This document shows positions 1-64,000 of a stretch of 64,000 nucleotides of DNA, piece by piece. The DNA lies in contig CM068842.1 in assembly GCA_028554795.2 (NCBI GenBank), positions 25,454,590-25,518,589 of the forward strand. The letters are read 5' to 3'. The notes beneath the pieces were generated by a model that had not been told where the DNA came from, made no database searches, and saw only the letters and a list, made by a program, of their open reading frames with translations. The translations under genes and the position numbers were made by a program. How positions within the stretch are numbered: position 1 is the first letter of the stretch; each line of letters starts with the position of its first letter. This stretch comes from Sinohyriopsis cumingii (taxonomy: Eukaryota; Mollusca; Bivalvia; Unionida; Unionidae).

Positions 1-123
1 AAAGCAAGATATGTAATTAACATGGCAACAGTGGAAATTATCTCCTAAAAGAAGGCTAGATTTAAATTTAAAAATGCTGTATGTCATTGGGCTGGTGTGT
101 GGGGTGGGATAGTGGATAAACAA

Positions 124-387
124 GGTTGTTGTTGTTGTTGTTGTTGTTGTAGGGTTTAATGCCATTTTTCAGCACACGATAGGCTATACATGGCAGCCAG
201 TATTAATGGTGGAGGAAGAGACCCGGGAAAACCCCGGAAAGAACCACCGACCCACGAGAAGCTACTGGCAAGCTTTCTCACATACCCACATTAGCTGATT
301 CCGAGACTTGAACCCACGCAGTCAGAGGTGAGATGGCAGTGATCCGTAACGGAAAGCGCTTTAGACCACTTGGCCACTCGAGGCCCT
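124..387 (-). repeat. tRNA-derived SINE, family A, copy 1
   Basis: Read on the minus strand this copy begins with a tRNA-like head: an A-box match TGGCCAAGTGG followed by a B-box-like GGTTCAAGTCTC. It ends in a body with AAATGGCATTAAACCC and an (AAC)n tail (about 125-150). The A-to-B spacing is wide, suggesting a class II (Leu/Ser-like) tRNA ancestor. Further copies lie at 8782-9028, 31022-31258, 31263-31495 and 40145-40365. Confidence 0.8.
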
Positions 388-2949
388 GTACACAAGGTAA
401 CTGTGTCAATCATGTCAATCACATCCTGAACCCCACAAGACACTCAGGTTATGGCCATCCTGAACCCTCCCACCCTCCAACTTATTGCTAGTCAAGATGG
501 TCATAACATTCTGTACAACCCAATAACCATGCATGTCAATGATATAATACCATTTGAACATTCAGGGAACTGATTGTGCAAAGAACAAGTTTAGCAGGTA
601 ATGTGCTTGGTTAAAGTGCAAATTCATCAACCGTTTGACCCTTTATAATTTAGAGAGAAAATCAGCTCTTGAATTTGGCAGAATTCTGTGCCTTGCTTGC
701 TTAGCAAAGGCATATTCCAAATGCCCAGCACAGACACAGGAACAAGAAAAGAGGTCACTGTGACCAACTTTTGCCGCAGATGAGTTGTACCCTACAAGAT
801 GAATAAACCATTTTATGAATATGCAAAAGTCTCAGGCAACAACAACAATGCCATCAGAAAAGTGATAATGACATCTTTCTTATGCTTTCCATGCAAGACA
901 ACAAAATTTCCAATCTAGTCGATAAGATGAAAAAGCCAAGTTCTATAAATGACCTCTGATTTACAGAACTGCAAATTTTAGGCATGTATTTGCCTATTTT
1001 AACAGCTTCATTCTGGATGAATAGACATAAATTACTGCACAATTTAATTTATGAAATCATACAAATTTAGTATACATAACAAACCATTATGAAAAATGTA
1101 CTGGTAATAAGCTCTTATTATTATTCATAAATTACTGATCACATCTCCACTAAAAACTGTTATGCTTCAACCCGGCTTCTTTTTTAAATTTTCAACAGTA
1201 AGCTGCTAAAAAATCTACTTAATGTGCAAAGTATAACGTATGTAAAACTAACAACAGAAAAGGCACATTCCATGGAAAAGGAATGGAGTATTCCAAATGC
1301 ATGCCAAGATGTTGGACAGGCAGAAAATGCTGGGAAGTAAGGCTCAGATGCTAATGTTTACCTTGACATACTGGCCAGAGTAGGGCATCAACACTCTCCA
1401 ACTCTTCAATGCAAGACAATAAAAATTAACACAAATGTCCCAGATAAAATATGGTGCTATTTACAGATTAAATGTTCTGAGTATATGCTATCATTTTTCA
1501 AGACAATGTAATCTGCTAACTGAACAAATTTTTACCCATTCTGGATAACATAACAGAATTGGTAACTGTCATTTTTTAGTCTGAAAACATTTAATTAAAA
1601 ATGTTGACAGTAAAAACATGGAAATGACATAGCACTATTTGTTTCCAAAAAATCTGAGCTATTAGAAAACTGAATGTAGGCATTAGATTCAAATAATTAT
1701 TCGTAATGAAAAATGCCATGTAATGTTTGTTTAGCACATGGTTACAAGTTTAGCCTCCATTACAATTACCATATATAGAAATATGGAATTGAAAAATTTC
1801 ATTATTGTCCTGAAGTAAATATTCCACATTAGTTTTATGTGAAGAATTTTGCTCTAGCTCAAACTAGACCAAACTGATCACAATAAATTATTATCTACAC
1901 ATTTAAATTGATCCATTACAACACAACAAACTGACATTTTACATTTTTTCATACAAAAAGAGACCAGAAAATATGCCACAATATTTTGTTAGCAATTAGC
2001 TAACAAGTTTATCATAAACAGCATGCTATAAGCCCTGTGGTAAATAGTATAATTATTCCTCTTTTGGTCTAAAAGCTTGTTACTTTGTGCAAACCATTTT
2101 CTTTCTTGGAGTCCTTGTGACGTTCAACTTGACCCTATAAACCCCAAATCAACTGGTGTCTTCTTTGTCATGAAAATACAAACCATGTACAAAGTTTAGT
2201 CAAGGCATATGGTACAGAACTTAAGTAGTTTTGTGAAGTATGTTATTCCTTCTTTCAGTCCCTGTGACCTGACCTTTTCCCAATGGATGCCAAAATTAAT
2301 TATTATCTTCCCTGTCTCAAATGCAAGCCATTCACATAAATTTAGTCACAGCAGCTGAAAAAACATTGTGCCTGAACCATTTCTGTTAAGAGCCGATGCT
2401 ACATTTTCCTTCTTGCATATCCTGTGACCTTGACTGTTAAGCTTTAAACTTTACATAAACCGAATTTTTCCCTCGTCTCAAATGTAAGCTATCAATAATA
2501 TTGGGGTCAAAGTAGATGCGAACTCATGCTGAAACCATTTTCCTTCGAAATATCACCATGACTTTGATCTTTGACCCCCCAAAAACTCTTCCTTATCTCT
2601 GAACTATCCCCAATTCCAGACATCCCAAAAGATGATAAAAAACAGAGCTCTCCCTTATGTATACCATATATACTATAGAAATAGAAACTATCTCTTTAAA
2701 AATACTACTTTAATTACATCTTGACACAGATAGGTGGATGCCCATATACCAGATGTTCTTCAGTTTAGGCTTGAGCAAACACCAAAGACAATACTTGCAT
2801 TAATATGGAGGTGTGGAATGCTTAATCGTAATGTGATCTCAAGTGTTCTCAGATAAATGTGATTTATAAATAAAAAATCCCTTTCTCTATAAAAAAAATT
2901 ACCCAATAACATTAGCAAAAGGATAATAGGAAAAAGGAGGAGAAAATGC

Positions 2950-3740
2950 ATGACTATCGTCTCATGCAATCCAATCACTTTGGAAGCTGAGGCCAATGCT
3001 ATCAAGAAGCACTTTTTTCAAGATAGCTACAGCAACATTCTCTCCACAGACACTAACTTGGATGAAATTATAAGAACCCAAATGAAATTCCACTGGTGGA
3101 CCAATGGGAGCACCAGGGCCAAATCAGATCAAAGTTAGTCAACAAGTCCCAGAGATCCTTGTCATGGCCTATATCCACTCTCATATGATGTTTGAAGGTG
3201 TCAGTTGATGGTTTGGTAGTCTTAAGTGGCCAGTTTCAGAATCAACAGCAACAAGAAAGCAATGAAGTTAATGCGGCTTGAGTGAATACAACAAAGGAAG
3301 GCATCCCTGCTTACTAAATCAAGAGACAGAGAGTGTATCTGCATGGTCAGCTGCCCTGTTAACATTTGCATGCATATTCACTGGCAAATATGATCATTAC
3401 CAACTGTCTCTGCAAGTCTTAAGATCACAAATAAAGTCACATCAAGCAAAGATGAGGATATTACAATAGTTTTAACCAGCTTCAATGTGGGTTGAAACGT
3501 CTAACAGTCTACTTTACATAAGAGCAGAGCAGACACATTTTCACTATATCCTGTCCATACATGGAACTTCTCAGTGACTGCACAGAAAGGCTGACATTCT
3601 GGTAAGGCTTTGGTTTCACCAGGGGCCTGAATCTTGACAGAATCCTTACTCTGGCATGCAGGGGACTTGGGCTCACTGGGCTTAAAACTGATAAGCAATT
3701 TCTCAGCTATGTCCATGTTAGTAGTTGCAAGGTGAGACAA
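2950..3740. other. coding-like debris, unidentified
   Basis: Short open stretches occur on both strands: about 62 codons on plus from 2950 and about 79 on minus ending at 3501. Their composition is more coding-like than the surroundings, but neither has clear splice sites or a recognised family. The flank at about 2900-2955 recurs near 35250-35305 (shared AAAAGGAGGAGAAAATGCAT), so an old dispersed repeat or a decayed retrocopy is more likely than a live gene. Confidence 0.2.
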
Positions 3741-6700
3741 GTAAGAGAAATGAAATCCCCTGAAGTCACATCACTTAACTGATCTCAAGGACCAGTCTTC
3801 TCATTCGAGATTTGAAAAGCAAATGGGTGGCTAAATTTTCATATCCATATTTATCACTTTCTTGCAGCTGTGACTGTTAAAAAGACATAGTCACTGATGT
3901 CATAGTTCAAGAAATCTTGCGTGTACAGAGAGCAGGCCACATGGACATCCCACACTATACTGGTAACTGACTCAGTGTTGGGATTAGGGGCCAGTATTCA
4001 GATATCTGAACACTTGGATCTTAGGAATTTTCTACCTGCCTTTCAATCGTTTCTGTAATTGTCTCCTTAGACCAAATCAGGATACTAAAAACTAAACATT
4101 TTCAAAACAAAACAACTCAACAAGGTTCACAAATACTGATGTTATTAAAAATTACAAACAGCAAAATGAAACAAAAAAAAGGAGGGAGAGGGACTAAGAT
4201 CACAAAAGTGAAAAAAATGTGCAAAACTAAGAACAAAAAACTAAAACTACATTTAACAATGCCTTAAGTAATGACAATACAATAAAAACATTATCAACTC
4301 TCCAGATGGCTTGTTTATACTTTCAAAGTAATTCAACAGATTTTGTGAGGTACACAGATGACATTTTATCCGTATCAAGTGAAGGATTAAATTTATGAAA
4401 ATCTGGTATTAGAGGACAACTACTTAGGGACCAAAAGGGGGAGATAATTATAGTCCCTGTGGTATACAATGCTGTCGGGCATTTCTGCACAATTAAGGTT
4501 TCTGTCTCCAATATTGAAGCAAAACACACACCGAATTTGACCGATTGACAAAAAATAAAATACAGTGATGCTTACCATTTGAAAAGAGGCAATTGTCTAC
4601 AGAATATTCTGTTCAAAATAATATTAATTTTGGACACAGGGGATAACCCCCCCCCCCATGTTTTCTTGACTCGTGATATGTCGGCCTATTCTGAGCATAG
4701 TGTTGAAAAGATGTAATATTTATTAATCGGGCAATAGAAATGAAATGCATTACTTTGGACTGTTTCTGTCAGCATTTCAGTCGAGTAATTAGGTCAGGTT
4801 TATAGCTAGTTTTACAAAATTCAACGTAATAATGCCAAAATGTCAAAATATATTAAGCAAACAAAACCAATCTTGTAAAAAAGTTAGTAAAGTTCAACAT
4901 TTTATATAAAAAAGATAATCTATCATGTAGAAGAGAAACAACAATGAATAGAATGTAATGTGTTTACAACGTCTTGCTGATGGGGAAAAATTACTAAAGA
5001 ATTTATAAACAGACTATATGCTGGTGAATTTCTTGAGAATTTATATTCTAGAGGCAAAGCTAACACATTGGGTAGCAGACGATTTTGCATGTGCGGGAGA
5101 ACTTCTTGCAAAATGGAAACTTGGATTAGTATTGTTTTAAGGTATACATTTCCATCTTTTATATAATGTATTTATTTGTATGATTCTAAAAGATACGTAG
5201 TAAATAGGATTTTCTGGGTTACCGGTTCAAGAATGTCATGGAGTGGGTCTTCATGTTGACATTTACAATCACATTTTCATATGCATTTCAAGTCAAAGTG
5301 CCAGACATTTTTGTACACTTTATGAATATCATTTTTCTTAATTAAATTGCTATCGTTCTTTCTTGATACAAAATGGATTTTTGACCAAAATAACATGTGA
5401 TCCAATGTTTACAGAAATGATGTATCGTTGCACAGAATTACCCGACATGCAGAATTGGCCGACATGGTGGTATATACAGGAGGGACAGTCTTTATTTCTT
5501 TCAAAAACGGTCATTCAGGAGGTTACAGAAGTCAATTCCTAACAATCGTGTGATCCAGTAATGTATTCTTGGACAACTAGGATATTTTTATTGAAAAATC
5601 AATGAATAAAAATCAGCATAGTGATTATTTACATGTTACCTCCACAGCAACTGTCAGACTCTTACAATTCAGGCAGAACCAGCATAACTATGACAGCAAT
5701 CATGATAATATTTCGATAGTGATTTTTTTCTTTCTTCAGTACAACATTATGTAACTTGCTTCAAGTCTATACAGCATAAACAACTCAGGCCTTTCTGCAA
5801 AATCTACTCCACTTTAACTGCTGTACAAATTATTGGTTGTTCTGACCTAATTTGGTGATTTTCATAATTCTAAGGAGGCAAGTTCACATCACTGCTTGGA
5901 GAAAACTACATGGAAAAAAACAAAATGAAAAACCATTTCCATACAAACCAGGATTTATGAATTACTCAGCTGTTTGTAACTTTTTTCTTACCAACTCCTG
6001 GAATACCAAGTACCAGCATCAATATAAGGTACAGAAAACGTATCTACTTATGAGCAATGAAAGAGTTCTTAAGTTCAAACTTTGTGCAAAACAGTGCATG
6101 ACTAATTGATTCAGCCAATGCCAAATGAAATGATGATTTCTGCAAACTTGTCAAGTTCATCTTCCTAGAAAAATAAGGATGATTTTTACGACAAAGTTAT
6201 GTTCTACAAAATTCATGTTACCATTAGGATCATATGGAAAAGAGCATAGATCTAAATTGGTCCAGAGAATATTGGAATATACTACCAAGAATGATAAAAA
6301 TTTCAACAGAGCAAGCCATTCACGTTAGGAAAATATAATAAAGAACAAACAAGATGGGTAATGAGTATTGTTGTTTCTTTTCTTTAAAATAGTAATATCT
6401 ACTGAAAATTCTTCACTCCTGATGAATCTCATGCATAGCTGCATAAACTCCACTCATGACACCAAAGATCCAATCAACCAACAGATTTACCTTTTTTCAC
6501 AGTACAATCAAGTGCACCTTTTCAGCTCATACAAACGATATTTTATATTTTTAAAAAAGGAACATCTTATGAAATTGTTAAGATGCTACACTAATATATT
6601 GTTTCAAATCGTTTTATTCTTGTAATACTACAAACATATCCTAACAAGTCATTTTATTCTAGAAATATCAGCAAACACTGTCAATTTACTGTTCTACATA

Positions 6701-7317
6701 GGGTTGCTGTTTTCATAGATTCCACTGTTATGATAAACCATGATTTAAAATAAGCAAACAATGATCCTTCTGTGAAAGCAAGAAACCCCTTTTAAAATCC
6801 ACAACCTGAAAAATACAACAATGATCATTCTGTGCAAACAGGAGGACCCCTCCCCAGATCCACAAATTAAATTACCAACCAAAAACCTCCCTTGTTGCAT
6901 AACCCCAAAAACTTACTCCCAAGAAAATAAATGACTTTGTAGTACAAATATTGTAACATTATTTTTCATGAATCTCCAACCCACACCAAACAAATTAATC
7001 ATGCAAGCAGGATTAAGTGTAGTGTTAACCATACCGCTTCTAGTTGGGGCAGAAAAGGGTTAGCAATACACACAAGACAAATCCTACAGGAAAGAATTGG
7101 ACATGTATGCCTAACACAAAATAAGTAAATGTCAAATTTTGTTAATTATTCTAGAATCATATAAAAAGCATTTCAGAATCAGTTCTACAGAAACTATGCA
7201 TATGAAAGTGTTGCTGAATATGAGCATTTGCATATGCTGTATAATCTATGTAGTTAAGTACAGGAAACAATGGCCAGCATCAAAGAGCAGTGAAAAAAAT
7301 CATTAAAATATTGGTGT

Positions 7318-7612
7318 ATGTGTGTCTGTGTGTGTGATTTAGATTTTTAACGTAGCTTTAATAATTTTTCAGTCATATCGTTACAATGCCTGCAGTGAGA
7401 CAGTTTATAGTGATGTCTAGCACTGGGGAATCATGCCACAGACATGTAGCATGATGTCTCGCCCCGTCATATTAACCTGACACCAGGCCAACCAGTCCTA
7501 ACACTAACCTCTTAATGCTGAGCGCCAAGTGAGGCAGCTGTTAGTACCATTTTGTAAGTCTTTGGTATGACTCGGCCGCGGTTCGAGCCTGCGACCTCCA
7601 GCATCACTTAAT
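7318..7612 (-). repeat. tRNA-derived SINE, family B, copy 1
   Basis: Minus-strand copy with a GGTTCGA-type tRNA head at the high-coordinate end, a body containing GCTCAGCATTAAGAGGTTAG and AAAGCTACGTTAAAAATCTA, and a (CA)n tail (plus strand GT repeat from 7318). Other copies are at 19505-21000 (interrupted), 30127-30422 and 50633-50855. Confidence 0.75.
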
Positions 7613-8781
7613 ATCAATATTGGTAACCGCAGTAATCCGTATGTGTCAGCTTGTGTGAAATAATGATATTATTACATGAATATGACAATGGAAACCAATT
7701 TGTATGTAGTAAAGACAACGATTTAAACAGTGATCTGGAGAAAGTTCCTCAACACACAGTCAAAAGAATACAATAAAAATATTAACACAGAACATTTCAT
7801 CATCATGTAACACAAGCGTAACATCAACAACCAAAATAGTAGAAGTGTAGCAATTTTTTCAAGAAATAAACGAAACAAACAAGCATGCTGAGGGGCATTT
7901 AAGATTTCACTTTCTGATACAATTAGAGTGACCAGCTGATCCATATTCATCAACTGAAGAAAATGGAAATAGCTATAGAGAAGAACACAAGGTTCCCCTT
8001 GACAAGCCAATGAGTAGAGATCAATACAAATTTACCCTTCACATGTCAGTGAGTAGAGAATAAGAACTGAAGGTCATTCCGTTTAAACCTAATGGTACTC
8101 AGGGAAGGCACTTTTTAATAATATGTGTCAGGGAACTCTAATCTAAGAGTTCATATGAAACTTGTAGAAAGTTATAAATTGCATCTACAAGTGACCACCG
8201 CACATTAAAAGTACCTCCCAAAGGTCTCAAGTATATTTTACTGGAACTACCCTTAAAAACTAAATGACAAAATAATGTCATTAACATCAGAACACTTTGA
8301 AAAGATTTACCACAAAGCAAGATAGATTTTGTCATAAACAAATGCTATATACAACCTAATGTTTGAATAATTACAAATAACATATTTAATCACAGCATAC
8401 TATACAGTGTTATGAAATGCCATGCATTATGGGTACAAAATATCTCCATACTAGATTCTACTGCACTTCAGATCTGTTGATCCACTGGTTTTAAAACTTG
8501 GGCAAGGATAAGTTTTTTTCAACATGGGACTAACGCAGGAAACAGTAAACTACAGTAGATTTCATTTACATAATTACAAAATGAATTCTCACAGAATTAT
8601 GCTGAATGTAGTATGGTAAAAACTGAAATTAATACAATGTCTGAAATTTGAAACCTTTGTCAGATACTCTCCGAGATATATGTCTTCCTAAACTGAGTAT
8701 TAATTACACAAGCATAAAAACTGCCCATGTCTTCTAGACTACTCCATGCTTCATTTAACTTAAATATTTGTTTTGATGTGT

Positions 8782-9028
8782 TACTGTTGTTATAGGGTTT
8801 AATGCCATTTTTCAGCACAAGATGGGCTATACATGGCAGCCAGTATAAATGGTGGAGGAAGAACCCGGGAAAACCCCAGAAAGAACCACCAACCATGAGA
8901 AGCTACTGGCAAGCTTTCTCACATACCCACACTGGCCGAGCCCGAGACTCGAACCCACGCAGACAGAGGTGAGATGGCAGTGATCTGCAACAGTGAGCGC
9001 TTTAGACCATTCAGCCACTTGGAGCCCC
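8782..9028 (-). repeat. tRNA-derived SINE, family A, copy 2, with 14-bp TSD
   Basis: This is the best-preserved family A copy. It is flanked by a perfect 14-bp direct repeat TTGTTTTGATGTGT at 8768-8781 and 9029-9042, the target-site duplication expected of LINE-mediated retroposition. The tail (ACA/AAC) is short and the tRNA-like head is complete. Confidence 0.88.
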
Positions 9029-9566
9029 TTGTTTTGATGTGTCTGCCTGTACATAGTTTTATCCAACATGTATGTATTTGAGGTGGGTATTATCTTTTCA
9101 TACATTTATATATACAAGCAAACGGAACTTACCTTCTTGACCTGTTGACCTTTTGTAAAATCTCAAGGCTTTCTACTTCATTTAGACCAATCTACTTAGC
9201 TTATTTTATATAAAGTATCCAAGATCTTGAAATAATGCGACTGTGTTAGTATCATTTGCAACTTCCTTTAAAAAAATATATGCCATCATTTATTATTTAC
9301 TGTTAAACTTCATTAGTAACAGGCATCCATCATTAATTGCTAATCTATTCCAAAATATTGTATAATGCAATCATTACTGGAGACTGTTAAGGGGAAGCAG
9401 AAGGAAGTTTAAAATAAACTTAACCCCATTACTGAATACAAGAACCCAAAGAATCGAGACAAAACAAGGATCAGACCCTTTGCATGCTTTGAAAAATAAC
9501 GAGCTGAACGAGCTGTATAATAGAGTTAGGGGTCAGAGTCAACAGCTGCAAAAGCAAGCATCGTAC

Positions 9567-9614
9567 CTGTATTTGAACTTGTACAGTAGTGGGAGGTGGT
9601 GGAAGGGGTGGTGG
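9567..9614 (-). CDS. TAOK: TAO kinase exon 11 (proline-rich linker), tentative
   Basis: A 48-nt exon candidate bounded by a TTGGCAG acceptor and a CAG|GTACGA donor. Read in phase 0, the phase left by the preceding exon, it encodes 16 residues beginning PPPLPPPP and ending VQVQIQ, about residues 396-411. A low-complexity proline-rich insert between the Ser-rich segment and the coiled coil is plausible for the TAO linker, but the sequence is not conserved enough to prove it. It could be an alternatively spliced microexon. Confidence 0.55.
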
Positions 9615-10609
9615 CTGCCAAGATGAACATAAAACAATCACAATCCAATAATTACTGAACAATACATGGACAAAATTCTGTGATATCATTTTTTGTATTT
9701 TTTTCTCAAACGGAAAACATACTGCTTTCCATTTCACTCTTTTAGAGACCCATGTCAGGTGTACACAATGATGGAAAATATAAACCTCTTTGACACATTA
9801 TTTCTCAAGTAACTAACATAGGCATATCTTCAAAATTCTAAAATTTCCAACAAATGAAATGTAAATTAAACTTTGATGTGTAACGGAATTTTAGACTATT
9901 TCTTTTCTATTTTCTACTTATAAAATTTATTTGCCCATAGGCAAATGACTTTGACATCACAATCCCAATATGACCATGACCCAAATGGGAATGTATTTCC
10001 AACAATGCAACTAAATTTGTTCTAACAATCAAGAATCTTTAACAAGATTATTCTCTGCCAATATTGTACAGTCTGATAAGTACAAAATAAAGGACTTCCA
10101 TGACCATGGACCTTACCAGATGTGAACAAAACATGTTATAACAAATGCAAAAAACCCTGAACAGCCTTCTTTTTCTTTTTTTTTTTAACAAAAGAAATGG
10201 TGGTTTTCTTCTTTTGGAACTTCCAAATCTGCAAATCTGATAATTGTGGAAATGCTAATAGATTTCTAGTGATTATGAAAATTTTAAGTGATACTGGTCA
10301 GTAAATCTATATATATATATATATCATGAGTAACTATGGTGACAGTCTCTGGAAAAGCTGGTGACCACCTCTTTTTCTGCCTCCTACGGACAGGTCATAC
10401 CAATGCTATGAGTGGGGCCAGACTTATGATTCAAATCTACAACCCAAATCTGACTGGATGAATTCTAAGTTTGACTAATTTCAACCAACCAAATTTCTGA
10501 AGGTAAAATTTGTGTATATGTGTGTGAAATAATGTCCATCTGTGTTGACTGTTCTGTCTTTTTGTGTCCATCTCTCTGTGTGCATATTGGAAGGTGAAAT
10601 GATACTTAC
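9615..10609. other. TAO kinase intron 10
   Basis: Non-coding AT-rich intron with an (AT)n tract at about 10308-10325 and a poly-T run near 10180. No other gene seen. Confidence 0.6.
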
Positions 10610-10771
10610 ACTTCGATCCCTTGAGAAGCTTATAGCTCCCTCCTCACTTGGCAGCCCTGGCAGACTATTTAGACTACTACCACGACTACTGGTACTGACA
10701 CAGCTACTGCTCTGGATGCTGTGCTGACTAGCAATGCTATTCGACTTGCTACTGTCCATGTGCTCATCATC
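10610..10771 (-). CDS. TAOK: TAO kinase exon 10 (Ser-rich linker)
   Basis: Encodes 54 residues (about 342-395) starting DDEHMDSSKS, with the serine-rich SIQSSSCVSTSSRGSSLNSL segment that corresponds to the SMSISASSQSSSVNSL region of vertebrate TAOKs, just after the kinase domain. The acceptor is TTGAAG and the donor GTAAGT; both flanking introns are phase 0. This linker is a phosphorylation-rich region in the family. No disrupting changes. Confidence 0.92.
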
Positions 10772-13700
10772 CTTCAATTAAAAACAAAAAATTTCTTACA
10801 TACCCATTTTATTCGTACATTATTGATATGGATCTTCAATCCGTATTTCTGTATTGCACACTGCGACTGGAAGAGTTTTCACTGACATCTGTACATCAGT
10901 ATGTTTGGATAAACAAAACTAAACTTTCATAAATCTCAACCTATTTTGAATTCCATTCACTCTGTATAATGTTAAGTATTTGGAAGGTGGAAAAGAGGGT
11001 ATGTAATAATGCAAAACCATATTCATAATTGCTCAGATTAAGGAAAAGAACTCTTTTATATCATATATGAATGTGCATCAGCCTGAAAACCTCATTTTAA
11101 CCCTACACCAAATCAAACTTGTTCTTTCTGTCAACTCAGAATAAAATATGCATGTAGTTTTGTGCATATAAAATATCAAATGCACAACGTATTCTATCAA
11201 CTAGTATGTAACAAATTTTTAGTAAAATTTTGTACAGGTAATGAAATAATAAGTCAAAATTATTCTGCATTGTTGTTCTCCTAATGTACATGTGCAAACT
11301 CGGCATGTACATACCCCAACGAAGCAATCTAACTTTTAGAATAAATGTGTTTATAAGGTGATGCTGGTTGTTGCTCTTTCTTCCTTTTTTTTTTAAAAAC
11401 CAACCGAAAGGTTCAGACGACTGAGAATGAATTCAAATTTATTATATGCTCATTTTTTGCTCCATTACCATTACATTGTCAGACTTGTGTAGTATTTCTC
11501 TATATCACACTGCTACATAATGCATGACGTGTTGAAAAATAATATTGTGTGTTAGGAACTACTTTTGATTGTAAACAAATAACATATGCTTTATGCAGCA
11601 GATGCCAGAGCTGTTTGATTTATTAGATTGGTCTGTGGATGAAGGATGTTTGGTCCATTTGAAAGTACAGATGATAAAGTTGACAATATGAATGAGTTCA
11701 CTGAATCACAAAAGAAACTTTCAACCAAGCAAACAACTGAACGTGATATCCACAATGTCAACAACAAATGTTAGTCATGCAATGAAACTACCATTCTGAT
11801 CATTTAAATACATACTAAGAATCGTTCAGAATATGAACAGTACTCACTTGGGTTTATAAAAATAGCATACAAAGGCATACTAAGGCCAAGTGCTATCCCA
11901 TCTCTGTTGGAGACATCCCATTTTATAAATTAGTCTAAGCATTAAATTAAAAAATAATGTAAATGAAGAAAGCGGGTTATTGCACACCATCTAAGCTGAA
12001 TGTGACATACCTATTACAATTGCATTCAAATTCTATACAGCATGTATGATCCTGGTCCAATGCAATATAGCCACAAACAATGTGAAATTGGCAAACTGGT
12101 ATTTGCACAATGATAGTACATATGCAGAAGTTGCATGATAAATAGTTTGATTTTGACAAATAGATTGTATAGGTATCCATCCAAATGTTTAAAAGAAACA
12201 ACATAACTATGCAAACATCTAAGCCCCCACAATGAAGCCAAGAAAGTTCAAAGAGTCTCAAAATTTAACTGAACTTGTAAAATTCATTTAAATTACACCT
12301 TGAAATCATGCATATAAAATGGCCTACTAAAGTGGATCTGTCCCAATACAAAAAGGAGAGAAAAAGAAACACAAAGACCATGTGGGCCTGAAATTACTCA
12401 CCTGGCTGACACATGCCAAAAATAGCCAAATGCAAGAGCAGTTGGCCAAGAAATTTAGGTCTGAAGGATGCTTTATGCGATATATTTTTCCAATGCTGTT
12501 CATTATATGTTATGAGAACAAATGTTTTAACAACTCTATTTCTTTGTTATCCTCATCCATACTTGAAAGCAAATTGGCATCATTTGTTCTAAACTTAAAT
12601 GATGCTTTCTATGTTGGTTTAATTCTGTTTGGCAATTTTACAATTTCTTGTCTTTTTGTTTCAATAAAGTTGCTTAAATACTTTTCTACTATTGGCATAA
12701 TTTATACAAAAATTGAATAGCCTTCATGCCAAAATCCTAAGTCCAATTTGGTAAACATTATGATGAGTGATTTTTGAAAAGAAGTCTTTAAATTATTTTT
12801 TTCTGATTTTAGTAACAGTAGCCTTATCTGATGATAGATCAGCATTATCAGTATAAACCTGATGGCCCTTCATCCCTGGATACTTTCCATCAAATCTGTA
12901 TAAACCTGATGGCCCTTCATCCCTGGATACTATCAAATTTGTATAAACCTGATAGCCCTTCATCCCTGGATACTTTCTATCAAATTTGTATAAACCTGAT
13001 GGCCCTTCATCCCTGGATACTGTCTATCAAATCTGTATAAACCTGATGGCCCTTCATCCCTGGATACTTTCTATCAAATCTGTATAAACCTGATGGCCCT
13101 TCATCCCTGGATACTGTCTATCAAATCTGTATAAACCTGATGGCCCTTCATCCCTGGATACTGTCTATCAAATCTGTATAAACCTGATGGCCCTTCATCC
13201 CTGGATACTGTCTATCAAATCTGTATAAACCTGATGGCCCTTCATCCCTGGATACTGTCTATCAAATCTGTATAAACCTGATGGCCCTTCATCCCTGGAT
13301 ACTTTCTATCAAATTTGTATAAACCTGATGGCCCTTCATCCCTGGATACTTTCTATCAAATCTGTTTAAATTCTGTGGAGTTGTTATACAGATGTCATTT
13401 AAAACGTTTTCAAGTTTTAATAACAGCAGCTATATTTTATGGTAGATTGACATAATTTTTATAAATACGAAGCCTTCATCTTAAGTTTTCTTTCATATTT
13501 GGTCCAATTCTGTTAAGTAGTCAGGTGAGATAAAGAGACAAATTATTTCACTGTTCTTCAGTGTCTCACTTTCCACCCTATTCCAAATGTCTCCCAATTT
13601 TGCCAATTTTTTTTTTTTTAATAAAGTTTTAAAGACAGAACTGAAATGTTGATTATGCCCATGTTTCCACCAATATGTAATGTTTATGTTCTGCTATGCT

Positions 13701-13772
13701 GTCTAGATGAGACAATATAAGTTAAACTAATGTCTTGTCATGCTGCCTAGGCAAAAAATAAATGACCCGTAC
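10772..13772. other. TAO kinase intron 9, with minisatellite
   Basis: Non-coding. It holds the 47-bp minisatellite at 12852-13364; the rest is AT-rich unique-looking sequence with no gene. Confidence 0.6.
12852..13364. repeat. 47-bp minisatellite, 11 copies
   Basis: Eleven head-to-tail copies of a unit starting TATAAACCTGATGGCCCTTC. Starts are near 12852, 12899, 12942, 12989 and then every 47 bp to 13318. Unit 2 is shortened to 43 bp. Copies differ by single substitutions (ACTGTC versus ACTTTC, ATCTG versus ATTTG), alternating in blocks. There are no unique spacers, so it is not a CRISPR-like array. Confidence 0.95.
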
Positions 13773-13964
13773 CTGTGATGAATCATCAGCTATCACATCT
13801 TCTGAAGGTCCATAGAGCCGAGCCTCTTCCTCTTGTGTGTCAACCATTAGTATTTTTTTCATGCGACGGTACTGCAGATTGTCCAGCTCTCTTACAGCAT
13901 CTTTTGTACGCTGGATTAAATCTGTTATCACATTAGGAGACCTTGGCCGCACCAAAAATATATG
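13773..13964 (-). CDS. TAOK: TAO kinase exon 9 (end of kinase domain)
   Basis: Encodes 64 residues (about 278-341). It begins HIFLVRPR and contains the TAO hallmark DLIQRTKDAVRELDNLQYR, which immediately follows kinase subdomain XI, then an acidic stretch (TQEEEARLYG). The acceptor is TTTCCAG and the donor GTACGG; both introns are phase 0. The near identity of this segment to vertebrate TAOK1-3 separates the gene from MAP4K and MST relatives. Confidence 0.96.
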
Positions 13965-16900
13965 CTGGAAAGCAGAACACAATAAATGGATTATACATGT
14001 ATGTTGGTCTTGTGGGAATACAGAAGAGTTTTCATGGAACATGCATGCCCCAATATGGTACCTGAAATGATCGATATGCAAACCTTAAATTATATGTAAT
14101 GAAAAGGTGGACACAAAAGTATAAGAATGGACATGGGCAAAACATGTCCCTAGTGTCTTCTTATATCAGAAGGTGAATACCCTAATTCTACCGTCATATT
14201 TATGCCTGCGAGCAATTCTGTCAGAACTTAAGTGCCAACTGTGTTTTGATCTGCAACTTGTGAAATTATTTGTTATATTGTTGCACTCAATTAAAAGCAG
14301 ACCTGCTTTTTATTATCATGTTATGTCTTTTGTATAAAATCAAATAAAGGAGCTGGAATAAAAGAAAAGTTACAAGAAATGCAAATCCTACCTGCATAAG
14401 AATTGGTGATCCTGTCCTCCTTTTAACTGACCAATCAAAAACTGTTACAAATATGATGTAAGTAATATAATTAAACTACCTTAGGTTAGCCTACTCTTCC
14501 ACATATGTGATTAAAGACTGCGAAAACAACCAAACGAAATTAATTTATGGTGATTAAAAACCTGTTTTGCTGATACAATTCATTATGGAAAAGTGAGTTC
14601 CAAAGTGTGTAGTGAACTTAAAATTTCTGAACTGGCACTCAGAGATTTCCTCAAACATGACAAGTTTCACTGTTACTTGCAATGAAATCAAGGCATCAAT
14701 AGTTTACCATTAGAACAATAAATAAAAGAATCAATTTCAATGTTGGCAGTGCTTTCACAAAATAAACGTCTCTGGTGTTTGAAAATAAGGAATCTTGTTG
14801 TGAACAGCAGCAAAAAGCTGTGGCACAATCCAAAATGTTCTCATGTACACATGATGATTGTTAAACATCTAAGAGTGATGTTGCTAATGGTATTTCAGAG
14901 GTTGCAAAATAGAGGTAATTTGCACAGAAATGGGGACAGCTCTTTACTGATAATTAATCCCAATGTGATTATAAAATGAGTATTCAGCCATTAAAAAGTC
15001 TGCAATGTCCACAGGGATGGCATACCCTTCTTCAATTTTTTTTGAGGTTCCACAGTAACTTGTGCCCTCACGTATAGTGCAGTCTATGTTTTTAGGATCA
15101 CGATGTGCACGAGTTATTTAGAGACATACATACATACATTCATACATACATAAGTGACAGGATATAAACAATAAAAAGAACATTCTTTTCTATGATATGA
15201 AAGTACAGGTAATATAATGTGTTGATTAAAACCACAGATTTATGCTGTTTTTTAATTATATTTTTTTAAATCACTGTTTCTAATACCTTCTTCAGAAAAC
15301 ATTATCATTGCCTGCTCTTAAAAGCCAGATTTTACTGGGTGAAAGTCAGTCTTCAAGTAACCTTTGAATGCCAGAATAGTTCATGCATCAATAATCACTT
15401 GATGAGCTACCACAGCTGTGGCCTCATTCTACAAACATACAGCATTTAGTACACTCATCTAATTTTGACACTCATTCACACATACAATACTGAGTTCACC
15501 TGTAGACAGTTAGCATATCACAATATACAGTCATTTACATGGAAAGTTAACCACTGAATAAACATCATTTATTCCGACTTCCAACTATACTGATCAGCGA
15601 GGATGTTCCGAGTCAACTAAGACATATATAGCACAGAATCTATGAAGCTACTTAACCCATGTTAGTACAGCAAAAAATGTGGGTAACAATGACCTCCTTT
15701 GGTTTTTAAGGTGAAGTAATAATAGAGAGGTATCCAATTATAAAGCTTGATGATTGGAACATAAACAGCACCCAATTAATAAACTTTAAATACAAAACTT
15801 CCACAAAATTTTTAAATTATGTAACATATATCATGTTTACCTCTTTTTGCAATATAAGGGTGCATACTTGCTAAGATGCATCCCCTCACCAAGACTCATG
15901 ATTCTAGGTAGGATGGTATGCATATAGCATGCACAAAACTTGGTCATGAATAAATGCAAGAATGTAACCAAAATCAAGGAAATATTAAAAAAGGTTATGG
16001 TTAGCTTCTTTTGCTGCAAGGGTGTGGTACTAATAATATGTACATTATTATAATCAATTTCATTATTCTTATCATGAACTGTGCCTGAGAAATAAACAGC
16101 AAACCAAAATCAGTGAAGCATAAAATACAGGCCATAATGATCTACTTCTGCAATGTGGGAATAGTGCTTTATCTAGATGCATCTCCTCAAACAGTGCAAT
16201 ATTTCTAGATAGGATGGCATGTATGTAGCATCAAAACAGTCTTTGTGTTGTTTTGTGTTGTGGGGGTAAACTGGTTTTAGTCATGTAATACTTACCTGCT
16301 GGTATTGCACAGCTTACCTATTCCAGGACATAAAGATCACCCACATACCACGTGCAGGGGAGGGGCCTGACATTAAAACAGAGCACTGCTGAATACGTAA
16401 CATAAATTGCCTAAAGAAACTAACAAGACAGTAAATCAATGAATGAAGGAATGAGGGTAGAATAATGGAAACCCATCTTAAAAAGCCCGAAGCATATTTA
16501 GACAAGAGCTGAAGGCAATAATTCTAGGGTTATATGCATAGAATGCAAAGCATATGGTATCTAAAAAAAGGTGAGGACTACGTATGGTACATGCACCAAT
16601 TACTTGGTTAGCAGACTGAATCTGTATTTTGTTCAGGATTCTTTCTAGGATTCTCTATGGAGGGTCAACTATGGGAGGCTGCAATCTTATTATACTGACA
16701 AGAGTAATTCTGATCCAGAATAGAAAAGCAATGTAATACTAACACGTTACATATTACTGACATTAAAACACGTGATTACTGATTACAAGTAACACAAAAT
16801 CGTAACATGTCAGGAAAATGTGAAATGTGTGTCAAAACGACCTTTTGTACATGGGTGTGGTTCTAAGTACACAATAATCTTTATCAATTATTCAAGAATA

Positions 16901-18286
16901 AATAGTGAAAACACAAACTTTACCAAAGTCAGTAAAGAATGAAATATGGATCAGAGTGACTTCTTATACGATCCCTGAGTAAGTTCCCAACAAGATGCAT
17001 CATGTCACAAAGTTTCATGATTCTTGGTATAACAGTATGTACACTTGGTGCAAAAAATCTATTTGGTCATGAAATAAATGTAAAATTTGTCACAAGCCAG
17101 AAAGAAAACTTCAAAATGCAGTTTAAGCAGATTTGGGTAACTGTGGCCACCATTTATGATGGAGGTGTCTTAATTCATCAAGATGCATCCTCTCTAAGAC
17201 ACATTTGTCTTGGAGGATTGGGGTGACACTATGTTGCACAAGATCCGATGGAAAAACATAACTCCAGATGCTACTATTCTTCATCCTTTATGCTACTGTA
17301 AACAGACTGCTCCAAATAATCTTCACAATTCTATTTCAAGTTTTTCTTTCTTTACATGTCAATACAGAATTTATATTATCTCAAGAAAATTTATATCAGT
17401 ATCGGAAACATTATTTGTGAAATTATTATGGTGATTTCTCTGGACAAGCACTTCTAATATTGCTGTACATTACCATCAGTCAACGATATTCAAGGAGATA
17501 ACTACTAACAAGCCTAATCAGTTTTCTAAATTTTAGTTACCCCCATTTATAAATAAAACCTATCCTAAAAGACCTGAAGGTCTGTACTGTGTTACTAATT
17601 TTAGTAAAACCAGACAGATTTGTTATTGTTCATAGTACTACATACTATATTTGGTTGAAGAGAATTGATAATAGGCCAAATACATCCAACCCATAAACAA
17701 GAGTCCCTCGAATGGTCTGACACTGTACTAAGAGAAAAGAATTTCCAGGAATTCAAGATCTTTACTTCCAATGAACTCTTGTGTTGAAATCATCTCTGAT
17801 ATTCATCAATTATAACTAGCTTTTCAAATTAGCTGCTGTGGTATACCTATCAGATGTCAGTTAAGCACCATGTTTAATTATGACAAAGCAGACATCATTT
17901 GAAGTCCTCTGGTAAAAATCCTAGGTCATAATGACCTCAAGGGAATAGAGACAATATTGGATGTCAGATTGGCACTATTTTCATTTAGACCCAATCAGGC
18001 ATCACAAGTCTTTTAGTATAAAACATCATTTTGATATGACCTTCCATTCAGAAGAAGCAATGACAAGATTTTCAAGATGACTGCTGGGGTTACCACACTG
18101 GATATCAGATTGCACTATTTTCATTCAGGACTAACTAGATATCATACAAAGTCTTTTAGTAAAAAACCCATGCGGATATCGCCATCTAGGAGAAGTAATG
18201 ATAAGATCTTCAAGATGGCCACTGCAGCAGCCATATTGGATGTCTAGCACCATTTTTATTTAGGACCAACAAGGCCATGTGATGAA

Positions 18287-18328
<42 letters not shown>

Positions 18329-18631
18329 GTTTCAAGGCAATCCTTTATGCAGTTTGGAGGAGTAGTGATAACAAATTTGTACCAATGGACTGACCTATGA
18401 CAGACAAAGGACACCAAAACCATCTCATATGCTCTTCTGGTCCATGACCAGTTGAACTAATGAGTGCACTATGAATCAGAGCTATTTGCTTGGGGTTTCT
18501 CATTACAACATACCCAAGTTATTACAGCACCCATCCTTATTGATATACCTTAGAATAAGATTGCTCACTTACAACATGTATGGCCCCAATAACCAATGTA
18601 TAGTAAAGGACTGCACTGCAACAGTAACTAC
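13965..18631. other. TAO kinase intron 8, degenerate internal repeats
   Basis: Non-coding. From about 15.8 to 17.25 kb several diverged copies share strings such as AAGATGCATC, CATGATTCT and TTGGTCATGAATAAATG, with similar debris again at 21.9-23.1 kb; this looks like an old tandemly amplified or dispersed repeat. A (TG)n microsatellite lies at about 18290-18325. No gene seen. Confidence 0.5.
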
Positions 18632-18807
18632 CTGTAATAACTGTTGAGCTGTCGGCCTTTCTGTTGGATTTTTTGCCAAACAGGAGGCAACAAAGTTCCG
18701 GAAATCATCTGACCACTCTCCACCAGCAAGAGATGGGGAATCATTCTGGGCTATGTGGTATAAAGCACTCATTGCATTCATATTGAAAAGAGGTGGCTTC
18801 CTCTCCG
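18632..18807 (-). CDS. TAOK: TAO kinase exon 8 (kinase C-lobe)
   Basis: Encodes about residues 219-277: [20 protein letters not shown], then [21 protein letters not shown] and TAQQLLQ. This is kinase subdomains X-XI; the [14 protein letters not shown] block is nearly invariant in TAO kinases. The acceptor is TTTCAG (phase 1 in) and the donor GTAGTT (phase 0 out). The reading frame is intact. Confidence 0.97.
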
Positions 18808-19504
18808 CTGAAATTACAAAATAAAAAGAAGATTCAAAAAAGTAAAACTTAAGATTTTAACGATCTCATCATTTCTCAAAGTTGTAAAGCAGCTTGATTA
18901 TTTAAATATCAAACAAAAGTCAGATCAACTTGTGTTCAGAAGTTATGCTATACCATTACCATCTGTCAAAGAATTAATTAACACTAGGTAATTAATTAGG
19001 TAACACTGGGGACTGAGCCACTTGATTTTCCAGTGCATTCAATACTGCCTCTCTGAATCAATTCATTAAACAAAAATAAACAAATATACATCTCAGTTTA
19101 AAAAAATACCCAGACATTTTTTTCTTAAACATTTCAAACATCAATCTGGTGGCAAAAATAATCATCAGTAAAACCTCTTAAGAGTGAAAGATCAGTAAAG
19201 CTAATACCCTTTGAAATGGATCTTGTTTCTGCACCCCCCTCATTTTTGTTCCTTCTTTAAGAAGTTTAATATGACCCCAAGGGATTTTGGTCCTGAGGGT
19301 TTGAATGTACAATCTTTAAGCATACCAGTGAGTTCAGTCAAGACAACTAAACTCAGACTGTCCTCATATTTTTCTTTCTGCAACAAGACTAAGTCTGACT
19401 AGCATGACTAGAAATAATTTTAAAACAAATATATGAAATTCAATCTGAATGGTTATGTCAAGTGTAAAAGCTTAGAATTAAAAATAAAACATAATTACCC
19501 AAAC

Positions 19505-21000
19505 AGTGTGTGTGTGTGATTTAGATTTTTAACGTAGCTTTAATAATTTTTCAGTCATTATCACAACGATGTCTGCAATGTGGCAGATTATAGTGATGTC
19601 TTGCACCCAGTCCGAGTTTCCTCTGACCCTTGTCACCCCATTTGTGATATTTGGACATTTATGTTGGGGTGTAGGGTCAGAGTTCATTCCCTATCAAAAA
19701 GTTGAAATTTGCCGACACCATTTGGTGTTGGCATGGAGTAGCCGCTTACTAGCTGGCCCAGCAAACTTGAACGACCTTTCATCAAGATAAACCTGCATGA
19801 AATCAATAGGAATATTTCTCAAAAATCATGAGCATAGCATTTATCACGTCTTTAATCCACTGAAAGACAAGATAAAAGTATGTCGCTGCTAAAATTTGAC
19901 ATGCATTTGGCTATTTGCATTCCAAGTAACATGACTATACAAATCTTGCAACCTACATGTCAATGACATAAGAGGTCATATAGTCACGTGATTGTGACAA
20001 TAAACAAATTTCCAAAGTTGTTGTACATAGAATTTGGACCTATTATATAGAAGTCACTTCATGTTTATAAATAAATATAATGCACATTTAATTCTCAACA
20101 TATTTATTCAGATAACAACGACCAGAAACCTGCCAGTATCGCAGCAGGGTGGAGAAAACCATTCTCAAGAAGCACCAAGCACATGTCAGCGTTGTTTTTG
20201 TTGGTGTCACGTGACTACCACATTGACATGTGCTCTCTGAGTAGTGAATCTTGTTTTCTTCAAATTGCTGCAACATTTACAGATTTTCGGTCGTTTTTTC
20301 ATATTAAATATTCTGAGACATTTATGTTTTTCATTTTTCTATAAAAATTATGTGACTTTCATTATATGTTCAACTTGTTTCCCTACAGCAACACTAGAAA
20401 TGGTTTATTGTTGATATCATGTGATATCATGTGACTGCATGATCCCTGATGTCATTGAAATGTAGGTTGCGAGAGTTGTGTAGTCATGTGACTAGGAATA
20501 CAAATGGCCAGATCCAGGTCAAATTTCAATAACGATGTACTTTCGTCCAGATTAAATACATAAGAATACTATGATCGCAATTTTTGAGAAAACAAATCAC
20601 GCAGGTATATCTCGATGAAAGCTTGTTCAAGTTTGCTGAGCCATCTAGTAGGCAGCTACTCCATGCCAACACCAAACGGTGTCACCGAATTCTAACTTCA
20701 CAATAGGGAATGGACTCTGACCCTACACCCCAAATATCAAAAATGGGAGTGGCAAGAGTCAGAGGAAACTTGGACTTGCACTGAGGCATCATGCTGCAGA
20801 CATAGGCATCATGTCCCACCCAGTCACAATATCCTGACACCAGGCCGATCAGTCTTAACACTAACCTCTTAATGCTGAGTGCCAAGCGAGGCAACTGCAA
20901 GTACCATTTGTTTTATAAGTCTTTGGTATGACTCAGTCAGGGTTTGAAACCACAACTTCCTGTATCTGAGGTGGATGCTCTAACAACTTAATCCACTGAA
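19505..21000 (-). repeat. family B SINE, copy 2, split by insertion
   Basis: The SINE tail ((GT)n, then the AACGTAGCTTTAATAATTTT body) occupies 19505-19606. Its remaining body and tRNA head resume at 20776 and run to about 21000, with 1.17 kb of inverted-repeat element between. Comparison with the uninterrupted copies at 7318 and 30127 shows the two pieces are adjacent in the SINE. Confidence 0.8.
19607..20775. mobile_element. 1.17-kb foldback / long-TIR element
   Basis: The left arm (from 19607) and right arm (ending at 20775) are imperfect inverted copies of each other over roughly 390 bp: outer ends AGTCCGAGTTTCCTCTGAC and, inverted, AGTCCAAGTTTCCTCTGAC. Further in, GGTGTTGGCATGGAGTAG is shared. 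TTGCAC flanks both ends, but the exact target duplication length is ambiguous. There is no transposase ORF, so this is a non-autonomous MITE or foldback element; superfamily not assigned. Confidence 0.8.
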
Positions 21001-21379
21001 GCAGTCCTGCCCAATCAGTAATGAAACAAGGATATGTCCTTAGAGCTTTTTTAAAAAAAACATGTAAACAGCAATATTTAGTCACATATTCTCTTGTTCA
21101 ACAGGACAACAGGTTTGGTTTGGTATTTTACAGCACATCAACACTAGCAGCCATTTAGTGCCAAGGCAATTGGAATAAAATAACTTGCCCATGAACATAC
21201 TGCAATAGCCAACACAGCTGATCCAATGGTAAGATACAAGCTGGCACCCTTTCAGACACAAGGATTACACGGTAATACCGAGGAATTACAGCTCCTCAAC
21301 AGGATGAAGGAGCAATATAAACTGTTTAAACCGTGCTGCTCCAATTGTTTTATCAACAAGGTATAGTCTGCTGACATTA

Positions 21380-23625
<2,246 letters not shown>

Positions 23626-23775
23626 CTAATTTTACTGTTCCAATTTCTGTAAGGAGTATATTGCCGGCCTTGATGTCCCTGTGTATTTTGTTCTGATTGT
23701 GTAAGTAGACTAGTCCTTCCAGAGTATCTTGACAGATGGCCTCAATTTCCACTTCTTTCAATGGCTTTTTGTGGA
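23626..23775 (-). CDS. TAOK: TAO kinase exon 6 (catalytic loop)
   Basis: Encodes about residues 118-168: [15 protein letters not shown], then [19 protein letters not shown] with catalytic D151 in HRD and the TAO/MST-type KAGN loop, ending [11 protein letters not shown]. Introns are phase 1 on both sides (acceptor TTTGTAG, donor GTACAC). Residue numbering equals that of vertebrate TAOKs, so there are no net insertions or deletions up to here. Confidence 0.97.
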
Positions 23776-25781
23776 CTACAAAAATTTAAACAAAGCCTAC
23801 ATTATTAAAATCTGATTTATTCCAATTTCAGTACATCCCAACCTACCATGTGTACTTGCTTATAAGAATCTAAATGCTAACTCCACAAACCCAGATCTGT
23901 CATCATCACATAATGCACCAGCAGATCTGGGTCTGTACAGTTTGTTAGGAGTAATTAGCAGAACAACGAAAACCATGATCTGCAGGCACATTATGATAAA
24001 GTAGATAGGATCTATATTGTTTGCATCTGGATTCGACTTGTGATTACATATGGTTCACTGTGTACACCATTTAGAAAATATATGTAAAGAGAAAATGAAT
24101 ATTTTCTTTTCATACATTAATACCAGATACATATCAGTGTATGTGAGTGTACAAAATAACAGTATTCATGTAAACACAGCACCGTCCTGCAACCTTTGAA
24201 CTTAGCAACATACAGTGTGCTCAGTCATTCATTTAAAAAAAAGAAATCTCTTTCTGGTCCACTTCAAATAGAAATTTAAAGTCATACTGTGAATGACTGC
24301 CTTGGAACAATTTGTCCAGTTCGTTTGGAATGGAAAGATTATATTTTTCTGTTGATCCAACTAAATTCTACTATGTAGTTGTCATGTTCTGGAGTTATTA
24401 GCTGGGTTGATTTGAAACAATGTACATGTGGCTGGAGGGAATGGCTTTGGAACAAGCTGTATGTGTGTTTCTGTTCTACCATTGATAATTTGGGAATCAT
24501 AAGGCAGAAATATTTTTTTTTAAAAAAAACACAATTAAATATTGTTTGTTAGGAAATATCAAATACGTTACATCCTGATGTGTAGTAAATTCTCTTCTTG
24601 AATGTGATTCTGTTGGAAATGTAGTTTAGATTTGCAGAACAATTTCGCTATGGATCAATTATGGGGAACCCTTTAATTCTGATTACATTTAGAGGAAATT
24701 CAAGATGCTGAAAGGTAAGAACATTTGTTGCTATTGTTATTACCAGCTACAATGACTTTCTGGTGCCCTGTCACTTGAATATTATTTCTTGGTGTGACCC
24801 TAAACCAATAAATCTGGCCCTATAGTGATTTTTAATAACAAATGAATATAACAACTGCTATAGATACTGATTTATCTGTCAAGAAGGACCCCAGCCACAT
24901 GAATTTCATGCTTAGACTGACTTGAAGAATGGGTTGTCTCTAAGAGAGCTGGGATGTGCTTGGTCTTGGAATGCTCTCAATGCTAACTTTTTAACAGACT
25001 ATGGACAGCATGGTTTAAAGTTTGAACCATTCAATTTCCGAATCATTATGGAATTTCTGCTAAATATCTGTTTAAACAGGTATTTTCAATACTGTAGATC
25101 TTGCATTTGTTGCCATAAAGTCATCAATGGACACTGCATCACATACAGTTGTTTGCTTCTTTGAGAGTTTCTTGAATTACTCAAAAGAACTCTTCCACAT
25201 CATCAACTTTATCATCTTTACTTTAAAATGGGTCACCATCTTGCTTAGTTCATCCAAAGACAAATCTAATAAATCAAATGCTATGGTATCATTTACATGA
25301 GCATACATTGTTTTCTTACCAAAATAGTAGTTCCTAACATATACTATTTTTTTTTCATGTCTTGCAGTATGAAGAAATACTGCACGATTCTGACATTGTA
25401 AAGTTAACAGAAAAGAACATATAATAATTACTATTCTCCTACCTGATATGATCAGAAAGAATTGATAAGGGTAAAATCTAATCTAGCCAATGCAAGGCAA
25501 TAGTCTTGATTATTACTACAGCAGAACTCAAAGTATGGGTAAAACAGTATAGACACCCAAGAGATTACTTCCTAATTTTAAACAGTTTTAGAGTTTGAAC
25601 ATATATATAAGATTTTAAGATAGTTTCAGCCTTCAGGTGATCAATGCATGTTTAACATGTTTTGATTCAAAGTAAATTTTGCAAGTGCAAAGCTGCCTTT
25701 ACCACCTCAACAATGCTTAAAGACATAAAATCACATAAAACAAAAAATATAAAGCCGAATGTATTTGATGTCTATTATTAC
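23776..25781. other. TAO kinase intron 5
   Basis: AT-rich non-coding sequence; no gene, array or recognisable mobile element seen. Confidence 0.5.
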
Positions 25782-25827
25782 CTTCCAGAATATCTGAAGC
25801 AGATCCCAGACAATATTCCATGACAAG
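25782..25827 (-). CDS. TAOK: TAO kinase exon 5 (hinge region)
   Basis: A 46-nt exon encoding residues 103-117 plus the first base of codon 118: LVMEYCLGSASDILE, the kinase hinge and start of helix D, matching LVMEYCLGSASDLLE of vertebrate TAOKs. The acceptor is TTTGTAG and the donor GTAATA; phase 0 in, phase 1 out. Confidence 0.95.
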
Positions 25828-28042
25828 CTACAAAATAAAGTAAGACATAATTTTATTTAATAATATTAACATGCATCAAGATCTCTGTATTCCTCGCAAT
25901 TTTTCCAATTTAACTTGAGAGCCATATTTTCTTTTTCTCCAATATGCACACTTACCACAAGACTGCAAGAGTGTAAAATGCACTGCATAGTACATTATTC
26001 AGCATTCGGACAAAGTTTAATGGGGGGGGGGGGGGTCAAATCAAGACCAAGGGATAATTTTCTAGTTAAAAACAATAATCTGCAACTTTGCTTCAGCTAT
26101 TTATGTCCTGTTCCTAATGACACTAAATGAACAGTACTCAACAGAGACTTTTAAGTACAGACTGTATATGTTTTCAAAGTTGTTGCATTTTCATTATGGT
26201 TATATTAGAAGAGATTGTTTTACCCTCATTTAAACTTACTACAAGTATTAGACAATTTCAAAATGAATATCTTTTTTATCATTATAGCTTCAATAAAGAT
26301 CAACTGTCTTGCGCAAATGCATATCAATTACCTGAAAATATATATGAAGTAGTTTTATGCTTGACTGTTTTGTATTTTACACATATCTGCCAAGATTAAT
26401 GAACAAATATGTACTTCCTTACAAGGCCGCAATGTTTATACTTTATATGGAATCAGTCAAATAGCACAAAGACACAGTAATATGAACATGCTAAAGTCTT
26501 ATGCATATATAAATCATAATCAAATGCAAGACAAGATGGCACTTGACTACTTTTAGTTAAACCTTTGTATGCCATTTAAACACAATAAAAATGATATTAA
26601 AAAATAGAACATGTTAATTGTACTTCACAAAAAGTTTTCTTTCAAAAGTAACTATTCAACTGAAACATGAACAATAATAATAATGATAATATCAATTATT
26701 ATTAACTGAACACTATACTGTTATAAAGCTTCCCTTCAAAATGCTAAAACCATGCTGAAGGTGCCATCTGGAGAGGAAAATTTTATCATGGCATGATTTT
26801 TACAGATTCTGTTGGAAAGACTAATAGTGTCATGATCACATCATAAAAGTTGTCCCTACATGGTGACACTATACTTGGAGGTATCACATTTCAACATCAA
26901 TCTGCAATGCAATATCTCAAAAGTTATGATAATCAGGGACCTGTTTGTTTAAAATGAAATAAGCACACCAAAGAAAGTGGGAATCACTATATAAATGCTT
27001 GTAAATAAAGGTTAAGACAGAGGTAAAAAGAAAGAAAGATCCCAAATGGAAACTTTCCAGTGCAGCAATATTTGTGGTTAACATAACAATGGAACAAGCT
27101 CATTTTTATGGTCAAAATATGGCAAATTCAAGTGCCAATCTTATACAAGTTTGCATCCAAATTAGTTTGGATTGGAGTCCACAGAATGACATCTATTCAG
27201 CTAATCATGTCAGATTTATAATAAATGTGCCCAGAGGTAGCTAAGAATCAAATTCATCCAGGAGAGTGACACTCAAGTTACAAAATAGGTAGTGATTAAA
27301 TCTGTTAGGCTTGAGATAAAACCCATGACTTTTCATCCTACCCATCTCCAAACTCCAATGATTGCACACATGATATTAACTCATTGTCACTTGTCCTCAA
27401 ATCACACCAAATCTGTCATTTTTTTTGTTGCTAAGATAGAGAAGTTCAGATTACAAACATAACAAGCTGACATAAATATTTACGTGACGAATCAGAATAT
27501 ATTGATTTCAATGTAAATATAATGATAAAGCCTGAAAGGTGACAACAGGCTAAAACCAACAGAACTCCAGATCTGCTCATAAACTCGTACTTATGTTGCT
27601 CTAGATTAAACTCAAACGACCTTTATACAAGCTTATGTACCAAGTTCAATCAAACCCTGCTCATATACAAAACACTTTTGCTGTAGTTTGCTGATGGACA
27701 CAGGAAGCAAAATCAGCCCTGTACAATGTCATAAGTTTATATGGCTAAAAGCTGTCACTGCAACTGACATTCCAAATTAAAATTCCTTATAAGGAAACCA
27801 GTGTATCCCCTATGGGTGCAAGACTGAGAGTCAAAAATTTTACTGGTGTCAAAACTGGGGATCAGACTGAGTAAAAAACAAACTTTGGTATCAAAACTGG
27901 GGTGTCAAATAAAAAATTTGGGGGTCTCTGAAAAGAAAATGAGAGTAAAGGGAAACTCTATATCAGGTAGATAGAAACAAATGTACAAACCCTTCATGAT
28001 ATTTCAAATGGTAAATAACATCCTAAATGGAAGATAGCTTAC
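25828..28042. other. TAO kinase intron 4
   Basis: AT-rich non-coding sequence with a G-run near 26023-26034; no gene or complete element seen. Confidence 0.5.
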
Positions 28043-28144
28043 CCATGCTGTATGTTCTCTGAGGTAGCACCCTTTATACTCTATGGTGTTTTTGTGTTTG
28101 ACTTGACGGAGGAACGTCACCTCCTTAATGATGTCCTGCCATTT
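28043..28144 (-). CDS. TAOK: TAO kinase exon 4 (helix C, beta 4)
   Basis: Encodes residues 69-102: [20 protein letters not shown], then [14 protein letters not shown]. The helix C glutamate that pairs with K57 lies in IIKEV. The acceptor is AATTTTAG and the donor GTAAGC; both introns are phase 0. Confidence 0.97.
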
Positions 28145-30126
28145 CTAAAATTGTAAAATAATTAGTCATAAATACAACAAGGCTAGAACCTGCATGTTAA
28201 GCCCATGTTCACAGTATCGTTGAAAAACTTAAAACCGTAAGAAACTTTTGGTACTGAAAGTGTCTGCAGTATCTCACTTTCCACAAATTTGGGCTTGACA
28301 AAAACTATGTCTCAAATAGTGCAAACTTTCATTAGCTTCGAAACTAAGTGTGCAAGATACCAACCAACACAAAACACTCAGTGAAACTATATGCATGCAG
28401 CACTTTAAACCACTATCACAACTTCATCACTAAAATACATGTATGCAGCACTACAGCAACTGATGACAATTCCAATTTTGACTGGTTAGGGAAAATGGTC
28501 TAAAAATTTGATTGGGTTTTTTGTTGTTTCCTCTTTTATTTACTGTAAAATTTGACTACCTACATGAAACTTTATCGCCTGTTCACTTGCTCTGAATGAA
28601 TTATTTACTGTCTTGGCTGGGTGGTCTAGATCATTGGTCCTGTTGTATCAATAAATACCTGCAACCAATGTCAAATTGTTTTCTGATGGGTAACAAAAAA
28701 AAGACTCCATGAAATCTGAAAGTGATTGCAACAATGGGTCTGCACAATGCACTTCATGATTCTTCTAATGTCAACATGGAACATGACTGCAGACAGAATC
28801 AGAAAGAAAAATTTCGATATAAATTTTTATGACTTTTTCTTCCAGTGACAATCTACAGTACAACCTGCATTAATAGACTACTGCTTTGAAAGATCACCTG
28901 TTTTGAGAGACCACATTCTCCATACACTTACTAATTATACAGTGTTATGATCGATCATGAGAGACCATTATTTTTTGGCAGAAGGGATGGTCTTTCAAGA
29001 CAGGTTCTACTGTGTTAAATGATTAAAAAAAGACAAGGATGCCAAGACCAGTTCAAAAGTGAAAGCTTCTCAAAATTTTCCAGAAAGATTCCAAATTCAT
29101 TTTAATAATTTAAGCATTAATCTTGATTATATTATATCATCTGTAAATAAGAATATGGAACATAGGATTGCTGCATGTCAAAACTGAAAGGATTACCCTG
29201 TTCTTAATGGTTGAAAACATGTACAGCTATTACTTGGCTCACTAGATTGAATCTTATATGCTGTAATCATAGAAGGATATCAAATTGTACAAGGTGAAAC
29301 GAGTGGAAAAGATAGTCCCCCAAGGTTCAAGGAAAAGACCTCTCACCCGACCACAACAGAGAGTCTCATTTAACTCATTATCCCCGAATGCTGCCCTTTT
29401 TGTGCCACTCTTGTTCCTGGGTCTGTGGCATCAGCATTATTTATGACAGACTAAATCATATAGTTTTAAAGAATAAAGGAAAGATGGAGCTTGCAATGAT
29501 GCCAAGTATTGTAAACATTCTACTAGCATTAAAAAAGCAGAAAAACTGGAACATTTTTAAAGGCAAAAAATATTAAGCCCTGGAACCAGAGATAGTTACT
29601 TTATTATAGACTTTAATAAGATTCAAAGCAGACTGGTCCAAACAGCACAGACAGACAAACCTATGCAAAAGGCAGCATGAATTTAAGATGTACAAAAAAA
29701 TGGGGCATGGAGATAAAAAATCATGGATGCAATAGGCAATAAAACTGTCCCAAAACAATAATAATAAAAAACAATAAAAGGTCCATTTTCACCCATATGC
29801 CTGGGTCAGATGTGCTTGGATTCAATTAGAAGCAGCAAGAAAACTTTATTTTTTTACCCCAATTTCTGCTGAAGATGAAAAATAATATCCCATTTACAAT
29901 GAGCTAACAAAACCACAAAGGAACAGGAAAAAGGCATTTAAAAAAAAAATCCATGATGCACGGAGTTGTCATAACCATTTCACTAGTTATGCATCATAAT
30001 AAACATGACTGGATATTAGAAAAAGGACATATGTATGACCTCAGTGTGACTATGGTGGTACTGAAATACTCTTTTTGTTCATGCATACAATTTGGGAGGC
30101 AAATGAGGAACTAGCTTAGTTCTAAA

Positions 30127-30422
30127 GTGTGTGTGTGTGTGTGTGTGTTTTATTTTAAACATGCTTGAACAATTTTTCAGTCACATCGCTACAATGTCTG
30201 CTGTGTGACAATGTATAGTGATATCTAGCACTCACGCATCATGTACCACCCAGTCACATTATCCTTACACCAGGCTGACCTCTCCTAACACCAACCTCTT
30301 AATGCTGAGTGCAAGCAAGGCAGCTGCTAGTACCATTTTTTTGTATGACCCCGCCGAGGTTCAAACACACGACATCCCACATCTGAAGTGGAAACTCTAA
30401 CCACTAGGCCACCCGAGCAGTC
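30127..30422 (-). repeat. tRNA-derived SINE, family B, copy 3
   Basis: The minus-strand head carries an A-box match TGGCCTAGTGGTTAGAG and a B-box-like GTTTGAACC; the body has GCTCAGCATTAAGAGGTT and a (CA)n tail. It is the clearest family B head in the window. Confidence 0.8.
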
Positions 30423-31021
30423 TAAATTCTGATTGATAGGGCAACAATATACTGGCCCAATTGACTTTTAAATTTCTTTTTCACTTCAAGTCTGCCCATT
30501 TATATTTCATACTTTGCCCTGTTAGTACTTTAAGTATATTTCTGGGTAGAGCACCTGGCAATGAATCCTGAACATCTTGTCTGGCTGCACTTGGTATGAA
30601 ATTATCCCAAATATTTAAAGTCCAAACAACACATGTACTATGGGTGGTAGACAGAAACACAAAACATCCATTAGCTCAAGTATTATCTGTAATAAGTATC
30701 CACTTCAGCCAAGTCCATGAATGAATTAGTTACCTAAGGAGGCTACAAGCAAGAAGATGAAAATACCTGGCACAATTAATATTGTGAAAGATACATCTAT
30801 GGACATATTTCTATTAAATACGATATTTTAAAAATAAACCATTAACTTTTCATTAAACAGACTCAACATTTCAATCACTATTCTCATTGCTACACATCAG
30901 CAGATAAAAATTTATTTCTTATATGTGAAGCCCATTTGTCCTAAATGTATATGTTTATAAATGTGCAAAAAAGAACTATACATGTACAAGTGGTTATATT
31001 CCTTCAAATTGTGCAGTAAAT

Positions 31022-31258
31022 GCTGTTGTGTGTTTGATGCCATTTTTCAGTATATGATAGGTTATACATGTCAACCAGTATATCTGATGGAGGAAAAAAC
31101 CAGGAAACCCCAGCAAAAAACAATGGACCCACTGGAAGCTACTGGAAAGCTTTGTCACATACCCACACTGGCTGAGCCTGAGTCCCAAACTCACTCAGAG
31201 AGAGGTGAGATGACAGTGACTGGTAAAAGTGTGCACTTCTGACCACTCAACTTTACCT
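31022..31258 (-). repeat. SINE family A, copy 3 (degenerate)
   Basis: A diverged minus-strand copy retaining ATGCCATTTTTCAG near its tail and GAGGTGAGATGACAGTGA near its head. It abuts copy 4 in opposite orientation. Confidence 0.7.
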
Positions 31259-31262
31259 GAGG

Positions 31263-31495
31263 CATCTAAGTGCTCATCATTACGGATCACTGCCATCTCA
31301 CCTCTGTCTACGTGGATTCGAGTCTCAGATTCGGCTAATGTGTTTAGTGAGAAAACTTGCCAGTAGCTTCTCGTGGGTTGGTGGTTCTTTCAGGGATTTT
31401 CCTGGGTTATTCCTACACCATTTATACTAGCCGCCATGTATAGCCCATCTTGAGCTGAAAAATGGCGTTAAATCCTACAACAACTTCTACTATCT
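31263..31495 (+). repeat. SINE family A, copy 4
   Basis: Plus-strand copy: GATTCGAGTCTCAGATTCGG at the B-box region, then the body and AAAAATGGCGTTAAATCC with a short (CAA) tail. It sits head to head with copy 3. Confidence 0.75.
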
Positions 31496-34400
31496 GGTAC
31501 CCCCAAATGCTGTGCAAAGTAAGGGACCAAGAAGATAATGACAAAAAAAGTTATGTTTGTAATATTTGCATTTAAATTTTTGTCTGTGCTGTCCACCTAT
31601 AGTTATTAATAATGATCTTGCTGTTCGGATTTTGTTTGGTGCCAGCAACTGGATAAGTCTAATACATTTCCCAAATGTCTGAGTAGGATTTGACCAGGTT
31701 GGACAATTTCAGACCTGCCAACCTTAACAAGACTGTCTCAGTATGGCAATTTTTTTTTCTTCTGTAAGTTTGACCAGTTTTCAGTAAGGTGTAATAAAAC
31801 ATCATGTACTGATATTGTCAAGTTGGAAAATGTGTATTTCAAAAGTTAAGTATTCCAAACTGATGTATTGATGGTAAACATTATGATCATCTGAAAAGTT
31901 TGAAAAGTACACATACACATTAATTACCTCTAGTCAAGCTGCACAAACTTCAGTTCAAAACCCTATGTGTCTCAAGAGGTTGTTGCTACCTCTTAATTCT
32001 TGGAATTTTTTCTTCATTTCACATGACCCACTCGTATCTTTCTGCACATGACATACTCAAATTGACATGTGATTAGAGCTTAAATGGGTGCCCAACCGTT
32101 GACAATAAACTGGGTAAAACACATGTGCCATCGGATACACATTTACAGTAAGTTTTCTACTAGTGCATGTGGCCCTATAAGCCCTTGTCTTGTAAAGGCA
32201 GTGTTCACTTTGTTTATAATAACAATCTTTCTTATATAGCCGCTAATTTAATATATTTACTTGTTTTCAGTGCTAAGTGGAGTTCTACCTCTTCCAGTAA
32301 ATATCTGACCATAATCTCTTATCTTATTTTCCCCATGTGACAACCCTTTGCTTGAGCTGCAAGTAATAAAGAGGGTGGTTAATTGATCTTGCTGCACAAC
32401 TTAAAAGTGCTCAGTTGCAACCATTAATAGATACAATCAATGTGTTACTTGCAGAGCCCAAGCTCAGTCTCAACATAAGCACCCACATATAACAGCAAGG
32501 CTAAGGAAAGATTATCAGACAATAGTTACGATGACTAGACCAAGATGATTACTAGACAAAAATCGAGGAATTTGTAACTTTATCAGACAGTGGGGATGAA
32601 TTCTTGAACATAGTGACATTTATAGGACCTGTGAATCAAGCACACTCAATAATACAAGTATTTTTACAGTTTTGCTGTTAATTTTCCTGTCCTCCTATTT
32701 ATATACTGATCCAGTTATTTTTCCAAAATGCAAAACTGATTCACTGATGACAAGTCACACCTTCAGATGGATATGATTTGCAAAACACCCCCCCCCACTT
32801 GTATACCCTGACAAAATACACTTTTGCATAACATCCATGCCAGTGTCAATCTACAACAAAGCAGTTCAGGTTTGTACACATTTAATACAATTTCCCATTA
32901 ATTGGGTATCCTGGTATCCAATCATTAAGATCAATGGGTACCAGATAGAATTTTTCTAAAATTTTCATAGCCCTACATGCAATGTTCAATAAACAAATTG
33001 TGTCCGTTCCTGCTTTGTTCTGAACAAATCTGAATATTCCAATTTATTCTTCTGTACTGATTATTACAACTTTTGTATGAGGCTTATTTTTTTGCTGTCC
33101 TCATTAACATGTATCAGTAGCTGGATGCCATTTTCAAAACTTTTATAATCAACAGTTTGATCATGCAGATGCTTTAGATGGAAATATATGTAAATATGTA
33201 CTGTTTAAAGCACCTTGGTATTACTGTAAAGTTAGTCTCGTTCTCGAATTCCACTAGAGCTAGCATGAAACCCTGATCCAAATCAAACACGGAGGAGCCA
33301 ATTATCCAGATTCTACCACAATCATATTTCTGTAGTTTTTCCTTTAACTCCTTATTTGTAAGACCATATTTTAATGGTCATTTTCATAAGACTTATGGCA
33401 AAGTCATAAGGGTTGGCAGATCTGCAATTTGTTCCACCTAATTTTTGGCAAAGAAACTGATAAAAATCATTATTTTTTTGATTTATGTAATATCTTCTTG
33501 TACTTTTATAACAGTGGCAATTTCATCCAATAGTAAGAAAGTCATGTCCATAGCTTTGATAATTGATTTAATTGATGTATGTCCCTGTTGTCTGTGAAAC
33601 TCAACCAATCAATGCAGGTTTTTCTCACACTCTAGGCTAATCGTATGTAGGGAAAATACAGTGTGACTGGCTTACTAGAAAGGTGTTTTATACACAGAAG
33701 TATGGCTGTGCCAATGTTATTTAGAAGTTGAAAATGCCCCCAACAAAACATTTAAAATTAAATGAATTTCTTGCGAACTCTTCTGACCTCGATCTGCGAT
33801 TCTTGATTGTGATAAAGAACAAACTACCAGCAAACCAAAATCAGTCTACCTGGCTAAGGATTTATATCTAAGGTTATCACACAAGGAACAGAAACAACGC
33901 ATACGTATGGATGCATGGAATTTATTTCATTGTTAGCAATGCCAAGAGTATTGTTACTTTAAAAGTTTGCTTGATGTAAGTTACCAAATATCAACACACA
34001 AGAAAAATTATTACACCCCGCAACACAACCTATGTCATGGGAAGTGATGCATTCCAGTAATTTTAAGTCATGATGCATTTTCACTTTGAATATTTTGCTT
34101 TAAATTCTGTCTTAATCAAACCTTTCTGGTAAAGGATAGTGTGTATCAAAGGCAACAGATTATCAACTAATCAGTTACTTTCTTTGGGTATTGTATGACA
34201 TGTAATTTCTTCAAACACCTCAACCGAACATTATGTCAACGATACAAGCAAGATACTACAATGTGTAAAAGCCTGAAAATATTATGTTCCGAGTTAAGCA
34301 GTAGGGTTAAAACCTTACTAATACACGACTTCAAGAAATATATAATAAGAGCCAGGGTTTGTAACCTGAGACATTGCAGAACCACACCTAGCCCTCAATT

Positions 34401-34790
34401 TCTGAATTGTATTTGCATCTACAGTGCCACTTTTTAGGAATCTGTGTTATTTTAATGAGGATATCCAGGAGCTATCACCCATCTACGTAAATTAAATTGA
34501 CGAAATGTTGAGCTATCGAATCTTAAAATTTTCAGATTTTTCATCATGTCAGACAATGTTAAACAAGCCAAGGTAACTTGTATTTTCAAGACTGTGCAAT
34601 GTTCTTGATGCACTGTCACACGAATTTATCCACAGAAATTCCCTTTCATTTTATCAACTTTCAAAATTACTGATAAATAATTACTGATCAACTGCTGATA
34701 TTTTAATTTTGCCACTGTGAAGTGAGTAAAGAGTCTGTGATATTATAACTAGAAAAACGTGTCTTCTGTTAAATACAACACTTAACATAC

Positions 34791-34862
34791 CTCTGCTGAT
34801 TGCTTGCCATTGTAGGACATCTTTTTTATAGCAACAATCTCTTTGGTAACCACATTGCGAGC
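34791..34862 (-). CDS. TAOK: TAO kinase exon 3 (ATP-binding lysine)
   Basis: Encodes residues 45-68: ARNVVTKEIVAIKKMSYNG and KQSAE. K57 in VAIKK is the ATP-anchoring lysine. The acceptor is TATTTCAG and the donor GTATGT; phase 0 on both sides. Confidence 0.97.
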
Positions 34863-36099
34863 CTGAAATACAAATGCAGTTCTTTAATATCACTTTGATA
34901 TGACAGTTAAACCTCATTATAATTCCTCAAGAGCATGTAATTTTGATTTCTGCTCATGACAAAATGAAATAAGTTTTAAAACTAAAGTATATTTTTCTAA
35001 TAATACTTACCCAATAATACTAACATAGTGACTAACCTTCACTACCTACAAAAAATACAGCCCTCTATAAAAGATATCTAAATTTCATAAAAATGAAGGG
35101 AGTAGGATGCTTACCAATTTAAGCGTAGGCAAAAGCCATAACAGTATGCTCGCATTTGCAGGGATGAGTAGGAGAGATTTACAGTAATGCTATCAAGTAA
35201 ATATTCAGTCTTACTTTATAAAAATAATTCTTTCTCCACTTAATACATTACCCAATCACATTAAAACTAGAAGAATAGGTAAAAGGAGGAGAAAATGCAT
35301 GAGCATTCAAACTTTACACATGTCATTGGGAGTATGATTAATGCTCTACTCATAGAACTAACTTCTACTGTGATTGCAGTGCAACCAAAGATTATGCATT
35401 TAACCTGTGGAAAGGAGAACACTATGGGGTCCCCCACCTGACTATTACCTTATCTGCACAAGTTTCCTGTGCAAATCTAAATCCAATGAAAGCCAGGAAT
35501 TAAGATGCACTGTCATGAATTGGGTGTGGTAACTGCCTGATAAGTTACTAGTGACCAGTCAAGATTTTGCTCTCATTTGTGTAGCAACATGCCATAAATA
35601 GAAACTGGAAAACAAACCATTCAGCTAACTCTGGGCTTACCCAATTCATTCTTTCAACCACTCAAACAAGGTAGAGTGATTACAGAAAATTCACTTCTCC
35701 CACCTGCATTTTCAATTATCCCAAAGGTTCTGATTTCTTGCCATCATTAAGAACATAATGACAATATATATGCGACTTAGATGGCCACCTGAAATTCTAT
35801 ACCAATAATGACTCGAACACAGATAATTTAATACGGCAGAGGGCACATCATGCATTTAATCAAAGACTGAATTTAAACACCAAGCTTGCATCATCAGAAT
35901 TCATTCAAAGTTAATGGATTGGGGGTATTTATCCTAAGAACAATTTATGTTCTAACATAGAAAACAACAGCAACCATTGCTGGAACGTGTTTTTCCTGAT
36001 AAGAAAAGGTAAGCAATAAAACAGTCACAGGCAAAATAGTAATTACATTTAAATACTGATGCTGTGATTTCATGGTAAGTAACAGTGAACAGTGCTCAA

Positions 36100-37230
36100 A
36101 GAAAATGTTTTTAGACACAGGTCCCAGGCCAGTGACTTAAATAAACTCTCAAGCCCTGACTGAAACTCCAAAAGACTGGACTCCTAATTTCCACATGTCC
36201 AAAATTTCCCTTTTTTTAAAAAAATATTGTCAGGGTTGAAAGGGGTTTGAAGGTAATTAGGAAACTGAAGTGTCATTAGGGTTCCTCACTATATTCACTA
36301 GGGACTGGATGGCCCTTGTGTTCAAACTTCTCTGCTGGATTCTCTTAGTGAATCCTGGTCATAAATGAGTTCATGTATGTCAATGTGTTGTTTGCAGTAT
36401 TTGCAAAGAATGCAGAGCCCAACCACCTTATCTTTTTTCTTCTTATTTTTGCTGACGTGCTTCACAAAGTAAAATTCCACCAACCAAGAGTTGTGAAATT
36501 TATTTTTGATGGGCTTAGCTAATTGCCTTCTAAATTGGCTTAAAAAATTAATTATAACTGAATACTATTTCAGCAAAAGAAATGATCATGCTTTGCATTC
36601 TATATATGCAGCAATATCTGACTTCAAAGAAATGTTGCCACTGTTCACAAACTTGTCAAAAATATAATCCACTGCAGATTTCAAATACATCTCACTAGCT
36701 ACTGTCAGTCAATTAATATGTGAAATGGTGTTTTATACCTGATCTCCTTGCCTTTAATTGCCGCTATTTAAACTGTGCAAAGAATATTATTACTTCAGTT
36801 CCAATCATGACTGTTTACCGTGTATATATGCTACATGTAACGGGTATACACACAAAGTGGGGGGGGGGGTGTTGTTGAAGATTACTGAAAATTGTGATTT
36901 TTGGAAACAAAATTGTGTCTGGGGTTTGATAGGTACGAAATCATATTTTGAGCATGACATGCCATGCTTCAATTTGGTTAAAATCAGATCTCAATTTCAT
37001 GTAGGACACTGGTGATCCGATTTAGATTGTGTCATGTTATGGCAATATGTCAACATCAAAAAATACATTTACACATTTCATCAGCACAATCAAAGTTTCC
37101 TCAGGCAAATTCATTTCTTTTTCAACAAGCCCAGCATACACCTCACTTAGAATACAGGTAGGGCCTGATCTAAAATTAGAGGTGCCCGAGCATTGGGCTA
37201 TTTGATTTTTGAGCAATGGCAAAATTTCTG
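36100..37230. repeat. diverged duplicated segment, copy 1
   Basis: Collinear with 44440-46470 over its length: shared strings include CTCTGCTGGATTCTC, GTGACTTAAATAAACTC, GAAATGATCATGCTTT, CCAATCATGACTGTTTAC and CACCTCACTTAGAATACAGG. The copies differ by many substitutions and indels, so the duplication is old or represents two copies of an unrecognised dispersed element. Confidence 0.8.
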
Positions 37231-37384
37231 CTCCTCCTTGAGTAAAGCGATCAGCGCTATTCTAGAATTTTAAGTTCACCATAAACTCTAGAACTGACTT
37301 CTCCATAATAAATCCTATCTATCAAACAATGCATTTTGTGCATTTACCATGCATTCTGATTGGCTCCTTTGCTGTCATGACCAA

Positions 37385-38218
37385 TAGGGCATAACCGATT
37401 AGCATTTTTCTACTGATTTCCAATTCCGGATTTTTGGCATGAAATTTTTCCGATTCCGGATACGATTCAATTAATTGGAAATGCTAAATTAAAAGGTTTT
37501 TCAAATTAACTTTTTAAACTGTGTTACACACGTTTTGCATATCACACCGATGTCACAAGGGGAAGGATATGGCAGGACTATAGCAAAATGCAACGAAGTT
37601 CAAAGCCACAAAGAATCCATGAAATTTTTTATTTTTTTGCCAGTTCCGACCCATTCTTTGTTCAACAATTAGTTGATCTTGCCGCTAGGCTTTTATTTTC
37701 CCGCCTTAATCATTTATGTCGGCAAGCGGCCAGTTCCATCCTGTACTTTATTCAACAATTAGTTGATCTTGCCGCCATGCTTTAATGTCGCGGTCAAATA
37801 AAAATAAAACAGGCTTTTGTTTGGTCCTATAAAGTTGGCCTCTTGCGGAATCATTTTCTTTTAATACCTCATTAGCATGTGTCAATGTATTCAATATTAT
37901 GCCTTCATTATTGAGGATGTTGACATAAACGGGTAGGACTGTATTATATATTTTAATAAATTTAAATCTTTCGGTCTAACTCAAGTATTATCGTTTCACC
38001 CCATTCTGTTGACCATATTGGACTTTTCTGACTTCTTATTTAACTTTATTAACGCACTATCGAATGACACGCAGTGTTAGACACGGTGCTATAGAAATTC
38101 AACTTTATTATTTTTATTATCCGAATCGGTTGTTCCTGCCTTGTCCGACTCCGATTAATCGGAAGTTCATACTATCCGGTGGAATCCGATTTCCGGATCA
38201 AAAGTCGGTTATGCCCTA
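37385..38218. mobile_element. non-autonomous hAT-type element (834 bp)
   Basis: The terminal inverted repeats are TAGGGCATAACCGA at 37385 and its inverse TCGGTTATGCCCTA ending at 38218. They are flanked by a perfect 8-bp target duplication ATGACCAA at 37377-37384 and 38219-38226, the hAT signature. Internally there are repeated CCGATTCCGG-type motifs near both ends and two copies of TTCAACAATTAGTTGATCTT (about 37660-37775). It has no transposase ORF. Confidence 0.93.
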
Positions 38219-40144
38219 ATGACCAAATTAGTGAATGAGTACTGATGGTGTTTCCCAGTGACCCCCCCATTTTTAATTTGACCCTCACTGTTGCATCCCC
38301 CGGGGGATACACTGTATGATAAACTATTGATTAATGTTAGATACTTTAATTATGTTAGAAGTACTTAACAGTGTGGGAGTAGCCAACTGAAATAAGCTCA
38401 CTATATACATGACTGTGATTGCGAGCTCTTTATTCCAACCCCATTACTTGACCTGATTTGATAAGACACATGTATAGCACAGATCAACAGTTGATTGATT
38501 GTAACAAGTGAACCAGCACCTTAAAATCGTATAGCACAGGTCAACATTTGATTGATTGTAACAAGTGAACCAGCACCTTAACGGTAAACAATTTGGGGAA
38601 CAATTGCTTTAAGCTAGAATTGAAATTTTCAGTGATATCTTACATACTAAATTGAAAATGTGTGAAAATCTGTGTGGGACCGCCCAATTTTCAAAAAAAC
38701 TGCTATATCAAAAGAATCGGAAAAAAGTCTCTTTAGCATTTTAGTAAATTAAATTCTTAAAATTAAAAAAAGAGATGCCAACACAAATATACACATTTCT
38801 CCATTCCTCAATGCCAGCAACACCCCCACCCCTGACTGCATTCATTGTCGAAACACTCATCTCCATCTGATCCTCCTAAATCATAATACCAAATATAATC
38901 CTTCAATTAATGTAAATGTAACCAAGGTTGTATACAAAACAAGAGTTCATATTACCCAAGACAATGTGACCATTGACTCCACTCCCTCCACCCCCTCGGG
39001 TATACAGCCCATTGATTGCCATGTAAAATCATACCAAATATGCTTTCTCTTAACCAATCAGCACAGAAGGAGTTCACTTTACAAGGACAGTTCAATGACA
39101 TGTACATGGATGTACAGATGGACATGTTCTATCCCAAGAAAGTGCAGATGTTAAAAAAGCACGACTACATACACTGGCACTGAACAATTTCTGTTTAAAT
39201 AACTGCTAGACATAGGAGAGCATGGGGGAAATGTCCTTGACAACAGACATGATCGCTTAATTTTCTTTTAAATGGGCACTGCTTATTTTATTAACCAAAA
39301 ATGTACATGAGCATTGCAAACAGACATAAAAGTGTCACAGTTTATTTCATTTAAATATTCTGTACTACAACCTACACTATTCAAACATCATAATCTCATA
39401 TTGCTATCAGTCCTGACAATTGTAGGTCACCCCATTGGTTGGATCACTGGGTTAGAAGTGATAAGAGCCATACTGTTTATCTATCTTAACACTATGACGC
39501 AATACAAGTCAGAAAGGTTAAATCTAAGAATGCCTGAAGATACCATTGGTAAGCAACAGCAAGTACTTCCTGGTTCAAGACCACCGAAACTGGTAAAATG
39601 ACATTCCATACAATCCCCAAGGCAAAAAAACAAACAAATGGTGGTGTTTCTATAAAAATAGGGTAGGCATGTAGGATGTTTTTAAAAAAAATAATGGTTA
39701 GTATATATAATGTACTACACATTTCAATTACACTGCTAAACCAGCTCATTTAGGTACACAAATCAATTTTGGGATTTTTTTAAACTAGGGGTGGATGTGA
39801 GGGGTAGGCGAAGTTTACACTTTTTAGACTTCGCCTGGTAGCCTCACCCCTGAACTGGAACTAATGACAACTGACACAACATGTGATACCAGAACTGGAC
39901 GTGGTAACTCAGCCATTCAAGCATAAAGAATGCACAAGAAAATAGTGATAATAATCGTAATTAAAAAAGTTGGCTCAATAAGAAACAATTTTTAAAAAAA
40001 TGATTTTTTTTCTTCAACTCTGCTGCAATCTAAAAGAAACAGCACATGATGGAGTTTTGTGTAAGAAACCAGTTTCCCTTTAGCCTCATATGTGCATCAC
40101 AGACAACCAAATCTGACATCACTTCTCATGGTTTCTTTGTTTTC

Positions 40145-40365
40145 TTCTTCCTGTGGGCCTTATGCCATTTTCCAGCTACCCATGGTCACAGCGCATCTGG
40201 TGGTGAGGAACCCAGGAACATCTACGAACCACAAATAGTTACTGGCGAACTTTCTTGCATACCTACATTGGCAGAGTCTAAGAATAGAACCCATACAGAC
40301 AGAGGTAAAATTGTAGTGATCTGAAAAGGTAAGAACCTTAGACCACTTGGCTACCTGTGGCACTG
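40145..40365 (-). repeat. SINE family A, copy 5 (degenerate)
   Basis: A diverged minus-strand copy recognisable by TATGCCATTTTCCAGC at the tail side and CTTAGACCACTTGGCTACC (A-box complement) at the head side. The tail is lost. Confidence 0.6.
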
Positions 40366-40875
40366 ATACCAAAGTTTCATTTTTTTAAAAATCAAACCGA
40401 CCCTCAATCTCACACCAATAGGTGAAACACTCATGATGTTACTCCCTACCTGCAGACATTCTCTACCAGAATAAAAGCATCAGAAAAATTTAAAACTGAA
40501 AGATGTGCACATACAAATGTAAGAAGCAATTAATGCTCACTGTGAATGACAAAATATTACAGCCCCTTTTTTCAATATTTTGCATTAGTGCAAGCTCTGA
40601 TTCTACAATCTCTTAACTTCTGAACCCCACAGTCCGACCTTCCAACACATGAGAAGACCAAAACTGGCTTTCAAAACTGATGAGAACCTATTTGCAAAGA
40701 AGTGTATTCTCTAAATCCTTGATGGAGCCACCCACGTTGAATATCATTCCAATGTCTCTGATTATCACATTGCAAGCTTTTAAACAATACTTGAGGAAAG
40801 ATAACTCATCAAATATCCTGTGATAATTTTTAACACATATTAAGGAAACTACTCATATGTAATATCTCAACTCAC

Positions 40876-41090
40876 AAAGTATACTGCACCAAAACTTCCA
40901 TGACCAATTTCCCTGAGGTCTGTAAAAATCTTTTCTGGGTCATCAACAGAAAACAAGGCAGCAATATCTGGATCCTTCAAACTTCCTGGTTTGGGCAAGG
41001 AGGGCATTTTGACCTTGCATTGACCTCTCCCTGGCAACACTTGGGGTCAAGGTCGTATCATAGAGTGAACAGTCTGCTACATTGTTAATC
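40876..41090 (-). CDS. TAOK: TAO kinase exon 2: 5'UTR end and start codon
   Basis: The exon begins at 41090 after a CTATTTCAG acceptor. It carries 83 nt of 5'UTR and the ATG at 41005-41007 (context AAAATGC), then encodes residues 1-44: [19 protein letters not shown], the acidic [10 protein letters not shown], and the glycine-loop start [13 protein letters not shown], with donor GTGAGT at 40875. It matches MPSTNRAGSLKDPEIAELF of vertebrate TAOK1. TAO kinases are cytosolic MAP3Ks acting on MKK3/6 (p38) and, in flies, on Hippo. At least one further non-coding 5' exon must lie at higher coordinates. Confidence 0.95.
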
Positions 41091-42749
41091 CTGAAATAGA
41101 TCACAAATTTATGAAAACATTAAATATTAATACATCTTGGGACAACTGTTTTCTACTCTGACAGAGCATAATGCTGCAATGCATTGTGGGGCATATTTTC
41201 GTTAATACTAAATTTAGCCCTGAATTTTTACTACAATTATAATGCCGTAATTGACGTCTCCATCTTTAATGAAACAGGATAAACTTCATTACAATGAGTT
41301 TGGATGCATGAAAATAATGACCAGAACCAAGTACACCTCTCCTTCGATAACTTGCGCACAATGGGGTCCACAAACATAGGCCTCACTATAAGCGAGGCGC
41401 GAGTTACCGAGGGACCTCCAAAAATTGAGAAATGATTGCTTTGACATCAAGAAAACCGTAAGGGGGGTGAGGTGTTAGGGAACTGGGCTATTTAATGACT
41501 GAATTCTCATTTTACAATCATGCTGATAATAATTTTTAATAATGTGCTTTTTCTAATGAAGTTGTTCGCTATTCTGTTTAAATAACATTTTTTTCTCCAA
41601 AATATCCAACATTTCAATGGAATTAATAATGAAATTTCTTATCATCCCTGAGGATATCTCTAAATGCCAGTTCAAGAATTCTCTGAAAGTCACTTGCCCA
41701 CAATGGTCCATATCTGTGAAATCAAGCTCTGTATTTTACAAAGTATTCATTTCGCTTGGCTGCCTTGTTATCTTTGATCACAGTTATGAAAGAGTTGGTT
41801 AATTTAAGGTAGTTTCTGTTACATACACAATAATGTTTATTACAGTGTTTGATTGATCAAATGAAGTGAGTTCACCCGACATATGACTGAGGCCGCTTTT
41901 AACTTATCTTTTATTCCACCTCCTTTTTTTTTAATTCAAAAGACATAATCAACATGATAATACCAAGGAAGCCAGCTTTTAATTCAGTGTAACAATAACA
42001 AATATTTCTGCAAGTCAGTTATCAAAACACGGTCGGCAATTAATTAGGTTCTCAGAGAAAAGCTCGCATAGCTGTTACGGTTGATTGACGTATTTTATGT
42101 TTAATTACAAGAGGACACATTGCACTTATGATGATTACACTAAAAAAGGAACTAAAAGATGGAACTAGAACACAAATTTCAATTGATAAAAAAATTATTT
42201 AATTTGTATTTATTTATTAAAATACTGCCTCCATTCGGCGTAAGTGACATTTTCATTGATCGAAATTCCCTTACACATCATTAATTGCAGTGTACTAGGA
42301 AAGTCGTTTGGAAAGAAAATGTAAAAAACTGTATGAGCTATTTTAAAATTTGATGTTTAATAGTGTTGATTAAAATTTCCAGGTCCTATCTACCATTTTT
42401 AATGATAAAACGAGCGATACATCAAAGTTTCCATTACCAATTTTGATCGCTATTTTCTTCAAGTACAACAAATAGGGATACATTTTGGGGGTATTTTCAG
42501 GTTTAAAAAATGGGATCCATGCCTGACACCGCGTTATAAGCGGGTTCGTGAGTTATCAGGGCATGAGTTATCGAGGGAGTGGTGTACTGTCAAACCAGCT
42601 TTTGGTTCTACATTGGATATGACTGTATGTATAGAATATAAAAGTACAAAGCAGAATGGAGATGGCAGGGGAATTTTTAAAGGTGTTGACTTAGCTTTGT
42701 TTCCACTCTGTATTGGATCAAAATAAAAGCAACAAAGGCAACTGTTTTT

Positions 42750-43135
42750 GGAGCCATGGGAGCTCAGATGTTGGAGCACTGGTCATGTGATCCAGGGGTT
42801 CCAAGTTCAATATCCACCAAGACCAGAGCCCAGTGCAGGATGGCTTCTTTAGTGTCATATTAATGATGGACACCATGATATTTTGATAAATTACTTATTA
42901 TCTCACTATACATGTAGGAGAGTGCAATGGCACTATAAGGTCACAGTTCCTTAATACAGGCATGCAATAGTGTGCAGAAAAGTGCACCCATAATTGGAGT
43001 TACTGGAAATAGAACTTTCACAACACAGCACGATAGTTCTATACCAGTTTCCCTGGTTCTTCCTGTTGTTATACTGGCCACCATGTATAACCTATCTTGT
43101 ACTGAGAAATGGCATTAAACTGAAGAAAAAAAAAC
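42750..43135 (+). repeat. tRNA-derived SINE, family C
   Basis: The head GGGAGCTCAGATGTTGGAGC followed by GGTCATGTGATCCAGGGGTTCC resembles a tRNA with A and B boxes. The 3' part (about 43020-43135) shares the family A tail module (ACTGAGAAATGGCATTAAAC plus an A-rich end), so A and C look like different tRNA heads on a common 3' domain. Confidence 0.65.
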
Positions 43136-44439
43136 GACAAATGCATTACACAAGCAGCGACATATTCCAATAATGACCATAAACAAAGAGTAGTCTTGAC
43201 AAAAAAAATAATTAAAAATTCTTTTTTCTATTAAAACAATCTAGACTATTTGTATTAAACTTTACTAGCCCTGCAATTATATTCAGTTCCCTGGCCAGTT
43301 AGGCACTGGAATTACTGTTTAATAAACAGATATATTGTATCATGATCGACTGTATAACAATAATTGTCATTGACACGATAGTTACCATCATAGTATTGCA
43401 TACAGAAACAACAGATTCAAGTGAGTCTAAGATCCTTTGCCTTTCTGACATCTATGTAAAAGCATGCCAGGGCACCTTACCAAATAATCTGGCTTAGGAT
43501 GATACTTTTTGATGCATGGAAATTGTTTTTTTATATTTTAGTACTGGCAACCATACTGAAAGGCCTTATGTCAAAATGCTTTCTACAAGATAGGAATTTG
43601 GTCAAATTCTGTTTACCAGTTATTAAGAATATATCATTTAAAAGCCTGTCTATTTCAGTAAAACAGCAATACTGAATAGTGAATCATCATGTCAAACTGT
43701 GTCGGGCAGCTTTTTAAAACTTTTTGTCATTTTATCTTTAGTCATGGACAGAGTGGCCTTATTTGTAAACAGTTACAAAGTCTTCTGACCAGGATGCTTT
43801 TAACACCTTTGGTCAGCAGTTCCTGTAAAGTTCTTTACATGTTTTCCTACCAGATCAGTATTTCTTTGACAAGTCTGAAAGACTAATGCCAGGATACCTT
43901 CTGTCAACTTTGGTCCGATTATGTAGTGTGGTTTCCAAGTAACACCTGATTAAGGATTTTCTATCTTTATTAATGGTGGCCATACTGGATAACAATTCAG
44001 CACCATTTCAATAAATATGAAAAGCGCTGATGCCAAAATGCTCCCATAAAACGTGCAAACTGGTGAATGAGTTCAATTTACATCAAATTTCGCTTTAAAT
44101 ACAGAAATGGCTGCAGTGATCTGTTTTCAGCAACTGTTTTATTAACGCTTAATTGCCATTTACTAACAATATCTGCAAATTTATTTAATTATGCTTGGTA
44201 ATTCATTCTGCAAGCTATGCAAGGAATAAAATGAAGTGCTCTTTGGTCTAAAGCTTTCTCAAAAGCAGATGGTTTCAATGAGAAAATTAGCAAAACTTAT
44301 CTTTGGCAAGAATTTGGCCATGTGTTTGCATTCTGTGTTTAATCAATATATTTGTGGTATTAACTGGTGCAGTCTACAAGGTTTAGTTCAAGTCCTGATA
44401 ATTACAACTTAGTTTTTAATGTTATTGCTCAAAAGAGAC

Positions 44440-46470
44440 TTTTTTTAGACACAGGCCCAGGGCTGGTGACTTAAATAAACTCACATGCTGTGACTGAAAT
44501 TCCACAAGCCTGGTGCACAATTTCTGCATGCCCAAAATTTCATCTCTTTTTAATATTGTCACACAACATTGCAATAGCTACAATTCGAATATAAATTCAA
44601 CAGGTATCAAAAGGGTTTGAAGGTAATGCAAATGTCATTAGTGCTCATCACTAGGGACTGGATGGTCCTGGTGTTCTAACTTCTCTGCTGGATTCTCTGA
44701 GTGAATCCTGGTCAAAACCAAGTTGACATACGTCAATATGTTGTTTGCAGTATGTGCAAAAATAGTGACCCCCCCAATTTTCTTTTGCTGTCATGCTTCA
44801 CAAAGTAAAACTCTGTCAACATAGAGTTCTGAAATTTATTTTTGTTGCTGATAGTTAATTGCTTCCAAAATTGGCTTCAATAATGAATTACACTTAACCC
44901 TTTACCTCATAGAGCATAGTGACAAAGTGCAGCTTGCTATACATAGAACACAGGTTACCTAGTTGACCGCATACGCATAGCTTGCGTGTGAACTATTAAG
45001 CAATGTAGTGTATGTTACGTTTAACAGCAATTTTAACCATTTTACATTTTTGGTACACATCTATTACATGTGGAACAATTTAAGAGTAAAGTCCGATTGT
45101 TATAGCTGTGTAATTATTTATCACGGAAGAATTTGTTATGTGCTTTAAAATCTGGAGAGAATTTGTTCACCGTCATGTCAGCGAGGCCGTGTGACCAACC
45201 GTAGAGCTGCCATTTCTCATACTCGAAATTTACAAGTTTTTCATCTGTGTCTACATCACTAAGTCATCTAAATTTGATAATTTATAAAAACTAATTGCAG
45301 GCTATATCAATATCAGAGCCTTTACCTAGGTTATTGAATCTTTCATAGTTGTGATTCTAATCACGAAAACTTCGTAAGTACTGAATGAAATCCGCGACCG
45401 CCATTTTGGAGAGTGGAGATTACGACCCAGATACTTTAAATAGCAGATATCGACCAGTACATAAACAGTGACCACGTGATCTGACGTAATTGTCATTCAC
45501 AGAAATGAATGTAGTATCTAATAACGGGTTTTCCCCGAAGGTGGCGCTATGAAAACCGGCTTAAAATGGCTGATGTTTATAGCAGACGTCAAAAGGCGCT
45601 TCTATGGGACTTTTGTAGAAGCGTCAAAAGTCGCTTCGATGCGACTTTTGTAGAGGCGTCCAAAGACGGTTGTATGAGGTAATGGGTTAACACTATTCCG
45701 ACAATGGAAATGATCATGCTTTATATTTTATATATGCAGCAAAATCCAACTTCAAAGAAATGCTGCTCCTGCTCACCAATTTGTCAAAAATATATTACAT
45801 ATGGCTTAAACATTCTCATTCAAGGCACTGATTTGTAATGACTTTTGTTCTTGTACATGCATCTAGCAACTAGATTTAACGATAACAGATTGATCCACTT
45901 CCTGAAACTACCTATGCAAATTAGAATAATGGGCTCACCCATTGCAGCCTTCAAACACCTCTATCTAGCTATTATTGTCTGCCAATTAAGTGATATGTGA
46001 AATGGTTGTTTATACCCGACCTCTTTGCATTTAAATGCCATTATTTAAACTGCCCAAGAAATAGTTTTACACAAGATCCAATCATGACTGTTTACTGTGT
46101 ATACATGCAACATATAACAGACATATACTGAAAATTGTGTCGTTTCAAAACATGACCAAGTCAGTGGTTATGGAAGTACAAAATTGTATTTTTAGCACGA
46201 CATGCTATGCTTCAATTTTATTCAAATCAGATATCAATTTCAAGGAGGACAGTAATGATCTGATTTAGATTAGCAGGTATGTCAACTTCTTGAAAATACA
46301 TTTACATATTTCATCAGTACAATCCAAGCTGCCTCAAGCAAATAAAAAATGTTTTACAAGCCACCTCACTTAGAATACAGGATGGGCCCAATATAAAATT
46401 AGATGGGGACCAGGTTATCAGATTTTTGTTAGCACTGCATTATTTTAGTTCAGTTCATATCAAAATGCAG
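44440..46470. repeat. diverged duplicated segment, copy 2
   Basis: Same order of homologous blocks as 36100-37230, interrupted by a TTAA-flanked insertion (44898-45686) and about 200 bp of extra sequence near 45800-45960. The continuity of homology across the insertion makes copy 1 a natural empty site. Confidence 0.8.
44898..45686. mobile_element. piggyBac-type MITE (789 bp)
   Basis: Termini are CCCTTTACCTCATA at 44898 and, inverted, CCCATTACCTCATA ending at 45686, flanked by TTAA at 44894-44897 and 45687-45690. TTAA duplication with CCC(T/A)TT ends is the piggyBac signature. The right arm holds internal repeats (GCGTCAAAAGTCGCTTC and variants). No transposase ORF. The paralogous site near 36550-36565 lacks the insertion. 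Confidence 0.9.
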
Positions 46471-48179
46471 AAATATAAGCTTCCTTCCAATATTTAACAA
46501 AATCACCAACTAAGAAATACGAAATCCTTCTCATGTCCAACTCTGAAACTCTCCTTAGGATGAGCACTGAATAGCAATCACTAACTTTGATCTTGTGAAT
46601 GAAACTAACAATGCTTGTGGATTTGTTAAAGAATCTTGACTGTGAATGAGATATACACCTCTGCCTTCTTCACTGAATTGTCAAACACTGGCTAATATCA
46701 ATTAATCACAATGACTCAAGAAATACATTTATGTTCTTTCCGGTCTCAATCCCAGAAATGACTTGCCAGTGATGATCATTCCATCCCACAGATTCCTAAG
46801 AAACAAATGTGAGGAGGAAAATAAATCTCTTAAAAGTTGAATGAAATTTTAAGAATCAGTTACAAATATTGTACAAGTGTTTCCCTTTATTCAACATGAG
46901 ACATAAAATTTTGATCATCAGTCTGCCTCACATATAACAAACAATCCCAGCTAACCTTAAACAGCACATAAACAAGTGCTAAACCACTCATTAAGTATAT
47001 TAGTATGAGTATTGCCAAAACAGTATTTGGGAATGTGAAACCAGCCGTGTGTACTGGGTCCAAGCACCGATTTTTTTGCTGATGATAAGAACAGATAAAG
47101 GGTATCCAACCAGTATCAAGCAACAGAATGAAGAATCCAGAATTATACAAATTGTGTTTTAATATTTACATTACCATTGATAAATATTCAATGCACTGTA
47201 CTGTGACAATTGGAAACATCAGCAAGGTGACATGTACATGTACTTTAAGGAAGTCTTTTCACATGGCCGACATGTACAAACTTTTGGAAAGACTAATTAC
47301 ATGGCCGATGTGTGCCCACACCAGAAAAATCCTCCGCACATTTGTTTAAAGTTTCTCTAGTAGATACTGAGACAAACCAGATAGAAGTGAATTACAATTG
47401 CCCATTCTTCAAAGTACTAAAAAATACATAAGTGTTTTAGTGGCATCATCAAGCAAAAGAAAACTGGATGAAGCTTATGCATCTCAGCTTCAGATATGCT
47501 ACCTTGCATATATTCATTGCCTGTTGGTGTAGTGCGTACTGTCTCGAGTGACACATGCTCTGAACTTAATGTTGCTTATTAATCGAGGTAAAGGACGTCA
47601 CAAACTGATGTTCAATAGAAATGAAATTGACAGCATTTGCAGTAATAAATGAAAGGTGTGTTTGAAAACTTAAGCTATCTAAATGAGCTATTATTTAGTC
47701 CGATATAGACTGGGGAACACGTTTCAAAGGGTCCCGGAAAAATAATAATAAAGACTATACTTATTTAGCAATGAATGTTTAGCGAACAAAGAGACTGGAT
47801 TGTAATTTCTTGGGATGGCTAGTTCTTAGGTAGCGCAAAAAAATGGTCAAAGCATTTTTTAAAAATAACAAAAAGAACCAAATTTATAAGGAGTATTCTT
47901 TAATGGTTTGGGGCATTTAACGGACTAACTTTTAATTATATACCCTTTTAAAGACTGAACGGCAGATTCATGTGGAAAGCCCAAGGTACAAGAATGGTTG
48001 TTTAAGGTCAATTTTTTAAAATACACATGGGTAAAATATAATAATAGAATTACAAAATGTTACTTAAATATTCAAACTTACCATAAGGCACATAACTATA
48101 TACTGTGATACCAAAAACAATGATCAATTTCAGCAATTAATAACCAGGGAAATACACTGAATTCCTTTCCTTATATTTC

Positions 48180-48318
48180 AATATGGCCGTTTTGCACATG
48201 CGCCCTTGCTCCCAACAAGGTCCTTCAAAAAGTCATTGAAAGTGGTCTATCCTGTCTGTGTAGTATTTGTTACGATGTTGTAACGGCAGTGAAAACTGAG
48301 TGAGAACTAATTTTTAAC
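48180..48318. promoter_or_regulatory. promoter-like block, possibly bidirectional
   Basis: Locally less AT-rich. It contains TGCACATGCGCCC (one step from the NRF1 palindrome) and AATATGGCCGTTTTG (YY1-like CCAT core on minus). It lies between the TAO gene, transcribed leftwards, and the candidate plus-strand exon at 48319. Motif matches are by eye only. Confidence 0.35.
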
Positions 48319-48454
48319 ATGGAAGAGAATACGAGACGTTTCGTATCTCAAGATAAAAGTTCATCCGAGAGAGTATTACGTCACCGGAAATTATTGCAAC
48401 TCCGGACTCACCAACATGCTATAGCTTTATTGGATGAAAATGTATCATACTTAG
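48319..48454 (+). CDS. possible first coding exon, unknown gene
   Basis: ATG in good context (AACATGG) opens about 45 charged codons beginning MEENTRRFVS and running to a consensus donor TTAG|GTGAGG at 48455; unspliced, the frame stays open to 48510. Composition and position next to a promoter-like block suggest a first exon of a gene divergent from TAO. No downstream exon is recognised, and I do not know the family. It could also be a short spurious ORF. Confidence 0.35.
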
Positions 48455-48510
48455 GTGAGGCGAGTTTCAGGCCACACCAAATGATTGACTGCGTTGATAT
48501 TTTGCACTAG

Positions 48511-49371
48511 GTTTAAAATGCAGTCATGTGCAACTACAAATAATGTCCACACCCTGTTTAAAATGATTGTGTGAAATATGCAACAGCGCTCGTCATTCGG
48601 TAAAATTAGTGTATACCTCTGTGGCAAACGTTTTCTTTCATTATTTTTTCTTATTCAAATTATGTTGTTTTCTGTTGGTTTTCTTTTGTTTTGTATTGTT
48701 TTTAAATAAAAAGGAATGATGTTGCTACAAAATATTTATTCTATCTTCATTATGCTTTATACTCATCCTGAACTTTATTAAATGGATTTCTACACGTTTC
48801 TTAGTCCGATACCCCACCCCTCATCTGTGTTGATACTGAAGTGATGGACGATATCCCGAAAATCAGCATTATCACGGACGAGGGGCTGATGTATCGGCTT
48901 ACATTTTTCTTTCCTTACTTTACTTCTTTCTTTATTTTATCCTTTATGTATTGACATATCGTTCTAATACGATCCCATTTCTTAATGATATTGGGCCAAC
49001 CATTTAATTTTCGAGAAGTGAGATTTTCTTTCGATTCATAACTCCTGTATCTTTAACTTCAAGATATTTAAAACAAAATTCAAATGAAGATATTATTTCT
49101 TTTCTTATTCCACCTAGTATAATGAATATCAAAATATGCCAGAGCAAGAACAATTTACTGAATTTTATTTGAATCAGTAATATTATTTCTCACCAGCTAA
49201 CGTCTTCGTTTTCGGTTACACTCGTCACGTGTTAGGTGGATTTCAAATACTATTCATTTCAAGAACAGTTTAACACCATCTGTTTACCAAAGCCTTATAT
49301 TTTTGGTTTCTGGTGTGTATGATATTAGCTTCATTTAGACTGTTAGCATCCAATCAGTTGTTGTTGTTTTC

Positions 49372-49407
<36 letters not shown>

Positions 49408-50632
49408 ACGATAGCTAGCCAATCTTATAATTGACAACATGTGGGCTACTGCTACACAGTTTATAAATACATTCAACTTTGAATAGCTTTGTTTGTTGTA
49501 AACAGATTGAATGAAATTTTCATCATTCATTCAAAACATGTATCAAAACAGAAGTATGATTTTGAAATGAAAAAAAAAACCTCCGTTTATTTCGCTTACA
49601 GTTGTCATCTACCGTCCAAAACCAAATATGTGCTACCCAACACGCCGTGTAGCGACCAGTACTCCGTGATGTACTATCCAAGAGGCCCCCGCACTATGCC
49701 ATCAATAATCGGCGTATAGCGACCAATATCCCATCACCTACCATCCAACATACCACACTATACCACTAATTTGCTATGTGTAGTGACCAAGACCCCGTCA
49801 TCAAATATCCATCAGCCCACATATACTATCCCAAACTCCATCTTTAGTGACCAATTCCTCGTCACCTATTATCCAACACCCGTACTAGAATATCAACACG
49901 CCATGCATAGTGACCAATATCCCGTAATATACAACCCAACACTGCACATATACTATCCAACACGCTTTGTGTAGTGACAAATATGCCGTCATCTACCATC
50001 CAACACCCCACACTATGTCATCAACACGTCGTGTACAGTGACTAATAACCCATCATTTACTATCCATCACTCCACATACATTATTCAACACGCTGTGTAC
50101 AGTAACCAACACCCCATATAATGCCATCAGTACCATATTTACTGATCTGCTGCCTTGTGGTTTTATTTGTATATTGTCATCAACGCCATGTTTACTGACT
50201 TTCGGCATAGTGACCATTGGTATATTGCCAAGATTTATATATTAAAGTATTACATTTGTTGGAGGCGTCATTAAATTTGCATCTATTCTACGATGTGTTT
50301 GGTGATTCGCCTCTTGGCGGAGTATACCACACATGGCTCATGTCACAGTTATTACTTCTGGTTCAGTACCATACCAATCTAATCCCATTTATTTGAAGAG
50401 CATTATTTTCCTCACTCATACTGGTGTATGATACAAACGAAAGATTCGGGCAATCTTGTATTGATTTTAAAATAATTGTTATTCTTTAGAATATGAGCAT
50501 TATGGTGTGATTGTCTGTGTGTATTTTGGCGACAGTGCACAGTGAATAATGAGCTATTGGTCCGGATCCGGAAGTAAAATCTGTGACACATTGCACGGTG
50601 CTTTATTTACAGCCCATTCTCTTAACCATGCT
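48511..50632. other. non-coding interval with tandem repeats
   Basis: AT-rich. It contains an (ATT)n tract at about 49371-49406 and a 64-bp satellite array (49639-50128). No gene supported. Confidence 0.5.
49639..50128. repeat. ~64-bp satellite array, about 7.6 copies
   Basis: Diverged head-to-tail units beginning AACACGCCGTGTAGCGACCA-like, with a recurring TAGTGACCAATATCCCGTCA block followed by ATCCAACACCCCACACTAT. Identity between copies is modest, so the array is old. The open frame through it is a consequence of the repeat period. Confidence 0.8.
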
Positions 50633-50822
50633 CCGGTGGCCTAGTGGTAAGAGTGTCCGCCTCGACGCCCAAATCATAAATATCAGGGTCGAGGCTTACA
50701 CTGTAGGCCTAGTCTGCGGCATGATGCCCTAATGCTAGACATCACTATTTACTGCCACAATGCAGACATCGCAGGAATATGACTGACAAAATTTTTAAAG
50801 CTACGTTAAAATCCAAGTCACA

Positions 50823-50855
<33 letters not shown>
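50633..50855 (+). repeat. tRNA-derived SINE, family B, copy 4
   Basis: Plus-strand copy with head GGTGGCCTAGTGGTAAGAG, a body lacking part of the central segment, AAAGCTACGTTAAAATCCAA, and a long (CA)n tail at about 50820-50853. Confidence 0.8.
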
Positions 50856-50857
<2 letters not shown>

Positions 50858-50964
50858 TCACCTTGAGTTCATCTTGGAAGGTATTTTATATTAATATATG
50901 ATATATTGGGATTTTAACAACGTGGCATGTTCAGTACAGAGAAACAAATGTAGAGACTATATAT

Positions 50965-51480
50965 AGAAAAATATAAGTGTGGTCAGAGTCCAAAATTTGT
51001 TCTCTGTGCTACATTTCACTGTCGGACTCTAGTCCAACATACCTATCTGACCTCACCCATGTGTACACGCCAGCAAGATACTTACGCTCCTCTTCTGAAA
51101 TCGTATACTCATTATTCCCACTATGAAAACATAGTCATATGGACAGCGTTCTTTTGCATACCAGGGCCCAGCAACGTGGAATGAATTGCCCACTGAACTT
51201 AGACACAAAGACAGTGATTACATTCAAGAGGGCTCTCAAAACTCACTTATTTCGACTGCAAGAACAAACTTAAAGACCTAATAATGTTTCCTACCTGAAA
51301 TATTCTCAGCATGTTTTTTTATTTTTTTTTATGTTTTTCTAATTTCATGTTGTTTGTTTTTGTAATAATATTATTATATTTCTTATCTTATAGGTGTTGC
51401 CTAATGTTGTAAAGCGCTTAGAGCTTCTAAAGATTAGGCGCTGTACAAAGTCCTCATTATTATTATTAGTAGTAGTAGTA
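50965..51480 (+). mobile_element. 5'-truncated LINE (reverse transcriptase C-terminus)
   Basis: Plus-strand remnants encode YLSDL, YTPARYLRSSSE, a broken middle, then TWNELPTELR and FKRALKTHLFRL. This is the conserved tail of L2/CR1-like non-LTR retrotransposon ORF2 proteins, here with at least two frameshifts. The 3' end has GCGCTGTACAAAGTCC followed by an (ATT)n/(AGT)n microsatellite, typical of such elements. It lies directly beside the Maverick element's likely left end. Confidence 0.75.
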
Positions 51481-51487
51481 GTGAAGT

Positions 51488-51660
51488 GGGCCACCATAGC
51501 CTCAATGGGAATTAGCATTACAGAGACCCCTGGGCCACTATAGCCTCAATGGAAATTTAACATGGAGAAAAATCGTGGGCCACTATAGCCTCAAGGGAAT
51601 TTAACATGGAGAAAAAGTCTTGGGCCACTCTAGCCTCAAGGGGAATTGAACATGGGATTT
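51488..51660. repeat. 45-bp subterminal tandem repeats, 4 copies
   Basis: Four units starting GGGCCACTATAGCCTCAA at 51488, 51532, 51577 and 51622, each 39-45 bp. They lie between the LINE tail and the first element gene and are followed by a (TTTAAA)n-like tract (about 51678-51710). They are good candidates for the element's terminal or subterminal repeats; the matching right end is outside the window, so this cannot be proved here. Confidence 0.75.
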
Positions 51661-51755
51661 ATTTTTTTAAAAAAGTTTTTTAAATTTAAATTTAAATTTA
51701 AATTTAAAAAAGGGTAGGCAATTGAAAAGTCATTCTCTTTTCGAGAAATATGGCT

Positions 51756-51771
51756 GGCCCTGTAAAGGGCC
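51756..51771 (-). terminator. histone-type 3' stem-loop after gene A
   Basis: The minus strand reads CCAAA-GGCCCTTTACAGGGCC-AGCCA: a 6-bp stem GGCCCT/AGGGCC with a 4-nt loop TTAC, the metazoan histone 5' flank CCAAA, and a near-consensus 3' flank (ACCCA expected). About 13 nt further on is GAAAAGAGAATGA, like a U7-binding downstream element. It starts 25 nt after gene A's stop codon. The loop differs from the usual TTTC/TTTA by one base. Confidence 0.75.
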
Positions 51772-51795
51772 TTTGGGTTTCTTCTTCTTCTTCTT

Positions 51796-52379
51796 CTAAC
51801 TCCTTAACTTCTTCCACCAAGTCCTCACTTTTTCCATTATTCCTTTCTTCTTCTTTTTCTCCTCTGGCATCCAGTCTGGATGGCCCAAGGCTCTAAACTT
51901 TTCCTGGACTTTGATCCAATTCTGATTTAACCTATCAAAATCAGCCTGTTTCTTTTTGTTTTCCTGATCTTTTCTTTCTTTATACCATCTCTCTTTAATC
52001 TTCTTTACCTCTACCTCCATCACTTTTCTCATCAACTCCTCTCCTTTCCTCAGTCTTTCCTGACCTCTCTCCACATAAGAGCACTCTGTCCCATGTGACA
52101 TTTTTTCAAGAAAGCACCTGACTTTGCTTGCATTGTCAAGTGCTTCCTTTAGGCTTCCCACTCTGACATAGGTGGGATTTATCATACCTCTCAATCTCTT
52201 TTCCTCCTCTTCAATCATTCCTGCTATCACTTCTTTTGCTATGTTTAGACATTTAGCGTAGTCCAGGTGCTCTGCTATCTTCCATTCTTTTTCTAGTCTC
52301 TCCACTACATAGATACCATCTATTATCCAGTTGTATATATGTACCAAATTGTTGAACAAGTCACTTGCAACCACGATCT
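51796..52379 (-). CDS. tandem paralogue A: coiled-coil protein, start codon lost
   Basis: Helical, Lys/Glu-rich product of about 190 residues in the homologous frame, ending with a basic Trp-containing tail (VRTWWKKLRS). It aligns loosely with genes B and C at the N-terminus (hydrophobic heptads, then IEEEEKRLR), but where both have ATG after AAG/AAA this copy has ATC (about 52375-52377). The first downstream in-frame ATG is at 52221, giving about 141 residues. Its own TATAAG (52429-52434), its own copy of the shared promoter block and a histone-type stem-loop remain. The frame stays open upstream through the promoter, which I do not count as coding. Function unknown. Confidence 0.6.
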
Positions 52380-52428
52380 TCGTTTTTATTATTCCGTAGA
52401 ATGGTTCGAACGACGAACGTGGTGGGTT

Positions 52429-52536
52429 CTTATAGTGAAAGCGCGTACGTGATGGAAAACATCCCCCTAAAAACATAAAATTGATCTTACCTACATCGTG
52501 ACCAAACAACGCGCGGACGTGAAGGAAAACATCCCC
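52429..52536 (-). promoter_or_regulatory. shared promoter module of gene A
   Basis: TATAAG at 52429-52434 is preceded (minus strand) by a degenerate copy (52441-52466) and then a good copy (52511-52536) of the 26-bp block whose minus-strand core is GGGGATGTTTTCC...CACGTCCGCGC. The block recurs before genes B and C. Having two copies here suggests a cis-regulatory element rather than chance. Confidence 0.65.
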
Positions 52537-52767
52537 ACTTTTCTCATTTCATATAATATAACCCAAACTATACTCTCCACATATGCCAAGAAACAATAAA
52601 GAAACCCATAATCTACTATTCACACCAACTTACGTGAACAGTTACTAACACAAACACACAAACACATACACTCGCACTATGAATAAAGAGTTAGTGTTTA
52701 TATTCACACTACTCTACCAACACACATTGGCAAATTGATCGTTATTTCTTTTCTAGAGTATTGGGGT

Positions 52768-52783
52768 AGCCCTGAAAAGGGCT
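52768..52783 (-). terminator. histone-type 3' stem-loop after gene B
   Basis: The minus strand reads AAACA-AGCCCTTTTCAGGGCT-ACCCCA (shared A counted in the stem): a 6-bp stem, the canonical TTTC loop and an ACCCA-like 3' flank. It is followed about 12 nt later by AGAAAAGAAA, resembling the histone downstream element. It begins 34 nt after the stop codon at 52817. An identical copy follows gene C. Confidence 0.85.
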
Positions 52784-52816
52784 GTTTTTTTTGTTTGGAA
52801 CTTCATGGACACCTGG

Positions 52817-53173
52817 TTAATGGTGACACCTTCCAGGCCTGGCGCCACATACACATCTTGTCCTCCAGTTACTTTTTACCTTTTGGGGGGAGAGAGCAGA
52901 GGCAGGATATGTGGCTTCAGAATCCCAATTTTCGCTCTCTGGGATTCTGAAATTTCTTCTTCTTCTCTCCTTTTCCTCCTCCTCTTCTTTGTTTCTTCTC
53001 TCCTCCTCCTCTTCTTTGTATTTGCTCTCCTCCTCTTCTTTATTTCTTCTTTCCTCCTCCTCTCTCATCCTTCCGTCTTCCACAATGGCTTCCGCGGCCA
53101 GTTCATTTAATATGCGCCTGGCATATTCCAGATGCATATGAAGTTCCAACAGTTTCGCCAGTCTCGTGTTCAT
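52817..53173 (-). CDS. tandem paralogue B: Glu/Arg-rich coiled-coil protein
   Basis: 118 residues from the ATG at 53173, the first in-frame ATG after the TATA box. It begins MNTRLAKLLELHMHLEYARR and continues into a long charged helix of EEEERR/KEEEE repeats (about residues 28-75), then a short tail with Cys and His near the C-terminus. The N-terminal MxxRLAKL block matches gene C (MCSKLAKL). Purine-rich repeats make the antisense strand open too; that frame is a shadow. Function unknown; the histone-like 3' end suggests S-phase expression (inference). Confidence 0.65.
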   Translation of the reverse strand: MNTRLAKLLELHMHLEYARRILNELAAEAIVEDGRMREEEERRNKEEEESKYKEEEEERRNKEEEEEKERRRRNFRIPESENWDSEATYPASALSPQKVKSNWRTRCVCGARPGRCHH

Positions 53174-53226
53174 TTTTTGGTGTTGATCAATCAACAAGGG
53201 TAGCTAGACTGCCGAACGAGTTTCAA

Positions 53227-53264
53227 TTTATAGTGAAAGCGCGGACGTGAAGGAAAACATCCCC
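53227..53264 (-). promoter_or_regulatory. shared promoter module of gene B
   Basis: TATAAA at 53227-53232 within TTTCACTATAAATTG, next to the 26-bp block (53239-53264) with minus-strand core CACGTCCGCGC. CAGTC, an initiator-like motif, lies 22 nt from the TATA start, the same spacing as in gene C's module. Confidence 0.7.
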
Positions 53265-53627
53265 CTAAAAACATAAAATTGATCTTACCTAGATCATAAC
53301 CAAAGAAACAACTCGCGGACCTAAAAGAAACACTCACTCACTTTTTATGCTACCCATCACTATTTTTAAATTTTTTTCATAAATCACTTCAATAGACTAT
53401 CCACATACCCAAAGCAATCCAATCTAACCCCAAATATACACCTCAAACACCAAAAAAGACATCATTTTAATCTACTATCCATACCAACTTAATTGAGCAC
53501 TTACAAACACAAACACACAAACACATACCCTCACATTTTTTAAAAAAGAGTTAGTGTTTATATTCACACTACTCTACCTACACACATTGGCAAATAGGTC
53601 GATATTTCTTTTCTAGAGTATTGGGGT

Positions 53628-53643
53628 AGCCCTGAAAAGGGCT
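53628..53643 (-). terminator. histone-type 3' stem-loop after gene C
   Basis: Same minus-strand sequence as at 52768: AGCCCTTTTCAGGGCT with ACCCCA after it and CTAGAAAAGAAAT downstream. It begins 30 nt after the stop at 53673. Confidence 0.85.
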
Positions 53644-53672
53644 GTTTTTTTGTTTGCTATGGCAATCTTTTT

Positions 53673-54038
53673 TTAGTTTCTAAGAATGCGATGTCCTCTG
53701 AGGATAGACTTTCTGGCGATAGGTCTGCTTCTTCGGAAAGAGAAGAAGAACTCTTTGGTGTCGATACGACAATCGACAAAGCCTCTGTCAGCTTCAGGTT
53801 GTTGCTTCTGCTGCTGTTGTTGTTGCTGTTGCTGTTGCTGCTGTCTCTGAAGTCTGTACTTCTCTGTCCATTCTTCTTTTTCCCTGTTCATTTCTTCTCT
53901 GAAGAGCTCTTCTATCAGGTCTTCAGTGATTTTTAACATTCTCACATTCTCTATTTCTTCTGGCTTCGGTATCAGACTGTGTCTGACCCTATGCAAATTC
54001 ACGTAGGCTTCGTTGAGCTTAGCTAGTTTGGAGCACAT
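53673..54038 (-). CDS. tandem paralogue C: polyglutamine coiled-coil protein
   Basis: 121 residues from the ATG at 54038. It begins MCSKLAKLNEAYVNLHRVRH, continues with an acidic helix (LKITEDLIEELFREEMNREK), a run of about 12 glutamines encoded by mixed CAG/CAA codons (about 53810-53850), and a basic C-terminus (FRRSRPIARKSILRG). It is a diverged duplicate of gene B with the same 5' and 3' control modules. Interrupted CAG/CAA coding makes the Q-run more stable than a pure repeat. Function unknown. Confidence 0.65.
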   Translation of the reverse strand: MCSKLAKLNEAYVNLHRVRHSLIPKPEEIENVRMLKITEDLIEELFREEMNREKEEWTEKYRLQRQQQQQQQQQQQQKQQPEADRGFVDCRIDTKEFFFSFRRSRPIARKSILRGHRILRN

Positions 54039-54092
54039 CTTCTTAGGAGGATGAGTCGACAATGGATGGTTAGACTGGAAACAACCCCGGTT

Positions 54093-54130
54093 CTTAAAGT
54101 CAAAGCGCGGACGTGAAGGAAAACATCCCC
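54093..54130 (-). promoter_or_regulatory. shared promoter module of gene C
   Basis: A degenerate TATA (TTTAAG, 54093-54098) beside an intact 26-bp block (54105-54130), with CAGTC at the same distance as in gene B. The loss of a good TATA may weaken this copy. Confidence 0.6.
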
Positions 54131-54374
54131 TTCACGGTTTTCGAGCCGCAACGTTCAGTGAGTGTCATGAGAGGGATAGTAAGAAATGAAAGAGCATCAA
54201 TCCAACATTCTTATAGCTAAACAAACCACAAAGGCATTTTTTTCAAAACACAACATTTTTTATTCAAAAATCACTTAACACTAAACAACAACTCTAACAT
54301 TTTTAACAATAATCCAACAATATAACATCAAACAATTTTTTCAAATCACAAACATTTTTTTCTCAATTGACAAT
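54131..54374 (-). other. AT-rich 3' region with poly(A) signal
   Basis: A-rich non-coding spacer between the protease stop and gene C's promoter. AATAAA (minus strand, 54259-54264) lies about 110 nt after the protease stop, so the string ending with the protease appears to use ordinary polyadenylation, unlike genes A-C. Confidence 0.6.
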
Positions 54375-54935
54375 CTACTTTAAACAGGGCTGACAACGTT
54401 GTGAATGAAATTGTGATTTCCACTGTTGGAAATCATTAGGCCATTGATGGACACTACGTTTCCTAGCTTGAGACAAAAGATAAGCATAATGGTCACAAAA
54501 CCATCGATCTACTTTCACATCGTTTCTAGCAGAAGAACGAGGATCGAAATGAGTCACTAAATGTTCTAAGGAATAGCCTAGGCTGCGATGATGCAGAAAA
54601 TACACACAGTATTGTCCACACACCAAGGAATCTGTGCCTTGTAATTTCACATTATTGAATCGGGTGGTCTGAGCATTTCTTCTCATAAAGTCGATGATAT
54701 CGTCTTCTAAAGGGGGCAATCCGTACGAATCGAAATATTCCACACATCCTTCTTGAGGAAAGTAGACGGCTACCCAGTGGGTTCCTGGGAGATGACTGTC
54801 GTCCGTGTTGATCACGTAAGCTTGATGGTCTTTAGGTTTGCGATGAGGGAGTTCATCTTTAGCACAGACGACAGGATTCCAAGAAGCCGTATACGAACTG
54901 TGGTTCAAAAGGTAATAAAGTTCCCAGGTATCCAT
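54375..54935 (-). CDS. PRO: adenain-type cysteine protease (Maverick PRO)
   Basis: 186 residues from the ATG at 54935. In adenoviruses and Mavericks this C5-family enzyme matures virion proteins. The catalytic set is visible in order: His53 in GTHWVAVYF, Asp69 in EYFDSYG, Gln99 in KLQGTD, and Cys106 in SLVCGQYC, matching the His-Glu/Asp-Gln-Cys layout of adenain. Length is typical. It is the last gene of the capsid string; the preceding ORF ends 23 nt upstream. No breaks. Confidence 0.9.
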   Translation of the reverse strand: MDTWELYYLLNHSSYTASWNPVVCAKDELPHRKPKDHQAYVINTDDSHLPGTHWVAVYFPQEGCVEYFDSYGLPPLEDDIIDFMRRNAQTTRFNNVKLQGTDSLVCGQYCVYFLHHRSLGYSLEHLVTHFDPRSSARNDVKVDRWFCDHYAYLLSQARKRSVHQWPNDFQQWKSQFHSQRCQPCLK

Positions 54936-54958
54936 TGTTTTGTGTGGTTTTTTCTTCT

Positions 54959-55465
54959 TCACAGGTAATAATAAGTCGTCAATTCGATCCTGACTTTTTG
55001 CTTGAAAATGTCTGACGAATAAACGGTTATTCGTTCTGTTTCCTCACTCTGATTCAGGAGAGCTTCGATACGATGGATCTCTTGAGTGGTTAATGGTGGA
55101 CAAGAATGTTCACGCAAGTCTTTATACCACTGGTGCAACACGTCTTTGTTCGAGATGAGACTCCAAGCTTCGTCCAGATACTCGTCCAATTTTTCTTCTT
55201 GACTCAACATCAGGCATTTATCGTGTTGAATTTGACTGGGATGATCGTTTTGACATCCATAGCAATTTTTCTTGATCAATTCCGTCATTTTATCGACCAA
55301 GTGTTTGGCAAAACAGGAGACTAAATGGGCTTCTTGTTCTGGCCATCTTGACTTCATCATGACAACTTCTTCGTCTTTGTCTTGGGATTCTTCTTTTTCC
55401 ACGGTCTCCTCACATTTCATCTCCAAAGTTTCTCCACTAGGCAAAGAGGGATAACAGTCTTCCAT
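54959..55465 (-). CDS. conserved Maverick protein with CYGCQ-HPSQ-H-C motif
   Basis: 168 residues from the ATG at 55465. After an acidic N-terminus (EETVEKEESQDKDEE) comes a helical segment and the motif NCYGCQNDHPSQIQHDKCL, a Cys/His cluster that could bind a metal and that I recall from other invertebrate Mavericks. The C-terminal part is helical and acidic. It starts 6 nt after the likely natural end of the capsid gene (55471). Function unknown; its place between capsid and protease genes suggests an assembly role (inference). Confidence 0.75.
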   Translation of the reverse strand: MEDCYPSLPSGETLEMKCEETVEKEESQDKDEEVVMMKSRWPEQEAHLVSCFAKHLVDKMTELIKKNCYGCQNDHPSQIQHDKCLMLSQEEKLDEYLDEAWSLISNKDVLHQWYKDLREHSCPPLTTQEIHRIEALLNQSEETERITVYSSDIFKQKVRIELTTYYYL

Positions 55466-55550
55466 GGCTTCTAGTAATCTAGAATGACTTCTCTCAAACT
55501 GTTGATTTCTATGGTATTATCGAATTCTGCATACAGGATGACGTTCACCG

Positions 55551-56783
55551 TTACATCAGGTCTCGGTTTGCAAACTGAATTTCCACACGAATCTGACCGG
55601 ATTTTATAGGGTGGAAATGTCCCTCGTCGCTGCCTTGGTCAGGAGTGAAATCGAAAGCCCACAAAGCATAGCCTCCTACATAATCGTCGTACGTAATACC
55701 GTGACTGGTGTTGGTTCCTAACTGGCCGGTGGCTTCGTACAGGGACAAGTACGATCTCAAGTAATTCTTCTTCTGAAAGTCAGGCTCAAAGGGTCGGGTA
55801 CACAAGGCTTTGCCATCGCGACTGACTTCGATCTTGGACACGCCGAAGTGTTGAAAGTAGAAAGGATTTTTACCCAAAGCTCCGTTGAAGGCTTCATTCT
55901 CGACGATACCAACGATCAAACGTTTGGGTAACTGTCCTTGGAACAAATGATCTTCGATCATGAATCGCTGTCCCTTGGGAATGGTGAAGGTTTTCACTTC
56001 CACGCGTCGTATGGGATACTTGGCGGTCGTTCTGCTCAATGTTTGACTGCTGTCGTTACCCACTTTAGGTAACACTTCCACGCGTCGTACGTAGAGCCTG
56101 GCTTCCTCGATGACAGTTTTGCAAGCAGTAGTACCTATCAAATGGAAAGTGGCACTGCTACGATTCAGTCTCAGGCGAACATTCACCCCGTTTAGCAAAT
56201 ATTTCTCTTGTAACCACATGTCCAAATGCAAACGATCCATTAGTTCTAAACTCTGTCCATCTTTGATTCTGTTTCTTCGTTCTATAAATCCGTCATTGTT
56301 TTCTTTCTTTTCATCAGTTTCGAAATTTTCAAACTTTTCAGCTTCGTCAACTTCCCATAGCACAGAGGCATTGAGATGAGTGTTCTTGGCGTCTATTCCG
56401 TACGTCAAGAGATTTTCCAGGTACGCTCGATAAGGGTAAGTATCCATGCTGCTGCTGACCAGTTTGTTGTTCAAGTACAAGTCCACTCCGCTAAACAAGG
56501 AATGCATGAAATTGTTGACGGGAGCTATTACCTCATCGCCATCTAGGGTCGAATTGTCCTCATCGACAACTTTGACTTTCAAGTACAAGTAACTGCTATT
56601 CAGATCGATGTAATCTTCGGGCTGTCCTTTGATTTCAAACTCGATGGGAGCTGAGGCTGTCAATGAGGAGACGGGGTGAAATTCCACCCACTGGGATTCT
56701 TGCATGGTCATCATCGTGGGGGGGGGCATGGCAAACAGATCCAGTTCCGTCTTGGAATAAGCGCACGATTCTCGGTGCATCAT
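55551..56783 (-). CDS. MCP: major capsid protein (F54H12.2-like), C-terminal frameshift
   Basis: 410 residues from the ATG at 56783 (tandem ATGATG). This is the protein often named 'F54H12.2-like' in invertebrate annotation and the double-jelly-roll major capsid (hexon-like) protein of Mavericks/adintoviruses. Family blocks seen: the N-terminal WVEFHPVSS, VNNFMHSLFSGVDLYLNNK, SSSMDTYPYRAYLENLLTYG, and the DYVGGYALWAFDFTPD region near the end. The open frame stops at 55551, but about 28 further family-like codons continue in another frame to a stop at 55471. This implies a one-base loss in or near the A-run at about 55566-55568. It may be real decay or a homopolymer error. Confidence 0.88.
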   Translation of the reverse strand: MMHRESCAYSKTELDLFAMPPPTMMTMQESQWVEFHPVSSLTASAPIEFEIKGQPEDYIDLNSSYLYLKVKVVDEDNSTLDGDEVIAPVNNFMHSLFSGVDLYLNNKLVSSSMDTYPYRAYLENLLTYGIDAKNTHLNASVLWEVDEAEKFENFETDEKKENNDGFIERRNRIKDGQSLELMDRLHLDMWLQEKYLLNGVNVRLRLNRSSATFHLIGTTACKTVIEEARLYVRRVEVLPKVGNDSSQTLSRTTAKYPIRRVEVKTFTIPKGQRFMIEDHLFQGQLPKRLIVGIVENEAFNGALGKNPFYFQHFGVSKIEVSRDGKALCTRPFEPDFQKKNYLRSYLSLYEATGQLGTNTSHGITYDDYVGGYALWAFDFTPDQGSDEGHFHPIKSGQIRVEIQFANRDLM

Positions 56784-56798
56784 TTTTTGTCTCTTTTC

Positions 56799-57215
56799 TC
56801 AATAATCGAAAACGTCTAAGTCTCGAACGGTTCTTCTTTTCTTGGCCTTTTTAGCTTGAAGTCTGGTGAAAGGGTGTTTTCTTCGTGGTCTCTTTCTGCC
56901 TTGTCCTTGCTGAATGCCTGACTCGGTAGCGTGCAGGGCATTTAAAGGTGTGCCTCGTCGGCCCAAAATGTCTTTTCCCGTTTGCAGCAAGACATTTTTG
57001 CCAGCCCTCATGAAGGCTTCTTTAGGGTTTTGTTTGTCGATGATGACATTTTGGAGAAATTCTTTGCCTTGCGTCAGTGCCGCATCTTTCAAGGCGTGCA
57101 ATCCGCGTGTCACCATCGGTTTCAACACCGGAGCCACCGAACGAAAGGCCGATTTCAGCATGTCTCCTAAACCGTGTCCTCGCTGTCGAGCAACCCCTCG
57201 GTACACTGGATACAT
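56799..57215 (-). CDS. small basic virion protein (adenovirus pX-like position)
   Basis: 138 residues from the ATG at 57215. N-terminal VYRGVARQRGHGLGDMLKS leads into an amphipathic helical region, and the C-terminus is strongly basic (GRKRPRRKHPF, KKAKKRRTVRD). Maverick/adintovirus genomes carry such a gene beside the capsid genes, compared by others with adenovirus core or membrane-active proteins. The upstream stop is 3 nt away and the capsid ATG follows 15 nt later. Role inferred: genome condensation or internal virion protein. Confidence 0.7.
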   Translation of the reverse strand: MYPVYRGVARQRGHGLGDMLKSAFRSVAPVLKPMVTRGLHALKDAALTQGKEFLQNVIIDKQNPKEAFMRAGKNVLLQTGKDILGRRGTPLNALHATESGIQQGQGRKRPRRKHPFTRLQAKKAKKRRTVRDLDVFDY

Positions 57216-57218
57216 GAC

Positions 57219-58157
57219 TTACGAGTCGTGAGAGAACCGTTTTCGAAAATGGAGTTTCACCGTGACTTTTCCTTTGGTGAATGGAATATTTTGTCCCAAA
57301 TCTCCTTTTATAGCAATGTTGACCGTGTCCAAATACGACTTGCTGACCGGCAAATAGTGAGGATGGACAAATTCGCGGTGGACGTGGTAAGTGTTTCCAC
57401 CTTCCTCGTCAGCGTTCGTGGCAGAATCCACTTTGAAAGGAATGACACGCAGTAACGGTACGGAGGTGTGTCCCACCACGTTATACTCCACCACATCGGA
57501 ATACACGAACATCAAATTCAGTCCTTGATTCAGTTCTACTGGGGTACGAAAGAACTTGCTAAAAGACTCGTTGTCGTAAATGATTGCTAGCTCACTTTTT
57601 TGCTCAAATTTCTTTCTCATCTCCATGTCTCCGCCAAACATGTCAAACAATTCAGGACAAAATAAGAAAGACATCATTTTACGCCCCTCAGGAAATTTCA
57701 TTAGGAAGCGACGAGCTGTTTTGTGGTACTCCAGGGTGACGACACCTTTTTTGACTTCCTCCAAAGCTTTCAGAAACACGCCATTAAACCTGGTGGCTAT
57801 GGTACTGACCAAATGTTGACCACTAAAATAATAGCCTGGGGGAATGAACAAGTGATAGGTGGTGTACTTTTGATTTTTGGTGCCAAGGGTTTTCTTGTCA
57901 TATTTGCCATGGGTATCCAACCACTGTTGCAATTGTTCGTCATAAACTTCCACATCAAATTTATTTTGATTGGGAAGGACATTGAGGACTTGGGTCGGGC
58001 GAATCATTTCTACTAAAGCCACTTCCCAATGGGCTTCGTGACCTAAGGGGATGGCCTGAGGTAATTTTGCCGTGTAACAGCACAACGTGTTGTGGGGAAA
58101 CACCTCCATGGAACTGTCACTGGGTAAGGTTAAGTAAAATTGGCTTTCGTGACTCAT
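57219..58157 (-). CDS. putative minor capsid (penton-like) protein
   Basis: 312 residues from the ATG at 58157, overlapping the previous stop as ATGA. N-terminal FYLTLPSDSSMEVFPHNT, then WEVALVEMIRP, is a conserved opening I associate with a Maverick gene found beside the capsid gene in many invertebrates. Predicted mostly beta, no membrane segment. Length and position suit a single-jelly-roll penton protein, but there is no diagnostic catalytic motif, so the assignment is by synteny and family resemblance. Frame intact. Confidence 0.65.
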   Translation of the reverse strand: MSHESQFYLTLPSDSSMEVFPHNTLCCYTAKLPQAIPLGHEAHWEVALVEMIRPTQVLNVLPNQNKFDVEVYDEQLQQWLDTHGKYDKKTLGTKNQKYTTYHLFIPPGYYFSGQHLVSTIATRFNGVFLKALEEVKKGVVTLEYHKTARRFLMKFPEGRKMMSFLFCPELFDMFGGDMEMRKKFEQKSELAIIYDNESFSKFFRTPVELNQGLNLMFVYSDVVEYNVVGHTSVPLLRVIPFKVDSATNADEEGGNTYHVHREFVHPHYLPVSKSYLDTVNIAIKGDLGQNIPFTKGKVTVKLHFRKRFSHDS

Positions 58158-58570
58158 AATTCCAGAGTTCTGTGGCTGTCCGAGGGGTTACTGGACGTCA
58201 GAGGCGTGTCTCCGCCCAAAATGGGGTTCTGATTGTGGTTGGAGTGGTGACTGACACTGGCACTGGACACTAGGTTCCCGTGGTTCCCGTTCGAGGAGAA
58301 TTTCAGGGAGGGATTGGGAAGCAGGTAACCGATGCAACTGCTCAATAAAATGGTCCACAATTGTTTGTCTCCTTGTTGCAAACTCAGATTGGCTATGGCT
58401 GCCCCGATGACACAATACACCACGAAGATTTGGCAGAAAAAGACGATTTGCGTTTTAGGCACACGTTCTCCACACCACACCCACAAGGGTTGTTTTTGTA
58501 AATCTTGCACAGAAGAACTAGGTGAAGGAGGAGTGGTCGACGTATCTGCGTCTGCTGTGTGAAAGGGCAT
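58154..58570 (-). CDS. two-TM membrane protein, conserved in Mavericks
   Basis: 138 residues from the ATG at 58570, 5 nt after the integrase stop. Layout: Ser/Pro/Thr-rich N-terminus; the conserved block ERVPKTQIVFFCQIFVVYCV forming the first membrane segment (about 45-65); a short loop; a second hydrophobic segment LWTILLSSCIGYLLPNPSL (about 72-90); and a polar Asn/Ser/His tail. TATAAAAAG (58582-58590) lies only 12 nt upstream of this ATG, too close for a normal leader. Function unknown; likely membrane or envelope associated. Confidence 0.75.
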   Translation of the reverse strand: MPFHTADADTSTTPPSPSSSVQDLQKQPLWVWCGERVPKTQIVFFCQIFVVYCVIGAAIANLSLQQGDKQLWTILLSSCIGYLLPNPSLKFSSNGNHGNLVSSASVSHHSNHNQNPILGGDTPLTSSNPSDSHRTLEL

Positions 58571-58575
58571 GATGG

Positions 58576-59685
58576 TCACTTCTTTTTATAGTCGATGACT
58601 TGCGAAGCGTCGATCCAAGAATCGAAACTGGGTGGATATCCTTTCCAACGTACTTTGACTTCTTTGACACGTCGTTTGCCCACTTTACGGGTTCTGCGTT
58701 CGAGAATGCTTTCGATGTCGTACACGTCGTCTTCTTTTTTGGTCACACGTTGTAACTCGGGTAAATAAAACGTTCCTTTGAGCACTTCTCCATTCATGTC
58801 TTCCAATTTATAGACGGCAGGATGACAGCCATGCACTCGTCCAGTGACGCGAAACAATTCGGTCGTCCAGTTAGGTAAGCAACCTTTGTCGAAAGTGCGT
58901 TTGGTTTTGCCAATGCGCACCCAATCTCCTACGGCCAACATTCCACTTTTCTTGGGGACAGCCCTCGTCGGGGACGTACCGAACAGACGCTCAAACACCA
59001 ACACTTCGTTGTCGGGTGTCAAGTCTTGCGGGGCACGTCCAATGCTTCGATGGTAAGATTGGTTGTACGCTTGCACCAGGTGCGGTAAGATGTCGATGTA
59101 CTTCAGAGTGTGGTGATGCGTAAAATATTTCCACATGCGTTCTTTCAAAGTGCGTTGAAAACGTTCCACGATGCTGGCTTTGGTTTCGGGATTCTCGGTG
59201 GTAAAAAAATGAATGTCACGTTTCTTTAATTCTTTTTGGAAAGCTTGGTTCAGAAATTCGGTGCCTTTGTCCGTTTGCCATCGAAGAGGGTGACGACCGC
59301 TTTGTTTCAACACCCGTTGCAGGGCTCGCACTAACTCGCTGCTCGATTTGGAAGTCAAGGGCACGACCCAGGCAAATTTGGAAAAGACGTCGATGACACA
59401 AAACAAATATTTGTAGCCGCGATTGTAGCTGGCCAAATGAGAGACATCGGCTAAATCGGCTTGCCATTGATGATCGATGCCTTCCGCTCGGGTGCGACTT
59501 CTGGAAAACTTCCGTCGAATGGGTTTGTGCAAAGTGTAGGTAGCTTGTTCTTGTAACCATCGTTGCACTTGAGGTAAACGGAGACTTTTCAGTCGAGTTT
59601 TGGCAGCACGATACAATTTTTGAACTCCTGCGTAACCTGCAGGATGGGAGGGATCGTAGTAAATGCTGGCTAAGACTTTTTCCAT
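58576..59685 (-). CDS. INT: chromodomain retroviral-type integrase (Maverick INT)
   Basis: 369 residues from the ATG at 59685. The N-terminal helical/zinc-like region has HPAGYAGVQKLYRAAK and the family string ATYTLHKPIRRKF. The catalytic core follows, with Asp77 in QWQADLAD, Asp139 in WQTDKGTEF and Glu174 in SIVERFQRTLK (34 residues between the last two). A C-terminal chromodomain (about 321-365) has YDIESIL, VKVRWKGYPP and SFDSWIDASQV. It inserts the element's linear DNA; chromodomains can bias integration toward modified histones. All catalytic residues are present and the ORF is uninterrupted. Confidence 0.95.
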   Translation of the reverse strand: MEKVLASIYYDPSHPAGYAGVQKLYRAAKTRLKSLRLPQVQRWLQEQATYTLHKPIRRKFSRSRTRAEGIDHQWQADLADVSHLASYNRGYKYLFCVIDVFSKFAWVVPLTSKSSSELVRALQRVLKQSGRHPLRWQTDKGTEFLNQAFQKELKKRDIHFFTTENPETKASIVERFQRTLKERMWKYFTHHHTLKYIDILPHLVQAYNQSYHRSIGRAPQDLTPDNEVLVFERLFGTSPTRAVPKKSGMLAVGDWVRIGKTKRTFDKGCLPNWTTELFRVTGRVHGCHPAVYKLEDMNGEVLKGTFYLPELQRVTKKEDDVYDIESILERRTRKVGKRRVKEVKVRWKGYPPSFDSWIDASQVIDYKKK

Positions 59686-59854
59686 TTTTTTGTGTTTGTG
59701 TGTTAATAAGACACCCACTCTTGGAGGATGCTACTCTTTTTCTCTTGGGGTACTTTCTTGGATTGCAATGCTTTGCGTGTGCGACCGGCAATAGGTGTTG
59801 AAGAGGAGTAGGATGTCTGAGCTGGGGATATCGGTTCTTGTTTTACTTCTGTCT

Positions 59855-60331
59855 TCACTTTCTTTTTCTCTGTGATGAGGAAGGGGTGGCCATCATCTTT
59901 TTAATCCATCCAATTCTGGAGGTAGGTGGTGTTGTTAACTTGCGTACTTTTTCTGGCGGAGTTTGAAACCCTTCTTCTTCTTCTTTTCCTTTATCTGTCT
60001 TGGTCACTGGTACTGGTGGTACTGGTACTGGTACTGGTGATGGTGCTGGACTTTTCATCAAGGTCTTAAAATCTTTCAGAGTGGGTAGAGCGGTTTCGTC
60101 TAAAACTTTCTGGTGAAAGAGTTGCAGTCGTTGCAAGAGTTGACCGTACTTTTGCGATTTTTCTGTTTCGGACAAATCTTGGCGATCCATCAAAGACTGT
60201 AATTCGTGTTGTAACTGGGACATCTCGCTCAAATTGGGATTGGGAGGTAAATGCGGGGTGCGTTGTTCTTGCCACCGATGGTATTCCATCCATCGTTTGT
60301 AAGGCACTAAAGCTAGTTTTCGTCCTTCCAT
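59855..60331 (-). CDS. conserved Maverick helical protein, probable 3' frameshift
   Basis: 158 residues from the ATG at 60331. N-terminal LALVPYKRWMEYHRWQEQ, then LQSLMDRQDLSETEKSQKYG and the helical LQRLQLFHQKVLDE, a pattern I recall in many metazoan Mavericks (a 'MxLVP... iL... dlsddeK' protein). A Pro/Val-rich linker and basic end (SSSQRKRK) follow. The frame stops at 59855, but about 55 coding-like codons continue in another frame to a stop at 59703, 17 nt before the integrase ATG. The switch falls in an A-rich run near 59860-59872. Function unknown. Confidence 0.7.
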   Translation of the reverse strand: MEGRKLALVPYKRWMEYHRWQEQRTPHLPPNPNLSEMSQLQHELQSLMDRQDLSETEKSQKYGQLLQRLQLFHQKVLDETALPTLKDFKTLMKSPAPSPVPVPVPPVPVTKTDKGKEEEEGFQTPPEKVRKLTTPPTSRIGWIKKMMATPSSSQRKRK

Positions 60332-60379
60332 GGGGTTGTCAGCGGTCGATTCTGAGATCTTGGGATTTCCGAGGGCCTT

Positions 60380-60766
60380 TTATCTTGCTCCTACCAGTCC
60401 TCCCAACATGGTTCCCAAGACTCCTTTCAGTATGGGGCCTAACAAGAGAGGTAAAATGCCTCCACGTTGCACTAACATCTTCTTTTTTTGACGAATGGGA
60501 ATTTTCTTTCGAACCATTTGGCGAAGAACGTGACGATGTTTGCCTAAGCATTGTTTCTGGTGTTTGGACAAAGGGATCGTGCCTTTCAAAACGTTCAAAC
60601 AACATTCGCACACGGTATCGATGACCTCTTTGGAGGCCGTTTGAATGAGTTTTTTTCGTAGAGGTGGAGAAGCTTTGGACAGGACAGATAACATGTCCCC
60701 ATGTTTGGCTAAACGTGGTGGCAGTCCTTTCCTTTTCTTTCCTTGGGGTTTTCTGGAGGGTGACAT
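60380..60766 (-). CDS. basic protein with hydrophobic Gly-rich tail (Maverick)
   Basis: 128 residues from the ATG at 60766. A very basic N-terminus (SRKPQGKKRKGLPPRLAKH), a middle with CECCLNVLKGTIPLSKHQK, a conserved-style KKKMLVQRGG, and a C-terminal hydrophobic Gly/Leu stretch (about 104-126). MLGG|L at 120-124 fits the adenain (M/I/L)xGG|x cleavage pattern, so the tail could be cut by the element's own protease (inference). TATAAAAAA at 60821-60829 is 55 nt upstream. A membrane-active virion peptide is one possibility. Confidence 0.7.
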   Translation of the reverse strand: MSPSRKPQGKKRKGLPPRLAKHGDMLSVLSKASPPLRKKLIQTASKEVIDTVCECCLNVLKGTIPLSKHQKQCLGKHRHVLRQMVRKKIPIRQKKKMLVQRGGILPLLLGPILKGVLGTMLGGLVGAR

Positions 60767-60865
60767 CTTTGAGTCTTCAGGAGCACCAAAAAACACTGAT
60801 ACCCTACTTGGTCACAGGCCTTTTTTATACTGGAACGCGTCGCCACTGATTGTCTTTACGTCGTA

Positions 60866-61774
60866 TCAGTTTGAGGACAGCATGACACGTCGTGCAGGGG
60901 TACGCAACGGACTAAATCGAGCCAGTTCTTGCTTGGACAAATCCAGTAAACTTTGTAACATGCCCGATCTTTCATGGACTTTGATTTTGGGAGAAGGTAC
61001 TTTGTGAGCAGCAGCCACTGCCACTAAATTGGAGGGTCCTGACACTGGGGAAGTTCTTTTGGGGGTCATCAACGGAGAAGTTCTTGGTGTGATCAACGTC
61101 TCCAAGTACTCTTCAGTTCCTGGTGTCATCAACGGAGAAGTGGACAAACGTGAGGATGCCGGAGACGCAGTCACCGCTGTGGCAGGTCGTGGTTTACGAG
61201 TGTAAGGTTGCGTCCTAGCCGAAGTGCCTCTCTTGCGACTAGTTTTCTTCTGTGGACTTTTCTTTTTCTGGGGACTTTTTTTCTGTTTCTTTTTCTGGGG
61301 GCTTCTTTTCTTTTTCCGGGGTGGTGTCTGGTAAGAGGAGGGTCCTGCCACTGGAGAAGTTCTCCTTGGGGACCTGGTCTTTTTCTTTTTCTTCTTGGGG
61401 CTTCGTTTGACTTTTTTCTTGGGGATAACTTTGGGGGCATTACGATCCCATCTTAAGAGTGAGCGAATGATGACCCCTCCTAGAGTACCGCTCCCTCCAG
61501 GTTTCAAAATGATTTGTTTTTTGGTTTGAGTGTCGATGCAGGGATCGGCCATTTGGACCAAAGCGACTTTGTTTCGATCGAAAAAGCGTTGGGTTTGATG
61601 AGGAATCTGAATGATTCCTTGGAGTATTTGACGTGCCGTCACCGTGAACCATCGTAAGACTTCTTTGAGACTAGCTTCTAAGACACGGGCTCGTATTTGT
61701 GGATTTTTTTCTCGACTGATGCCATACAAGGCACGAATCAATTTGACGGGAAGATGCGACTGAAGGGACGTCAT
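60866..61774 (-). CDS. SPKK-rich basic core protein
   Basis: 302 residues from the ATG at 61774. The N-terminal third is a globular-looking domain (SHLPVKLIRALYGISREKNP, IKS-like helices, up to GGVIIRSLLRW at about 110). The middle (about 115-200) is dense in Lys/Arg with SPKKK, SPQKK and SPRR repeats, like histone H1 tails and other DNA minor-groove-binding proteins. The C-terminal third has repeated TSPLMTP-type Ser/Thr-Pro motifs. TATAAAAA lies at 61813-61820. Likely packages the DNA or binds chromatin (inference). Confidence 0.7.
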   Translation of the reverse strand: MTSLQSHLPVKLIRALYGISREKNPQIRARVLEASLKEVLRWFTVTARQILQGIIQIPHQTQRFFDRNKVALVQMADPCIDTQTKKQIILKPGGSGTLGGVIIRSLLRWDRNAPKVIPKKKVKRSPKKKKKKTRSPRRTSPVAGPSSYQTPPRKKKRSPQKKKQKKSPQKKKSPQKKTSRKRGTSARTQPYTRKPRPATAVTASPASSRLSTSPLMTPGTEEYLETLITPRTSPLMTPKRTSPVSGPSNLVAVAAAHKVPSPKIKVHERSGMLQSLLDLSKQELARFSPLRTPARRVMLSSN

Positions 61775-61812
61775 GTTCACACTGTGTGAGACAGACGAGA
61801 AAGGGTCTGAGG

Positions 61813-61820
61813 TTTTTATA
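61813..61820 (-). promoter_or_regulatory. TATA box of the SPKK core gene
   Basis: Minus-strand TATAAAAA, 39 nt upstream of the ATG at 61774, inside the 52-nt spacer after the ATPase stop. Confidence 0.6.
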
Positions 61821-61825
61821 GATTT

Positions 61826-62569
61826 TTATGGGGAGTGAAATGAAGTCGAGGACGGAGACGTGTACAGGACAGGCCATCCGTCTTGGCACCAGTGGTGAAA
61901 CAAGTGGGTACGAAATCGCAAATCCTCGGGGGTTGTTGGTTTCAAATCGACGAGTAAATAGGCGTGTGGCGTTTGAGTGGCATCGTCGTACGCCTGAGTC
62001 AGCCAAGGTGTTCCTAACTGTTTGGCTAAGACTTGCACTTGCGATTTATCTCGAGGGCTTTTAAACAAGACCACGTAATGCGCATTGAGACTGATGGTGC
62101 GATGGGCTTTACTTTGTCGAAACAAATTTTGGGTGATGTAAACGACACTGGCATTACGGTGATGCCCTTTGCGCGTGAACCACAATTTAATTTCTTCTTC
62201 GTCTTCTCCTAACATGTCGTCGAAAATGACCAAATGAGTTTGACGGGAGTCAGAGACGATGCCGTCGTCTTCTTTAGGAATGCCTTCCACAAACACGATG
62301 GAATCGCCTTGACTTTCTCGCAAGAGGTTGTACGCCGATTGCCACTCTTTGTAACACCACACGATCCGTTGAGGTGGCCGATCGATCAAATGATGTTTAT
62401 GTTCGATCAAACGCTTGACGAATTCGGTTTTGCCTGAACCGCTAGGTCCAGCAATGAGCATGTTAAAGGGATGGCGAAGATACAAAGCCTCCCAACTGGC
62501 ACGATCTAAGTGTTCGTCGATAACTTTGACAGTAGAGGAAGAGGGAGCAGAGACAGCAGAGGTAGCCAT
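61826..62569 (-). CDS. ATP: FtsK/HerA-type genome-packaging ATPase (Maverick ATP)
   Basis: 247 residues from the ATG at 62569. Walker A is GPSGSGKT at residues 41-48 and Walker B LVIFDD at 113-118, followed by the family-typical YITQN (144-148). Between them lies RIVWCYKEWQSAY, common to the invertebrate Maverick ATPases. This A32/FtsK-like motor is expected to pump the genome into capsids. Catalytic motifs are complete and the frame is open. A TATATAAA (62617-62624) lies 48 nt upstream. Confidence 0.92.
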   Translation of the reverse strand: MATSAVSAPSSSTVKVIDEHLDRASWEALYLRHPFNMLIAGPSGSGKTEFVKRLIEHKHHLIDRPPQRIVWCYKEWQSAYNLLRESQGDSIVFVEGIPKEDDGIVSDSRQTHLVIFDDMLGEDEEEIKLWFTRKGHHRNASVVYITQNLFRQSKAHRTISLNAHYVVLFKSPRDKSQVQVLAKQLGTPWLTQAYDDATQTPHAYLLVDLKPTTPEDLRFRTHLFHHWCQDGWPVLYTSPSSTSFHSP

Positions 62570-62616
62570 TGTGTGAGAAATGTCACTTGTGACACGAAAA
62601 ACAAACAAGACAAGAG

Positions 62617-62624
62617 TTTATATA
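62617..62624 (-). promoter_or_regulatory. TATA box of the packaging ATPase
   Basis: Minus-strand TATATAAA (in GTATATAAACTC), giving a predicted leader of roughly 20 nt to the ATG at 62569. Confidence 0.6.
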
Positions 62625-62639
62625 CTTTTTCAGAACACG

Positions 62640-62645
62640 TTTATT
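62640..62645 (-). terminator. poly(A) signal after the Cys-rich membrane ORF
   Basis: Minus-strand AATAAA, 15 nt after the stop at 62660, just before the ATPase promoter. Confidence 0.6.
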
Positions 62646-62659
62646 GAATGTTTTTTTTT

Positions 62660-63010
62660 TCAAACATGAATACGAAAGACAAATATACATAAAAGCCAAA
62701 GGCTTAAGTACAAGAATAAAAGGCACATGATAACCATGAACGTGGAATAAAAACAAGTGTCTGTACAACAACAACATGTTTTGGGTAATGTTCTAACCAG
62801 TTCTATAGTAGGGGGTAAGGTCACACAAGTGTCCTTCCGAAAGGGTCTTTCAGGCCTGTCCACGACAGTCCTGTCCTGGGTGACGGGTTCTTCTGGCACC
62901 GTCACTAACACGGGTTGAAAAGTAACTTTTTTCCTTGAACAACTCTCGTGCATACTGGGCCACTTCTTGGGTCCAAGCCTCAAAACCCCATTCTTTCCAG
63001 GCACGGACAT
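62660..63010 (-). CDS. Cys-rich tail-anchored membrane protein, overlapping ORF
   Basis: 116 residues from the ATG at 63010. A polar N-terminus with VTFQPVLVTVPEEP, then TLPKTCCCCTDTCF, and a single C-terminal membrane span (about 92-114, VIMCLLFLYLSLWLLCIFVF). The N-terminal half overlaps the preceding ORF (62850-63173) in a different frame. The Cys cluster beside the membrane could be palmitoylated (inference). No family recognised. Confidence 0.5.
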   Translation of the reverse strand: MSVPGKNGVLRLGPKKWPSMHESCSRKKVTFQPVLVTVPEEPVTQDRTVVDRPERPFRKDTCVTLPPTIELVRTLPKTCCCCTDTCFYSTFMVIMCLLFLYLSLWLLCIFVFRIHV

Positions 63011-63173
63011 CTGTCCAATGGGGATGTAAGTCACAAGCTACACACACATCGTCATACACGTCTTGGCTAGCTAAAAGTTGACGAATCTTTTTTTCCTGTT
63101 GAGGTCGAGAAGTATCCAGATGAAAACGCAAGGCTTTGAGCAAAAGGAGTTTTTCGTGACCATTTAAGGCCAT
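62850..63173 (-). CDS. small unknown protein (107 aa)
   Basis: From the ATG at 63173, which overlaps the end of the upstream ORF (ATGGCCTTAA). Begins MALNGHEKLLLLKALRFHLD; contains CVACDLHPHW and a Trp-rich WKEWGFEAWTQEVAQYAREL; the C-terminus is Arg-rich. Helical and compact. No recognised family. The second half overlaps the Cys-rich membrane ORF, so one of the two may be translated by leaky scanning. Confidence 0.5.
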   Translation of the reverse strand: MALNGHEKLLLLKALRFHLDTSRPQQEKKIRQLLASQDVYDDVCVACDLHPHWTDVRAWKEWGFEAWTQEVAQYARELFKEKSYFSTRVSDGARRTRHPGQDCRGQA

Positions 63174-63388
63174 TGAGGTGGTAAGTACTGATCGTAAAGA
63201 GTCCACAAAGAATCGGCTGGTAAACGAAATCCCAGAAAACAAGTCACTAAGACACACACCACTTGTCGTCCCAAATTGAATGGATACAGTTCTTGTAATA
63301 ATCGATGGTAATGATCCACGGTTTGAATATGGTCATTGAGTTCCTTCCACGGAATCTGTTCAATGATATGTGACATAATCCGTGGCAT
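63164..63388 (-). CDS. small unknown protein (70-74 aa)
   Basis: The ATG at 63388 or, four codons later, 63376. TATAAAATC at 63397-63405 lies so close that transcripts starting about 25-30 nt downstream would use the second ATG. Contains a hydrophobic central segment (VVCVLVTCFLGF) flanked by helical sequence. It overlaps the upstream ORF's end by 29 nt. No recognised family. Confidence 0.45.
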   Translation of the reverse strand: MPRIMSHIIEQIPWKELNDHIQTVDHYHRLLQELYPFNLGRQVVCVLVTCFLGFRLPADSLWTLYDQYLPPQWP

Positions 63389-63857
63389 GGCAACTTGATT
63401 TTATAGTGTCTTTGTTTCGGAAGCAATAAAGGTAATTTCTAACCAAACATGTTCGTTCTCCAGTAGGGAATTTAAATGTTACATACTGTAACTGAAACGT
63501 CAGAGTTTGTCTAGATGTTTCGTCTTTTTCTAAGCAGATTCCATGTAACAAATGTTGGTAATCCTTTAACTCGTCTTCCTCAATACGTTGCAGTAAGTGA
63601 ATCTCGAAGTAACCAAAATTACGAACGTCTGGTCCATCATCATTCACAAACTGAAAGTGTTGAACAAGGTCTGACCACTGAAAAAATTTCTGACGAATCA
63701 GTCCTCTTATACCATTCAGGTACCAGTGGTTAAAGATCTGGTGACGTAACGGATGCAATTGTTCTTTACGTTTCACTTGTATTTTCACCAGCTCTCGGTA
63801 GATCCTTTCTCTCAACTCCTCAGGCAAGCCCAAAATGTTCTCTTGCAAAGTATCCAT
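63360..63857 (-). CDS. unknown helical protein (165 aa)
   Basis: From the ATG at 63857 (the frame is open a further 26 codons upstream without ATG). Begins MDTLQENILGLPEELRERIY; contains HPLRHQIFNHWYLNG, a charged helix (LLQRIEEDELKDYQHLLHG) and a beta-rich C-terminus (LTFQLQYVTFKFPTG). LPEELRERIYREL resembles a short F-box-like opening, but that is too brief to assign. It is the first complete ORF of the element within the window. Confidence 0.5.
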   Translation of the reverse strand: MDTLQENILGLPEELRERIYRELVKIQVKRKEQLHPLRHQIFNHWYLNGIRGLIRQKFFQWSDLVQHFQFVNDDGPDVRNFGYFEIHLLQRIEEDELKDYQHLLHGICLEKDETSRQTLTFQLQYVTFKFPTGERTCLVRNYLYCFRNKDTIKSSCHATDYVTYH

Positions 63858-63919
63858 AAGTATATACACTGTTTTTGGAATCGTTGGGTGGTGGCCAATA
63901 GCCTCGTTTAACTTTGTGC

Positions 63920-64000
63920 CTAATGTAATATCCACTCATAATCAGTCTTCTTGTACTTTGGAACATAGCATAATTTAAAAACGGACGAATCACTTTGAGT
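63920..64000 (-). CDS. C-terminal end of an ORF cut by the window edge
   Basis: An open frame enters from beyond base 64000 and ends at 63920-63922, with the last residues KKTDYEWILH. About 26 codons are visible. Position suggests another element gene (the missing protein-primed DNA polymerase is one candidate), but nothing here identifies it. Confidence 0.3.
   Translation of the reverse strand, partial: TQSDSSVFKLCYVPKYKKTDYEWILH

Follow-up and report, generated by a model that had tools for sequence, protein, structure and literature searches.

At one end of a Maverick in the window (the whole stretch of DNA analyzed here, 64,000 bases), three genes are each followed by a short hairpin resembling the one that ends replication-dependent histone mRNAs. 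Are these hairpins histone-type 3′-end signals, and if they are, what would a virus-like element do with them? The element reads from the minus strand and, judged from a repeat array, probably starts near 51.5 kb. The window ends at 64000 inside the Maverick, and the other end of the element lies beyond it. The three genes and the features that identify the element are as follows.

51487-51665, no strand assigned: array of four repeats of about 45 nt beside gene 1; these probably form a subterminal repeat of the element's left end
51796-52377, minus strand: gene 1, with about 193 codons and 7 homologues, its product predicted to be helical
52817-53173, minus strand: gene 2, ATG at 53173, charged protein, coiled-coil-like by eye, no Pfam match
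53673-54038, minus strand: gene 3, ATG at 54038, 121 aa, 9 homologues, the same basic tail in 7 of the 9
54375-63935, minus strand: rest of the Maverick in the window, without an RF00032 match and without a perfect hairpin (6-bp stem, 4-nt loop) after the 13 ORFs examined
54375-54962, minus strand: adenain-like protease, weak Pfam match (E = 0.0091, under the Pfam cutoff)
55551-56783, minus strand: F54H12.2-like (capsid) protein, assigned by its F54H12.2-like relatives, no match in Pfam
58576-59718, minus strand: integrase with chromodomain, Pfam E = 3e-14
61826-62608, minus strand: packaging ATPase, Pox_A32, E = 7.3e-8

F54H12.2-like proteins are presumably the capsid proteins of Mavericks. 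With a capsid protein, an adenain-like protease, an rve integrase, and a packaging ATPase all present, the element can be assigned by gene content to the Mavericks/Polintons; PolB was not seen within the part that lies in the window. The capsid protein has 853 relatives, the best of them an 84% match. Among the best 120 of the 853, those with animal names are bivalves (Mercenaria, 52%; Crassostrea; Ostrea; Saccostrea), and one match better than these, at 53%, is filed under a Thiodiazotropha bin. The element probably resides in a mollusc.

Genes 1 and 3 are conserved families and look like true genes under selection: the 7 homologues of gene 1 are 48 to 57% identical to it and the 9 homologues of gene 3 are 68 to 81% identical, mostly on short contigs. 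Genes 2 and 3 are alike near the start (MxxxLAKLxE), and gene 1 has little in common with either. The predicted structure of gene 1 is helical (mean pLDDT, 78), and the best structural matches to the model (PDB, E = 0.11; viral, E = 0.0065) were treated as no match. No Pfam family scored above its cutoff for genes 1 to 3, and no Pfam histone match was obtained for genes 1 to 3, for the hairpin gene of a second Maverick described below, or for the 18 element ORFs scanned. The original prediction had stated that no histone gene lies nearby; the scan of these 18 ORFs agrees with that claim and covers it in part.

The hairpins were compared with RF00032, the Rfam model of the histone 3′ stem-loop, which has a gathering score of 34 bits.

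51756-51771, minus strand: stem-loop of gene 1, GGCCCTTTACAGGGCC (GGCCCT-TTAC-AGGGCC), 24 nt past the stop; RF00032 match at 51731-51776, 24.5 bits
52768-52783, minus strand: stem-loop of gene 2, AGCCCTTTTCAGGGCT (AGCCCT-TTTC-AGGGCT), 33 nt past the stop; RF00032 match at 52744-52788, 29.3 bits
53628-53643, minus strand: stem-loop of gene 3, AGCCCTTTTCAGGGCT (AGCCCT-TTTC-AGGGCT), 29 nt past the stop; RF00032 match at 53602-53648, 29.8 bits

All three hairpins covered model positions 1 to 46 of 46, and 6 of 6 pairs were standard in each. Searching a 2.6-kb stretch against 4,227 families gave E values of 7.4e-6, 1.1e-5, and 7e-4 for the 29.8-, 29.3-, and 24.5-bit matches, respectively. When both strands of the whole window (64,000 bases) were searched with RF00032, the values were 1.8e-4, 2.7e-4, and 0.017, and these three hairpins were the sole matches within the 64 kb. 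A check against RF00032 had been proposed for them, and its outcome was mixed: the matches are clear and full length, but every window copy falls under the gathering score. A Rfam scan at the default cutoff reported no match; since the scores are below 34 and the default scan is silent, routine annotation would miss these hairpins. Though below the cutoff, the scores lie far outside chance expectation. A 16-nt pattern allowing up to 2 mismatches was expected 0.13 times per window shuffle and was observed as 4 matches at 3 places, a count reached in 0 of 100 shuffles. A perfect hairpin with a 6-bp stem and 4-nt loop within 80 nt of the stop was found for 3 of 16 element ORFs, namely, genes 1 to 3, and for none of the 13 others. 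The hairpins themselves are thus where they had been predicted to be, and only the distance needs correcting, from 25 to 34 nt past the stops to 24 to 33 nt as computed. The histone-like flanks were confirmed as well: CCAAA or AAACA stands before the stems, and ACCC or AGCC, extended to ACCCC or AGCCA, follows them.

In animal histone genes, the stem-loop is followed by a histone downstream element (HDE). One source (PMC7026596) gives AAAGAG as the purine core of the mouse HDE, which pairs with CUCUUU of U7. Candidates for such an element follow each of the three window hairpins.

51731-51755, minus strand: tail AGCCA of gene 1 and putative HDE, purine-rich, with an AAAGAG core 15 nt past the stem
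52743-52767, minus strand: tail ACCCC of gene 2 and putative HDE, purine-rich, AAAGAA 16 nt after the stem
53602-53627, minus strand: tail ACCCC of gene 3 and putative HDE, purine-rich, AAAGAA 16 nt after the stem

Each window gene has a 10-nt purine run after its tail. Purine runs of at least 10 within 40 nt are common, being found at 4.8% of window positions and at 20% locally. The spaced core is more specific: in all four cases (the three window genes and the second Maverick), AAAGAG or AAAGAA lies 15 to 16 nt past the stem, and AAAGAR starting 12 to 19 nt on is found at 1.6% of positions on the minus strand of the window and at 5.0% of those in the local region. A purine-rich stretch had been predicted where a U7 site would lie, and a purine-rich element with an AAAGAR core does stand there behind each stem as a candidate for pairing with U7. 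The purine element of gene 1 is able to fold on itself as a 5-bp hairpin. In none of genes 1 to 3 does AATAAA or ATTAAA occur between stop and stem. Hexamers of this type do occur farther downstream; counted from the stop, they lie at 132 nt for gene 1, 426 nt for gene 2, and 201 nt (ATTAAA) for gene 3. Because they lie downstream of all three stem-loops, a fallback to polyadenylation is possible.

How many independent cases does the window hold? Genes 2 and 3 have their hairpins inside a recent 110-nt duplication that is 95% identical, so the two count as one, leaving about two independent cases. Outside the hairpin and the purine element, the flank of gene 1 bears no resemblance to those of genes 2 and 3 (alignment judged by eye). 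The outermost stem pair is G-C in gene 1 versus A-U in genes 2 and 3, so that pairing was kept despite changes on both sides. This covariation amounts to one pair and was reached by 72 of 500 shuffles, which is not significant, and it was dropped as support for being too weak.

A further case came from outside the window. A 32-sequence capsid alignment, used as the query against GTDB contigs, yielded 7 loci (67,935 bases) on eukaryotic-looking contigs binned with bacteria, and all were searched with Rfam. One of the 7, L007, exceeded the RF00032 gathering score with a match of 35.8 bits (E = 1.1e-6, or 2e-8 when 1.2 kb is searched). The ORF ahead of the L007 hairpin is 89 aa long, contains two C2H2 zinc-finger stretches (Pfam E = 3.5e-11), and has its stop 28 nt before the hairpin; the stem is followed by ACCCC and then by AAAGAG 15 nt on. 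This Maverick is distant from the one in the window (capsid, 30% identical; integrase, 38%) and also encodes PolB and a TBP-like gene. Its C2H2 hairpin gene is not homologous to genes 1 to 3 of the window. In L007 and in the window alike, no other recognizable gene lies farther out at that end than the hairpin gene, which reads outward; in L007 it points to the end of the contig, where short repeats stand that probably mark the end of the element.

The other six loci (L003 to L006, L008, and L009, several of them incomplete) gave no RF00032 match, which suggests that the histone-type hairpin is not general to Mavericks. No homologue of genes 1 to 3 was recognizable in the seven loci (best E = 0.15). 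Because several loci are incomplete and none has a recognizable homologue of genes 1 to 3, the absence of the hairpin there says little about these genes. The four hairpins (window plus L007) were also combined into a model, R1, used only to find further copies; since it derives from those hairpins, its high scores on them prove nothing. With filters off, its next best matches had E values of 0.56 or worse. Among IMG/VR viral contigs, no Maverick relative was found by integrase, capsid, gene 1 alignment, PolB, or two hairpin patterns. One of these patterns matched two contigs there, L001 and L002; judged from their ORFs, both look like phage, and the matches were attributed to chance. The capsid query had no match in phage records.

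That the stem-loops of genes 1 to 3 are histone-type 3′-end signals, as originally predicted, is well supported by these sequence comparisons, because the RF00032 matches are full length, the tails are ACCCC or AGCCA, AAAGAR is correctly spaced, no poly(A) signal comes early, and the L007 case exceeds the threshold. We consider it probable that the terminal genes carry these signals and that the element uses SLBP/U7 processing, which would give mRNAs without poly(A) and with a peak in S phase. For histone pre-mRNA, two sources (PMC7026596 and PMC9756948) describe SLBP on the stem-loop, U7 snRNP on the purine core, and cleavage by CPSF73. By the same route, host SLBP would bind the stem-loop of a Maverick transcript, U7 snRNP would pair with the purine-rich element, and CPSF73 would cut between the two to leave a short mRNA without poly(A). 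Such mRNAs would be made and be stable mainly in S phase and would decay afterwards, and the accessory gene set would thereby be expressed while the host nucleus replicates. SLBP prefers U at loop position 3; by that measure, the TTAC loop of gene 1 is not ideal. The sequence architecture is what the analysis shows; the use of SLBP and U7, the nonpolyadenylated state, and the S-phase peak of the terminal-gene mRNAs are inferred from it, and S-phase timing would presumably benefit an element that replicates in the nucleus. Taken together, the signals suggest that some Maverick genes are tied to the host DNA replication phase.

The signal might have been real in an active ancestor and be nonfunctional here, in a decaying provirus. 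Gene 1 lacks an ATG at the column where 6 of its 7 homologues start (the seventh starts four columns later), and the capsid ORF, at 410 aa, falls short of C-terminal columns that hardly vary across the alignment of 32 sequences. Not everything has decayed, however: gene 3 retains its conserved residues and its start, and the integrase ORF is open across both domains. Decay of this copy is possible, though we doubt it, and it is compatible with SLBP/U7 processing in the lineage. Because of the gene 1 start and the capsid, the window copy may be inactive, and the claim of histone-type processing is best read as one about the lineage.

The three genes also have a block in common on their 5′ sides. 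On the minus strand, it reads GATGTTTTCC-W-TCACGT; a GC-rich stretch and then a TATA-like box come after it.

52425-52466, minus strand: proximal promoter block of gene 1, without the GTCCGCG core, upstream of a TATA-like box at 52430-52435
52495-52536, minus strand: distal promoter block of gene 1, with the ACGTCCGCG core
53223-53264, minus strand: promoter block of gene 2, with the ACGTCCGCG core, upstream of a TATA box at 53228-53233
54089-54130, minus strand: promoter block of gene 3, with the ACGTCCGCG core; a weak TATA-like box, CTTTAA, lies downstream of it

These four copies (two for gene 1 and one each for genes 2 and 3) are all that the window contains, and all lie in the region of genes 1 to 3. 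ACGTCCGC occurs 3 times in the window, every time in a promoter block. GTCCGCG occurs 4 times, always on the minus strand and in this region; its count alone is not striking, because base composition already predicts 1.6. The block was also compared by eye with the E2F consensus, and E2F sites were rejected. We take the core of the block to resemble the HINFP/HiNF-P site of histone H4 genes. In H4 promoters, HiNF-P binds a subtype-specific element and recruits NPAT (PMC5706932). A broader reading can be put forward tentatively, with the odds somewhat against it: in some animal Mavericks, the accessory genes at the terminus may be run as pseudo-histone genes, 5′ as well as 3′, with an H4/HINFP-like block and TATA box on the one side and the stem-loop and U7 site on the other. 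Histone locus bodies would in that case be where they are transcribed and processed during S phase, and the arrangement would have arisen at least twice or would be old and moving between unrelated accessory genes. Imitation of histone genes at both ends, if the likeness to the HINFP site is right, is the boldest and least secure part of the analysis.

The same two-ended arrangement could instead be a captured histone cassette, promoter and 3′ end having been taken together from a host gene by recombination. Such a cassette may work, and the idea is not strictly exclusive of SLBP/U7 processing, but capture and not selection for timing would then explain its presence. Promoter block and 3′ end do recur together at 3 of 3 genes, and the block resembles an H4 element. 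However, the hairpin was kept while the surroundings of gene 1 and of genes 2 and 3 diverged (by eye), the same arrangement is found on an unrelated gene of the distant Maverick L007, and the proteins are not histones by Pfam. Capture is therefore unlikely as the explanation of these genes.

Hairpins of some other role (terminator, stability element, or DNA palindrome), with a chance likeness to histone ends that duplication then spread, make a still poorer account. Two of the three are copies, and their scores are below gathering. Their folding energy z-scores (gene 1, −2.00; gene 2, −0.29; gene 3, −1.40; L007, −2.95) are ordinary for genes 2 and 3. Some perfect hairpin with a 6-bp stem and 4-nt loop is present in 26 of about 800 minus-strand window tiles, and a scan under loose hairpin criteria picked up a single weak candidate within an ORF of L008, another within an ORF of L009, and one more in the phage contig L001. 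Yet stem, loop, tail, and purine core all match in a sequence-specific manner, the low expectation for the 16-nt pattern per window speaks against chance, and the L007 hairpin is above threshold, so that this explanation is very improbable. A decoy, in which the stem-loops would bind host SLBP or U7, disturb histone mRNA processing, and favor viral over host chromatin, is scarcely credible: three copies do lie close together, and each of the genes ahead of them has a promoter block of its own, but each hairpin is placed 24 to 33 nt behind an ORF with the purine core at a constant distance, and a decoy could do without both the linkage to a gene and the downstream element.

If SLBP/U7 processing of the terminal genes is true, RNA processing would be the means by which a mobile DNA virus times its genes to S phase, and SLBP and U7 would have a new natural substrate. 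Poly(A)-selected RNA data would then miss the transcripts of Maverick terminal genes. The hairpins also offer a simple, testable handle on the timing of Maverick activity.

The literature search found no description of histone-type 3′ ends on Mavericks or adintoviruses; subscription papers were mostly outside it, and an earlier description is possible. Histone and stem-loop terms are absent from four Maverick papers (PMC8097293, PMC10120064, PMC11071308, and PMC4028283). The element shares with known Mavericks/Polintons (adintovirus-like elements) the F54H12.2-like protein, the weakly matching adenain-like protease, the chromodomain integrase, and the packaging ATPase. Its terminal genes share with replication-dependent histone mRNAs the stem-loop of 6 bp and 4 nt, the flanks, AAAGAR 15 to 16 nt on, and the lack of an earlier poly(A) signal; they differ in belonging to a virus-like element and encoding no histones, in one TTAC loop, and in window scores below the cutoff. 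H2A.X, which can end in a stem-loop or in poly(A), offers a parallel to the poly(A)-type hexamer downstream of each window stem-loop, whereas H2A.X is itself a histone gene (PMC7807067). A review of histone-encoding viruses (PMC9145170) contains none of the terms stem-loop, polyadenylat, SLBP, Maverick, and polinton. Those viruses, too, link a DNA virus to histone biology. In contrast with them, the Maverick would borrow an RNA signal and not a histone protein.

Alignment of gene 1, one of three tandem genes at the left end of the window Maverick, placed a non-ATG codon (window 52377) where six of seven homologues start. The capsid ORF ends at window 55551, short of C-terminal columns that are near-invariant among relatives. 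Both features are signs of decay in this copy. A perfect 12-bp inverted repeat with a 12-nt spacer (window 52916-52951) lies within the coding part of gene 2, another of the tandem genes. Elsewhere in the window, an ORF that resembles an exon of a TAO-type kinase is probably a host gene:

Window 13722-14084, minus strand: ORF with likeness to a TAO-type kinase exon

The seven Maverick loci L003-L009 are on eukaryotic-looking contigs that were placed in GTDB bacterial genome bins, including those of tubeworm and mussel symbionts. In L004, from a Bathymodiolus symbiont assembly, a sub-threshold twister-P1 ribozyme match (11734-11798, plus strand; 28.9 bits versus a cut-off of 67.2; E 0.045) stands behind the capsid gene. 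Transcription factor-like genes were found in two distant loci:

L007:1189-1695, plus strand: TBP-like protein, 168 aa (Pfam TBP, E 1.2e-27)
L009:5700-6395, minus strand: TFIIB-repeat protein (Pfam E 1.5e-8)
L009:6392-6922, minus strand: TBP-like protein, adjacent ORF (Pfam E 2.5e-8)

The TBP-like gene of L007, the second Maverick, is divergent from that element's zinc-finger gene, the one that bears the histone-type hairpin. In L009, another distant Maverick-like locus, the TFIIB-repeat and TBP-like proteins are encoded side by side, which suggests that this locus has its own promoter recognition.
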